Source of the DNA: Beroe forskalii
Taxonomy: Eukaryota > Ctenophora > Nuda > Beroida > Beroidae
Reading direction: 5' to 3'
DNA: 64,000 nucleotides
Assembly: GCA_011033025.1 (NCBI GenBank)
Contig: WFMF01000186.1
Span: forward strand, 248,001 to 312,000
The notes under the pieces were generated by a model. The model searched no databases and was not told the origin of the DNA. It saw nothing but the letters and a program-made list of their open reading frames with translations. The position numbers and the translations under genes are program-made. How positions within the stretch are numbered: position 1 is the stretch's first letter; the number at the start of each line of letters is the position of its first letter. This document shows positions 1 through 64,000 of the stretch, piece after piece.

Positions 1-877
1 TGTGAGACGAGGCTGACCTCAATTCCAGGCTGCCATATGGGTTGTGTGGTGTAAGGTAGTGCAGTTTATAGTGGATATAGTAGACAATTCGGCAATATGA
101 CGTCATATCTAGGGCTAAAAACGGTAAATAGGTGACGTCATCATTGCACGTGCAAGTGTTTTAGCTCCAGGTAGTTTCACGTCACATGACTCCTATTTCT
201 GAGATCTAGTCACTAATGAGTAATGTATACTGGGCTATCGTAATTGCTTACAGGGCCGTTGTAAGGAGCGTGTATGTCGTCAAACCATCTAATATGCACC
301 CCAGACGGGAATAGATGGAGCAACTTCATCAATTCACAACGTTAGCTTATGATAACGACATCACCTTTTGCCCTTCATGATTCGTGAGTGAGCTATCATA
401 TCATGAGTGTGGCTATATATCGCTTAGTGGACCAAGCACCCTTACTTATATTGATGAAATGATCGACACTAAATTCGTTATATAGCCATTTCCTTATGGG
501 CATTAAAACATCTTCCAGCTTCTACTCCACAGTTAATGATGTATTTAGTAGATTAGAGGGTACCAGATTGACTGGAGGTGAGTTTTTGGGAAGGTCGGTT
601 TTCCCTATGATATTTCATGAATATAAAATAAACAGCTTAAAAGGATAAGAGGCTGAGGGAAGATACCAGCAAATTTAAGATGGAAAGTAGCTAACATAAT
701 TTAAAGCAATTTTCACATTGACATTATATATTGCCAGTCAAATCAATTTATTAGTGTGATGAAAAGCATATACATTACTCATCACATGGGATGATCCCAA
801 CTGTGCAAAGAATGAAATACAATATAGGCAAACACACAGTGTTCCAAACAAAGACCTAAAGGCAATCCAAGACATAC
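1..877. other. No gene seen; probable intron of the CREC gene
   Basis: No conserved exon was found on either strand. The CREC gene that starts at 2469 on the minus strand still lacks its last EF-hands and its ER-retention tail, and its last visible exon ends in a good donor (GTATGT at 877-872). This stretch is therefore most simply an intron running off the window edge. Confidence 0.5.
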
Positions 878-2469
878 CAGCCATGTGCTCGAATTCCTCA
901 GGGTGAAGGAAAGCAGTGAATTCCTCAATGTCAAGCTTCTTATCATCATTAGTGTCGGCCAAGTCAAACCTTATCTTGTCATTCTCCAAGAGGCTGGGAA
1001 AATGGTGGATTATGTAACCTACATAAGGATGTTGGGGGTGAGGGTTACAGTGTCAAAATGAACACAATGATTCACAGAATATACAAGGGTAAAAGGCTCC
1101 AAACCATAGACAAGTGAAACTAAGTGAATAGGTAGTATTTTTCTGTCGAATGTTATTAAGAAGTAATGCTTAATAATCAAAGAAAAGATACCCTACAAAT
1201 TTTTGACTGTTTGACATACTCATCATAATCATCATGTTTCTCCCCATATGTGTTCCTTTGATACTCATCCCAAGCAACCATCCCATCATTATCACTGTCT
1301 TCTTGATCCATAGCCTAAGAAGTATTGTACAAAATTCAATCTATGAATTTAAATGTTACCTATGCAATAATTCAAAGGAATGATAAATTGATGATTGCAT
1401 CTGGTATCCTAATACCACACTATTTAACTCTTGTGATTTCAGTTAGCTTATTGAAATGACAAAAGGTATTTGGAAATGAAAATCTTTATGACAACAGTAT
1501 GTTAAGGGCCATCATGATTTGGCAGCCTGTAGGAACACCAACTTTCTTCAGGTGGACGTAAGAAAGGCATACTCACCCTGGTCCCAGACCATAACCAAAT
1601 ATTTTACAATGACAAAAACCCTAACACTTACCCAAACCGTCAGCCCTTACCCAAACCCTGATACTTCCCTGATTAGGTTCACCATAGGTCTGCTGAAGTG
1701 AGTCCACCTTAAGTCCATGTAAGTAAAGTTGGCATTCCTCCAGACTGTTCACTCTTTATTTTGATATGAATGCATTTTACCTTGATAGCATCTCTTTTGA
1801 TGTAATCCAGCATCTGATTTCTTATCCAATCTTTAAGCTCATCTACTGTTATCTCCCCACTGACATCTGTGTCAACCCTGAAAATAATAATTAATCAAGT
1901 TGCCATAAACCAAAGATTTTAAAATATGTGTCAGAAAGAATCCAATTTTAATCAAACAACATTGAATGTAAGGAATTGTTTATTATAATGGGTATTCTTC
2001 AAATTATGATTTGGATAATGGGTATTGCTTTTTTAAAAATTTCATTCAAAGAACCAACTTCTCAAGGATTTTTGAGAGTTTCAACTTGCTCTCTTCAGGA
2101 GAAAGATCATCAAAGGAATGTGCTTGATCCTTTCCAAGAAATGCCTCATGATCAATATCTGATAAGATAACATTTATATTCTAAATCAATGAGAATCCAA
2201 AAAGATAGTTGATTATAGACACAAAAACTAATCAATAAAGAGATACTATGAATCTGAATAATAATGTGCAAATGAAATTGTTGACCAATATATAATCAGG
2301 TTTTAGTACAGAGTAAATTTTTTATTGTTTGGTAATAGTTCATCCAACTTATATTTATCGAGTTCAAACCTGGATTATGACCACTTCCAAAATGAGCCTT
2401 GTCCTTTTCAATAGTGCAATCAACACTGCAGAATAACAATGCAATGATCATTGATATCATGAATGCCAT
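878..2469 (-). CDS. CREC-family EF-hand protein (calumenin/reticulocalbin-like), 5' part
   Basis: Five exons read on the minus strand: 2469-2370, 2160-2059, 1877-1781, 1314-1192 and 983-878. The ATG at 2469 opens a hydrophobic signal peptide. EF-hand loops are visible as [26 protein letters not shown] and [13 protein letters not shown], and the family signature [10 protein letters not shown] is present. A segment ending [11 protein letters not shown] aligns with the pre-EF1 region of calumenin. CREC proteins are low-affinity calcium binders of the secretory pathway lumen. The C-terminal EF-hands and HDEL-like tail are not found and should lie beyond position 1. Exon 2 carries two extra bases in a CT run near 2099-2104, which break the frame between the DDLS and PEES residues. 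The rest of the exon and all other splice phases are consistent, so a sequence error is the likeliest cause. Calumenin and reticulocalbin cannot be told apart without the C-terminus. Confidence 0.85.
1521..1748. mobile_element. Inverted-repeat MITE with telomere-like core, in CREC intron
   Basis: The ends form an imperfect inverted repeat of about 35-40 bp. The left end carries CCAACTTTCTTCAGGTGGAC and the right end, read in reverse complement, carries CCAACTTTACTTACATGGAC. Between them is a run of degenerate CCCTAA/CCCAAA motifs. A similar layout, with different termini, occurs at 63,390-63,620. No target-site duplication was identified. Confidence 0.5.
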
Positions 2470-3357
2470 TATCCAAGGTATTTGCTCAAATTTGATTGAA
2501 GTAAATAGAATTCTTGCAATATTTTTTCTTATGTAAAGTAAACCAACTTTATCCCACATGAAATGTTATAACTTTCAGCTGTTTATTCTGTGCTGTAGTG
2601 CAATGTGCTAATGAAACATCCAAAAGATAAATTGAAAATTCTAATCACTTTATATTGAAATAAAATCAATTGTGCAAATGCTGATCTGTACTGTTGTAAA
2701 ATATTGCAATACTTTTTGTAAAAAATCTCCGAAGAGAAAGCACCAAACATTCATAATGAATGGTGTATCGCAATAACAATAAATAACAATAAAACAAATA
2801 GTTTTAATAAAACAAATAGTTTATATTTAGTAGCACATTATACCATACTTTGAACACAAATTCCATATATCTTCTTCGGAAAATCATGATTTAGATTAGT
2901 TTATATTATAAAGATAACTTAATAAACTGGAATAAAAATAAATACATAAAGTGAGGAATATCCTAACATAATTGATAAAAAACAGTTATATAGGTAGTAA
3001 AATACTGCTGCTATATAATCAAATTTCAGCAATAGCTTCCATTATACAGATAACCATTAAAAACAAAAAACAAGAAACAAGCAGGCAGCAAATGTTTTTC
3101 AATAAATTAAGTTAAACTAAACATACAATTGGGTTGTGTTGTGGCTACAGGAAATACGTGTGGGTAACTTGGGTACCACCCTTGGTACAACAAAAAAAGA
3201 CAATAAATTACTTGAACAACATATACTATTTCCAGTATAGTCTTCCTAATTTGCTGCTAGTCATAAATTGTAAGATAGTTATAAGATTACAATAAATTAA
3301 TAACAACAAATAACAGTGAAAAAAATATAAATTTCTAAATTTCTTTGGTGTAGAACA
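2470..3357. other. AT-rich 5' flank of the CREC gene; no gene seen
   Basis: Very AT-rich sequence with short A and T runs. It should contain the promoter and any 5' UTR of the CREC gene, but no core promoter element can be supported by eye. Confidence 0.5.
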
Positions 3358-3360
3358 TAA

Positions 3361-3603
3361 GGCGCCCGCAATGTTCGTGGGTCGATCGAATGGAATTGGT
3401 TGATCGATCAACTCCATTGGAACAAATGATGTGTTTTACTCAAGTGAAACAAGTAATCGTGACATGAATCGTGTTTAAATGAGCAATTTTTAGTTGTTTC
3501 TTTACTAGCTCAAAGATTTTCTATTTAAAACACGTCAGTCGATCAAATGGAGCTGATTGATCAACCAATTCCATTTGATCGACCGACAAACGTTCCGGGC
3601 ACC
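3361..3603. mobile_element. MITE with TAA target duplication (PIF/Harbinger type)
   Basis: A 243 bp element with terminal inverted repeats of about 57 bp. The left end begins GGCGCCCGCAATGTTCGTGG and the right end is its diverged reverse complement ending CGTTCCGGGCACC. It is flanked by TAA on both sides (3358-3360 and 3604-3606). A 3 bp TWA duplication is characteristic of PIF/Harbinger transposons. There is no coding capacity. Confidence 0.75.
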
Positions 3604-3889
3604 TAACCTACATTTATCTTTGTAAAGTAGTGATTTTTCTTTATGACTTGAAAATAAAATAAAATAAAATAAAAACTTTGATATTACATCAACACTAATT
3701 TCATAAACATGTCAATGATTCATTGGCCAATCTGCTGGATCTTCCAGCCCATATTATTTTATAGACATTAACATTGAAAAGATTAATCCACGTTTTTAAT
3801 CATTCAAACGCATTTAGACTAAAGTATAGAATGAAAAAATTTGGCATGATAATATGATATCAACTCAAAAATTCAATCTAATTCGATTC

Positions 3890-4530
3890 CACTAACCAGG
3901 GGCGCGGCGTTGCTTGCCGCGCCGTGCACACCGTGCGGCGCGCGGCGCGGCGTAACCAATTAAATGTTATTTCTTTTTTGAATTGAAATCCCGATGTCGT
4001 AGGGAAGCTCTGCTCGCGAACACACCCCTATGGCCCTAGCTTTCACCTAACCAGGTGCTAACGCCGATCGGTGAGGAGTGAAACGACGGCGCGCGCCGCG
4101 CGGCGCGCAAAAGAGGCAAGAGGGGTCTGGTTAGAGTAAACCGGGGGCGTTCCTAAGCCCGTATAGGTGTGTGTACGTGTCGCGCAACGCAAACAGCGTT
4201 TATATATTTGTGTTTAGCAACTGAATTCCCCTAACCAGGGGTGTCTAGCTCTTGCCGCGCCGCGCGCTCTCCGTGCGCGTAACCAGGGCCCTGGTCAGGG
4301 CCCTGGGAGGGGGTGTCGCGTCGCGCGTAAAACTCGTCAGGCGTTGCCTAACCCTTTCACACGTGCGCCACTACTCTGGTTAGAGCAAACTTGGAATTCG
4401 TAGGATGTTACCCTACCATCGCACGCGCGGCGCAACGTTCCACATTTGGACGTCACTTTGCGCCTTCGCCAACAACAAGTCAGAAGAAAGGGACGGACAT
4501 CGCCCATCGAGCTTGGAATATACGTGTCAA
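3890..4530. repeat. GC-rich dispersed repeat with CTAACCAGGG motifs
   Basis: A GC-rich island in AT-rich surroundings, full of GCGCGG/CCGCGC stretches and repeated CTAACCAGGG or CCCTGGTTAG motifs. The piece containing CCTAAGCCCGTATAGGTGTG (near 4154) recurs with small changes near 36,849, followed in both places by ACGTGTTTAGCAA-like sequence. It is therefore a dispersed repeat, probably a degraded transposon. Its boundaries are approximate. Confidence 0.55.
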
Positions 4531-5402
4531 GCAATTAACTACATAATGTTTTAGTAGTTGCTTTCTTGAACTTACTCGGACATTAAAGTTATGATAAGTA
4601 GCAAGGAAAACTTTTATCCTGATTAAATTCAATTCAATTATCAATTTACATCAATAATTAATTTAACTACTTCTATTTGATTACATTTAATATAATATAA
4701 TTCAAATGGACATTGTCTCCTATTTGATGTTTGACTTGTATTAGTTTTGGCTACTATGTCAAATTTTGAATTTCCTCAATTTTCTATCTACACAGTCATT
4801 CTTTTGGATTTTATTTTTGGTTTTAATTTTCTATGCTTTTTTAGTTAAGTCTATAATCCACCTATTATCAGATTTTAATACCATGGTGTTGCCAGACATA
4901 GCCTGGCTCTTTGTTTCTGTGCTTGTGTGTGCCCAGACTTGAAATATGGGCTGGACAATGTCTGACAAGCATGGTGTGATATAGCATGAAGATGCTAGTT
5001 TCTTGATATTGTTGATTGGGAGCAATAAGGAGCAAGTTATACCGTGGGTAATGGGTATAACTAAGTAGAATAATTCATTGATTAATTGATTCCTGATCCA
5101 CTTATGATGCATGTGTGCATATTGCTTGATTGACCGAGGCCTCGATAAGGATGTGCGGATTTCCTATTTGTGAGTCAACTTTCTATAAAAATTTCGCCAA
5201 AAGCACACAATTTCAGATGTCTTTATCAAGGCCTCTGTTGATATAGCCTTCTGCACATGTATGCATAATGCAGAATCACTATTTTTTCACAGCTGATTGG
5301 TTGGTGTTGTCATCAAATAACATCTGTTTTATCTGTTTGATTCGAATCTCAAGCTGTAATTCTAAGTTGTTGTCAAATTAACTATTTCTCTTCTCCAGTT
5401 GA
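4531..5402. other. Intergenic or 5' flank; no gene seen
   Basis: AT-rich sequence between the dispersed repeat and the first zinc-finger start codon. No conserved exon or structured repeat is evident. The promoter and 5' UTR of the gene starting at 5403 should be here. Confidence 0.4.
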
Positions 5403-8400
5403 ATGGACTGTTTGGAATACACTGATGCAAATGAATTATTCAATGATTTGGTCAGTGATATCAATGGAGACACTGATACACTGACAAAGATTGAGCAGGT
5501 TAGTGGATCACATAATTAAATTTATCTATTATCTATTATCTAACAAGGAAAAGCTGTTTGATAAACTTAACTTATGGAAGTAGAGTTTCTCCATTGTTCT
5601 GTAATTCCGCCGCCTACCGCACTGTCCCGATAATCCTTCCTACTGTCCCAATGTCACTGCTATCATTCCATACTAGCTAGGGTAGAATGTGGTGAGATAC
5701 CAACAAAGAGACTTTAAGAAACTTTTAGGGATGCCTTTCTTGGTGCCTCACTGAATATTTTCAGATTTTTGATAGGAATACTAGAGATCAGCTGTTGTAT
5801 ATATAAGTTTTTGCTTTCTCAATGTCTTATTTTTCATGTGTAAGTACTTTTCAGTTAATAACACCTTTCAGTATATTATGTTTGGCTTTAGGTGTATCTA
5901 CACTGCTGAGTATAAGTTTTTTCCTGTATTTAAATTTCAATTATCATTAATTACAGACAAAGTTGTGATTTGAAAAATTAATAACTTCATGGCCAGGAAC
6001 AGTATACTTCTCACGGGGTTAAAACCTACTGGTAGCTGGTGTACGCTATTAAATACAGCAAAACTGATAATTGATGTCAGACCCCAGCCCAAAATCTCTT
6101 TTAAGTTTCAAACTGAAATACATATTATACATTTCACACAATTTTAGCACTCATTGATCTCATGTATAATATGTATTTCAGCTGTCGTATATATAAGTTT
6201 TTGCTTTCTCAATGTCTTATTTTTCATGTGTAAGTACTTTTTCAGTTAATAACACCTTTCAGTATATTATGTTTGGCTTTAGGTGTATCTACACTGCTGA
6301 GTATAAGTTTTTTCCCGATAGTGGTGTATTCAAATTTCAATTCTTATCATTAATTACAGACAAAGTTGTGATTTGAAAAATAATAACTTCATGGCCAGGA
6401 ACAGTATACTTCTCACAGGGTTAAAACCTACTGGTAGCTGGTGCTCTCTTCTATTAAATACAGCAAAACTGATAATTGATGTCAGACCCCCAGCCCCAAA
6501 TCTCTCACCCAAGCTGAAGTTTCAAACTGAAATACATATTATACATTTCACACAATTTTAGCACTCATTGATCTTCACCCCTACTAAACTCTTTTTCTTT
6601 CCTCTCCCTTCCATCTTAACTGTGATGCTCATGAGTCCTGGGTGGCCTAGCCTTGCAGTTGTTAGCTGTGATGGGGTAGGGTGGGCTGAAACCCTTCTGT
6701 TTCCTTTCACCACCTGCTAATGGGACATCTACATCACAGATGACAGGGAAGCCTTACTTGAACTGTAGGGTAACTGCTGTTGATTCACAGTTTAGTCTCT
6801 TCTGCCTCTGATTTCAATTCCTGAATTAGAAAGTTGATATGCAGTATTTAGTATGTTTGTAATATACCCATTCACCTTTATAGATAATACATTTGATTCT
6901 TCATAAACTTAAACTTACAACACAACACAAACTAATTGAATTGAATTGAACTGAATTGAATAGGTACCATTTTTGCAAGAGGCATACACCTAGTGCAATT
7001 AGTGCAACAGTGTCTCTTCTTTGGCCTTAGATTTAGATTATTGTACCACAACCAGTTATACTCTAAAAAAGCACAGTTGTTATCTGCACGGGAGTGGTGC
7101 AATAAAATCAACTAACTCATGCACCAAGTGTTATTGAAAATTGTAAAACTTGGCTGACTCCTTGTGTGATAATTTTTGATACCATATTCCCATTCATTTG
7201 CCAATACTTAACAGGCAACTAAAACAGAGGAGATAGATATAAGTCAGGTTGCAAATGAAGATGCTGATACATGGGTGGAAGTATTTGTACCTGTGGCATC
7301 ACTACAAAAGCATATCCAATCAAAAAATGTGAGTTTTTCACTTAGTTTCATAACCTTTCATCAAGTTTCTGCTTTTCTTTTTAGTTTCTTTCTCACCCCT
7401 AAGTTTCATTCTTCATGATGCTGGTTAAAAGTTCAACTATTTCAACTAATGGAAAACTATTAATGGGAATGTAAGGTTTGTAAGATATTGATTGATATAC
7501 CTACCCCTTACTGACCCCCTGGTGAACCCCTACTGACCCCTGGTGACCCCCTACTGACCTCCTATGACCCCCTGGTGATCCCCTACTGACCCCCTACTGA
7601 CCACTTTCTGATCATTGTTTCAATTCTTATCATGAGAGATTTTTGTCCAGGTCGAGATTACTGAAGATGAAGTGATTAGAGAAGCAAACAGGGAAAAAGT
7701 ACTGGAAATGTATGGGGCCTCAAAAATAGAAGCTATACCTCTTTCACATCAAGATCAAAAGACTGAAGAAGAGGAGCAGTCTGTTGCTGCAGATTCAGAA
7801 ACTGTTGCGGATTTCACTTCAAGCAGGCTGTTTGCACCTCCAGCACCTAAGCGTGAACAACGACATCCTAATGCACCAGTAGGATATTATTGGGATATTT
7901 ATGGAGCAACATAACAATTCCTCCAATATTCCAAGTGTTTGATGACATTTCTTTTAACTAGAATTGAGATATGCCACGATGCATCAGATTATTCTGGTAT
8001 TTAATTCTTATCATTCAATTCGTCATGAAATATTTTGGCTCTAGTTTAGGAAGTTACCAAACCCTGTGCAAGATTGGAAGAACTGTTATGACAGCATACC
8101 TAATGCTTAAAATGGCAATTCAAAAATTCTTTCAACATCTATCACAGTTCCATTGACATTTTTCTGAGTACATTGTGATAGTGTACAAATCATTGTTCTC
8201 ATATTCACCTCTGATATATCCGCAGTTCAGATGTCCAGAATGTCTGTCTGGCTTCACCAGAGCAGACAACCTCAAGAGACATTTCAAGATCCTCCACGAG
8301 GGCTCAGAAACGTTCACCTGTCCACACTGCTTCAGATCCTTTGCCCGAAAAAACACCCTCCAAAGGCATGTCATTTCACAGCACACAAAGGAGAGGAAAT

Positions 8401-9345
8401 ATAGCTGTGAATTCTGTGAGAAGAAGTTCGTCTACTCTTTTGAAGTAAGTTTGTAGAAAAGGCCAGCAGGGTACAGAGTGAGTGACTACAATTTTCAAGT
8501 TAAACAGCAATTTGGCCCCAAATTTCACATTGTCCTCGCTTTCCTCACAGGTTAATGAGATATATTATTCCAGGTTCCAGTTCACGTTCAGAACGCTCAC
8601 AGCGAAAGTAAGGGGTATCAGTGCACATTGTGTGACATGAAATTCAAGTGGCCCCGGTCCCTTGACAGGCACACCTTATCTGTTCACGAGGGCGTCAAGT
8701 TCAAGTGTACTGAGTGTGGTATTCGCTTGGGCTGGTATGTAAATTCAGTCATTTTCGAAACTACTGCATATTTCAACTTAATATGAATTTTGGCATTAAA
8801 AAATGTACACCTTTAATAATTTATATTTTTGAAAAACAGGTCACAAAGTACAAATGAAGTTGCGATATAACTATGAAAAAGCAATTTGAATTATGATTTT
8901 CCATAGTTTGGACGCCTACAAGAAGCACGGAGCACGTTTTCACCCGACCACGGTGCCGACCAACACCTATGCCTTGACACGGGAGTGCGAGGGGATGGTC
9001 CACACCGGTCCCACCTACAACTGTGTGCACTGCGGGTGGGTCTTCACTATCAAAGCGAACTTAGAGCGGCATTTGACTAAGATGCATCGCAGAGGGGGGA
9101 TTGGCAACAAACAGAAACTCCAGTGCGAGTGGTGCAGTAACACCTTCAAGACACATGAGACCTATCAGAGACACGTGGATAAGTTCCATAATTCTCAGGC
9201 AGTGGAGTTGGGAGGGACTGCTTCGCAAGGGAGAGGGAAGAAGGGATCCTTCGGACTAGATGACGTTGATGCAATGACTGAGATCAGCTTGACTGAGTTT
9301 CTGTCTCAGTATAACAACAGTGAAGTATTGCCTTTTCCTGAATGA
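5403..9345 (+). CDS. C2H2 zinc-finger protein, seven fingers
   Basis: Six exons join in consistent phase: 5403-5498, 7215-7328, 7651-7878, 8226-8444, 8574-8734 and 8907-9345, giving about 418 aa. The N-terminal 146 residues are acidic and contain no finger; a W-V-x-V-F-V-P segment is similar to one in the second zinc-finger gene at 13.9 kb. Seven C-x2-C...H-x3-5-H fingers follow, for example CPECLSGF...RHFKILH, CPHCFRSF...RHVISQH and CEWCSNTF...RHVDKFH. Two fingers are split by introns. The protein is probably a nuclear DNA-binding factor; its target is unknown. The donor after exon 3 (CCA|GTAGGA at 7878) is weak, and read-through reaches a stop at 7914, giving a finger-less 185 aa form. The clean phase-0 joins favour the long form. 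A possible AATAAA signal lies at 10,109. Confidence 0.85.
5787..6570. repeat. Two-copy tandem duplication of about 390 bp, in intron
   Basis: The segment from GCTGTTGTATATATAAG (about 5791) to about 6175 is repeated from about 6180 with roughly 90-95 percent identity and small indels. It lies in intron 1 of the seven-finger gene. No coding capacity is seen. Confidence 0.8.
6615..6800. repeat. Dispersed repeat also found at 25.27 kb
   Basis: The stretch beginning near AACTGTGATGCTCATGAG and running through GGGTGGGCTGAAACCCTTCTG matches 25,265-25,420 with about 75-80 percent identity and small gaps. Both copies follow a pyrimidine-rich run. It is an interspersed element of unknown class, possibly a SINE or part of a larger transposon. 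Confidence 0.55.
7500..7606. repeat. Minisatellite of TGACCCCCTACTGACC type
   Basis: Degenerate tandem units of about 14-16 bp built from CTACTGACCCC and CTGGTGACCCC, about 45 bp before exon 3 of the seven-finger gene. Confidence 0.75.
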
Positions 9346-10385
9346 GGGACTCCTATATCAGATTATTATCTAAATTACAGATTTATACTAGACGTTATTA
9401 CAGATTCACAGATAGTTTAATTTGAATCGATACTGAACTTTGTAGTTCATGCAGAAAACATCTTCCACTGCATACAATATACATTACCAAGGAGTGGTGG
9501 GGCTTGCCTTGGATTTTGATCACTGACAACTTATCAGATATTGTTTGTTTTGTTTAGTCAGCTCTTGTTAACATTAATTCTAATTCACATGAAGTTCTAT
9601 AGTATATACAAAATACACATTCAGTGCTACATGCCAGGTTACAGCTGAACAAATTATAGTAGTTTAAGCATGCTAAATTGATATATCATTATAATAGGTA
9701 TTTGTCCATTAAGTTAGTTTAGTTGTATATATCAATTTGATATTTCTATCAGTAAAAGCTTTTACGTTATATCTATCGGGATAAGTCATTAATTCAAGCC
9801 CAAGTTGTAAATATTTTGATGTGAAATGACTTTTGATGCTATTATAGACATTTTCTTGAAGAGTGAAAATCTTGACTATGTATGCACATATTATATCGAT
9901 GTTCTGTACATTCTTGATTTAAACTTTTCAGCATAGCAAATCGCTATATAACTTCATCAATTTTGCCTCAGCAGAGATTTATTAGAAACCTGGTTTTAGA
10001 TCGAACATTGATTGAAATTCCAAGTTTGAATTAGTGTCACAGTCTCCAAGAGGCTATTGAAAAATGTTTGAATTTTATCCTTATTTCCTATTGTTATCTA
10101 ATCATGACAATAAACCTCATAAATTACCATATCTACTATACTTGAGGGTATGAAGAATATCCAGATAATATGTTTATTGGCTCGGGCTGATGTCTTCAAT
10201 AATACCACACCACACTAACCGATACTTGTATGGTATGGATTGATCCAGAAAGCCATCTGGTCAGTCATTTATTTACAACTGGTATTGTTTCATATTGAAT
10301 AAAAACGGTACGTAATATCTGCAGTTTGAGGCTAGATAAGGTTTCATAACCAGTACCATCACCTACATCATCACATAGAATAGAG
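9346..10385. other. 3' flank of zinc-finger gene 1 and 5' flank of next gene
   Basis: AT-rich, with no exon seen. The AATAAA hexamer at 10,109-10,114 is a candidate polyadenylation signal and would give a 3' UTR of about 770 nt. The promoter or a possible upstream signal-peptide exon of the 10,386 gene may lie after it. Confidence 0.4.
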
Positions 10386-10859
10386 ATGGATTGTGGTGAT
10401 GATGATGCGGAGTGGAAATACTTGGGATGCTTCAAGGACAGGAACTTCTCTGCCATTTCCCCCATCAGACTCCAAAGTTCCTTCCGAGATATCATAGAAA
10501 AGTGTCAGAATTATACGACGGATCAAGGATGGAAGGTCTTTGGGATTGAAAAGATCTCCATTGACCACTTCTGTGTGTCATCACAGGAAGCGGTGACAAC
10601 ATACGACCAGTTCGGAGAGTCTGTAGACTGCAAGTATGGCAGAGGGGCCACTGATGCCATGTCTGTGTACCAGTTGGCATGCCCAGAGGGAGGCGTTAAT
10701 TATTCCTATGTGATAGCAATCCCGGTGTGTATTCTAATCCTTGTAGTGCTGATTGGGGTTGTGAGTGTTCAGTGGGAGTTTTGTGCTGTTAAACGTGAAC
10801 CTTTAGATGACTTGAACACTGGCAATGTTAGGACTCACAATCGAACATCATCTTTGTAG
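10386..10859 (+). CDS. Single-pass membrane protein with cysteine-rich GCFKD-type ectodomain
   Basis: An uninterrupted 157-codon reading frame. Residues 1-103 are hydrophilic with several cysteines and contain YLGCFKD, a motif like the start of WSC or PAN/apple-type extracellular modules. Residues about 106-128 form one strongly hydrophobic transmembrane segment. A short basic, Thr/Ser-rich tail follows, ending RTSSL. No signal peptide follows the ATG used, so either an upstream exon supplies one or the transmembrane segment acts as the insertion signal. AATAAA signals lie near 11,203 and 11,267. The function is unknown and the domain assignment rests on one short motif. It sits directly upstream of another unrecognised membrane protein gene in the same orientation. 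Confidence 0.6.
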   Translation: MDCGDDDAEWKYLGCFKDRNFSAISPIRLQSSFRDIIEKCQNYTTDQGWKVFGIEKISIDHFCVSSQEAVTTYDQFGESVDCKYGRGATDAMSVYQLACPEGGVNYSYVIAIPVCILILVVLIGVVSVQWEFCAVKREPLDDLNTGNVRTHNRTSSL

Positions 10860-11629
10860 CGAGCACTCGAATCTGCTCAGACCAACTTATCGTACTGGAA
10901 ACTTGCTGATTATTTGGCTGACCTGAGCTGCCGACTTAAGCCAGGAAGAAAACCGCCAAACCCTATAGAAATTCATCGTTATTGATAAATATTGATAAGG
11001 AGAGGGTTCAATACTTCAATCAGATTTGTTTTTATTGTTTATAAGTTTATATTTGTCCTAATTCTAATCTTAATTCTTGTTGATTTTTATTCATGCTTTT
11101 ACTCCTATCAGAATATTAAGTTTTCATTTATTGTAAAGAATTCTCGTGCAGATTTTATGGAGCTGTAATTGATTTCTGAAGCTCGATGGTTTATGATAAT
11201 AAATTCATATTATTAATATACTAACACAAATATCTTCGTAAATTTATCTGAACTATATGTGTGTAAAATAAAAGCAAAATTAAAAATATGCTTCTCATTA
11301 ATCCAGTTTTTCATTGCAAATGTCTTGAAGAATCAGGAATGTTTTTTAAACTAATCAAGTTCACCCAAGGAGCTCTTTGCGGGAATAAGGGAATATCTTT
11401 CCACTGTTAGTGGATATTTATTCTCCAATTAAACAGAAATTGTCTCATCATACTTTTAAGCTATTGCTAAATACTACCTCATGCTGTTCCATGTATATTG
11501 CTATATTGGAATAACTTATACCAAGTTACTTTTCCATGGTGACTGTGCACCGTGCACAACTGCACACTTTAGTAGGTACCTACTCACTGAATAATAATCT
11601 AATACAGAAGGATATGATACACATGAATC
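10860..11629. other. 3' flank; no further gene seen
   Basis: AT-rich sequence with candidate AATAAA hexamers near 11,203 and 11,267 for the upstream gene. An ORF overlapping 11,536-11,850 in another frame is judged to be a shadow of the membrane protein that starts at 11,630. Confidence 0.4.
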
Positions 11630-13103
11630 ATGGCTGGACTTGCAAACCTCTCTGCACCAGAAAACTGCACGTTTCAGCTTGGAGGACACATCTATTGCAA
11701 CGTATCCAAGACTTGGGAACCCAGAATAACCTCCACCTCAGCTACCCTAGCCGTAGTGATACCAACCCTCATCCCTATCATTACCATTGCAGTGCTGTTA
11801 GTCGTAGTTTTATGTGCTGCGGATTTATCTCTTGGCACGTGTTTAGATAACTCTTTATGGTGAGAATTTCAGGAGAATTTCCCGTGTGATAAAAGCCGAG
11901 AATTATTCAGAAAATAAAGTATATTATCAGAAAATTGCGAGTAATCCGAAGAGCAATAGCTTTGTAAATACCACTATAGAAGGTGTCAGAAAGTACAACA
12001 AGTTTTCCATAAATGGGGAGAAGGTTTACTTACCTCGTGCACTTGATAGTGGAAGCTTTTATGTGGGCATCAAGGTTTGTGAAGTGCGGGCTATTATCAA
12101 AGGTCGGAAAATTCTATGTGGCAAGTTAAATCTCCCGCCATGTTTAGGACTCACTTGGATCTGGACAAAATTCTATGTGCTGCCCATCTTCTTAGTTCTC
12201 TGGGACATAGTAGATGTATATTTCGATGCATTCTACTTTTATAAGATTGAATCTGGTCAACTGATAGATGAACATATTATACGCAATATTAACGTCAGCA
12301 ATTCAATTCTAGCATTCGGCATTCTTGGGGCATTTAAATCGATTGCCGTATCGATAATGTATTTCATATCTATAATCAATTCAAGGCTGGAACTCGATAT
12401 GTTGAAGTCGAAAAGTAACCTGATTTCGGCTGGGCTGCCTGCTATTACCTTTAAAACCCTCGTAGAAGATGCCCCGGAATTATTTCTCGAGTATTTCTTT
12501 GTAGATAAATATGTGACAACTGATCAACCCTGGTATTTTGTTGTCAAAGACATCATAAGTGCGCTCATTTACATCCTGCCTTTGATAAACTTTGTCAAAT
12601 TTCTCTGGGAAAAGTGTTCCAAGGTTTTTAGGGATCCCAGTGACCCCCCATACAATTACTTTGACGCGAAAGCAGTTAGGAAATTCTATGTCCCGTTCGT
12701 TTTAGGAAGAGTATTCATGAGCTTGACTATGATCTGTCGAGTTGCGGGCATGATAATTCAGTACTTGTCCAGTGAGTTTGGACAGGAATGTCTCCAAGTG
12801 ATTGAAGGGGGATTGTTTCAGACCCCCTTTACAGGGGGTTGTTTGAACTGGTGGGATTATTTGATCATAACCTCCTTCAGCCTTACCATCCTCAGCTACA
12901 GCTTTATAATTTGTCTGCTTTTACTTGTAAATGATGGCCCGGTTATTTGTTTCCGGCCAAAATACCTACCCATTGTTTTGAATTATGTCGTATCACGTCC
13001 CAGTGGAATAACAGACAAATTTCCAAATGAGAAATTGAAAAAAAGCTTAAATTCGAACAAAAAAGCTTTAATTCGAACAAAATTAGCTTTTGTGGATAAA
13101 TGA
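11630..13103 (+). CDS. Multi-pass membrane protein of unknown function, split by an apparent frameshift
   Basis: Two overlapping open frames together look like one protein of about 485 aa. The first (11,630-11,863) begins MAGLANLS, has an N-glycosylation-rich short ectodomain (NLS, NCT, NVS) and one long hydrophobic segment. The second frame is open from 11,847 to 13,103 and carries about five more hydrophobic segments, including the stretches around residues KFYVLPIFLVLWD, SALIYILPLINFV and FSLTILSYSFIICLLLL, plus the acidic motif VEDAPELFLEYFF. The second frame has no ATG near its start, which fits a +1 shift within 11,847-11,860 rather than two genes. That region contains no plausible intron. 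I do not recognise the family; the layout resembles uncharacterised multi-pass proteins of invertebrates. A candidate AATAAA is at 13,464. Confidence 0.6.
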
Positions 13104-13850
13104 TGAACTCAAAATCATGAAATTCATAGAGTTGAGTACCATAATCGACCTTCCCTGGTGCCCAATCCGAATCCAGCGGCTGGATTCCCTTCGCATTCCC
13201 AAACCAGCCATCACATTCCCAAACCAGCCATGCCGCATTCCCAAACGTAAATCAGCCGCGATATTTCCTTTTGTTTGACTTTGGTCAAACTTTTAATAAT
13301 AGAACTATCTAAATGGCCATCATAAACATTTTAAAATCATTACCATAATAATAAGTTATATTTATAATTTATGGTGGCACAACTTCTATCACACTCAGGT
13401 GTGCCACAAAACATAACTGTCAAGATTACATAAACAGTTAAAATGCTAATCAGTTTCATATTCAATAAAATTCAATGAAAAACACTGTTGCACGTTTCTA
13501 TTGTTTCTCCAGCTAGCAATCGAGCCTATTTTTCTAATTTTTGGTTATCTCAGTGAAAACATGCCAAAACCAGCTAGACTTTGCCCCAAGCTGAGAAAGC
13601 CAGTTCTAACTCTAATTTACAGATTCCCAGCCAATTTTATAAAAAAAAATCCACTGGGTATCATATACATTATAAATTGTATGGGTATTATTATGAAATG
13701 TTAAGGTTTGTTAAATCTACAGTTGTTTTTGAAGTTTTTTGGCTAGTATCCTTCCAGTGGGTTTCATATTGTCATTTTATATCTACATCATTACAACATA
13801 TATTTTCTGAACACAAAATAAATCATATTATCCCTACTATTCTGTAGGAT
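13104..13850. other. Intergenic; degenerate short repeats only
   Basis: Contains a small repeat of the phrase CATTCCCAAACCAGCCAT (13,195-13,230) and a candidate polyadenylation signal at 13,464. The base run just before 13,851 (TTCTGTAG) could be a splice acceptor, so a 5' exon of the second zinc-finger gene may be hidden here. Confidence 0.4.
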
Positions 13851-16170
13851 ATGGAAACACTGCACCATTTCTCAACAGAAGAGCCTACATTGACGAATCC
13901 TCTCTCTTCCTCCGACCACCCCTCGGATCACCGCCAAATATCAGAGCACCATCTCTCCTCAGAGCACGACATTTCGCAGCAGCAAGGCTGTGTTGCCCAT
14001 GAAGTCACAGTGCCAGGGCCCTCCTACATACAGTTGTCTGGAGTAGATTCTCAGGGTGACGGCATAACCTCAGCAGCAGGGATACCGTCCTCGAATGGTC
14101 TTCCATCTCCTGATGCAATCACATCGTCCGTTATGGATTTGATTCCGGATAATGGTCCGACAGATCACACTGATGACGATGATAGGGTGGTCCAGGCAAT
14201 ACTCGTTTCTCACAATGGTCCCCAGAGTTTCCCGCAGATAAAGAACAAGGAACAGAAATCTCTCGGTAATTTGAAATTTGAAAGAATATTCTCGAATTAT
14301 TCTTACATTCTTGACTTCTTGGATTATTCTTGAATCATTATTCTTGCAGATAAGCACAATTATAGATGTTGCCAAATTTAGCTCAATCGACCAATATTCT
14401 TTGATATAAAAATAATAATTCGAGAAGAGCACTGTTTATGGTTGATAATGAATTAAGAAAGTTAAATCGTTTCATCAGAGGTAACCCCTTCAATAAATCA
14501 CTCAGGTTTTGCATACTCATATCACCCTCACTCCCAGGATCTCCCTACGTAAAGATAACGGAACAGGATGGTAAGTTTGACTCTTGGGTCGTCCTTCCTC
14601 TCGTTGAATTCCAAGATATCTACAACAACAGTGTCGAGCTCGTTAGGAAACAACTCTTTGGGGCAACATTCACCAAATCAACGTAAGATGATGGATTGAT
14701 CAATAATTCTTTGCTTGAAACTAAAGAATCTGGCTGGTGCTTGCCATTTTCTGAATGGAACTTACATGAGTCCTTGCATTCAGAACGTGTTATTTCTTTT
14801 GTGTCTAAATACTACTAACTATCTTGGTAACTTGGTAGAGTTTATCAGAGTTTTACCAATTGCAGCTGAAGCCAGCGACCGCGAGGTTGCCGGTATCATA
14901 GCAACATTATAATTGATTATTCGCATTTCCTCATTGAGTTATATTCCATGTCCAGGTCAGAGTTTGGGTTGCACCCTTGTGAGGACTGTGGCTATGTCTA
15001 CAACAAGGAGTACAACTTGCGGAGGCATCGGAAGGAAAAGCACGCAATACTCGTCAAACAATTCAAGGTGATTTACCGAAATCTGTGAAAGTCTTTTATT
15101 GAGCTGCTTTGTCACCGATGCTATGCTCGACGTAATGAATAAATTAAGATGCTCAAACTTTGTAGTCCTGCTCACTAGTTCTGTACTCTGTAGTCGGTAA
15201 CGCATTTTGCATGGACACACCTTTCCCCTGATCCCACCATCTTCAGTGTCCATACTGTCAGAAGTTCTACCTGAGGGAAGACAACCTGATCAGACACGTC
15301 CGTAATGTCCACAATCAGGATGAGCGGTGTGTCTGTATCCACTGCGGGGCTGAGTTCTTCCGTTACCACACCCTCAAACGACACATTCTGGTTAGTGTGA
15401 AGGTGTGAGACAGCCCGTGAAGTTGGAACTTCGAAATTACGCAATTGGTCGTTTTAATTTTATTTTATATTCGCGGGGCATTTCGATACATGCTTTAGTT
15501 ACTTTGATGATACTTCAGGACATTTAGTGACTTGTATTTTCATCTGTTACCAAACGAGGTCAGTTTATTCTATTGTCTAACGTAACAATAATCCAGAAAA
15601 AAGTTTAAGTGACAGAAATTTGATTTTGAATATCTGAAGTCATTTCAAGCCCTTATTCATTTCCTATCCATCATACGATACGTGATATACCCAGGTCCTA
15701 CGCAGACAGAAGAACGTTACAAGTCGTACGAGATCGTGCCCATAGAGAGTCTTGGACCGAGTCTTTGCGGAGACTGCGGTGTCTCGTGCCCCAACCCCAC
15801 CGAACTCCAGAAACACATCAAACAGCGTCACACCAAGCAGCCCGCACCCATGAAGCGCATCAAGCGGACAACGAGCGTGCTCTTCAAGTGCAACCAGTGC
15901 GCCACCACCTTCAAAGAAAAGGACAGTTACGACAGCCACTGCATTAAGTTCCACTCGAGCCTGTCGCCGGAGCTGCCGCCCGTTTCCGCTTACCCCTTCG
16001 GAGACAAGTCCACGACGGCGTGCTGTGACGGCGTGTGCGATAACGCGTTAGGGCTCGATCTCAGCGTGACCTCGCAGTTACTCGCTATAGACGATCACGA
16101 TTTGATGACGTCACCATCTCCTCCCATGATGAGCGATCACCATCTTCACAGTCACGTGACATCCTCTTAA
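13851..16170 (+). CDS. C2H2 zinc-finger protein, four to five fingers
   Basis: Exons 13851-14265, 14538-14682, 14956-15067, 15247-15390 and 15706-16170 join in phase to about 426 aa. The N-terminal 138 residues are rich in Ser, Pro, His and Asp. The second exon encodes a segment with D-S-W-V-V-L-P-L that resembles D-T-W-V-E-V-F-V-P of the 5.4 kb gene. Fingers follow: CEDCGYVY...RHRKEKH, CPYCQKFY...RHVRNVH, CIHCGAEF...KRHIL (final histidine missing), CGDCGVSC...KHIKQRH and CNQCATTF...SHCIKFH. The last acceptor is ambiguous: 15,706 keeps the frame after a donor at 15,390. The C-terminal tail is rich in Asp, His, Ser and Met. Length, layout and the shared N-terminal segment suggest a diverged relative of the first zinc-finger gene. 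It is probably a nuclear DNA-binding protein with unknown targets. Confidence 0.8.
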
Positions 16171-16500
16171 TACCTTATCATTTAAATTTTCCAGTATGAT
16201 CTTTCATTTGCATGGTTTTATCTTTTTATGTAGTTATTAATTTAAACTTTATTCTAATCTGTTTGGAATATTATGGTCCAAATGAATCGTAGTTAATACA
16301 GCTCAGTCGAACATGTTATAATGAAAAAGTTGATGTGGAAGTGGTATGTATATTTGAATACTTTCTCATGCTACTCAATCAAAAAGCGTTAATCTCCTGA
16401 CGTGAAAACATATTGTTTTGCAAAACGTGTTAATTCGAAAGAGGATTTCAATGATTCCCAATCATGATCTTGGTGCAAATTACAGCAATCCTCCCACAGG

Positions 16501-19500
16501 ATGGCTACCATGGATGACATTGATTTGTATGGCGACGGTCTGGCTACAGAACTGAATGTTTCTCAGACGGTAAGACAATTTTATCAGCAGCAATCGTTGT
16601 TTTGTTGAAAATTGATACACCTTTCAACTTTCTTCAAAACCTGTAACTCGGCTTTATATTATTATCTTTTTATTATCTTTCTTTTAATCTCTCATTTAAC
16701 TACTTTTCATTTCGCAGCACTCATATTATGATCTGCTATCCTCAGACGCTGGCCCCGCAGCCTATGCCCCAGCTGAAAGTGGAGCCTATGGCAGCGGCCC
16801 CAGCCCCCCTGCCCATGCCAGCCCTGCCACCTCCTGCTGTGGTGGGAACCATGCCTATCAAGGTAGGGAGAAAGGGGTGCTAACACGTGACTGGAAACGG
16901 TAAATCTCACGTGACTAGAAACGTAAATACCTCGTGAAATAGAAAGGTAAATCTCAAGGTAGGATTAAGCTATTAAGGTGACGTGACTAGAAACGTAAAC
17001 ACCTCGTGAATAGAAAGGTTAATCTCAAGGAAGGATTAAGCTGTTAAGGTCACGTGACTAGAAACGTAAATTCCTCGTGAATTGAAAGGTGAATCTCAAG
17101 GAAGGATTAAGCTGTTAAGGTCACGTGACTAGAAACGTAAATTCCTCGTGAATTGAAAGGTAAATCTCAAAGGTCTATATAATTGCAGTCTATAACACAG
17201 GTTTTACAACAGGTTCATGAAACTTTAGGAGTCCTAAGTTGTTTAAGTTTGTAATGTATACTGAAGGATTAAATGAAGCATAAAATGAACATCATAGTAG
17301 GTTTATTGGTTGATCAGGACGAGGCAAAGGTTAGGAATTAATTAAAACTAAATGCTGAAGTTAGAATTCAATAATATTACCAGCAACTAGGCTGCACCTT
17401 AGATTCTAACTTCAGGCTTTTGATTAATTATCAGCGTTAGAATACCTTAGTGATAGCATTAGAATCTAACATGCCATCCATTCCCAGTGTTGTTAGTCGG
17501 TCACTCTGATAGTACCTTACCTTTGAAAACAACGGGAACAAGACACAAGATTTTGTGTTATTTTTCTTAGGTTTTATTGGTGTTTCAATAATATTTTGAA
17601 AAAAGGAACTCTTTTAAGCTTTTAGTTATTCGAATTATTATCGAAAATATTATTGTCATAGATTATTAATAATTATAACCATAAGATCTTTTGCCTTATA
17701 TCCCGCATAATTTTCATACTCTGTTAATTGAATATTGTTACAGTTGCAGTAAATATAATTTGAAAATTTGAATAATTTAATTGTAGAATAATCTAAAATC
17801 CGAATAATCAGTTAGGTTATAAAGTTGTATTTGAATGATTTCTGATGTCGACCGTAACAGGTGGTTTGCACGCGGTAATACTTAAATGTTTAGAGAGGAA
17901 AATAGATATGAATTTTGAAATTAAAACATTTACTTATTTTTCAATCCTGCTTTTGCTTTTGAATAAAAAGATAATAAACATCATATTTCTATCTTATGAT
18001 GATCTATTCACTAATTTCTCGGTGGGTAGACCGATATTTATGTTTTTCAGTCGACCAGCTTTGAGGTTATGTTTATTAATTATTTGACTTTGCATTTTGT
18101 CATTTTGTACACCGTAACCACTTGATATAATTACAATGAATTGTTCTAATGAATTGGAGGTGGTGTATTGTTGTAATTATATTATCCGTCTTGACTTTCA
18201 CATTTGTTGTTTCATGATTTATTTTTTAGTTAATTAAATCTGAGATTAATTTTCAAGTTTTTAATACTTATATCGTATATAATCTATTCAAATTACTAAT
18301 AAGCTAGCTACCTATTAGAATAGATAATTTTATGTGTTTTTATTGTAATCGTTAATTGTATTTTAATGCTGATGTTTATGAAATTGTTGTAAATATTGTA
18401 TTTTTATGGGATTATACTACAGATTTCATATAATTGTCGGTTTGTGATACGAGTGTAATTTTTTGTTTTGTTTTGAAAATATGCTGAACCTTGAACTGCT
18501 ATTTAATGAAATGTTTAAAACTTCAATTAAGTACTCGGACTTTATCTATGAAACAATTCGTAAAACTTGTATGAATGAAGCATTTTGTTGAACATCGCCG
18601 ATATTGAACTAACGGGTACTGTATTTTGAAAAATTAAACGGTTTATTTTTTCTGTCTATTTCCTGGCTGATCTATGATATGGGCATTGTATATTGTACAT
18701 TGTATATTGTATGCGATAATCAATTTTATGTACTGTTATAAAATTATTGTGTAACATTCTATTTTCATTGTTTTGATGAATGAATTTCATGATTTATGAA
18801 TCAATCAAATAGATATAATATGACTATGCTCCAAAGTAGTTGATATTTCTTTATTATTTCGTTATGATAGGTAATCATCTACTTTCGCCTTCAAGATTTC
18901 AGAATGCTGATTAGTGACTAATTTGATGAGTTTTAATAGGTAGACTAAACTTAAAGTACACAACTTTATAGCTTCATTTCAATTTTCAATCCCAGAAAGA
19001 ATTGTTTATCATCGTGAAAATTGGATTATCATTTATCAAGATTCTGTTTTGTATTATGTTTGAGATTTGATGAGGTAGCATACTACAATGTTGTATCAAA
19101 ATTGTACTAAAAATATAAATGTAATAGCATTTTATTTTCATTCGTCTTCTTGACTCTTGTGATATTTGGTTGATGTACCTTAAATTAGTTTTTAGCTACA
19201 ATCATCTGACATATTACTCAGTTGCTGTCAATATTTTGTTATTTTCACTCAGATATTGATATTTAAGGACACTAAACACGTTTGGCTGTTTATGTTGACT
19301 TTGTCAAACTTTTAAAATATGTTTGTGAATTTAAGTATATTTTTAACACAGTTACACTTACAATGAATGATGTTAGAATTTGATATCATTAATTTATTAA
19401 ATACCGCTTACCAGACAAATCATTATATTGACACAAATTTATCAAAAGTTTCATTTGATCTCTAAACGAAGGTATCTCGTGATGCATAATGCTATGAAGG

Positions 19501-22500
19501 ATTATTTATTAAGTTTATTAGATTCCTAATTTTCACCGTTGATGAATTTGATATTAGCCTAAAAGTGTAATGTAGTACGTATTCGAATGTAGGTATTAAG
19601 AAATCATATATTTAAGAAATCATGGTGTGGAATTGTTGTTGCAATTATTGTATTTGAGAATTCTATTATCTGTACTCATAGCTTCCGAACTGCCCTCTTT
19701 TTTAGAGGGCGCCCACTCATGCCCATCTTTTTGGGTCTTGCCCTCCTTTAGGCCCAATTTGCCCTCCTTTTTGACACTTCCCAAAGTACACTTAAGATTC
19801 ACGGCCTTGAATTGTTCTTTGTGGGCGGTTTCCAAAAGAAAGGTCGACCACATATTTCGGAAATACACCTAATAAGCACTATCTCGGAAGAAGAAAGGTC
19901 GCAATTTTTTGGTAATACAGCTTAGAATATTTAGTTTTGATTGGAGAGGCAATGACATAACAAGTTTTATTCAGGGATTTGACATCTTCGAATTTTCATT
20001 CATTTTTAGCATTCCTAACCATAAAGATAAGATGTTAGCATCAGAAAATCACACAACAAATCATGAGTGGGTAATTATACAAACATAATCTGAATAATAG
20101 AATATTGCCTTTTTTTCGGCGATTTGTCTTCCTTTTTAGAGCAAAAACTGCCCTCCGAATGGATTTTCAAAGGTCGGAAGCTATGTCTGTACTGTCATAA
20201 TATGCACATGTCGATATATTTTGTCATTTCCTAGTTTTACAGAATTACTGATGTGCCAGTCTAACATTAAATAACGGCTATTAATTTTGAATATCAATCG
20301 ATGTTATAATATTTTTTGATGTGATTTGTGGAGTAGATTCCATACATGAGCATTGTTAAAAGTATGATTTAATAGGAGTATGATTGTGCGGCTCAGTTCT
20401 GTGTCAGGTTAAGGGTTTTGTTTTATATTTAAGCATTATTTTCTAAGATGTGATATGAATTGTTCCAAAATCTTACTTATGATCACTCACGATGATATTT
20501 TGTCGTCTGTTGTTAAGATATTAAGATGTTCAGGTGTAATATTGTAATTAATACTGTAATTAATCATAATCTTACTCACCTTATAATCTGATTCGAATTT
20601 CCTGATTCAAAACTTTCCGTGAAAAATTATTTACAGAGAGGTGCTGTTTATGAAAAAGTAGAACAGCTTTAGCTACCTTCGCCACTTGAAAGCAACTTTT
20701 GGACAAACATCTTTTCCAGATTTCAAACTAGTGCGAAATTTATGGATGGCTAAGGTTGTAATGTGAAAGCTATTAAATCGATATGTAACGACTTAAGTAG
20801 ATTAACAAAAGTGTGCGACATTTGAGGATGCATTCTGAAATTTCCACACGAGCGCCATTTGTAAGTACGTGATTCGTATTTTACAGATATTTACATACGT
20901 ACATGGTCCGCGCGATGTGGAAATTTCACAATGACTCTATTTCTCGATATCGCGACAGATAAGATGCCTTGTAAAATATTAATGTTTAGTTAAAGATGCT
21001 GAGATTATTATAATTATGAGTAATAATCCCAGTGGAATAATATGAGGAATGTTGGAGCGACAATCCCAGCCAAAATTTGTCCAAATCGAAGCAAAAAAGC
21101 CCATTTAGGTTGACAGAAACGTGATATTAATATTTGGCTATTTTACGCCGCGCAATTATTATCATGGTCTCAACTCGCTAGTTTTGATAAAGGAGCAATT
21201 TCCAAACTGCGTCAGAATCCAATTAACGCGCACAAAACGCGCGTCATTCATTCTAAAAAGCTACCAGGATCCTAATCTAGCCAAAATATTCCCAAACTAG
21301 CTGCCAGACTCCAAAAGTAGCCAGGGACTCCTAAAATCCGCTGCAAGGATTCCATTGCTTGTTTATACATCCAGGAACTCATTATATCATATTTTTGTCG
21401 TGAAGCAGTGTTTTTGTGATTCATTGGAATGTGGGAACCATATCAGCCATATGGCTCAATATGTTTTTGAAATAATGTACTTAGCAAGGTTGACTTCGAG
21501 GTCCCTGTTTGGATAGTGAAATCCTTATGACGCAAAAAGGCATTTTGCTACTTTATGACTCCATTCAGATAGTATAAATTATAATGAAAGTGCAGCTCTT
21601 TGCGTTATATCGCCCGAGTTCCAGGCTTAATTTAATGCATTGAGTAGTGTTGCGCGCGCGACGCGCAAACACACTCACTAATAACGATACTTGCTTTGCA
21701 TACGAAGTAACCTCCGCAGAACTTCCATTTTTTGCCTGATACATACTAATGCGCGGCGCATGTAGCGAAAAGAAAAGTGATTTTGCATTATTCCATTTGT
21801 ATCTGTTATTTCGTAACGTCATCGTATCATGTTGCCTAGTGAAGACATGTAATTCGACGTTATCGAGAATGAAATCATGACTGAATTAGTCTTAGACACG
21901 CCGCTAGACAGAAAAAAAGCCGTTTTTCCCGCGAAATCCCCATTCCCAGCCACTTATAAAAATTATTCCACTGGGGTAATAATGTATCTTTATATGGGTG
22001 CATATTTAATCAGAATCTATTGAGGAAAAGTTGCATATTCTCAAAGCCACTTTCTTATAACTCTATTACTAGTTCACTGAATTAATGATGATTGCCGAAT
22101 AATGGTTTCAATCTATATAAATTAGAATATCAATTATAAAATCAATTAGGATATTAATGATATGATATAAATTAGGATGTTAGTTAGGATATTAATTTGA
22201 ATTCAAATAATGTGATAATAACGATATGCGGTGGTACACTGTTTATTGATTCGTGTGAACTGTGGAATATGAATTGTAATTGTATTTTGCCTGAGCGTGG
22301 TGTGTGATGAACGATTGCCAACAAACTGGTAAGTTGTGTCAGATCTATCAATTACTTTATACGTGTGTCCAACTTTGTGCATTTGCATCATATCTTGATA
22401 GACGTGAAAAGCTGATAATGAAACAGCAGAAAATAAAATGAACTGTTTCTTTTGAATTAAACTGAAATGATTGAGAAGAAAGAATTTTTACCATCGACTG

Positions 22501-25500
22501 TGAAAGCATGAAGTTGGACTATACGTCATTAGTCATGACGTGCCGGCTTGGTCATGTGACCAACTGATGAGGGGTAGAAACTGGGACACCTCTGCAGAGT
22601 TCAAGTTCGGTGATGCGACTTTTTATCCCCCGACCCTTTACCACCCTAGGGTACAGGTGCGAACTTTTACCCCTTGGGTAAATAGTCGCATACTCTTCAA
22701 GTTCATGCCATGTGGAGGCGACACTCCCTGTTCTTAGTGTTTCAAGTCAATTACTGTTGTTCAAGTACTGCCCCCGATCAGATCAAATTTACAGATCATA
22801 TTTTTGATTGCAGTGACCGAGCCGGCACAATTCAATAAATATAGTTATGTTCTTTTATTTAAGTAATACACCCAAGTCTCAAGTGGCTCTTGAAATCCCT
22901 CTATAAGGCCACTGCTACAATTTAACGGTCTTGCTATGTATAACATACGTCACGTTTTAGATTGACTTTGATAATTGATTTAATTTGTCATGAGACATCA
23001 TAATTGCATAAAAACCCTTGCTAATTATATCCGCCTCAATTGGGATTTTAAGAGTAATTTGATTTCACATCCTCTGTTTATCAGATCTGTACAGATGATA
23101 CCTTTCAGCAAGAACCAGCTCAAGTTCCCACCCCTGAAACCACAATAGCTGGCGTGCCAGGAGGTAATGATGGAATTTCTGCGAAATTACTGAAATTTTG
23201 AAATTGAATTTAAAAAAAGAGCGATTTTCATCTTTGTTATGCTGGGAACAGTTGTTTCCACTAACAAAACATTGAACATTTCAGTTACATATGTTACCCA
23301 AGACACGTTCGCACAACAAAACCGATACCAGTACATTGATCCTAACGATCCCAAATCAAAGACAGTCTACGTCGGAAATTTGACTTGGGTAAGTGATCAC
23401 AATTCATTTCATTTCTTATTGGACAGCATAAGAACCTGATTCCCATGACGTTTGCATCGTTCGTTTGATCATTATTGTCTGAAGCTTTACTATCCACGTC
23501 GCCTACCTTATTAACCTTTATTTAGCTAGCCTTTTTTAACCGGCCTTTTTTTGAATCGTGAATTCGTGACCAATTTCCTGATATATGACCTCTTAAAACC
23601 CCTATTTTTAGGCTAGAATGGACTTTTTGAACTGTAAATGACCCAAAAGACCCCATAATATTACCAAAAACTGCTCTTTCCCATTCAGCAGCATTGCAGA
23701 GAATCCACTAAAATCAAATAAGCATACATCTTTGCACAGATTTTTCCCCGAGTCCATTAACACTGTCATAAAAGGTTCCTTTGACCTAAATTGATTGGCC
23801 TTTAATTTGACCGGCCCCACTTTAACGGTTACTTTTTCAACCAGCTATTTGGACAAAAATATCAAAGTTGTTTTGTCCTTATTAAGGGCCGGTTAAATGA
23901 ACGCCGATAAGGTATGTTGCTGTATCTATGGCACATTATGTTTATCGGTCCATGACGCGCGTTACGTAGTTGTAACGCGCGGGGATAGAGCTCTGTTCCA
24001 ATATTATTTTATTTTGGCTGACTCTAGCTAGATAGATAGCGAGCGCGCGCGATCGATCATTGATCATCACTGCTGGAATCGATCGCGCGCGCGTCGATAG
24101 AGCGAATTGAATCGAATCCAGCCGTCGCGTGCATATCACTTCATTTTTTCCCTCCCCATTGGCATTTTTGTGAATACAAAAAGGCAAATGAGAGGGTTGG
24201 CAGAGATCGTGGTTTGGGAAGGTGAGAAATAGGATATATGTGTATATCAGGTCGAGGTTTGCAATACAACTACTGTAATTTCTGGAAAGTGCCCGGATTG
24301 CTCCTTTATAATATCAGTCGCGAAAATGTCCCTCCGTCCCTCCGTCCCCCGTCCCTCCGTCCGTCCCCCTTTCACACATATCTTCAAAATCACGAATTTC
24401 CTAATTCATGAAGCTTTCGGTTGTCAAAAATTTTAATCGCAAACGTTGACCAGGCCCATCCGTGCCACATTCCCAGTCACTAAAGTTTTCATATCGACCA
24501 AATCTTATGTCCTGGAAATTGATTTTCATTTCGACTATTTCAAACACAAAAAACACGATTTTTTTCACCAACAAAAGATATTGACCGAGTAAATGTGAAG
24601 AAGGCTTGCCAAATTTGACTATTCTCTGAGAAATGATGTGGAAAATTGAATCAGTATCACAATAAAAAAACTGAAATTTTACACGTATTGTTACACATAA
24701 TTAACATGTCATTTCATGATTTCGTAGCTCAATCGGTTAGCGCGTCAGACTTTGAAGTGTTGGCACGCTTGAAATCACGGGTTCGAGCCCCACTATAGTC
24801 AAATTTTTATTTTCTTAGCTTATCTTCAGTTTTCTGATAGCAAAAAATGATCCTGTACAGCCCAATCAGTTGATCAGAAAGGTTTTAAATCAGGTCACAG
24901 AAAATTTTTAGTAATAAGTTTAATTCAATACACACGAAATATACGATGGCACGATACTCAAATAAGCATGTTACCCAGGTCGTTAAGACTAGAATTTCCA
25001 AAATGTTGAGTTACAAGACATCAAGCATCGCGGGGGAGGGAAATTAAGCGCCTGCATACGGGAACAATGGACAAACAAGAATTGTGTCGGCAGGCGCAAT
25101 TCTTGTTCAAATGTAAAAGTAAAAACATTAAAGATTTTAGTACAAACCCAAAATGTATCACCTTCCGTCTTTGTCGTTTTATCAAACAGATAATTCCTAT
25201 TGATCTTATCATGATTCGTCTCTTTCACTTCCATCGATTTCTATTTCCAATCCCTCTTTCCCTCTAAACTGTGATGCTCGATGTTCAGTGCGGCTAAGCC
25301 TTGTAGTTTTCAGCTGTGAGGGTAACGGTGGGCCGAAACCTCTCCGTTCTCTCTCGTAATCTGCTGATGGATATCCTCATCGCGGTGACAGGGGGGCCTG
25401 TGAGGGTGTCTGTTGAAGAGGCAGCCGGAAGTGAAAATATGAGCTTTTTAAATTTGAAAATATGGATATTTTGACCATTTTTGGGAGCAAACTCTATACG

Positions 25501-28500
25501 GGAGAGGGCAAGTATGGGCTGGTGGACAAGAACACCGGTATATGGATTCTCAAGAACAGTGTTAAAGTTAAAGCTCGGGGTATCTGCAGCAGGATCACGA
25601 CTTAAACTTCGCACCTCCGAGGACATGGCTAGCTGTATCTGACAGCAAGTTAAGAGTGGATGACTTGAAGGAGGATAAAACAAGGGGGATGTACTGATAT
25701 ACTTTTTTCTTAGTTGATATGATTCAGTTTTAATGGGGTTGGCAAGTTTGGCAGCCCGGGAATAGGGGGAGGCATTAATGCTCCCCCTATTCCCGGGATC
25801 ACAAATTACAGAGTTCACCGTACGGAGGCTTCCCCTAAACCTGGGATCACCTCTAATCACGGACTCCCCTGTCCACTGCTCCCCTTAATCTAGGGCTCCT
25901 CCGATTTCCCGGGGCTCACCTCTATACCCGGTCTCGCCCATACCAGACTCACCCTACTGCCAGGCTTCACCATACCAGGCTCCACCGAACCTCGGGCTTC
26001 ACCAATGCCTTGGGATAACCCCGATATAGGGGCTCACCCGTACCAGGCTCACCCTTACCTTGGGCTTCACCATACCAGGCTCCACCGATCCTCGGGCTTC
26101 ACCAATGCCTTGGGATAACCCCGATACAGGGGCTCACCCGTACCAGGCTCACCCTTACCTTGGGCTTCGCCATACCAGGCTCCGCCGAACCTCGGGCTTC
26201 ACTGATGTTCTGGGCTCACCCTTCAACATGGGATCACCCCTACCAGGCTCACCCTTACCTCGGGCTTCACCATAACAGGCTCAACCGAACCTCGGGCTTC
26301 ACTGATGTTCTGGGCTCACCCTTCAACATGGGATCACCCCTACCAGGCTCACCCTTACCTTGGGCTACACCGAACTTGGCTCCACCTTATCCTGGGCTTC
26401 ACCATAACTTGGGCTCACCAAGATACATGGGATCGCCCATACGAGGCTCAACCTTACCTTGGGCTTCACCGACCTTGGCTACACCTTATCCCGGGCTTCA
26501 CCATAGCTTGGCCTCCCGCACTTACATAGGCTCCCACATACCAACTTGGGCTCCCCCTTACTAACTTGGGCACCCCATAACTTACTCGGGTCATCTTCCA
26601 ACTTGGGCTCCCCTATACTAACTCGGGCTCCCCCACACCAACTTGGGCTCCCATATACCAATTTGGGCTCCCCCATACTCCCATACTAACTAGGGCTCCC
26701 CATACTAACTCGGGCTCCCCCATACTAACTCGGGCTCCCCCATACTACCTCGGGCTCCCCCATACTAACTCAGGCTCCCCCATACTAACTCGGGCCCCCC
26801 ACACTAACTCGGGCTCCCCCGTGCAGTACGGGCTCCCCCATACCAACTTGGGCTCCCCCGTTCTGTTCGGGCTCCCCCATACAAACTTGGGCTCCCCCGT
26901 GCTGTTCGGGCTCCCCCATACCAACTTGGGCTCCCCCGTGCAGTACGGGCTCCCCCATACTAACTCGGGCTCCCCCATTCTGTTCGGGCTCCCCCATACA
27001 AACTTGGGCTCCCCCGTGCTGTTCGGGCTCCCCCATACCAACTTGGGCTCCCCCGTCCTGTTCGGGCTCCCCCATACCAACTTGGGCTCCCCCGTGCTGT
27101 TCGGGCTCCCCCATACCAACTTAGGCTCCCCCGTGCTGTTCGGGCTCCCCCGTGCTGTTCGGGCTCCCCCATACCAACTCGGGCTACCCCACACAAACTT
27201 GGGCTCCCCCGTGCTGTTCGAGCTCCCCCATACCAACTTAGGCTCCCCCGTGCTGTTCGGGCTCCCCCATACTCCCATACAAACTTGGGCTCCCCCGTTA
27301 TGTTCGGGCTCCCCCATACCAACATGGGCTCCCCCGTGCTGTTCGGGCTCCCTATATCAACTCGTGCTCCTCCAAACTAAATTGGGCTCCCCCGTAATAC
27401 CAACTTGGGCTCTCCCACACTATTTGGGATCCCCCATACTACCTCGGGCTTTCCCATACCAACTTTGGCTCCCCTATACTAACATACTAACTCGGGCTCC
27501 AGTAACCAATTCGGGATCCCGCTGTGTGCTGTTTGGGAGCCCCAAAAACAACAGGCTCCCCATACTGACTCAAGATGAATATCATTCACAGTCATAACCA
27601 CTGCTACATAATATAACGTACTTTATGAAATCAAGTTTACGGAGCGGAATCGTCTTTTTGCTCGGATAGCACACTATTTCGTTGTGAATTTCCCATATTC
27701 CACACGGCTCCTCTTTGAGGAATATTCTCCAATCCTCAATAGTATGTTGTAATATAGAGTTACTCAACTGTTTACTGATATTATAATATTTAATTTTATC
27801 TCTTATTCAAACATAGAAACATGCGTTGAACGAACATAGCTGCAACTTTGTACTGTGTTTTGTAGCTTAAAAGAAAATGTGAATAAATGTCAATAGCTAT
27901 TAGCAATAGCGAGGGGGTCATGGATAGATGAATAGAATATGTTTGAGTATTAAAGAAGGCATGATTACATTGAGTGCGGATAGGAGTACCTAGAATGAAA
28001 GTGAAACTCATTTATCTTCAAGGATCGACCGAGGCCTCGGCTCGGCCTCGGTTTCCACCGAGGATTAGGGTTTCACCGAGGCCTCGGCCTCGGTCAGAAT
28101 TGCCAATCCTCGGAATGCCTCGCCCTCGGTCATATTGAATCCCAATTTTCCTCGGCCTCGGCCGAGTTTAACAAATTTGCCGAGGATTTTACCGAGGATT
28201 TCAAAGGAAAATATCCATATTTGATAACAGAAAAAACCTGAATTTTATTTGAAAAAAGTCCCAAGAATAACTTGTATGATTTATTGAAAGATCTTGAAAC
28301 TTTCGATGAACTTTGAATCTAATCTCGTCAAAAATAGGAAAAAAATGGGTAGGAGTGAACTTAGTCTAATCCAAACGTCTGGCTTATAGGGGCTGCCGCC
28401 CCAGACCCCTGCTAAAAAAGTTATTCAGACTTAATAAAACTGCCTTGATTTTAGTCCGACCACTGTCATCTGGAAAGTAGCTAAATATGCAAATAAATTA

Positions 28501-30621
28501 ATGAAATCCTTTTGGGAATTCAATTTCATTTACTCTGAACGTTTGGCTGCCGCCCCAGACTCCTCCTACGCATTTAACATTCTGTATAGTAATTTTAATT
28601 GCAAAATATTGTAAAATTATAAAATCATTAAAAGGGGCTTCTTTAATTCAATCCCAAAAGTCGGGTTTGGGCCCCCAGACCCCTTAATACTGCATAAATG
28701 GGCCCCGAACAGCACGGGGGGCCCAAGTTGGTATGGGGCCCGAAAGGGGCCCAAGTTGGTATGGGGGCCCCACAGGGCGGGGAAAATTTTTAGGGGAGCC
28801 CCTCTGCAAGGGGGCCCGGGTTGTATGGGGGGCCCCCGTTATGGGGGCCTGATTGTGGGGGGCCCCGGGGGTATGGGGGGCCGATTGGTGGGGGCCCGGT
28901 TGTATTGGGGGCCGAGTTGTATGGGGGCCCTTTTGTATGGGGTATGGGGGCCCAAATTTGGGATGGGGGCCCCAAATTTGGGGGGGGGCCGACAGCACGG
29001 GGGGCCCAAGTTTGTTTGGGGGCCCGAAGACGGGGCCCCAAGGGTTTAAGAGCCCAATGGGGAGCCGAGGTTTGGGGGCCCAGGTATGGGGGTGAGTTAG
29101 TTGGGGGGGTAGTATGGGGGCCCCAGTTGGGGGGGGAGCCCGTGTTGGGAGGGGGGCCGGGGTTGTAGGGGGCCCCCGTTGTATGGGAGTATGGGGGGGC
29201 CCCAAGGGGAAAGGGGAAAAGGATATGGGGGCCCGTTTGGGGGGGGCCCAAAAAGGGCCGGTTGGAAGTGACCCAGGTAAGTTTGGGGGCCCAATAAAGG
29301 GGCGTTTTATTGGGGGGGCCTATGGTGGGGGGGCCCGTATGGTGAAACCCGGGGGGGTAGCCAAGGTGGTGGCCCCGGTGGGGGGAGCCTCGGGGGGCCC
29401 CTTTCTTTTTGAGCCCCCGTTATGGTGAAACCAAAAATTAAGTTCGGGGGACCAAAAAGGGGGGAGCCTGGAAAGGGATCCCCTGTTAAAATGACCCAGA
29501 ACATCAGTGGCCAGGTTTGTTTGGCCAGGGGGAACAGGAATTTGGAGGGGTGATGTTGAAGGGACCCAAAATCAGTGAAGGAGGGTTTGGGAGCCTGATG
29601 AACCCCGGTAAGGGGGGCCTGGTCGGGTACCCTTTGGGGAAGTGGGGAACCCGGGTTTGGGGGAGCCTTTGGTAACCCCCATTGGTCTGGAGGGGAAAGG
29701 GGGGTGAGCCCCGGACCGGGGGGCCCGATTGGGGGGCGGGGTTTGGGGACTTCATGAGGTTTCCCATGTGGGGGAAGCTTGGGCGGGGAACTTGTTTTTA
29801 ACCTAAATAGGGAGCCCCTTTAAAAAAGGTTTTGGGGTCCCCCCCCCCCATTGGGTTTTAAACTTTAGAAATGTCTTTTTTATTTGTATTATATGACTTC
29901 ACCCCCCAACCTGTTTCATAATGATATAGTTAATTTAAAACAAGAAAGAAAATGATGAGATGCGGTTCGGTTTTGATGAGGTAAAGTAATTTAGCAGGAA
30001 GTGGTTTCGATCCACCGACCTCTGGGTTATGGGCCCAGCACGCTTCCACTGCGCCACCCTGCTAACTGACGACTATATATTCTCTGTATTCTTAAATTTT
30101 GAGTAAGCTATTGGTCCAGTAATCCGTAAGGTAGTACGAATGTAATTTAACTGTATGCTGAAAAATGGTTGATTATAGATGAGATCATTTCTGGATGGCC
30201 TCAGTATAGATGCTGCAAGTAACCGATGGGTATCCCGTGACAGGATTTTTAAATTTGTACATGAACACTATCTACACACGCTTAATCCAATGTGAAATTG
30301 ATTGACGGTATTTCGCGCGAAATGCGCCGAGCCATGCGATCGTACCGAACCTACATAGATACTATCGAACCTGCCAAAAGTCTACACTCTCACTGGACTA
30401 CCTTATAAGGTTTTGTCGTAGGTTAATCGAATTCGATACACATTGATCATTGGAAATATACAACCCCAATCTCACCCAATATCACTCCTCAGTGGACGAC
30501 GGACCAAGATGTCATACACGCGTGCTCGAGCCTCAATGTCCGGGATGTCTTGAATGTCAAGTTCTACGAGAACAGAACGAACGGCCAGAGCAAAGGCTAC
30601 TGTGCAGTTGATGTGGGGAGT
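16501..30621 (+). CDS. CPSF6: CPSF6 (cleavage factor Im 68 kDa subunit), N-terminal half only
   Basis: Exons 16501-16569, 16746-16862, 23085-23163, 23285-23388 and 30493-30621 join in frame. The N-terminus has DDIDLYGD, close to the DQIDLYDD of CPSF6. A proline/alanine-rich linker follows. The RRM shows RNP2 as VYVGNLTW, the intron falls exactly at TW|WTTDQDV, and RNP1 appears as ENRTNGQSKGY. CPSF6 pairs with NUDT21 in cleavage factor Im, which binds UGUA motifs and guides poly(A) site choice in the nucleus. In this window the RRM stops after V-D-V-G-S, where the same exon continues as GPCR sequence. The second half of the RRM, the proline-rich region and the RS-like tail are absent. An alternative acceptor for exon 2 (16,718) would shift the frame. 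CPSF7 is possible, but the NLTW motif fits CPSF6 better. Confidence 0.85.
16903..17190. repeat. 71 bp minisatellite, about four copies
   Basis: Tandem units with CACGTGACTAGAAACGTAAA start at about 16,908, 16,980, 17,051 and 17,122, a period of 71 bp, each continuing with CTCGTGAATTGAAAGGT-like sequence. It lies about 40 bp after CPSF6 exon 2, in the intron. Each unit carries an E-box-like CACGTG. Confidence 0.85.
17191..19676. other. AT-rich part of CPSF6 intron 2; no gene seen
   Basis: Low-complexity AT-rich sequence. A small inverted repeat at 17,336-17,430 (TAATTAAAACTAAATGCTGA against its diverged reverse complement ending TTTTGATTAATTA) may be a short MITE. No exon is recognised. Confidence 0.4.
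19677..20185. mobile_element. Non-autonomous transposon with 8 bp target duplication (hAT-like)
   Basis: A 509 bp element with terminal inverted repeats CATAGCTTCCGA and TCGGAAGCTATG, flanked on both sides by the identical 8 bp TCTGTACT (19,669-19,676 and 20,186-20,193). An 8 bp duplication points to the hAT superfamily, though other families with 8 bp sites are possible. GCCCTCTTTTT-type motifs repeat inside the left end. It has no coding capacity and lies in the CPSF6 intron. Confidence 0.85.
21024..21981. mobile_element. Possible non-autonomous element with CCCAGTGGAATAAT inverted ends
   Basis: The motif CCCAGTGGAATAAT near 21,028 is matched by its reverse complement ATTATTCCACTGGG near 21,962, within similar TAATAAT-flanked context. 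The 950 bp between has no credible ORF. Boundaries and target duplication are uncertain. Confidence 0.45.
22540..22828. mobile_element. Possible MITE with GTGCCGGCTTGGTCA inverted ends
   Basis: GTGCCGGCTTGGTCA at 22,540 is matched by TGACCGAGCCGGCAC ending at 22,828, a 15 bp inverted repeat with one mismatch. The 289 bp unit has no ORF of note and no clear target duplication. Confidence 0.5.
24032..24100. repeat. GC-alternating imperfect palindrome
   Basis: GCGCGCGCGATCGATC-type sequence on the left is mirrored by ATCGATCGCGCGCGCG on the right around a short AT-containing loop. It can form a hairpin or cruciform, and the alternating GC runs could adopt Z-DNA. It is in the CPSF6 intron. Confidence 0.6.
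24325..24372. repeat. GTCC/TCCGTCCC microsatellite
   Basis: A short tandem run of GTCCCTCC and GTCC units, about 45 bp long. Confidence 0.8.
24724..24802 (+). pseudogene. tRNA-like sequence (tRNA relic or SINE head)
   Basis: The segment shows an A-box-like TAGCTCAATCGGTTAGCGC and, after an unusually placed interval, a B-box-like GGGTTCGAGCCCC T-arm. The anticodon stem does not close (TCAGA has no TCTGA partner) and the acceptor ends do not pair. A functional tRNA is therefore unlikely. A degraded tRNA gene or a tRNA-derived SINE promoter are the best readings. Confidence 0.45.
25265..25420. repeat. Second copy of the dispersed repeat at 6.6 kb
   Basis: Starts with AAACTGTGATGCTCGATG and runs through GGTGGGCCGAAACCTCTCCG, paralleling 6,615-6,800. 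It lies about 310 bp upstream of foldback element copy A, inside the CPSF6 intron. Confidence 0.55.
25734..29855. mobile_element. Foldback transposon copy A with tandem-repeat arms
   Basis: The left end is TGGGGTTGGCAAGT, followed by a palindromic AGCCCGGGAATAGGGGGAG segment. The left arm (25,734-27,575) is made of degenerate 20 bp-class units such as GGGCTTCACCATACCAGGCT, then GGGCTCCCCCATACCAACTT. A core of about 1.1 kb (27,575-28,690) is shared with copy B at 51.2-52.4 kb. The right arm (28,690-29,855) is the same repeat in inverted orientation. Its terminus is recognisable only in degraded form (AATAGGGAGCCCC, then a long C run and CCCATT). The right arm differs from copy B mainly by systematic loss of the A in GGGAGCCC. 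Copy A lies in the CPSF6 intron. The candidate duplication TTTTAA is seen on both sides but not exactly at the ends. It contains no transposase, so it is non-autonomous. Confidence 0.8.
27575..28690. repeat. Core (loop) of foldback copy A
   Basis: Non-arm sequence nearly identical to 51,208-52,370 in the same orientation. It contains a cluster of CCGAGGCCTCGG-like palindromic motifs (28,025-28,200) and two phrases with GGGGCTGCCGCCCCAGAC. A 71-codon minus-strand frame (27,796-28,011) is conserved between copies with about four substitutions but has no recognisable domain, so it is not called as a gene. Copy A lacks a roughly 20 bp insert near 51,310 and a roughly 40 bp insert near 51,985 that copy B has. 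Confidence 0.75.
29992..30063 (-). tRNA. Initiator tRNA-Met (CAU)
   Basis: Read on the minus strand this 72 nt gene folds into a standard cloverleaf. The acceptor stem begins AGCAGGG with the A1-U72 pair typical of eukaryotic initiators. The D-arm contains TGGCGCAGTGGAAGCG. The anticodon stem CTGGG/CCCAG carries three consecutive G-C pairs next to the loop CCCATAA with anticodon CAT. The T-arm has GGATCGAAACC, where A replaces the usual T54, again an initiator trait. The 3' end ends in discriminator A. It functions in start-codon recognition with eIF2. It lies about 140 bp beyond foldback copy A, antisense to the CPSF6/GPCR transcript. Confidence 0.96.
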
Positions 30622-33600
30622 CTGAACATTGTGCTGGTGGTTACAAACATCACGTGCACCTTCCCATCTTCGTCTTCTCGCTGGTGGTGTACTGGGATAA
30701 CCAGGTGGGTGCAGGGGACTTATAATCCCAGTTATTTTACCTCACTGCACTTTATCTCTCCCCTGACTCTAACTATAACCCTAACCTAAAGCAAACCCTT
30801 GGCCCTAACCTAAGTGTTAATAAGGCTTAACCCCTAACACAGACCCTAACCATTGCCTACAGTTGAAATATCATGCGGTAAAGTGTCGTAGGTAACAAAT
30901 TGAGCTCAAATGTCCGTTCCTCAGGTGGGTGGCTCTGCTCCCACGGGGTTTCACCTCCTTCGTCTTCCTGTTCTTCCTGAACAGCGCCCTCAACCCCATC
31001 ATGTACGGTGTGTTCAACACCAACTTCAGAGGTGCTTTCCAGAGGTCAGTAGCGGTCATGTTATAATAGTACTCCTATCACAAAGTCTCGTGTTAATACC
31101 ACTCCAATCACAAAGTCTCATGTTATAATACCACTCCAATCACAAAGTCTCATGTTAATACCACTCCAATCACAAAGTCTCATGTTATAATAGCATTCCT
31201 ATAATCCTATCACAATGTCTCATGTTAATACCACTCCAATCACGAAGTCTCATGTTATAATAGCATTCCTATCACAATGTCTCATGTTAATACCACTCAA
31301 TCACAAAGTCTCATGTTATAATACTACTCCAATCACAAAGTCTCATGTTATAATACCACTCCAATCACAAAGTCGCATGTTAATGTATCACTCAATCACA
31401 TTTTGTTACGTCCCTCCCGTCGGTTTGATCTCAAATTGTGTGTTTTTGGTTGATGTAACAATCGGAGTTAATTGTAAATGCACAGATCATTTTTCAAAAT
31501 GCAAAACTCGGTCGATACGACGTTTTATTTTTCGTGTAAATTTTGTGAACTTGAAATCTAGAATCTTCGTTCATTGCTTCGATGAAACTTTTGACTCTTT
31601 GAGCTCCCTGCTGATCTTTAAATAACTAAATACGTGAATAAAGCATCTTGAATCGAATTCTTCGATTAATAATTCATTTCATTGACATACAGGGATAATA
31701 TTAAGAGGTAATGTGGTAAGATCTGTGAGTGCTATGCATTTTACTGTTTCAGTTTATTAGCTTATTAGTAACCTTTTGTCCTTTTTGCTGTGGTTATCTT
31801 GGGCATTGAACAGCCTTTTGTACTTTCTTTAGCCAAAATCTTAAAGCCGAGTGCTAAGGAATTGAAAAAAGGATTTCCGACTGGAATGTCTCAGCATGCT
31901 TTATAAACAGCAGCTGCCTTAACGGATTTCCTTTGTCAACTGATATTTGATTCTTAGTAGGGTATATCACATAATTTAACCAAATTACTGTCAAGAATTA
32001 TGCTCGTTTTTCTGACAAAGCACCTTCCCTCCCATGTAAGTGTAACTGATAGAGAAATGTATGTTTTTAGTTTTGGTCATCAAAACTGAAAGATTTGGTG
32101 AAGAGGGTCACTGGTCAGTTGAAAAAAATGCCGGTTGAAATCTAATAATTTGAACCAATCGATAGCAGAGTTACCATAACAATCAGCAGCACCTCAGCGA
32201 AGCACGGCAGATAAACGAGCAAATTTGGTGGCGTGCAGCGAGTGTTATTGACAATAAAAGTTTAAAGGGTTTCACAAACATGGACAGGCCTGAGTCCTCA
32301 CTTAGACACGTATCACTATCTCAGCTAACCATTTCTGGAAAGGCGATATGAAGTCTTATCACTGTATTTTACTTTAATCACTACCACACTGCCAGGTTGC
32401 TACGTTGTGAATTCCTGCGGAGTAACTACCAGGGAAACACTCGGTACAACAAACTCACAACCAGGCTCGCCAGTGTCAACGGCCACTTCGGAGCTTTCAC
32501 GCGGAATTTCAGACCAAAATCCTCGCTCAATACTGGTAAGTGATTATATCCGTAGTCATGTGATCCAGCTGATAAATCAATTTCATTAAACTTCTTTGAT
32601 GTATGTGCACGCAGGCCCTGTGACCTCCCCGGTTATCGTGAAACTGAAAGTATGACTGGCTCTAGATATCATGTTTTGTATGGTAGACTTGTAGTATTTA
32701 CCAAGAATTTTTGTTAAGGTGAATTGGATTGCTGATAAACGTAAGCTTTTTGTTTCACACATTCTTCTATCATTTCTAATTCTATCATAAATTAGATAAT
32801 CGGTAATCCGCTCAAGAATGATTATTCATTCTATCTCTTCTGCATTATTTGGTTGGACAAAATATTTTAAGCTGTCATACTTATTTCGGTGAATTTGAGC
32901 AAAATGAAAACAACTGTAAGAATTGACAGAAAATCGATTTTATGCGCATTCGATAGTGTGCCTTAGGTCATTTACAGAGATTTTGTACATAATATCATTT
33001 AAAATTGAACACTCCTCCATACTTCCATACCAAAATTTTGCATAATAGAAATTAGGGGAGTAAAAAGTTTTACCCTCTGTCTCTAATATAGTGCCTGTGC
33101 CCTTGTTATGTCCAAACAAATATAAATATGGCTAAAACAGTACACGTGTGAGTGTCTTACCCGAAACACGCTTCTTCGAGCTTAAATGTTTCTTCTGCAT
33201 AAATATTTTAACTTATTAATTATTAATTGTCATAATAATTTGCTTTTGTCATAATAATTTGTGACGAACTGTCATCCATTATATCTAGATTCTTGTCTGT
33301 CTAGACTCGTGTCTGTAGTGGCGGCATATATACTTACAGGCTGACTGCTGCGTGTTTCACAATTAATGTTCAAGATGAAAATACAGCTCAGGGGTGATAT
33401 TTGGTGAGATGAATTTCGAATTTAAGAGTCTCTGCAGGACTGCAGATCGCTCTGAGGCATTATAATAAGCGGTTACATGTCGAAGTGGTGACCTTATACC
33501 GTACACAGTTACACAGTCGAGGAGACAGCCGAGACTGGTAAGATGGATAATGCAGGACGAGGCGTGCCGAGTTCAATATATCGAAGGTAGACGGTCGCAG

Positions 33601-33792
33601 CTGAGCTCATGTAACTGCTTATTTAATTGATTTTCTCATTCATTAACCCTGGTGTTTATCGCAGGAAATATTTGCAATGCGGGAGTAAAGAGCAAGTCCC
33701 CAGCAGCTGCTACGCCGCCTGCTGCTGTCTCCAAGCCTCCAAAAATCAGGATTCACATCATAAACTCCGGAAGTGGATTTGAAACCATTTAA
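30622..33792 (+). CDS. Class A GPCR, TM6 to C-terminus only (fused after CPSF6 sequence)
   Basis: Exon parts 30622-30704, 30925-31044, 32396-32535 and 33665-33792. TM6 reads LNIVLVVTNITCTFP, with C-T-F-P in place of CWxP. It then continues as IFVFSLVVYWDN only after a one-base correction in TTCCCATCTTCG near 30,663. TM7 has the hallmark FLNSALNPIMYGVFN, followed by helix 8 FRGAFQRLLRCEFL and a Ser/Pro-rich tail ending SGFETI before TAA at 33,790. The last three exons join in perfect phase. TM1-TM5 are missing: upstream of 30,622 the same exon encodes CPSF6. A class A (rhodopsin-like) receptor is clear, but the ligand class cannot be told. A weak alternative acceptor upstream of 30,925 might reconcile the frame after the correction. 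Confidence 0.75.
31050..31395. repeat. Minisatellite, roughly 30-40 bp units
   Basis: About ten tandem units containing CCAATCACAAAGTCTCATGT followed by TATAATACCACT or TAATACCACT. It starts directly after the GPCR TM7 exon donor, in the intron. The long ORF across it is an artefact of the repeat. Confidence 0.85.
31396..32395. other. Intron of the GPCR fragment; no feature seen
   Basis: Ordinary AT-rich sequence between the TM7 exon and the tail exon. Confidence 0.4.
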
Positions 33793-33794
33793 CA

Positions 33795-34310
33795 GTTGCT
33801 TTGACACCACCTTTTTAGACGGATACCTCTTAAACCCGACAGCACTTTACCTTGAAACCATAAAATGATCCTGACTCCGCTTTACCCTGACAGCACTTTA
33901 ACTTGACACCAGTCTAACCCTGACAACACAACTTTGAAATCACTTCGCCCTGACACAACTTAAAACTGGCACTATTTTGCCTTGAAACTCAGTCACCTTG
34001 ACACTATTAGTATTTGACACCGCTATTAGTATTTGACACCGCTTCACAATGACGCCAGTTTACCCTGAAACTACTTTACCCTGACACCACTTCCCCTGGT
34101 ACCATTTTGCCCCGACACGATTTTACCCTAACTTCACTAAACCCCGGCATCACCTAACCCTGTCACGATTTCGCCCTGACACCACTTCACTCTGACACCA
34201 CCTTAATACCCTGACAACACATTACCTCGACTCCACATTACACCGACACCATTTTTCCTCACAACACTTCAATGCGTTAAGTTGTGTCAGGGTAAATATA
34301 ATACCGACAC
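33795..34310. repeat. Degenerate minisatellite of CCCTGACACCACTTTA type
   Basis: About 25 diverged units of roughly 16-24 bp built from TTTACCCTGACACCACT start directly after the GPCR stop codon, so they probably form the start of its 3' UTR. Confidence 0.8.
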
Positions 34311-34429
34311 GTAACTTAGTAGCTTAGACGTACACCTTACTTCATTTGAGATTATTAATGATCAATTCAACGAATAATATGTCATTGATAAAGGTCATTT
34401 CTAAACCTAACATCGGAAAATGAGGTTAA

Positions 34430-34790
34430 AATTTTATCGGCGATAATTATCGGTATCGGCGATAATTATGAAAAATTATCGATTATCGCCGATAAAAAAT
34501 TTTGGACCGATAATGCAAACCCTAAAGTGGAAGCTTCTCTTCCCTCAGCAACCGCAGTTCTGCTTCCAGTCGGTGATAATTACACTGTGGCAACATAGTA
34601 CTCACAGAAAGTTGCTTAGCAACACTCATATAGGTGTTGCTAGGCAGCACTATGAGTGTTGCTCAGAAAGATAGTGCTGCTTAGCACGCGCTAAGTGTGA
34701 CTTAGAACTAGAGAAACGCTACATAATTGCTAATTAGCTCGAGTGTTGCTTAGCAGCACTCAAGTGTTGCCTATGTGTGCTTTCATCCCC
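34430..34790. repeat. Short inverted repeats (CGGCGATAATTATCG and GTTGCTTAGCAGCACT)
   Basis: Two clusters. Near 34,437-34,500 CGATAATTATCG-type motifs form local palindromes. Near 34,590-34,780 the phrase AGTGTTGCTTAGCAGCACT recurs in both orientations. They are probably remnants of small palindromic elements. Confidence 0.5.
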
Positions 34791-35370
34791 AATCATGTAT
34801 CGTATTCGTAGTTTCCTGACACTACTTGTAGCTGCTCTGTGGAGGTAATTGTGTATGTGAAAAACGGAAAAAGAGAGAATTGGACAAATGGACAGTCCCT
34901 GTAATCAGAAAATAACAGAGCTGTTTTCGGATTCTCTTCTCTTGTATTTCAGCTGTTTCGTTAATATTTGCATAACTGTAAAGCTAAACCGATGGAATTT
35001 TTTGCTTTCATGGAATTGGATGGACTCAGAGTTAAGACAAATAATAATATGATTATGAATGCCCATTGCCCTTCAGTGCCATAATTCTGTATCAGTATTT
35101 AGGGAAATTAGTGACAAAGTTTGAATATCGACATCTTTGAGGTTAAGGAACACTTATCGTTGAATTTGCTTGACAAAACAAAGACATAATTCGCGCCTGA
35201 AACAACGATTCCTGAATTAATTTGATAATATCTCGAGCAAAAAGCTTCAATTTATGTGTATTTCATGGTATACCAAATCTGTTGATTACTCTATATAGAT
35301 ATTTGAAGCGTATAATAAGACTTAGTAGATTCGCTGAATAGTTCAACTTCAAGGATTATATGCCTTTTTA
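34791..35370. other. Intergenic; no feature seen
   Basis: AT-rich unique-looking sequence without recognisable exons. Confidence 0.35.
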
Positions 35371-35374
35371 AATT

Positions 35375-36345
35375 TTTAAGGGGGGGGGGGTCAAGATAAC
35401 GGTTGACCCAAAAGGTCAAAAGAATAAGATAACGGTTGACCCAAAAGGTACATCCCATGGACCAAACTTTGGCTGGGTTTGGTGCCTCAGACCCACTGGC
35501 GCCGCTGTGGCGCCGGCGCCAAAAGTTCGTCCAAAATGGCCGATTTATGGCCGAAAAACGATTAACGAATGCCCATATATGGGTATACGCTCGTCGCGCA
35601 AGCCTAGTTTAGCCCATAACTTGGCCAAACGTCAATATTTTTGAGTGAGACAGACTTTCTTCCATAAATAGCGTTGGGCTACGTATTCTTTTCTCAAAAG
35701 CGCCTATATTTTGGCGCTTTCGGCGCCAAAAAAATTGAAGGCCTTACTCAAAAATCCGAGTTCATTTGTTTCTGAGGAATTTAGTTTAGTATCACGTAAG
35801 AATTATGCAAAAATATCAATAAGTTATAACTATCAGCTTTAATTGAGTACTTTGGAATTGAGCACTTGGGAAAAAACGCGAACTTTTTGGACCTCAAATC
35901 GCCATTTTAGCAGCAATCAACCCCAAACGTACAGAGAATACGTAGCCCAACCCTATTTGTCGAATAAAGTTGGTTTCATTCGGGAATATTGATGTTTGGC
36001 CAAGTTATGGGCTAACAATTATAACAGGCTTTCGCGACGAGCGTATAAATATATCATATCTGCACATACGTTTTTCAGCCATTTTAGGCGCACTTTTGAG
36101 ATATCGACTTCAATTTTTTATGGTAACTCAGGGGACCATTATCTATCGATTGCACACCTCAAATCCCGTCCAAGTCGCTTTTGAAAAAATGCGCCCATTT
36201 TGGGCGCACTTTTGTGTTTTGGCGCCGGCCAAAAAGATGGCCCACGTGGTGTACCTTTTGGGTCAACCATTGACATTGTCCATTATCTCAGAAACGGGTT
36301 TTCCAAAAATTTTGGCTTCAACCCCCTTCCCCCTTAAAGAACGTA
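35375..36345. mobile_element. Palindromic (foldback-like) element of about 1 kb
   Basis: Arms of about 400 bp are inverted copies. GGTTGACCCAAAAGGTACA near 35,430 is matched by TGTACCTTTTGGGTCAACC near 36,252. CCCATAACTTGGCCAAACGT near 35,615 is matched by its reverse complement near 35,992. GGCGCC-rich runs occur symmetrically. The 143-codon frame at 35,970-36,401 is produced by one arm and shows no domain. Element ends are approximate (around the G10 run at 35,382 and the CCCCCTTCCCCC run at 36,325). Confidence 0.65.
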
Positions 36346-36789
36346 CTTTGATCGAAGTTTGTCATTGCGAGGCAAAAAACATTCCGCCGATGGGTGTTTG
36401 AAAATCACCCAAATCTGAAGTACGTTAGTGACTATCGACGAATTTCACTTCATACCAATACGTCAATAGATTTCATTTCAATAGCTCAAATTTAATTTTT
36501 ATTATCATTTTGTTGATATATATTTCCTCAATATCGAATTTTTCTCTATCAAAATCATTTTGCCCGGTTTGAAGATTATAATATGATTTGATTTGAAGTA
36601 AATTTGAAACTTTATTTAAAACTATGAAGATCTATATTTGAGAGTTTGACTTTGAACGAATAAATATAATATTACTTCATAGTCAAAGTATGGTGGCGGT
36701 GGCCCAGCAGGCTCACTTTTTTCACATGTGTTTTAGGCGAAAAAACACTAAAAAACGTGTTTTAGAGTTAGACACAAAAATCACCCCAC

Positions 36790-37560
36790 TAGATACTTGC
36801 CCTAACCAGGACCCTGGTTTCTCGACGGACGTTGCCCGTTTATTGCTTCCTAAGCCCGCATAGGTGTGTGTACGCGCCGCGCGCTTCCCTACGGGACACT
36901 GGGGAAGCGAGCCACACAGGGATATACGTGTTTAGCAAGTTTATTGCTTCTGACTGGATGGCTAAGAGTAAGTAACGTCCAAACTCCAAACATGTGGAAC
37001 GTTGCGCCGCGACCAGGCAACCAACAAGCTCACTTTTTAACATTTAACACGTGTACTGTTTTTGTGATTTAGACGCGTTTTTTATGAATTTGATGTATTG
37101 ATCGTCAGACGTTGTCTGACCCCTTCGGCTGGCGCGCGCGCGTCCGCCGAAATAATAATGAAATTGAAATAATGGTCAGACAACGGTTGACAAGTTTTAG
37201 ACACAAATTTCGGTCGGTCTTAGATGGATTTCACCCATCCCTGGCGCGCAACACTCGGAAGTTTGGAGGGTCGTGTCCCCGCGGAAAAAATGGCGCGCGG
37301 CGAAGGGTAGGGTAAAATCCTTAGGTCGGTCTCCCATGTAAACGGTAGCCTTCATTATCTATGACAATGACGTCACTCAGGAAAATATAATTAAGCGCAT
37401 CTAGCGCTTTAAGCATTAATGTTAGGTTCTGGTTAGGTTCCCCTAACCAGGGGTGTCGATACACGTAACCAGGGCCCTGGTTTAGGTTAGGGCAAGGTTA
37501 GGGTCAGGATTTGTTAGCGGTTAGGGTAAGGATCAAGGTTACTGTTTTGGTTAGGGCAAT
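36790..37560. repeat. GC-rich dispersed repeat, relative of 3.9-4.5 kb
   Basis: Contains CCTAACCAGGACCCTGGTTT, CCTAAGCCCGCATAGGTGTG and CCTAACCAGGGGTGTCGATA, phrases shared with 3,890-4,530, and then a TTAGGG-like degenerate run (37,480-37,550). It looks like another decayed member of the same family plus short telomere-like repeats. No gene is seen. Confidence 0.5.
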
Positions 37561-37609
37561 CATGGTTGCCAGACGTTGCACTGCCCCATATTTTTTTCAA
37601 GTCGGGGCG

Positions 37610-38440
37610 CACTTCGTTTTTAAAAGCGATTATCACGTGATATTTGATAATCGTTTTTAAAAGCGATAATCACGCGATAATCGTTTTTGAAAGTGATATG
37701 AAAATCACGCGATAATCGTTTCTAAAAGTGATAAATGATAATCACGCGGTATATTTTTAAAGCGATAATCACGCGATAATCGCTTTAAAAAGCGATAATC
37801 GCTTTTGAAAGCGATTATCACACGATAATCGTTTTCAAAAGCGATTATCACGTGATAATCGTTTTCAAAAGCGATTATCACGCGATAATCGTTTTCAAAA
37901 GCGATAATCACGCGATAATCGCTTTCAAAAGCGATAATCACGCGATAATCGTTTTCAAAAGCGATAATCGTTTTTAAAAGCGATAATCGTTTTTAAAAGC
38001 GATAATCGTTTTCAAAAGCGATAATCACACGATAATCGTTTCCAAAAGTGACAATCGTTTTTGAAAGCGATAATCACACGATGATCGTTTTTGAAAGCGA
38101 TAATCACACGATGATCGTTTTTAAAAGCGATAATCGTTTTTAAAAGCGATAATCGTCTTTAAAAGTGATAATAGTTTTTAAAAGCGATTATCGTTTTCAA
38201 AAGCGATAATCACGCGATAATCTTTTCAAAAGCGATAATCACGCGATAATAGTTTGAAACGCGATAATATCGCGATAATCGTTTTTGAAATCGTTAATAA
38301 CGCGATAATCTTTTTTAACGCGATAATCGTTTTTAAAAGCGATAATCATACAATACGAATAATCGGTGTTAAAAGCGATAATCACGCGATTATCGTTTCG
38401 AAAAGATTATTGCCTTTTACAACGATCGATCGTTTTGATA
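37610..38440. repeat. 30 bp satellite (GATAATCACGCGATAATC type)
   Basis: More than 20 tandem units whose core is GATAATCACGCGATAATC followed by GTTTTCAAAAGC, with truncated units toward both ends. Each unit contains two overlapping GATTATC/GATAATC palindromic half-sites. Confidence 0.9.
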
Positions 38441-38849
38441 AATCGATCAACGGTTTTTAGTATCCATATTATATCATTATAGTAAGGAAACTGTGTGGCA
38501 TGTCTGTGAAAAAAATCGTTCTTTTAAAGGTTTCGATGTTCCAATCGACTCCGTTAGCTGTCTAGAGTCGCCAAAAAAATTTATTCAATTTTTGGAGTTT
38601 CGGAAAACCCAGGGTGACCACGCCCTTTTTTGACCGGGAGAATTTTTGAGGAATAAATCAATAGAATTTAGCTGAATGGCAACTATGGCATGATATTGCT
38701 TACCTTCCAAAGTTGGGTTGCACGGGTTACACTGTAAGTGTAACCGAGGGGATTTTTGTCAAAAGTGAGGGGATTTTGACAAACTTACTTGTGCGTGAAC
38801 CAGAGCCCAAAATGAAGGCCTCAATTCCATCAATTTAAGAGATATGAGA

Positions 38850-39445
38850 GCATTTTCCTATCAATTTCGATGAAGTGAGAGTGTTGTCTCACTTTGGCCC
38901 TCACTTTTATCATTTGAATGAGGGCCTTTTTCTATCAACTTGTAACAAGTGAGTTTTTTCTCACGTGGGCCCTCACTTTTAAGATTTGAATGAGAGCCTT
39001 TTAGTATGATCAACTTGTAAAGATTGAGTGTTATCTCACTTTGGCCCTCACTTTTATCATTTGAATGAGAGCCTTTCAGTATCAACTTGTAAAGAGTGAG
39101 TGTTTACTGTTTCCTCACTTGAGCGGCTCAAGTGAGGAAACAGTAAACACTCACTCTTCACAAGTTGATACTGAAAGGCTCTCATTCAAATGATAAAAGT
39201 GAGGGCTCAAGTTGAGCCCTCACCTTTATAATTTGAATGAGAGCCATTTAGTATCAACTTGTAAAGAGTGAGTGTTTTTTCACTTGAGCACTCACTTTTA
39301 TCATTTGCACGAGGGCCAATCCAATCAATTTGGAAGAAGTGAGGGTGTTCTCTCACCCTGCAATCTTTTGAATAAGAGCCTTTTTTCCATCGAATTGGAA
39401 GAAGTGAGAGTGTTCTGTCACTTTCATCATTCAAAATTCAGCTTC
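38850..39445. repeat. Tandem array of about 80 bp units, with an internal inversion
   Basis: Units carry CAACTTGTAAAGAGTGAGTG, then CTCACTTTTATCATTTGAAT, then GAGAGCCTTT. One unit is inverted, producing the palindrome at 39,044-39,206. Confidence 0.8.
39044..39206. repeat. Near-perfect 163 bp palindrome
   Basis: Arms of 81 bp are centred on G39,125 (GAGC-G-GCTC) and differ at about one position. It arises from head-to-head joining of the surrounding repeat unit. Confidence 0.85.
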
Positions 39446-39459
39446 GGATACGTGAAACC

Positions 39460-39785
39460 TTAAAAATTTTCACCTGCAGACACACCCAGAAATGTGAAAC
39501 TTTAGAAAAATTCGCCTGCAGTGGGCTGTTGTAATCAAATTGTTCATTACCAAATTGATCTTAGAGGCAGATTCATGTGCAATAAACCTTGAAAATTTTC
39601 GCACGCGGCGGGCTGTTGTGATCAAATCATTTTACTCAATTGATCCCATACGAAGTCTCAGAGGTAAAAATTGAAAATTTTCGCCTGCGGCGAGCTGTTG
39701 TGAACAGTGAATTGTGATCAAATTATGTTACTTAATTGATCTAACACAAAGTCTCAGATGTAAAACCTTCAAAAATTTCGCCTGC
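39460..39785. repeat. Tandem units of about 90 bp, reverse complement of 55.5-56.0 kb array
   Basis: Three to four units include TTCGCCTGCGGCGGGCTGTT, then GTGATCAAAT and an AATTGATC segment. The same unit occurs inverted in the array at 55,490-56,030. Confidence 0.75.
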
Positions 39786-40130
39786 GGCGCCTGAAAGGGA
39801 CTCATAACCCAGCCCAATACACTCATAACCCACCCAAATCCACTCATAACCCACCCCTTTCCACTCATAACCCACCCCAATCCACTCTGACTCATAACCC
39901 ACCCCAATCAACTCATAACCCACCCCTTTCAACTCATAACCAACCCCAAATCCACTCATAACCCGACCCAATACACTCATAACCCACCCCAATCCACTCA
40001 TAACCCACCCCTTTCCACTCATAACCCAGCCCAATCCACTCATAACCCAGCCCTTTCTACTCATAAGCCATCCCAATCCACTCATAACCCACCCCAATCC
40101 ACTCATAACCAACCCAAATCCACTCATAAG
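39785..40130. repeat. Satellite of about 20 bp, CCACTCATAACCCACCCCAA type
   Basis: About 17 units of CACTCATAACCCACCCC(AAT/TTT)C with small variants. It changes abruptly into the 21 bp satellite at about 40,130 through one shared unit. Confidence 0.9.
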
Positions 40131-41880
40131 TAAGCCTATCACACTCCTAAGTAAGCCTATCACACCCTAAGTAAGCCTATCACACTCCTAAGTCAGCCTA
40201 TCACACTCCTAAGTAAGCCTATCACACTCCTAAGTAAGCCTATCACACTCCTAAGTAAGCCTATCACACTCCTAAGTAAGCCTATCACACTCCTAAGTAA
40301 GCCTATCACACCCCTAAGTAAGCCTATCACACCCCTAAGTAAGCCTATCACACTCCTAAGTAAGTCTATCACACCCCTAAGTAAGCCTATCACACTCCTA
40401 AGTAAGCCTATCACACTCCTCAGTAAGGCTATCACACTCCTAAGTAAGCCTATCACACTCCTACGTAAGCCTATCACACTCCTAAGTAAGCCTATCACAC
40501 TCCTAAGTAAGCCTTTCACACTCCTAAGTAAGCCTATCACACTCCTAAGTAAGCCTATCACACTCCTAAGTAAGCCTATCACACTCCTCAGTAAGGCTAT
40601 CACACTCCTAAGTAAGCCTATCACACTCCTAAGTAAGCCTATCACACTCCTAAGTGAGCCTATCACACTCCTAAGTAAGCCTATCACACTCCTAAGTAAG
40701 CCTATCACACTCCTAAGTAAGCCTATCACTCCTAAGTAAGCCTATCACACCACTAAGTAAGCCTATCACACTCCTAAGTATGCCTATCACACTCCTAAGT
40801 AAGCCTATCACACTCCTAAGTAAGCCTATCACACTCCTAAGTAAGCCTATCACACTCCTAAGTAAGCCTATCACACTCCTAAGTAAGCCTATCACACTCC
40901 TAAGTAAGCCTATCACACCCTAAGTAAGCCTATCACACTCCTAAGTAAGCCTATCACACTCCTAAGTAAGCCTATCACACTCCTAAGTAAGCCTATCACA
41001 CTCCTAAGTAAGCCTATCACACTCCTAAGTAAGCCTATCACACTCCTAAGTAAGCCTATCACACTCCTAAGTAAGCCTATCACACTCCTAAGTAAGCCTA
41101 TCACACCCCTAAGTAAGCATATCACACTCCTAAGTAAGCCTATCACACTCCTCAGTAAGGCTATCACACTCCTAAGTAAGCCTATCACACTCCTAAGTAA
41201 GCCTATCACACTCCTAAGTATGCCTATCACACTCCTAAGTGAGCCTATCACACTCCTAAGTAAGCCTATCACACTCCTAAGTAAGCCTATCACACTCCTA
41301 AGTAAGCCTATCACACTCCTAAGTAAGCCTATCACACTCCTAAGTAAGCCTATCACACTCCTAAGTAAGCCTATCACACCCCTAAGTAAGCCTATCACAC
41401 TCCTAAGTAAGCCTATCACACTCCTAAGTAAGCCTATCACACTCCTAAGTAAGCCTATCACACTCTAAGTAAGCCTATCACACTCCTAAGTAAGCCTATC
41501 ACACTCCTAAGTAAGCCTATCACACTCCTAAGTAAGCCTATCACACTCCTAAGTAAGCCTATCACACTCCTAAGTAAGCCTATCACACTCCTAAGTAAGC
41601 CTATCACACCCCTAAGTAAGCCTATCACACCCCTAAGTAAGCCTATCACACTCCTAAGTAAGTCTATCACACCCCTAAGTAAGCCTATCACACTCCTAAG
41701 TAAGCCTATCACACTCCTAAGTAAGCCTATCACACTCCTAAGTAAGCCTATCACACTCCTAAGTAAGCCTATCACACTCCTAAGTAATCCTAAGTAAGCC
41801 TATCACACCCCTAAGTAAGCCTATCACACTCCTAAGTAAGCCTATCACACTCCTAAGTAAGCCTATCACACCCCTAAGTT
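40131..41880. repeat. 21 bp satellite, about 83 copies
   Basis: Nearly homogeneous units with core CTAAGTAAGCCTATCACA. The period is exactly seven codons, so long artificial frames of the IGLLRSV type appear on the minus strand (up to 182 codons). Occasional 1-4 bp indels break these frames, which argues against translation. Confidence 0.95.
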
Positions 41881-42260
41881 ATCCTCTTAACCCGAAGTGT
41901 ATCTTAAATCTTAAGGGAAAGCATAGGGGAATCCCTTAAAAATTAGTGGATTTGCTGAGGGATCCCCTCTATTTTTAAGGGTTTCCCTTTCGATTATAAG
42001 GGATTCCCTCATTTTTAAAGCAATTTCCTTAAAAATACACTACGTTTTACTGAACCTCTTCTTGACGCTCTACTTTGGTACTGCATGCATATTTCCGAAC
42101 TCGAGATGGCTTGTTCACACCAGCATGGGTGCCCTAGTGCCGGAAAACCATAATTTCGAGTTCAAACGCCCTAAATTCTCCAAGATTTGCCACTGGTTTC
42201 AAGGGAAAAGGTCATTTTTTGAGGGAAACCCTTAATTTCAAGGCTTTTCCTTAAAGATAA
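41881..42260. repeat. Inverted AAGGGAAA/TTTCCCTT-rich segment
   Basis: The left part (41,905-42,030) and right part (42,195-42,270) carry AGGGAATCCCTTAAAAAT-like motifs in opposite orientation, suggesting a small degraded inverted-repeat element. Confidence 0.4.
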
Positions 42261-42909
42261 GGGAAATCATTAACTTCTGCATTCGGGCCATTATGTCATC
42301 ATTGTCGACGATGGATGTCTGACGATCTCATCAATGACAATCGAAACCGGCCATTGTCGAAAGTGAGTGGCTCCGTTATCGCCATTTAATTGTCGACAAT
42401 GACGATATTTCAAATTTGCTGACCCTTTTGCCAGATTTAATTTTCAATCAAACTAAAATTTCCAATCAATCTAAGATTTTATTGTTCTTGAATCAGTTCA
42501 TATGCATAATATATCCCTTACATCACTAGACGAAGCCTATGTTATATTAATATATCAACAGTAACTTAAGTACCCGACTAAAACTAGGATAAAATTTGAA
42601 ACAAAAAAAAATTAAAAATGGCATTATATTTGAGTAATAGTTGTCTTTCAGTTTCATGTGCTTTGGACTTATAAGAATCCAAACCCTAACCGCTATTCAA
42701 CCCAAACACTAACAGCAAACTTCTAACTTGCAAGAAATAAGAATGCGTTGAAATGAAGTTAATTATTACTAAGTAGGTTTCGTAGAAAACTCTTGATATT
42801 AGCCAACTCTAGTTCAAAATTGGCAGAGTAACATACGTACAATGCCAACGTTTTTGACCATCACTCAGTAAATTTTGGAAAAAACCAACCAAAAGTTGTC
42901 CTATAGTTA
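42261..42909. other. Intergenic; no feature seen
   Basis: AT-rich sequence apart from short GTCGACAATG-type inverted motifs near 42,300-42,400. Confidence 0.35.
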
Positions 42910-43448
42910 GGGGCCATCCAGAAATGAGCTCATCATAAAAATCAGCCTTTTTTGAATATACATATAATTATATACTACCGGCATAATCCACGATTTTTGC
43001 AAGTACACCTGAATTCGCCGCGAATTCGCCGCGAATTCAAGTGAATTCAGGTGAATTCAGGTGAATTCGCGGCGGAGTTCGCCAAAAAATTTTTTTGGCG
43101 GACTCCGCCGGAGTCCGCCGGAGTCCGCCGGAGTTCGCCGCGGACTCTGGCGAATTCACCTGAATTCACCTGAATTCGCCGCGAATACACGCGTATTCGG
43201 TGTACTAGTTCGCCAATTTTCCAGTTCACCCAGGCGAACAAGTTCGCCGCGAATTCGCGGCGAACTGATGTCCGCCGCGAATTCGCGGCGAACTCAGGTG
43301 AACTTGGGCGAACTCAGGTGAACTCAGTTCGCGGCGAATTCACCTGAACTTTGAAGGAACTTTGTCACGTCTGGCACGCTTATGTGAGACTAAGATGCAA
43401 TTCACAATGTCTACCATATGCGTGTCGTCATGGATCCAAAGAACCTTA

Positions 43449-43953
43449 GGGGAGCCGTCACATATTACGTCATCACTCGACGAGAGGGAGGGGGTTTTCA
43501 AATGCTGACAGGTGATGACAGGGGGAGGGAGGGGTTTAAGGTTTGCCGACGTCAGCGAAAATATTGAATTTTCTAAATTCGAAAATACGATATCCAAACT
43601 TTTTCGTTCACAATATTTTGTTTTGATGTACCCATTTCATTTCTTTGATATGATATCTATATTTCCAAACTAACTGGATGTTCGTCTATGACATTGACAA
43701 TTAGAACCATTTTTTTTAATTTTTAACGAATTTAAATTTTAACGATATGAATCACACCACACGTACATAGTTGATATTTCATGTCGGTTGTTTTGATTCG
43801 AAATAGTCAAAATTTGTTTTGAAAAAGAAGGGGGGGGGGTTTGGTCAATGCTGAAGTCAGCAAGGGGAGGGCCAGCCAATGATGACAAGTGATGACAGAC
43901 AGGGGGGGTTGAAAATGGGCAAAAAAGTGATGACATAATATGTGACGGCTCCC
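43449..43953. mobile_element. Nested 505 bp MITE with TTA duplication
   Basis: Begins GGGGAGCCGTCACATATTAC and ends with the matching reverse complement GTGACGGCTCCC, with TTA at 43,446-43,448 and 43,954-43,956. The ends continue to match through ACGTCATCAC against GTGATGACAT. It has no credible ORF. It lies inside the 42.9-45.7 kb element. Confidence 0.85.
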
Positions 43954-44039
43954 TTAGGGTTAGGGTTTTGATTAGGACACTAGAAAAAATTGACATCAAG
44001 ATCTGTGACGTCATTGTCAGGTGTTGCCTGACCCAATGA

Positions 44040-44417
44040 CGACTTAGGACATCGCTGATTCGCTGAGGACAAAAACCAGTATCGGCGCATATAGGCGTAA
44101 ATGGCTAAGTCCTTGTGGGCGAGGAGAATGCAGACCGTGGGGAGGCACCAGGATCTGTCTTCTGTGAGGGATGAGAGCTCCGCATGGATGACAAGGATCT
44201 GGGGTTAGGACTTGAAGGTTCCATCGAGGAACCAGCAGGAGCTCTCTGCTAGGATCGTGAGTTTGTCACTGGTAGCACGGATGATCACCCGAGGCGTTGT
44301 CGTAGAGGAGCATATCAGCTTGCCTGAGGGTCCGGCAGTCTGCAGGGAGGGTGTCTGCAGAGTGGGTATGAGGTTCAGGACACTAGCAGCTGCCAGCTCC
44401 GCTTGATCCACCTCCAA
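44040..44417 (-). pseudogene. MULE-type transposase fragment
   Basis: Minus-strand translation gives a segment with PRVIIRATSDKL, then SSCWFLDGTFKS, an in-frame TAA, then PQILVIHAEL and PTVCILLAHKDLAIYAYMRR. This follows the order seen at the start of MULE transposase domains: an I-x-F-A-T-type strand, W-F-(I/L)-D-G-T-F-K with the first catalytic Asp, an (Y/L)-x-I-H segment, then V-P-x-x-(Y/F)-x-L-L-x-x-K. Only this N-terminal part of the catalytic domain is seen, and it is interrupted by a stop. It is a relic carried inside the 2.75 kb element. Confidence 0.65.
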
Positions 44418-45741
44418 GCTTGTCTCCCATCTGTCGTGTCAAGGGTTTGCAGACTTCATGAGACCTCGTTACCTAAGTGGGACGATATCCTGACGAATTA
44501 GCATGGGGTTGTGCTCGCATGAACGTCCCGTATCACGTATCCCCTCCGATGACATGAGCCAACAAGCGGTATGGGATAGTGTAAATTGTGATGTGGCGGA
44601 TCACATGCTGACACCGTGTATCGTGAGTCCCCAGTGTCTCCACAATGATACATCGGATCGAGCATTATTGTACCCTCCATACGGGCTCTGTCATCTGGAT
44701 TAACCGAGAGATTCTCGGTATAAATCGATCCAGGCTTTAGGTAGTTTATATAAAGTGAAGAGGCTCCCGACCTAGAGTCCACCCTGTGGGGATCTCCCGA
44801 CCCAGAGTCCACCCTGGTGTGCCACCGCCGACCCAGAGTCCCCCGACCTAGAGTCCCCCGACCTAGAGTCCGTTCCCCATGTTGACTTTGCAATCGGGAT
44901 CTGGTTAGAGCAAAGCGCCGACCAAAACACCTGTATAAGAAGAGCCTTTGCAATTGCAATAACACAATTTTCCTTCATCGCCGATCGCTAATTTGTTAAA
45001 TTCGTACTGATTCGGGCTTTTGGGCAAGTTTCCCTCCGGCGGACTCCGGCGGACTCCGGCATCTGAATTCAGGCGAACTAGTTCGCCGCGAATTCGCCGC
45101 GAACTGGCAGTTCACCTGGGTGAACTGGAAAATTGGCGAACTAGTGCACCGAATACGCGTGTATTCGCGGCGAATTCAGGTGAATTCAAGTGAATTCGCC
45201 GGAGTTCGCGGCGGACTCCGGCGGAGTCCGGCGGAGTCCGCCAAAAATTTTTTTTGGCGAACTCCGCCGCGAATTCACCTGAATTCACCTGAATTCACTT
45301 GAATTCGCGGCGAATTCAGGTGTACTTGCAAAAATCGTGGATTATGCCATACTACCTCATCATTTGGGAAAGATGCATATATACCCCAACCTCATCTCAT
45401 CAATCCGAGATTTATGTTACGTCACTCATTCAACTTGAAAGGCTGAAGTGAAGTCACTAAATTTAAGTTAGATCATCTAAATTCTAACATTGGCCCAATT
45501 TTACAACGAGTGGTTGATGTCAAAATTTCGCCTCTAAGAGTCTAAGTGATGAGCTCATCATTTTGCAAACCTACATAAATACCTCATCACTACCTCATCA
45601 TTTCCAAAGCATACTACATAGTACATACCCAAGTGATGAGCTCAATTCTGGATGGCCCCTTAAACCCTTTCAAAACTGATTCACTTTCAATCCTGAAATG
45701 ATTCACTTTCTTAATCTCTACTTCAATATCTAATTACTAAA

Positions 45742-46615
45742 TCTTTAATATAAAGGAAAGAGGCACTTCTACGTTTGTTCTTGAATAACTGACACAAATG
45801 AAGCTAAAAAGCCGCGATTTTTTGCAAGGCGGTAGAAAATGGATAAACTTAAAAGATAGCATGGCCAGAATTTTGATTTAGGCTTTAGTTTTTCGTAAAT
45901 AACGTCGAAAGTCCGAAAAATCCACCCTAAAAAGAAGATCGAGTTCTAGGTTAAATTCACCAGTTGCGCGCGTTGCTATGGTTATTGATTGCGCGCGCTA
46001 AACTGCACGTGCATTTTAACGAAGCATCTGCCATTTCGTTACTGTGTACTTTGGAAACGTTTCAACTGTTTAAAGTCATAATTTACGTATTTACGTTCTC
46101 AATGGAATTTTCGAGTTTGGTAAAAAGTTTACGACAGAAGCATATCAACTCTAATCACTATTGTAGGAGAAAAGGTAAGAGTTGAACAATTTGTTCCATT
46201 GTGAAAATCAGCGATAATTGTTTCGTATGAAGATATTTGTAGCTTCGATTGTTTGCTGCGGGGATTTGACAGAAGGAGGAATTTATAATTACTCAAGTTA
46301 GAAGTAGGTTCTAAACAGATGAAAATGCGGACAATTTTGATTTCAATGAGCGTGGATTCAAATTTGTTACCCATCTTTTCTCCGAATCTGAAGTTTGGAT
46401 TAGGTTAGGTGTCCTCGACATTAATTAACGATCGCAAAATCTGCATTTTTAAATTAATTTTCCAATTCTATGTAAATATTTCGTAATTTCGTTACGTTGC
46501 ACCCCTACCCCCACTCCCCAGTAACAAAAAATGCATCAATGACTTCGTTCAATTTATTATACGTCCAATTTGACTAAAACGTCTAATTAAACATAAAACC
46601 CAACGGGTTTTCTCG
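45742..46615 (+). mobile_element. Helitron-like element, first copy of a head-to-tail dimer
   Basis: Starts TCTTTAATATAAAGGAAAG after an A and ends in a hairpin AAACCCAACGGGTTT followed by TCTCG. The next base is directly the TC start of the second copy. The 874 bp unit has no helicase or Rep coding region. Helitron-like traits are the 5' TC, a terminal hairpin, insertion between A and T, and absence of a target duplication. The final CTCG differs from the canonical CTRR. Confidence 0.6.
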
Positions 46616-47499
46616 TCTTTAATATAAAGGAAAGAGGCACTTCTACGTTTGTTCTTGAATAACTGACACAAATGAAGCTAAAAAGCCGCGATTTTTTGCA
46701 AGGCGGTAGAAAATGGATAAACTTAAAAGATAGCATGGCCAGAATTTTGATTTAGGCTTTAGTTTTTTCGTAAATAACGTCGAAAGTCCGAAAAATCCAC
46801 CCTAAAAAGAAGATCGAGTTCTAGGTTAAATTCAACAGTTGCGCGCGTTGCTATGGTTATTGATTGCGCGCGCTAAACTGCACGTGCATTTTAACGAAGC
46901 ATCTGCCATTTCGTTACTGTGTACTTTGGAAACGTTTCAACTGTTTAAAGTCATAATTTACGTATTTACGTTCTCAATGGAATTTTCGAGTTTGGTAAAA
47001 AGTTTACGACAGAAGCATATCAACTCTAATCACTATTGTAGGAGAAAAGGTAAGAGTTGAACAATTTGTTCCATTGTGAAAATCAGCGATAATTGTTTCG
47101 TATGAAGATATTTGTAGCTACGATTGTTTGCTGCGGGGATTTGACAGAAGGAGGAATTTATAATTACTCAAGGTAGAAGTAGGTTCTAAACAGATGAAAA
47201 TGCGGACAATTTTGATTTCAATGAGCGTGGATTCAAATTTGTTACCCATCTTTTCTCCGAATCTGAAGTTTCAAGTTTGGATTAGGTTAGGTGTCCTCGA
47301 CATTAATTAACGATCGCAAAATCTGCATTTTTAAATTAATTTTCCAATTCTATGTAAATATTTCGTAATTTCGTTACGTTGCACCCCTAGCTACCCCCAC
47401 TCCCCAGTAACAAAAAATGCATCAATGACTTCGTTCAATTTATTATACGTCCAACTGACTAAACGTCTAATTAAACATAAAACCCAACGGGTTTTCTCG
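46616..47499 (+). mobile_element. Helitron-like element, second copy of the dimer
   Basis: Repeats the 45,742-46,615 unit with about 98 percent identity and a few small insertions, ending in the same hairpin and CTCG, then followed by T. The 74-codon frames (45,964 and 46,839) are identical in both copies but start at TTG and have no known domain, so they are not called as genes. Confidence 0.6.
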
Positions 47500-47864
47500 T
47501 AATACTATAAAGTATAATAACTTAATATTGTTTCAAAGAAATGATATGGCCCGCAATCAATCGTCTCAATACGTCCATTGACGATGAGAGTGATTGAATG
47601 GTACCCTATTTAAACGTCGCCGATTGCGATTTGTTCAATGTTCACAATGGCAATACAGACCGAAGCTGAGAAGGGTCTAATTATACTTAAATAGGTTCAA
47701 CTCTTCTGCAGAGTAAATGCCATTTTCGACAGCTCAGACCATGAGTCAAAATTGCAAACAATCTTAGACATTCGCCTTGTTTATGAATTTGCGACGAGTA
47801 TGAATTTGATCATGATTGTATATCAATGATCTGCCTGGGTCAGGGACGGAAGTTCGACACCCGG
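47500..47864. other. 3' flank of the GPCR gene; no feature seen
   Basis: AT-rich sequence between the Helitron dimer and the minisatellite at the GPCR 3' end. Confidence 0.35.
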
Positions 47865-48115
47865 AAGTTCGACAACCCAGAAGTTAGACACTCTCACTGC
47901 TTGTCGAACTTCCGGGCGTCAACAGACTGAAGTCCGACAGTCCTAAAGCTCGACAGCAGGATCAGGTGTCGAACTTCCGGTCGTCAACAGACTGAAGTTC
48001 GACAGCCAGAAGTTCGACAGCGGGATCAGGTGTCGAACTTCCGGTCGTCAACAGACTGAAGTCCGACAGTCCTGGGTTGTCGAACTTCTGGGTTGTCGAA
48101 CTTCCGTCCCCCAAC
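47865..48115. repeat. Minisatellite overlapping the GPCR C-terminal coding region
   Basis: Irregular tandem units built from GTCGAACTTCCGG, its inverted form CCGGAAGTTCGAC, and GTCAACAGACTGAAGT. The array runs from about 47,865 across the stop codon at 47,962-47,964 to about 48,113, so it encodes the receptor's last 50 residues or so. Confidence 0.85.
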
Positions 48116-51100
48116 CGATCTGCCTCAGGGACTCCTCTGAGTGCCACCCTTGGGCTCATCTGTACGAGCATCTTTTCCTTAAGGTTAGAAATATCTCGGT
48201 TCAGGACTGTCATCCTAGTTTTGATGGACTTCTGCGGGTTCCGGCTGGTGTTACACTTGGATAGGAACTTAGGGAGGCGCAGCAGTATCGGGGAGAAAGC
48301 GGCCCTGGCGGCGGGAATCAAGTAGGTAGCCACCAGGAAGTAGTACACTATGAAGTGCAGCAGGTGCGTCTCCAGCCACTCCATCAAGGAACCGTTCTTA
48401 CCGGCCAGGAACATCAGGAAATTCATGAGGACTTTTGGCAGGTAGCAGAGAATGAAGAACACAGTCAGCTGGATGGTTTTCTTCTTGGCCTCCAGCAGTG
48501 TCCCGCTGTTGCTGCCTTGGTTGAGCATCTTCTGAGACTGTGCGTTCATGGCAATGACGAAGATAGCGCAGCTGAGCACGCAGAGAATGAAGGGACCCCA
48601 CCAGAGGACGTCTATGATCCACATCATGACGGGGAAGGTGTCGGCTTCTGTGGAGTACTCGCATTCCCCCCAGTTGGGGTTGTACGTGTACCTACTGTCG
48701 ATGAAGGAGACGGTGGGGAAGAAGGGCAGGATGGAGATACAGCCTTGGAGAGCTGCCAAGAGGAACAGGATAACCACAAAGGGCTTGTAGTCAGTGTTCC
48801 GCAGTTTCAGGGGGGACACCAAAGAAAGGCATCTGAACACCATGATGCTGAAAATAACGATGTAGGACGTACTTTTGAAATTAATAATTATAATATCTTA
48901 ATACTAATAGTTGCTTACTACTATATCCAATTTTTCTCCATGCAGGTCTAAATTCATGATTGGGGGAACCATGGAATTAAAATTTTGAACTTTTTACGGT
49001 TGTCTGGTGTAATTACCTGGTGATATCGAACCAAGCAAATCTGTCGCAGAAGTTGTTGACGAAGCCAAATAATTTGCAGAAGAAACTTGGAAAAGACGAC
49101 TGAAAAGGTCGTCCAGCAAGAATGAGCACAGCGTAGGGGAATACTCCAAACAAACTCAGGATCTGGGAACAGGAATGGGTGGAATCTTGAAATGCGTGGA
49201 ATTTTAAACAGCGCCGCGATGGTTTGACTCAGAAAATATCCAACGTCACATTTTCATCAGTAGAATAAAATCATTAAACGGCAGTCAAAGTTTCAAGGAT
49301 AGTGGCGATGGAAAGTAAACTATATACATATATCACATATATATCACATACCAAGTCATTGATAGCGAGGACCATCGCAGAAACCAAAAAGGGAAGCGCT
49401 CTCACAGTTTTTCGCGCCTCAAGAAACTTGTAGATAACATATCCTGAAATTAGAAGATATTGAGAACTTAATTACTCATTGGTCGTGTAACAGAGTGGAG
49501 TGCCGAAGGCACGACACGATGTTACTCGCTCAATTTGATTGATCAAGTGGATGGATTTCAATGGGGTTGGCAAGTATGGGAGCCCGGGAATAGGGGGAGG
49601 CATTAATGCTCCCCCTATTCCCGGGATCACAAATTACAGAGTTCACCGTACGGAGGCTTCCCCTAAACCTGGGATCACCTCTAATCACGGACTCCCCTGT
49701 ACACTGCTCCCCTTAATCTAGGGCTCCTCCGATTTCCCGGGGCTCACCTCTATACCCGGTCTCGCCCATACCAGACTCACCCTACTGCCGGGCTTCACCA
49801 TACCAGGCTCCACCGAACCTCGGGCTTCACCAATGCCTTGGGATAACCCCGATATAGGGGCTCACCCGTACCAGGCTCACCCTTACCTTGGGCTTCACCA
49901 TACCAGGCTCCACCGATCCTCGGGCTTCACCAATGCCCTGGGATAACCCCGATACAGGGGCTCACCCGTAACAGGCTCACCCTTACCTTGGGCTTCGCCA
50001 TACCAGGCTCCGCCGAACCTCGGGCTTCACTGATGTTCTGGGCTCACCCTTCAACATGGGATCACCCCTACCAGGCTCACCCTTACCTCGGGCTTCACCA
50101 TAACAGGCTCAACCGAACCTCGGGCTTCACTGATGTTCTGGGCTCACCCTTCAACATGGGATCACCCCTACCAGGCTCACCCTTACCTTGGGCTACACCG
50201 AACTTGGCTCCACCTTATCCTGGGATTCACCATAACTTGGGCTCACCAAGATACATGGGATCGCCCATACGAGGCTCACCCTTACCTTGGGCTTCACCGA
50301 CCTTGGCTACACCTTATCCCGGGCTTCACCATAGCTTGGGCTCCCCCGCACTTACATAGGCTCCCACATACCAACTTGGGCTCCCCCTTACTAACTTGGG
50401 CACCCCATAACTTACTCGGGTCATCTTCCAACTTGGGCTCCCCTATACTAACTCGGGCTCCCCACATCAGCAAACCCATATACCAATTTGGGCTCCCCAT
50501 ACTCCCCATACATAGGGCTCCCATACTAACTCGGGCTCCCCATACTAACTCGGGCTCCCCCATACTACCTCGGGCTCCCCCATACTAACTCAGGCTCCCC
50601 ATACTAACTCAGGCTCCCCCATACTACCTCGGGCTCCCCATACTACCTCAGGCTCCCCATACTAACCTCAGGCTCCCCATACTAACTCAGGCTCCCACAC
50701 TAACCCCTCCCCAACCGTACAGGCCCCCACACCAACTTAGGCTCCCCCAGCCTGTACAGGCTCCCCATACCAACTTGGGCTCCCCGTGCTGTTCGGGCTC
50801 CCCCATACCAACTTGGGCTCCCCCGTGCTGTTCGGGCTCCCCCAGGCTCCCCGTGCTTTTCGGGCTCCCCCATACCAACTTAGGCTCCCCCGTGCAGTTC
50901 GGGCTCCCCCATACTCTCATACCAACTTGGGCTCCCCCGTGCTGTTCGGGCTCCCCCATACCAACTTGGGCTCCCCCGTGCTGTTCGGGCTCCCCTATAT
51001 CAACTCGTGCTCCCCCAAACTAAATTGGGCTCCCCCGTAATACCAACTTGGGCTCTCCCACACTATTTGGGATCCCCCATACTACCTCGGGCTTTCGCAT

Positions 51101-54100
51101 ACCAACTTTGGCTCCCCTATACTAACATACTAACTCGGGCTCCACTAACCAATTCGGGCTCCGCTGTGCTGTTCGGGAGCCCCAAAACCAACTTGGGCTC
51201 CCCCATACTGACTCAAGATGAATATCATTCACAGTCATAACCACTGCTACATAATATAACGTACTTTATGAAATCAAGTTTACGGAGCGGAATCGTCTTT
51301 TTGCTCGGATCGTTTAATACTTAATTACAGCACACTATTTCGTTGTGAATTTCCCATATTCCACACGGCTCCTCTTCGGGGAATATTCTCCAATCCTCAA
51401 TAGTATGTTGTAATATAGAGTTACTCAACTGTTTACTGATATTATAATATTTAATTTTATCTCTTATTCAAACATAGAAACATGCGTTGAACGAATATAG
51501 CTGCAACTTTGTACTGTGTTTTGTAGCTTAAAAGAAAATGTGAATAAATGTCAATAGCTATTAGCGATAGCGAGGGGGTCATGGATAGATGAATAGAATA
51601 TGTTTGAGTATTAAAGAAGGCATGATTACATTGAGTGCGGATAGGAGTACCTAGAATGAAAGTGAAACTCATTTATCTTCAAGGATCGACCGAGGCCTCG
51701 GCTCGGCCTCGGTTTCCATCGAGGATAAGGGTTTCACCGAGGCCGAGACCTCGGCCTCGGTCAGAATTGCCAATCCTCGGAATGCCTCGCCCTCGGTCAT
51801 ATTGAATCCCAATTTTTCTCGGCCTCGGCCGAGTTTAACAAATTTGCCGAGGATTTTACCGAGGATTTTAAAGGAAAATATCCATATTTGATAACAGAAA
51901 AAACCTGAATTTTATTTGAAAAAAGTCCCAAGAATAACTTGTATGATTTATTTGAAAGATCTTGAAACTTTCGATGAACTTTGGCCATCATAGAAGTCAA
52001 ATAACTGCCGTCATTTTACTGGACTAATCTCGTCAAAAATAGGAAAAAATGGGTAGGAGTGAACTTAGTCTAATCCAAACGTCTGGCTTATAGGGGCTGC
52101 CGCCCCAGACCCCTGCTAAAGCAGTTATTCAGACTTAAAAAAACTGCCTTGATTTTAGTCCGACCACTGTCATCTGGAAAGTAGCTAAATATGCAAAAAA
52201 ATTAATGAAATCCTTTTGGGAATTCAATTTCATTTACTCTGAATGTTTGGCTGCCGCCCCAGACTCCTCCTAAGCATTTAACATTCTGTATAGTAAGTTA
52301 CTGCCGCGATTTTAATTCGGCAAGTATTGTAAAAATGATAAAATCCTATTCAAGGAGCTTCAAGTTGTGGGGGGAGCCTGAACAGCACAGGGGGCCAAAA
52401 GTTTTTTATGGGGAGTTTTAGCCAGAACGGGGGAGCCCAAGTTGGTGGGTATGGGTGAGCCCGAACAGCACGGGGGAGCCCAAGTTGGTATGGGGGAGCC
52501 CGAACAGAACGGGGGAGTCCAAGTTGGTATGGGGGAGCCCAAACAGAACGGGGGAGCCCAATATGGTATGGGGGAGCCCGACCAGCACGGGGGAGCCCAA
52601 GTTGGTATGGGGGAGCTCGAACAGCACTGGGGAGCCCAAGTTTGTGTGGGAGGGCCCATGGTAGTATGGGGGAGCCCAAAAAAGCACGGGGGAGCCCATG
52701 TTAGTGTGGGGGGCCCGAACAGCACGGGGGAGCCCAAGTTGGTATGGGGGAGCCCAAGTTTGTATGGGGGAGCCCGAACAGAACGGGGGAGCCCAAGTTT
52801 GTATGGGGGAGCCCGAACAGAACGGGGGAGCCCGAGTTAGTATGGGGGAGCCCATACTGCACGGGGGAGCCCGAGTTAGTGTGGAGGAGCCCAAGTTATT
52901 ATGGGGGAGCCCAAGTTGGTATGGGGGAGCCCGAACAGCACGGGGGGCCCAAGTTGGTATGGGTGAGCCTGAGTTGAAATATGGGGGGGCCGAAAGTTGG
53001 GGGGAGGCCTGAAAAGCATGGGGAGCCCAAGTTGTTATGGGGAGCCTGAGTTAGTATGGGGAAGCTGGGGGACAGTATGGGGGAGCCCAAGTTGGGGAGC
53101 CTGAAATTGTCGGGGGAGCCCATGTTGCATGGGGCCCGGGGCCCAAGTTTGTATGGGGGAGCCCGAACAGAACGGGGGAGCCCAAGTTGGTATGGGGGAG
53201 CCCATACTGCACGGGGGAGCCCGAGTTAGTATGGGGGAGACCGAGTTAGTATGAGGGAGCCTGAGTTAGTATGGGGGGGCCGAGGAGGTATGGGGAGCCC
53301 AGAGTTAGTATGGGGAGCCTGAGCAGTATGGGGAGCCCTAGTTAGTATGGGAGGCGGGGAGCCCAATTGGTATGGGGGAGCCCAAATTGGTATATGGGAG
53401 CCCAAGTTGGTGTGGGGAGCCCGAGTTAGTATAGGGAGCCCAAGTTGGAAGATGACCGAGTAAGTATGGGGGTGCCCAGTTGGTATGGGGGAGCCTATGT
53501 AAGGTGGGGAGCCCAAGCTATGGTGAAGCCCGGGATAAGGTAGCCAAGGTCGGTGAAGCCCAAGGTAAGGGTGGGCGATCCCATGTATCTTGGTGAGCCC
53601 AAGTTATGGTGAAGCCCAAGTTGAATGGGAGCCTGGAGTAAGTTCGGGGTGTAGCCCAAGGTAAGGTGAGCCTGGTAGGGTGATCCCATGTTGAAGGGTG
53701 ATCCCAGAACATCAGTAAAGCCCGAGGTTCGGTTGAGCCTGTTATGGTGAAGCCTGAGGTAAGGGTGAGCTTGGTAGGGGTGATCCCATGTTGAAGGGTG
53801 AGCCCAGAACATCAGTGAAGCCCGAGGTTCGGTGGAGCCTGGTATGGTGAAGCCCAAGATAAGGGTGAGTCTGGTACGGGTGAGCCCCTGTTGAAGAGGT
53901 TATCCCAGAACATCCGTGAAGCCCGAGGATCGGGTGAGCCTGGTATGGCGAAGCCCCAGGTAAGGGTGAGCCTGGTACGGGTGAGCCCCTGTATCGGGGT
54001 TATCCCAAGGCATTAGTGAAGCCCGAGGTCCGGTGGAGCCTGGTATGGCGAAGCCCAAGGTAAGGGTGAGTCTGGTATGGGCGAGACCGGGTATAGAGGT

Positions 54101-54514
54101 GAGCCCCGGGAAATCGGAGGAGCCCTAGATTAGGGGGAGCGGTGTATAGGGGAGCTTTCATAAGAGGTTATCCCATGTGTAGGGAAAGCCTGGGTACGGT
54201 GAACTCTGTAATTTGTGATACCTAGAATAGGGGGAGCCCTTGTCACCAAAACGGATACATGGGCTCCCCCTACTTGCCAACCCCATTCAATGCGGCCGAT
54301 GGCCGATACTTTCAATTGTGAGTTAAAAAATAGTTAGAAATATCACTTAATATGTAACACGTCATATTAGGAAAAAGCACTTACCATTGCTTGCAGTTCC
54401 AAAAAGGCCGAGCAAGAGGTAGATTGTGCCCAGAATTATATCCAGATACTTAATGGTGAATGTTTGATATGGTAGGGTACTGTTGGGCATTAAGGTGGTA
54501 GCGTTCCCTTCCAT
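47962..54514 (-). CDS. Class A GPCR-like receptor, complete, 417 aa
   Basis: Exons 54514-54385, 49443-49352, 49162-49017 and 48847-47962 join in perfect phase. The N-terminus has glycosylation sites NATT and NSTL. TM1 ends GLFGTASNGYVIY (the class A G-N motif). TM2 has LAINDL. A TM3 cysteine (SFFCKLFGF) can pair with ECL2 WGECEY. TM5 has PFILCVLSCAIFV and TM6 has FFILCYLPKVLMNF with the proline kink. At the end of TM3 the DRY motif is replaced by FRC (SIMVFRCLSLVSPL, somewhat prostanoid-receptor-like). TM7 ends LIPAARAAFSPILL with no NPxxY. It is a plasma-membrane receptor; the ligand is unknown and the loss of DRY and NPxxY suggests atypical G-protein coupling. The first intron is filled by foldback copy B and the tail is encoded by a minisatellite. 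Confidence 0.85.
49562..54285. mobile_element. Foldback transposon copy B with long tandem-repeat arms
   Basis: A 4,724 bp element whose ends TGGGGTTGGCAAGTA and TACTTGCCAACCCCA are inverted repeats, flanked by TTCAA on each side (49,557-49,561 and 54,286-54,290), a candidate 5 bp target duplication. The left arm (to about 51,220) consists of GGGCTTCACC- and GGGCTCCCCCATACCAACTT-type units. The core (51,220-52,370) matches copy A. The right arm (52,370-54,285) is the left arm inverted, down to a shared terminal AGTTCACCGTAC/GGTGAACTCT segment. The design is that of foldback elements such as Drosophila FB and Galileo or sea-urchin TU: very long terminal inverted repeats made of tandem units around a loop. 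No transposase is present. It occupies nearly all of GPCR intron 1, which would otherwise be about 210 bp. Confidence 0.88.
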
Positions 54515-54835
54515 CTTAACTTGGCTAGATCTGCAGTGGAGGGTTGGGTGAGAATGTGGTAAAAAACCTATTAGTAGCTGTCGTTATTATCCTCTATCAG
54601 AGACAACAAAAAACCGGAAATTGAATTCGGAACCCCCCTCCCCTTAAGAGGCGAAGTGAGTCACCGTCAGCCGATATGATACTATCATATGCTATTACAT
54701 GCCATAATATATTGGAGCATCGATGCATTATAATATTGTAATATTGCAATAATATTGCGGAGAGGGTGAAGCTAAAAGTCACTCTGACTGAGTCAACCGA
54801 CTTGACAAACTACGCTCTATGCACGCTACAATACT
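54515..54835. other. 5' flank of the GPCR gene
   Basis: Sequence upstream of the GPCR start codon. It should contain the promoter or 5' UTR. It includes AT-rich ATATTG repeats near 54,725-54,760 but no supportable core promoter. Confidence 0.4.
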
Positions 54836-55090
54836 GAATGTACTCGAGTATCAGAGTATGTGACTGGCACTAACTCGAGTATGAAACAAAATACGTACTC
54901 AAGTAGCACGACACGTACTCGAGCAAGTAACGCGACACGTACTCGAAAAAGTTACACGATACGTTAATGTACTCGAGATTAAAGAATGCTACACGTACTC
55001 GACAAAGTAACGCTCCATGTACTAGAGTAAGTAACGCGATACGTTCTCGAGTATTCCGACACGCATCCAAGTATAAGTAACGCGACGCGC
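54836..55090. repeat. Minisatellite of ACGTACTCGAGTAAGTAACG type
   Basis: Degenerate units of about 25-35 bp with GTACTCGA and AAGTAACGCGACAC, running for about 250 bp upstream of the GPCR gene. Confidence 0.75.
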
Positions 55091-55489
55091 CATGCGTGCT
55101 GGAGTATATGATGATAGTATGACGAGATGAAAATATGATGCGATTTTAACAGGGATTTGAGAGCAAAATTGGAATGCTGTTTAAAAAGTTAAAATGATTC
55201 GTGTTGGATTTTTAAAATTAAATGGCATGGTTTTGGAATTTCCAGGTACTCTTCGAAAACGATTGCCAACAATCTGCCACATTATTTAAGAATATAATAC
55301 AATGTATTGATTTTCATTTCATTTATTTTGCGGCTCATTAAAGTCAAGTGTTGATAAAGCCGTGAAAGAACCAGCCCAATATTTTAAAAAGAATGCGAAA
55401 AGCCCAGTGACAGAATACCTCTTGTGGGTCGTCGAGCGCAGATTTTCACTGCTCAATTTGGTCGCAACCGTTTCAAGAATTTTTTATCC

Positions 55490-56035
55490 GTCGAAAAATT
55501 TCAATGTATTTCCCATCTGAATCTGCTTCTAAGATCAGTTTGATAATGTATAATTCGATCACAACAGACCGCCGCAGCGAAAAATTTTAATGGGGTCCAT
55601 CTGAATATGCCTCTAAGATCAATTTGGTAATGCATAATTTGATCACAACAGCCCGCCGCAGGCGAAAAATTTTAGGGTATTTCCTATCTGAATCTGCTTC
55701 TGAGATGAATTTGGTAATGTATAATTCGATCACAACAGACCGCCACAGCGAAAAATTTTCATGGTTTTTCCATCTGAATATGCCTCTGAGATCAATTTGG
55801 TATTGTATAATTTGATCACAACAGCCGCCGCAGGCGAAAAATTTTAGGGTATTTCCTATCTGAATCCGCTTCTGAGATGGATTTGGTAATGTATAATTCG
55901 ATCACAACAGACCGCCGCAGTGAAAAATTTTCATGGTATTTCCATCTGAATATGCCTCTAAGATCAATTTTGTAATGTATCATTTGATCACAACAGCCCG
56001 CCGCAGGCAAATAATTTTTATGATATTTCCCATCT
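55490..56035. repeat. Tandem array of about 85 bp units
   Basis: Six or seven units containing TTTGGTAATGTATAATTCGA, TCACAACAGACCGCCGCAG and GCGAAAAATTTT, then CATCTGAATATGCCTC. Units alternate between two subtypes (AATTCGATC...GACCGCC and AATTTGATC...GCCCGCC), suggesting a higher-order dimer. The reverse complement occurs at 39,460-39,785. Confidence 0.85.
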
Positions 56036-56039
56036 AACA

Positions 56040-56740
56040 TTAGGACGTTCATCTTCCAGAGAAAAAAGAATTTGGAAGAAATATCGATCAGACGAGGTGT
56101 TAGAGCCAAAACTTACTTAATACTTTTTCAAAAACTTAATATTTCCTTGTGTTTCAACAGTTGGTTGGCATTACTCAATTATTTAAGCATGTTTAGAACC
56201 TCTGAAAAACATTCATCTTCCCAAGGAAAAAAAATTTTGAAAAAATATCAATCAGACGCAATGTTTCAGCCGAAAGTTAGCTTTTAGAAACTAAAAATTT
56301 CCTTGTGTTTCAATCGCTTTTCATTGCTTCTCAGCGTCTGAAGCATTTCATGGATTATCTATCAACATGAGAAAAAGAATTTAATAAATATATCGACCAG
56401 GTGCAATGTTAAAGCCAAAACTAGATTTTTCATAAACTGAATATTTCCTTGTGTTTAAACAGCTTGTTATTAATAATCGACACATTTAAGCATGTTTAGA
56501 ATCTTAGCAAAACAAACATCTACCAGAGGGAAAAAGAATTTTGAAAAAATATTGCTCAGACGCAATGTTATAGCTAAAACATGGATTTTCGTAAACTAAA
56601 TATTTGCTTGTGTTTTTGAACAGTTTGTTATTAATAATAAACATATTCAACCATATTTAGAATCTTCGTAAGTCATTCATCTACCAGAGGAAAAAGAATT
56701 TTGAAAAAATATCGATCCGTTCTCAAGTTATAGCCAAAAC
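56040..56740. repeat. Tandem array of about 150-165 bp units
   Basis: Four to five diverged units with CATCTACCAGAGGAAAAAGA, AATTTTGAAAAAATATCGAT and AATATTTCCTTGTGTTT. It follows directly on the 85 bp array. Confidence 0.75.
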
Positions 56741-56744
56741 AGGC

Positions 56745-57450
56745 AGTGAATATTGTAAGTATTTATTTGCTGGCGACCACGCCATCATCGAGCGTAGCCC
56801 TGGCGACCAGCGAGCGTAGGATGAGATTTTACCTGGCCTGTATTGTGGTCGTCGAGCATGACCAACACCCAGCAGAGCGTAGCTTTTTCAGCTTTTTTTT
56901 CTGACGAGACCAGCACATTTTAGAGCTGCCTGTGCCTTTATCATTTGGACTAACATTTGAACGAGACTACTTTGAAGTTTACCTACGTGCTCAAATATTA
57001 CAAATAATTAACGTATGGTTAATACAAGTTTATTTCAAACACAAGCAAATATCCGCACTATCATAGATGTTTTAGTACGTAATCACTGATTTTTGCGGTC
57101 CAATACAGCTGCGAGGGCTTGAGACAGTCATCGTAAATGTACTAGAGACTTTTGTAAGGATGATTCTTACTCTTCACGACATAAATAAAGCTGTACAATT
57201 GTCAAAAAACACAATGAAATACTTAGTTATTATAAGTCACGGTTATAATTTGGCGGCTTTTGAACAGTATTGTAAGTAATCAATTCGTTTATGCTAATTT
57301 CATTGGGAATTTCAATGCTAATTTCAATGAAAATTCGGTCGTTTAAGGACGTTTGGGTCGCCACTAACGTGGCTGTTGGTTGTCGAGCGACGCTCTCTCG
57401 CTCGCTAGGGTTCTGTCACTGGGGCGAAAACAAAAAAGCGAAATCAATAC
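56745..57450. other. Intergenic; no gene seen
   Basis: Contains a short repeated phrase around GGCGACCACG/GGCGACCAGCGAGCGTAG (56,770-56,870), otherwise AT-rich unique sequence. Confidence 0.35.
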
Positions 57451-59673
57451 TTACTAGAGTAGCTAGCCAAAGTTGAGTAGGCCTTTCGATGTCCAGAGAA
57501 TTTCTCATTGGAATTTGTTAGTTCAAATGATAACAATCAACTTTGAGGGGGGTAGAAATTTTCAAATAGTGGCGAACACTTGACCACGCCCACTTTTTGT
57601 CATATAATTGGCGCGTGTGTTCAAAAATTCATATCCCGGACTAGGAAGGTTGTAGAGACTTGTTTTTGGGCTCAAACGAATTGCAATGGCCATGTTTATA
57701 TTAGACTTGCTACTAAACATATGCTCTAAAATGCTCCTGAATCGAGTTACAGGCCAAAAAGCATTTTGAGCCAAAGCGAAGGCTAAAAATCGATTATTTT
57801 ATCATAACTTGGGCTAGGAAGGACGCAGACACTTCGTTCATAGCTCAAAGAATTGCAATTAAGCATGTTTATACGACTTAGCGAATAAACATATACCCTA
57901 AAATACTCAGAAACCAAGTTATGAGCACAAACTGATTTTGGTCATTTCGCTGTGTAGATTTTGGCAAAAAATCAATATAGCATCCATGTTTCTGGGTGGA
58001 GACCAAGTACACCCTGAAAATGTTCTTTAAACTTATCCCCGTTTGACAGAGAAAGGTTTTGGGGGTCTAGAATAGTCACAATGGCTATGTTGAACTATTT
58101 AACAACTGGATTTGATGCCATTTTTTGACGCGCATGTCAAAAATCATATCTCCGGGCCAGGAAGGTCGTAGAGACTTGTTTTTTAGGCTCAAACGAATCG
58201 CAATATTACATGTTTATATTAGACTTGTATAAACATATGCTCTAAAATGCTCCTGAACCGAGTTACAGGACAAAAAGCATTTTGAGCCAAAGTGATGGCT
58301 CAAAATTGATAATTTGTTCATTATTTGGGCTAGGAAGGTCATAAAGACTTCGTAAATAGCTCAAAAGAACCACAATTGGCATGTTTATATACGACTTGTG
58401 AATGAACATATGCCCCAAAATGCTCAGAAACTCAGTTATAGGCCAAAAACTGATTTTTGACCATTATCGCTATGTGAGATTTGGTAAAAAATAATGCAGA
58501 ATCCATGTTTTGATCTGCAAACCAAAATTTTAGACCCCAAAAACCTTTTTTATCACAGGAGGGATGTTTGAAGTACATTTCGAATTAGGTCAAAATTTTG
58601 GTAAGCACATCAAAACATGGATTCTGCATTCATTTTTTACCAAATCTCACATAGCAATAATGGCCAAAAATCAGTTTTTGGCCTATAACTGAGTTTCTGA
58701 GCATTTTGGGGCATATGTTCATTTACAAGTTGTATATAAACATGCCAATTGTGGTTCTTTTGAGCTATTAACGAAGTCTTTATGACCTTCCTAGCCCAAA
58801 TTATGAACAAATTAAGAATTTTGAGCCATCGCTTTGGCTCAAAATGCTTTTTGGCCTGTAACTCGGTTCAGGAGCATTTTAGAGTATATGTTTATTAACA
58901 TGGTCATTGCGATTCGTTTGAGCCCAAAAACAAGTCTCTACGACCTTCCTGGCCCGAGATATGATTTGTTGGACATGCGTTTTTAAAAAATGTCAAAATT
59001 TGGCATCAAATCCAGTTGCTAAATAGTTCAACATAGCCATTGTGACTATTCTAGACCCCCAAAACCTTTTTCTGTCAAACGGGGGATGTCTAAAGAACAT
59101 TTTCAGGGGTAAAATTTTGGTCTCGACCCCAGAACATGGATGCTACATTGATTTTTTGCCAAAAATTCCACAGCGAAAATGACCAAAATCGTTTTTGCCT
59201 ATAACTTGGTTTCTGAGCATTTTAGGGCATATGTTTATTCACAAGTCGTATATAAACATGCCAATTGCGGTTCTTTTGAGCTATGAACGAAGTCTCAACG
59301 TCCTTCCTAGCCTAAGTTATGATAAAATAATCGATTTTTAGCCATCGCTTTGGGTCAAAATGCTTTTTGGCCCGTAACTCGGTTCAGGAGCATTTTAGAG
59401 CATATGTTTATTAACAAGTCTAATATAAACATGGCCATTGCGATTCGTTTGAGCCCAAAAACAAGTCCCTATAACCTTCCTAGCCCGAGATATGAATTTT
59501 TGAACACAAGCGTCAATTAAATGACTAAAAGTGGGTGTGGTCAAGTGTTCGCCACTATTTGAAAATTTCTACCCCCCTCAAAGTTGATTGTTATCATTTG
59601 AACTAACAAATTCCAATGAGAAATTCTCTGGACATCGAAAGGCCTACTCAACTTTGGCTAGCTACTCTAATAA
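57451..59673. mobile_element. 2.2 kb long inverted repeat (hairpin element)
   Basis: Arms of about 1.05 kb run from TTACTAGAGTAGCTAGCC at 57,451 and from its reverse complement ending at 59,673, meeting around a short loop near 58,510-58,620. The outer 200 bp are about 95 percent identical. Each arm itself contains two diverged sub-blocks with GGGCTAGGAAGG, CATGTTTATA and ACCGAGTTACAGG motifs. There is no coding capacity. Target duplication is unclear. A transcript would fold into a long double-stranded hairpin. Confidence 0.85.
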
Positions 59674-60003
59674 CTAGGAAAAACATTGAGTCATAGAAAT
59701 AAAGAAATAACATTCCTTTGTGAACTATAATAATGCTGTTACTCGATGCACTTAAAGGACTTGAGAAACCTATCTAACCATTCTATAAAGAAATGGGCAG
59801 ATACACGAAACTAAGAAACTTCTTATCACTTCATGACTCTATCACACTATTGTTTTTCATTGTCATCAAATGGAGAAATAGGCGAATAAAACTGGACAAT
59901 CCAGAAGGTTTTCCGTTCTTAACTATGCAAGAGAAATAAGTAAAGCGACCGTGTCGAAAGCAGAAGACGGAAGAGGTGGTCTGTCGAAGACACTTCTTAT
60001 ATA
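59674..60003. other. Intergenic; no feature seen
   Basis: No recognisable exon, repeat or structure. Confidence 0.35.
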
Positions 60004-60006
60004 TAG

Positions 60007-60182
60007 AGCTCAGCATTCCTACGACACTTCCAACGATCCAAATTTTACTGCTCTGTTTTCATCAACTCGCTAATTTGAGATCAACTTTATGCCAACAAGG
60101 AGGCAGAGATTTGATCTCGAGTTGATGAAAACAGAGCAGTAAAGTAGATCTTAGGAAGTGTCAGGTACTAGAAATGCTGAGC
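60007..60182. repeat. Small inverted-repeat element
   Basis: GCTCAGCATTCCTACGACAC on the left is matched by GTACTAGAAATGCTGAGC on the right. TTTTACTGCTCTGTTTTCAT and its reverse complement continue the stem toward a loop at about 60,085-60,110. It is MITE-like. Confidence 0.65.
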
Positions 60183-61246
60183 ACATATCTCTGTAGTTAG
60201 CTGGCATCATACACATTATCACACCTAATTTATAAACTGCTGGCCATGACTCGTGCATCTGTATATGTCATGTAACTCGGTTCAAGGAAGACGAATTTGA
60301 TGTCAAAATGAGTTATGTAATATTTATGTATGTAATTCTGAGTGACAATAATTATTCGATGTCACGGAAAATTTAATCTAACGCCTAGCATATTGAATTA
60401 AATATACCTACGCCACGCCTCAGCACTGACTGCAACCCATTATATTGGCTTATTTAGCTACCCTAGTCTTCAAACTAATTCGTTAGCACTTTTATTAGGT
60501 AGCTACTGATTACTGAAAAAGCTCAAGAGTAAATGGTAGATAATTCGGACCGACAAAACCAGCTTGTCAAAATTACAGTTTCTTCCAGCACTTGTTCAAA
60601 CTCAAAGTGCTTTTGCAGAACCATCAGGGAGCAATTGGTGACAATGAGTGTGCTTGATTGAAAGGATGATTATTATGGAACACAGACAATGACTGAGGTG
60701 AAAAACAAGTATTGAAAGATACATGCTGACTGCAGAAATGAAGCAACAGAAAAACTTGCAACAGAAAATGAAAGCACAATTGGTTGAGCTTTGAACTTTG
60801 AGAGGTAAAAGGCCCAATTAATGTGCAGTTCGTGAAACATTAGAAATAGAATACTGAAAAGTTAAGAAATATAATTCATTCAGTGGAATGGAGACGAACA
60901 GTTCGTTTCAGATTGCGAACTAATAACATAATAGCTATCAAATATCCTTTATATACTACCTGCCTATGCCGGAAAACTGAATAATAACCCGAAACACAAA
61001 AGAATGACATCACTATAAGATCCTGAGCTCATCATATCGGCAAGATAAGAAGATATCCACCCTAGAGAATGCGGTGTGTGATTTATGCTGGGAGAGTGAG
61101 TGCTCTCTGGGAGATTACCAGGAATGTTGCGACGTCAGCATTCAGCCAGCTGTCAGCGAAGCAAATCTAATATGATATTACAAAATATCTAACTCTCATA
61201 TCTGCTACCTTGGTGACAGACTTGATGACACAACTGTAGCTTTATA
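60183..61246. other. Intergenic; no gene seen
   Basis: AT-rich sequence; short ORFs here lack recognisable domains. Confidence 0.35.
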
Positions 61247-61364
61247 ATCTAGATTATACGAGTGAACATTGCAGGAATTGCTACCTCGTTAATGAGAATG
61301 TAAGATCTTACATTCTCATTAACGAGGTAGCAATTCCTGCAATGTTCACTCGTATAATCTAGAT
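61247..61364. repeat. Perfect 118 bp palindrome
   Basis: A perfect, spacer-free inverted repeat centred on AGATCT (61,303-61,308) with arms of 59 bp. Confidence 0.95.
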
Positions 61365-61415
61365 TTTTAAACATACGTGTCGCACACTCGAGTGTGCGAC
61401 ACGTATGTTTAAAAA
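61364..61415. repeat. Perfect 52 bp palindrome, adjacent to the first
   Basis: A spacer-free inverted repeat centred on CTCGAG (61,387-61,392), with arms containing AAACATACGTGTCGCACA. It abuts the 118 bp palindrome. Confidence 0.95.
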
Positions 61416-61702
61416 AGAACAGAGAAAATAACATCGCGTTTTACCAATTATGAATAAAATGCAATGTTCTTTTCTGATGTTCTTAGCAGACACAATATAG
61501 TTGCAGTTTTATTACAATTTAATTGCAAACAAATTTACGATAATGGATAATTAGGCGGGCTAAAGTGAAAAAAACCCGGCCTCATGGACAAAAATTTCAA
61601 TTATGAATTATAATGAAACGGTTGGCGAATGATGGCAGAATTCACACGTCTGGCGTTTGCCTTGGCTCGCAGTGAAATACCCTTCACCACCGGAAATGCG
61701 AA

Positions 61703-62374
61703 TCTTACTATATATAATGCGTCTTATTAATATATATATATATATTATGTTTGTGGCGATTCATTTTCAAGTAAGCATCGAAATTATTTTTTAATCGTGT
61801 TGTAAGAAAGTTATAATAAATCAGAAAAATAAGGAATTTTTTTTGTGGTCAACCTGATGGGAGTGGGGGGCCACGCCCTTTTTTCCGCAAAAATTAAACT
61901 TTCGAATTTTTTCAAAATTCCTTCGCCATTGAGTTCTTTATGATGAATAAAAATTTTGAGAATTTTGTCCGAATTATTGGGTCACCCTGAGGGGCGTGGG
62001 GGACCACGCCCTTTTTTTCGCAAAAATTAAACTTTCGAATTTTTTCAAAATTCCTTCGCCATTGAGTTCTTTATGATGAATAAAAATTTTGAGAATTTTG
62101 TCCGAATTATTGGGTCACTCTGAGGAGCGTGGGAGGCCACGCCCTTTTTTTTTCGCAAAAATTAAACTTTCGAATTTTTTCAAAATTCCTTCGCCATCGA
62201 GTTGCTTATGATGAATAAAAGTTTTGAGAATTTTGTCCGAATTATTGGGTCACCCTAAGGGGCGTGGGAGGCCACGCCCTTTTTTCGCAAAAAAATAGAT
62301 TTTCGATTTTTTTCAAAATTCCTTCGCTCATGCGGCTGCCCTCATTCGCCGTCCGTAGGACGGGAACCGACTAG
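61703..62374 (+). mobile_element. Non-autonomous Helitron
   Basis: Starts TCTTACTATATATAATGCG after A. It ends with a stem-loop CCGTCC-GTA-GGACGG, then GGAACCGA and CTAG, followed by T. These are the canonical Helitron features: 5' TC, 3' hairpin plus CTAG, and insertion between A and T without duplication. Inside are about four tandem units of about 130 bp with GGCCACGCCCTTTTTTCG and GCAAAAATTAAACTTTCGAA. No Rep/helicase gene is present. Confidence 0.88.
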
Positions 62375-62558
62375 TATCAATAAATTGAACCGTTTCTTTT
62401 TCCTTTTTTCTTGCTCCGTCGACACCCTAATTTACCCTTCTTTGATCGGTGCAAGCCTCCGCGAGCCCTCCTTTCGCACACCTACGTAGCTGCTTGTCTA
62501 GCAGTTTTTCAGTTTCCTGGAACATATCAGGCCTACTTCTGAAACTAATTTCATCTTA

Positions 62559-63121
62559 TCTTACTATATATAATGCGTGTTGTTAATATATATATATTTA
62601 TTTATGGCTGGCGATTCGTTTTCAAGTAGGCAACAAAATTCTTTTTTCATCGTGTTGCAAAAACTTTATAATAAATCAGAAAAATAATATGAGATTTTTG
62701 CGGCCACCCTGAGGGGAGTGGGGGCCACGCCCTTTTTTCGTCAAAATTAAAGTTTCGAATTTTTTCAAAATTCCTTCGCCATCGAGTTCCTTATAATGAA
62801 TAAAAATTTTGAGAATTTTGTCCGCAATATTGGGTCACCCTGAGGGGCGTGGGAGGCCACGCCCTTTTTTCGCAAAAATTAAAATTTCGAATTTAAAAAA
62901 AATTCTTTCGCCATCGAGTTGCTTATGATGAGTAAAGGTTTTGAGAATATTGTCGGCAATATTGGGTTACCGTTGGGGGCGTGGGAAGCTTTTTTTCGCA
63001 GAAATTAAAGTTCCGAATTCCCCCTCCAAACTCGCACAGTAACATCACTGTCAAAGGAACATGTGGGCATTAGCTCATGCGGCTGCCATCATTCGCCGTC
63101 TGTAGGACGGGAACCGACTAG
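62559..63121 (+). mobile_element. Non-autonomous Helitron, second copy
   Basis: The same termini as the 61,703 element: TCTTACTATATATAATGCG at the start, and at the end a CCGTC-TGTAG-GACGG hairpin and GGAACCGACTAG, between A and T. It has two or three internal units of the same roughly 130 bp repeat. It lies about 185 bp after the first copy in the same orientation. Confidence 0.88.
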
Positions 63122-63389
63122 TACTTTTAATTGTCTTATTTAGCTGCAGTTTTTATGACAAATAATAAAATTGCTTCGTAACACCAACGGAGACAAAGTG
63201 CAATAAACCTAATTATTTAACTTTGAAAACCAAAAGTAGGTACCTACGGCTTGTTTTTGCCCCGCGCTGAAGCCTCGCCCATATTTCCAAATTAACATAG
63301 AATATTAGAATTTCCACTGTTATTTGTAGACGACCGGAAGTTGCTCTGGGAAAGCTACCATACCACACAGTTATATGGGCTAACTGGCG

Positions 63390-63620
63390 GCGGTTGGGTG
63401 ACATCTCATCTCACGACATTTCATCTCAGGACACTTCATCTCCCTGTCCTGACCAAAACCAGTACCATAACCCTAACCCAAACCCTAGTCCCTAACCCTG
63501 ACCCTAACTCAAACCCTAACCCTAACCCTAACCCAGACCCTTACCTTTGCGCAGAGCTGACATATTGCGAGATGATGGTCCTGAGATGAAGTGTCCTGAG
63601 ATGAAATGTCCGTTCCCCCT
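63390..63620. mobile_element. Inverted-repeat element with telomere-like core
   Basis: GACATTTCATCTCAGGACAC on the left is matched by GTGTCCTGAGATGAAATGTC on the right, and the outer GGCGGC motifs may extend the match. The core (63,465-63,545) is a run of CCCTAA/CCCAAA units. It is comparable in layout to 1,521-1,748. Confidence 0.65.
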
Positions 63621-63624
63621 GGCG

Positions 63625-64000
63625 GCATTCGGACAAAATTGAAACTTCTGACAAATTATTATCACAAATTTTGATTTAATTAAAATATTTCACTTTTCGG
63701 TGAGTTTTTCGTCTATTTACACTGGTCCTATCAGATAAGTGCTTCCTTCATCTGATCCGGATTCGGATGTCCGTTTCCTACAATTAATATATACTACCAA
63801 GGTAAAATAGGTAGTGGAGCAGTTACTAGGACTTTTCCTGGATATGAAGGCGTAGCCCCCGAAGATATCTTTAAAAATAGGATGTTCTAGACTGTTAATT
63901 TCGGGGTTAAAACATATAAATTTTATCATTCATGCGTTCGCTTAGCACACACGCACAAAAAATATCATAGTATTATCCTAGAACGAAAATAACAATATTT
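63625..64000. other. No feature seen
   Basis: AT-rich sequence at the window edge without recognisable coding or repeat structure. Confidence 0.35.

Follow-up and report, generated by a model that had tools for sequence, protein, structure and literature searches.

Three described systems come close to what is found in the locus analysed here. The first is CPSF6 (CFIm68), which the locus resembles in an RRM exon that is 60% identical to the human protein over 43 residues (in agreement with the PDB chain) and in a 3′ half, on another contig, that has a proline-rich part and an RSLD domain. It differs from CPSF6 in that the RRM ends halfway, its second half not having been found in the assembly. 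The second comprises the aminergic-like class A receptors of the rhodopsin family. Receptor exons joined from contig C357, leaving out TM1 and the third loop, match Pfam family 7tm_1 with 97.1 bits, and in the PDB they come closest to chains of 5-HT1A and beta-adrenergic receptors; the copy in our locus, in contrast, is limited to TM7, the tail and a portion of TM6 whose frame is shifted, and does not offer the seven TM helices in one frame of a class A GPCR. The third is a pattern of sequencing error: nanopore reads that run through an inverted repeat have its second arm called wrongly and come out too short there (PMC7229812). A foldback element in our locus likewise has a normal first arm and a second arm that is shorter and badly called, with the difference that the data are only presumed to be nanopore reads, judging from the sequence itself.

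The locus lies in a window of 64,000 nucleotides, the whole stretch of Beroe forskalii DNA that was analysed (contig C232, positions 248001 to 312000, in a 216-Mb assembly of 1134 contigs).

Results

The join within one exon

A preliminary description of the window had a CPSF6 RRM passing into receptor TM6 inside a single exon, and this is borne out by the 43-residue match to CPSF6 on one side and a match to C357, beginning at 30629, on the other. The frame at 30493–30704 translates as WTTDQDVIHACSSLNVRDVLNVKFYENRTNGQSKGYCAVDVGS, then LNIVLVVTNITCTFP. The features on the receptor side are:

30618–30629, no strand: CPSF6/receptor join, from comparison with C357
30629–30704, plus strand: 3′ part of the receptor TM6 exon, one base short, 99% identical to C357:211255–211331
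30629–32305, plus strand: stretch common to C357:211255–212941, 97.4% identical, 7 mismatches and 20 gap openings
30925–31044, plus strand: TM7 exon of the receptor, carrying NPIMY, with a net loss of two bases in comparison with C357
32302–32305, no strand: empty site (TTAG) of a repeat element present in C357, from comparison with C357
32396–32535, plus strand: predicted receptor C-terminal tail exon, from the splice model, with no second copy among the 40 of 718 candidates scored

At 30618–30625 the window reads GAGTCTGA, which is also present at the corresponding place of C357; ACA then follows in the window, compared with TGGTGT in C357. Since GAGTCTGA is common to both copies and the long match starts only afterwards, the join falls at about 30618–30629 rather than at one base. 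The breakpoint previously drawn at 30,621/30,622 marks a change of gene in the sequence, although not one that can be assigned to a single base. Near the join, the left side of the window has nothing else in common with C357:203000–218248. Continuation of the same frame into TM6, also described earlier, is correct as far as ...NITCTFP but not beyond, the window lacking one base of C357 near 30663, which shifts the frame.

A predicted splice model of seven exons with GT/AG sites has no stop in its 280 codons, which reach the end of the tail exon. The spliced frame stays open because the one-base loss in the TM6 exon and the net two-base loss in TM7 together make three; in about a third of cases chance would bring the frame back, so that an open fusion frame is weak evidence. 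The spliced model scores 15.9 bits with Pfam RRM_1, under the cut-off of 20.7, and has no 7tm_1 match.

The receptor and its second copy

Where is the rest of the receptor? As stated earlier, TM1–TM5 are absent from the window, which holds part of TM6 and TM7 only, and NPIMY and the tail follow in later exons (the TM7 exon and the predicted tail exon). The search for the receptor 5′ exons that had been proposed leads to C357, where most of them lie. This contig has the one other copy in the assembly of 30629–32305, and upstream of the shared stretch exons for TM1, TM3, TM4, TM5 and the third loop can be recognised by eye. C357 therefore carries TM1 and TM3 to TM7, the TM2 exon not being pinned down by eye. 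Its TM6 and TM7 translate unbroken, making it the copy that keeps the frame in the exons; the window copy, where TM7 begins, has three gaps and one mismatch against C357 within about 20 bases, and its receptor frame is restored before TSFVFLF and NPIMY. From TM4 to the third loop, the C357 sequence has a single occurrence in the assembly (one candidate, scored). The tail exon was not found outside C232 among the 40 of 718 candidates scored, and the remainder of C357 has no match to it.

Within the piece C357:203000–212999, positions ~666–4890 are a minisatellite of ~46-bp units that fills a receptor intron. Each unit repeats, by eye, the end of the TM1 exon with its splice donor, so that the intron presents one 5′ splice site many times over. 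In the window, a 311-codon frame at 47962–48897 on the minus strand looks, again by eye, like a piece of a different class A receptor.

At TTA(G), C357 turns into a repeat element and the contig ends 5.3 kb further on, whereas C232 has the empty site followed by the receptor tail. The element has at least 34 other matches with E no higher than 1.5e-125 among 40 candidates scored, three of them close together on C175. Its start is identical after TAA in all five copies inspected, which fits a TWA target, as judged from the 5′ side of the target-site duplication (the 3′ ends were not found). TWA targets are linked to Harbinger-type elements. Given that the repeat is present in C357 and its site empty in the window, the C232 receptor copy and that of C357 are probably alleles of a single receptor locus. 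If C357 and the right part of C232 are indeed two alleles, receptor sequence would be expected immediately to the left of the C232 copy.

The differences between the two receptor copies are dominated by indels. A BLAST alignment of 1701 columns contains 7 mismatches and 20 gap openings; the contrast is weaker with MAFFT (14 mismatches, 17 indels), 12 of whose 17 indels are one- or two-base homopolymer changes. Searches for allele copies of the flanks returned, beyond the query itself, only repeats or nothing (40 of 718 candidates scored in one search). There is thus no allele-pair baseline, and repeat copies were taken as the yardstick instead, their pairs being more diverged than the receptor copies and mutually non-independent. 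Across 15 pairs, 415 mismatches stand against 135 gap openings, about three per gap opening, and mismatches are the more numerous in every pair (17 to 10 in the pair with least contrast). The corresponding figures are 113 to 31 for a short repeat and 99 to 19 for two foldback left arms.

CPSF6 exons and a CPSF6-type 3′ half

The CPSF6 features of the window, and a CPSF6-type part on contig C422, are:

16501–16569, plus strand: predicted first coding exon (MATMDDIDLYGDGLATELNVSQT), splice model by eye, open frame tested
16746–16862, plus strand: predicted exon 2, acceptor picked by eye to keep the frame
23085–23163, plus strand: predicted exon 3, splice model by eye, frame tested
23285–23388, plus strand: predicted exon 4 of the splice model, whose end, KSKTVYVGNLTW, is the start of the RRM, with a GT donor
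30493–30621, plus strand: RRM exon, from protein matches, broken off ahead of the second RRM half
C422, ~101290–99850, minus strand: CPSF6-type 3′ half with proline-rich exons, RSLD domain and RS-like tail

The exons at 16501–23388 have GT/AG intron borders and a consistent frame. This model of the earlier exons was made by eye, and none of them has a significant match to human CPSF6 when taken singly: the best is the end of exon 4 (7 of 12 residues as in the human protein; E 0.91 taken alone), and the first coding exon matches the human N-terminus at chance level only (E 5.4). The 43 residues of the RRM exon match human CPSF6 PDB chains with E 4.9e-13 and 2.5e-12 and CPSF7 more weakly (5e-10), and taken alone they give no Pfam match with an E of 1 or less. 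A second copy of the RRM exon was not found in the assembly. The second protein match, C158:381822 (39%, E 0.96), was rejected as a lost CPSF6 copy; acidic stretches, RRMs and a GRG-rich tail, seen by eye, give that gene a nucleolin-type look.

The window has no significant match to the human CPSF6 C-terminus (best E 1.9), in agreement with the earlier statement that the C-terminal half is missing. A search with the Pfam RSLD profile found C422 at E 0.0022 and 25.6 bits in a single exon, under the cut-off of 27, and the domain reaches 47.5 bits over the joined exons. This search gave four matches in all, of which the other three (two on C825, one on C1) are weaker, and none in 14 control genomes, so that it has no positive control. 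The human C-terminus used as a single protein query found nothing. The C422 exons include a stretch, APHVNPAF, which we take to be as in human CPSF6, and we infer that C422 carries the missing half of the same gene. Directly upstream of its CPSF6 part, by eye, lies non-LTR retroelement-like sequence on the opposite strand. The proline-rich exon adjoins this frame at ~101300, either through an insertion in the gene or through a second poor join.

The second half of the RRM is another matter. Human pieces and a fly-like piece as queries gave nothing convincing, nor did tblastn in 60 kb of C422. The search with human pieces recovered the RRM exon of the window (59%, E 6.2e-11) and thus works for the first half, but a diverged or split second-half exon could have escaped it. 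The search for CPSF6 3′ exons elsewhere, proposed earlier, has in this way yielded the 3′ half on C422 but not the second RRM half, so that no uninterrupted CPSF6 locus is shown; if the C422 part belongs to the same gene, CPSF6 would lie in at least two pieces with its middle missing.

The foldback element upstream

A foldback transposon close to the join had been offered as a possible cause of rearrangement. Such an element, with long inverted arms of tandem units, is present in the CPSF6 intron:

25728–29860, no strand: foldback repeat element, from self comparison and comparison with a second element
~25728–27580, no strand: left arm, limits by eye
28680–29860, no strand: right arm, damaged, shorter and rich in G/C runs, from homopolymer counts, limits by eye

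It ends, however, at ~29860, about 0.8 kb before the join, and nothing seen here indicates that it caused a break. Homopolymer runs of at least six bases number 19.5 per kb in the right arm, compared with 0.5 in the left; for the second element (~49556–54290) the figures are 4.6 in the right arm and 0 in the left. The right arm of the first element is about one-third shorter than the left, within limits set by eye, and its arms match each other at 67–74% over the three longest pieces, compared with 77–78% in the second. That only the right arm is damaged in the consensus suggests that reads came from one direction beside the join, and suggests, as far as the sequence itself can tell, that coverage at this arm may have been poor.

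The two elements belong to the same family (84% identical, 25979–28641 against 49706–52361), and an arm is badly damaged in the first alone. A tRNA-Met(CAT) gene lies at 29991–30064 on the minus strand, where an 80-base stretch has several copies on C243, one of them with 100% identity. A 21-bp unit present about 80 times, with frames open on both strands, occupies 40121–41792.

Discussion

With the greater part of the receptor, and a 3′ half of CPSF6 type, on other contigs, assembly error, and not a new fusion gene, is the most likely origin of this exon. We hold with good confidence that it is a misjoin, made where coverage was thin, through a chimeric read or an incorrect overlap. Sequence to the left, up to ~30618, would be the 5′ half of CPSF6, and that to the right, from ~30618–30629, a second receptor allele, the upstream part of which is seen in C357; a single long read or a few, chimeric or wrongly overlapping, would have tied this allele to the poorly covered CPSF6 side. 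It is from the assembled sequence that we infer both the misjoin itself and the low, one-directional coverage at the foldback arm. The preliminary description had offered a misjoin and a real breakpoint side by side; the C357 exons, the C422 half and the indel-dominated copy favour the former and make the latter less favoured. The open spliced fusion, the second RRM half that was not found and the weaker contrast under MAFFT speak against a misjoin, and since no long shared repeat lies at the join, its cause would be unexplained unless the read was chimeric.

Could the join be present in the animal? A structural change on one haplotype, in which the RRM exon of CPSF6 broke internally and became linked to the receptor's TM6 exon with a non-functional or neutral outcome, is unlikely but deserves consideration. 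It would account for a sharp join with a short shared sequence, for a receptor side that belongs to a haplotype other than that of C357, with its empty repeat site, for the open spliced frame and for the fact that no uninterrupted CPSF6 locus was found. The indel-dominated differences from C357 are, however, unlike biological divergence in this genome, and the damaged foldback arm points to poor coverage just beside the join. Moreover, the CPSF6 part of C422 is preceded by retroelement-like and not by receptor sequence, and the TM4-to-loop stretch, found on C357 only, continues normally into TM6, so that no reciprocal product is in sight. A true one-haplotype rearrangement whose CPSF6 5′ exons and last receptor exons are spliced to an open fusion transcript is improbable.

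A working fusion gene, uniting the CPSF6 N-terminus with TM7 and the receptor tail, is scarcely credible, even though its predicted frame, with GT/AG sites, meets no stop before the tail exon is complete. The product would contain half an RRM that falls short of the RRM_1 cut-off and nothing that 7tm_1 recognises, the start of TM7 is disturbed by gaps and a mismatch, and the second half of TM6 is out of frame; that a functional fusion is unlikely, as first suggested, thus holds for a combination of half an RRM with part of a receptor. There is very little to commend a second, decayed partial receptor copy that landed in a CPSF6 exon by segmental duplication or fragment insertion. Its 1.7-kb stretch does occur twice in the assembly, but past 32305 the window continues into what appears to be the receptor's own tail exon, where an inserted fragment should return to CPSF6, and many indels with few substitutions are unlike decay.

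For a locus that is likely a misjoin, the consequence lies in annotation: automatic gene prediction could call an open CPSF6–receptor fusion at this place, and the two real genes would each be annotated as incomplete. Damage to one arm of an inverted repeat near a chimeric exon may serve as a sign by which to screen for such places.
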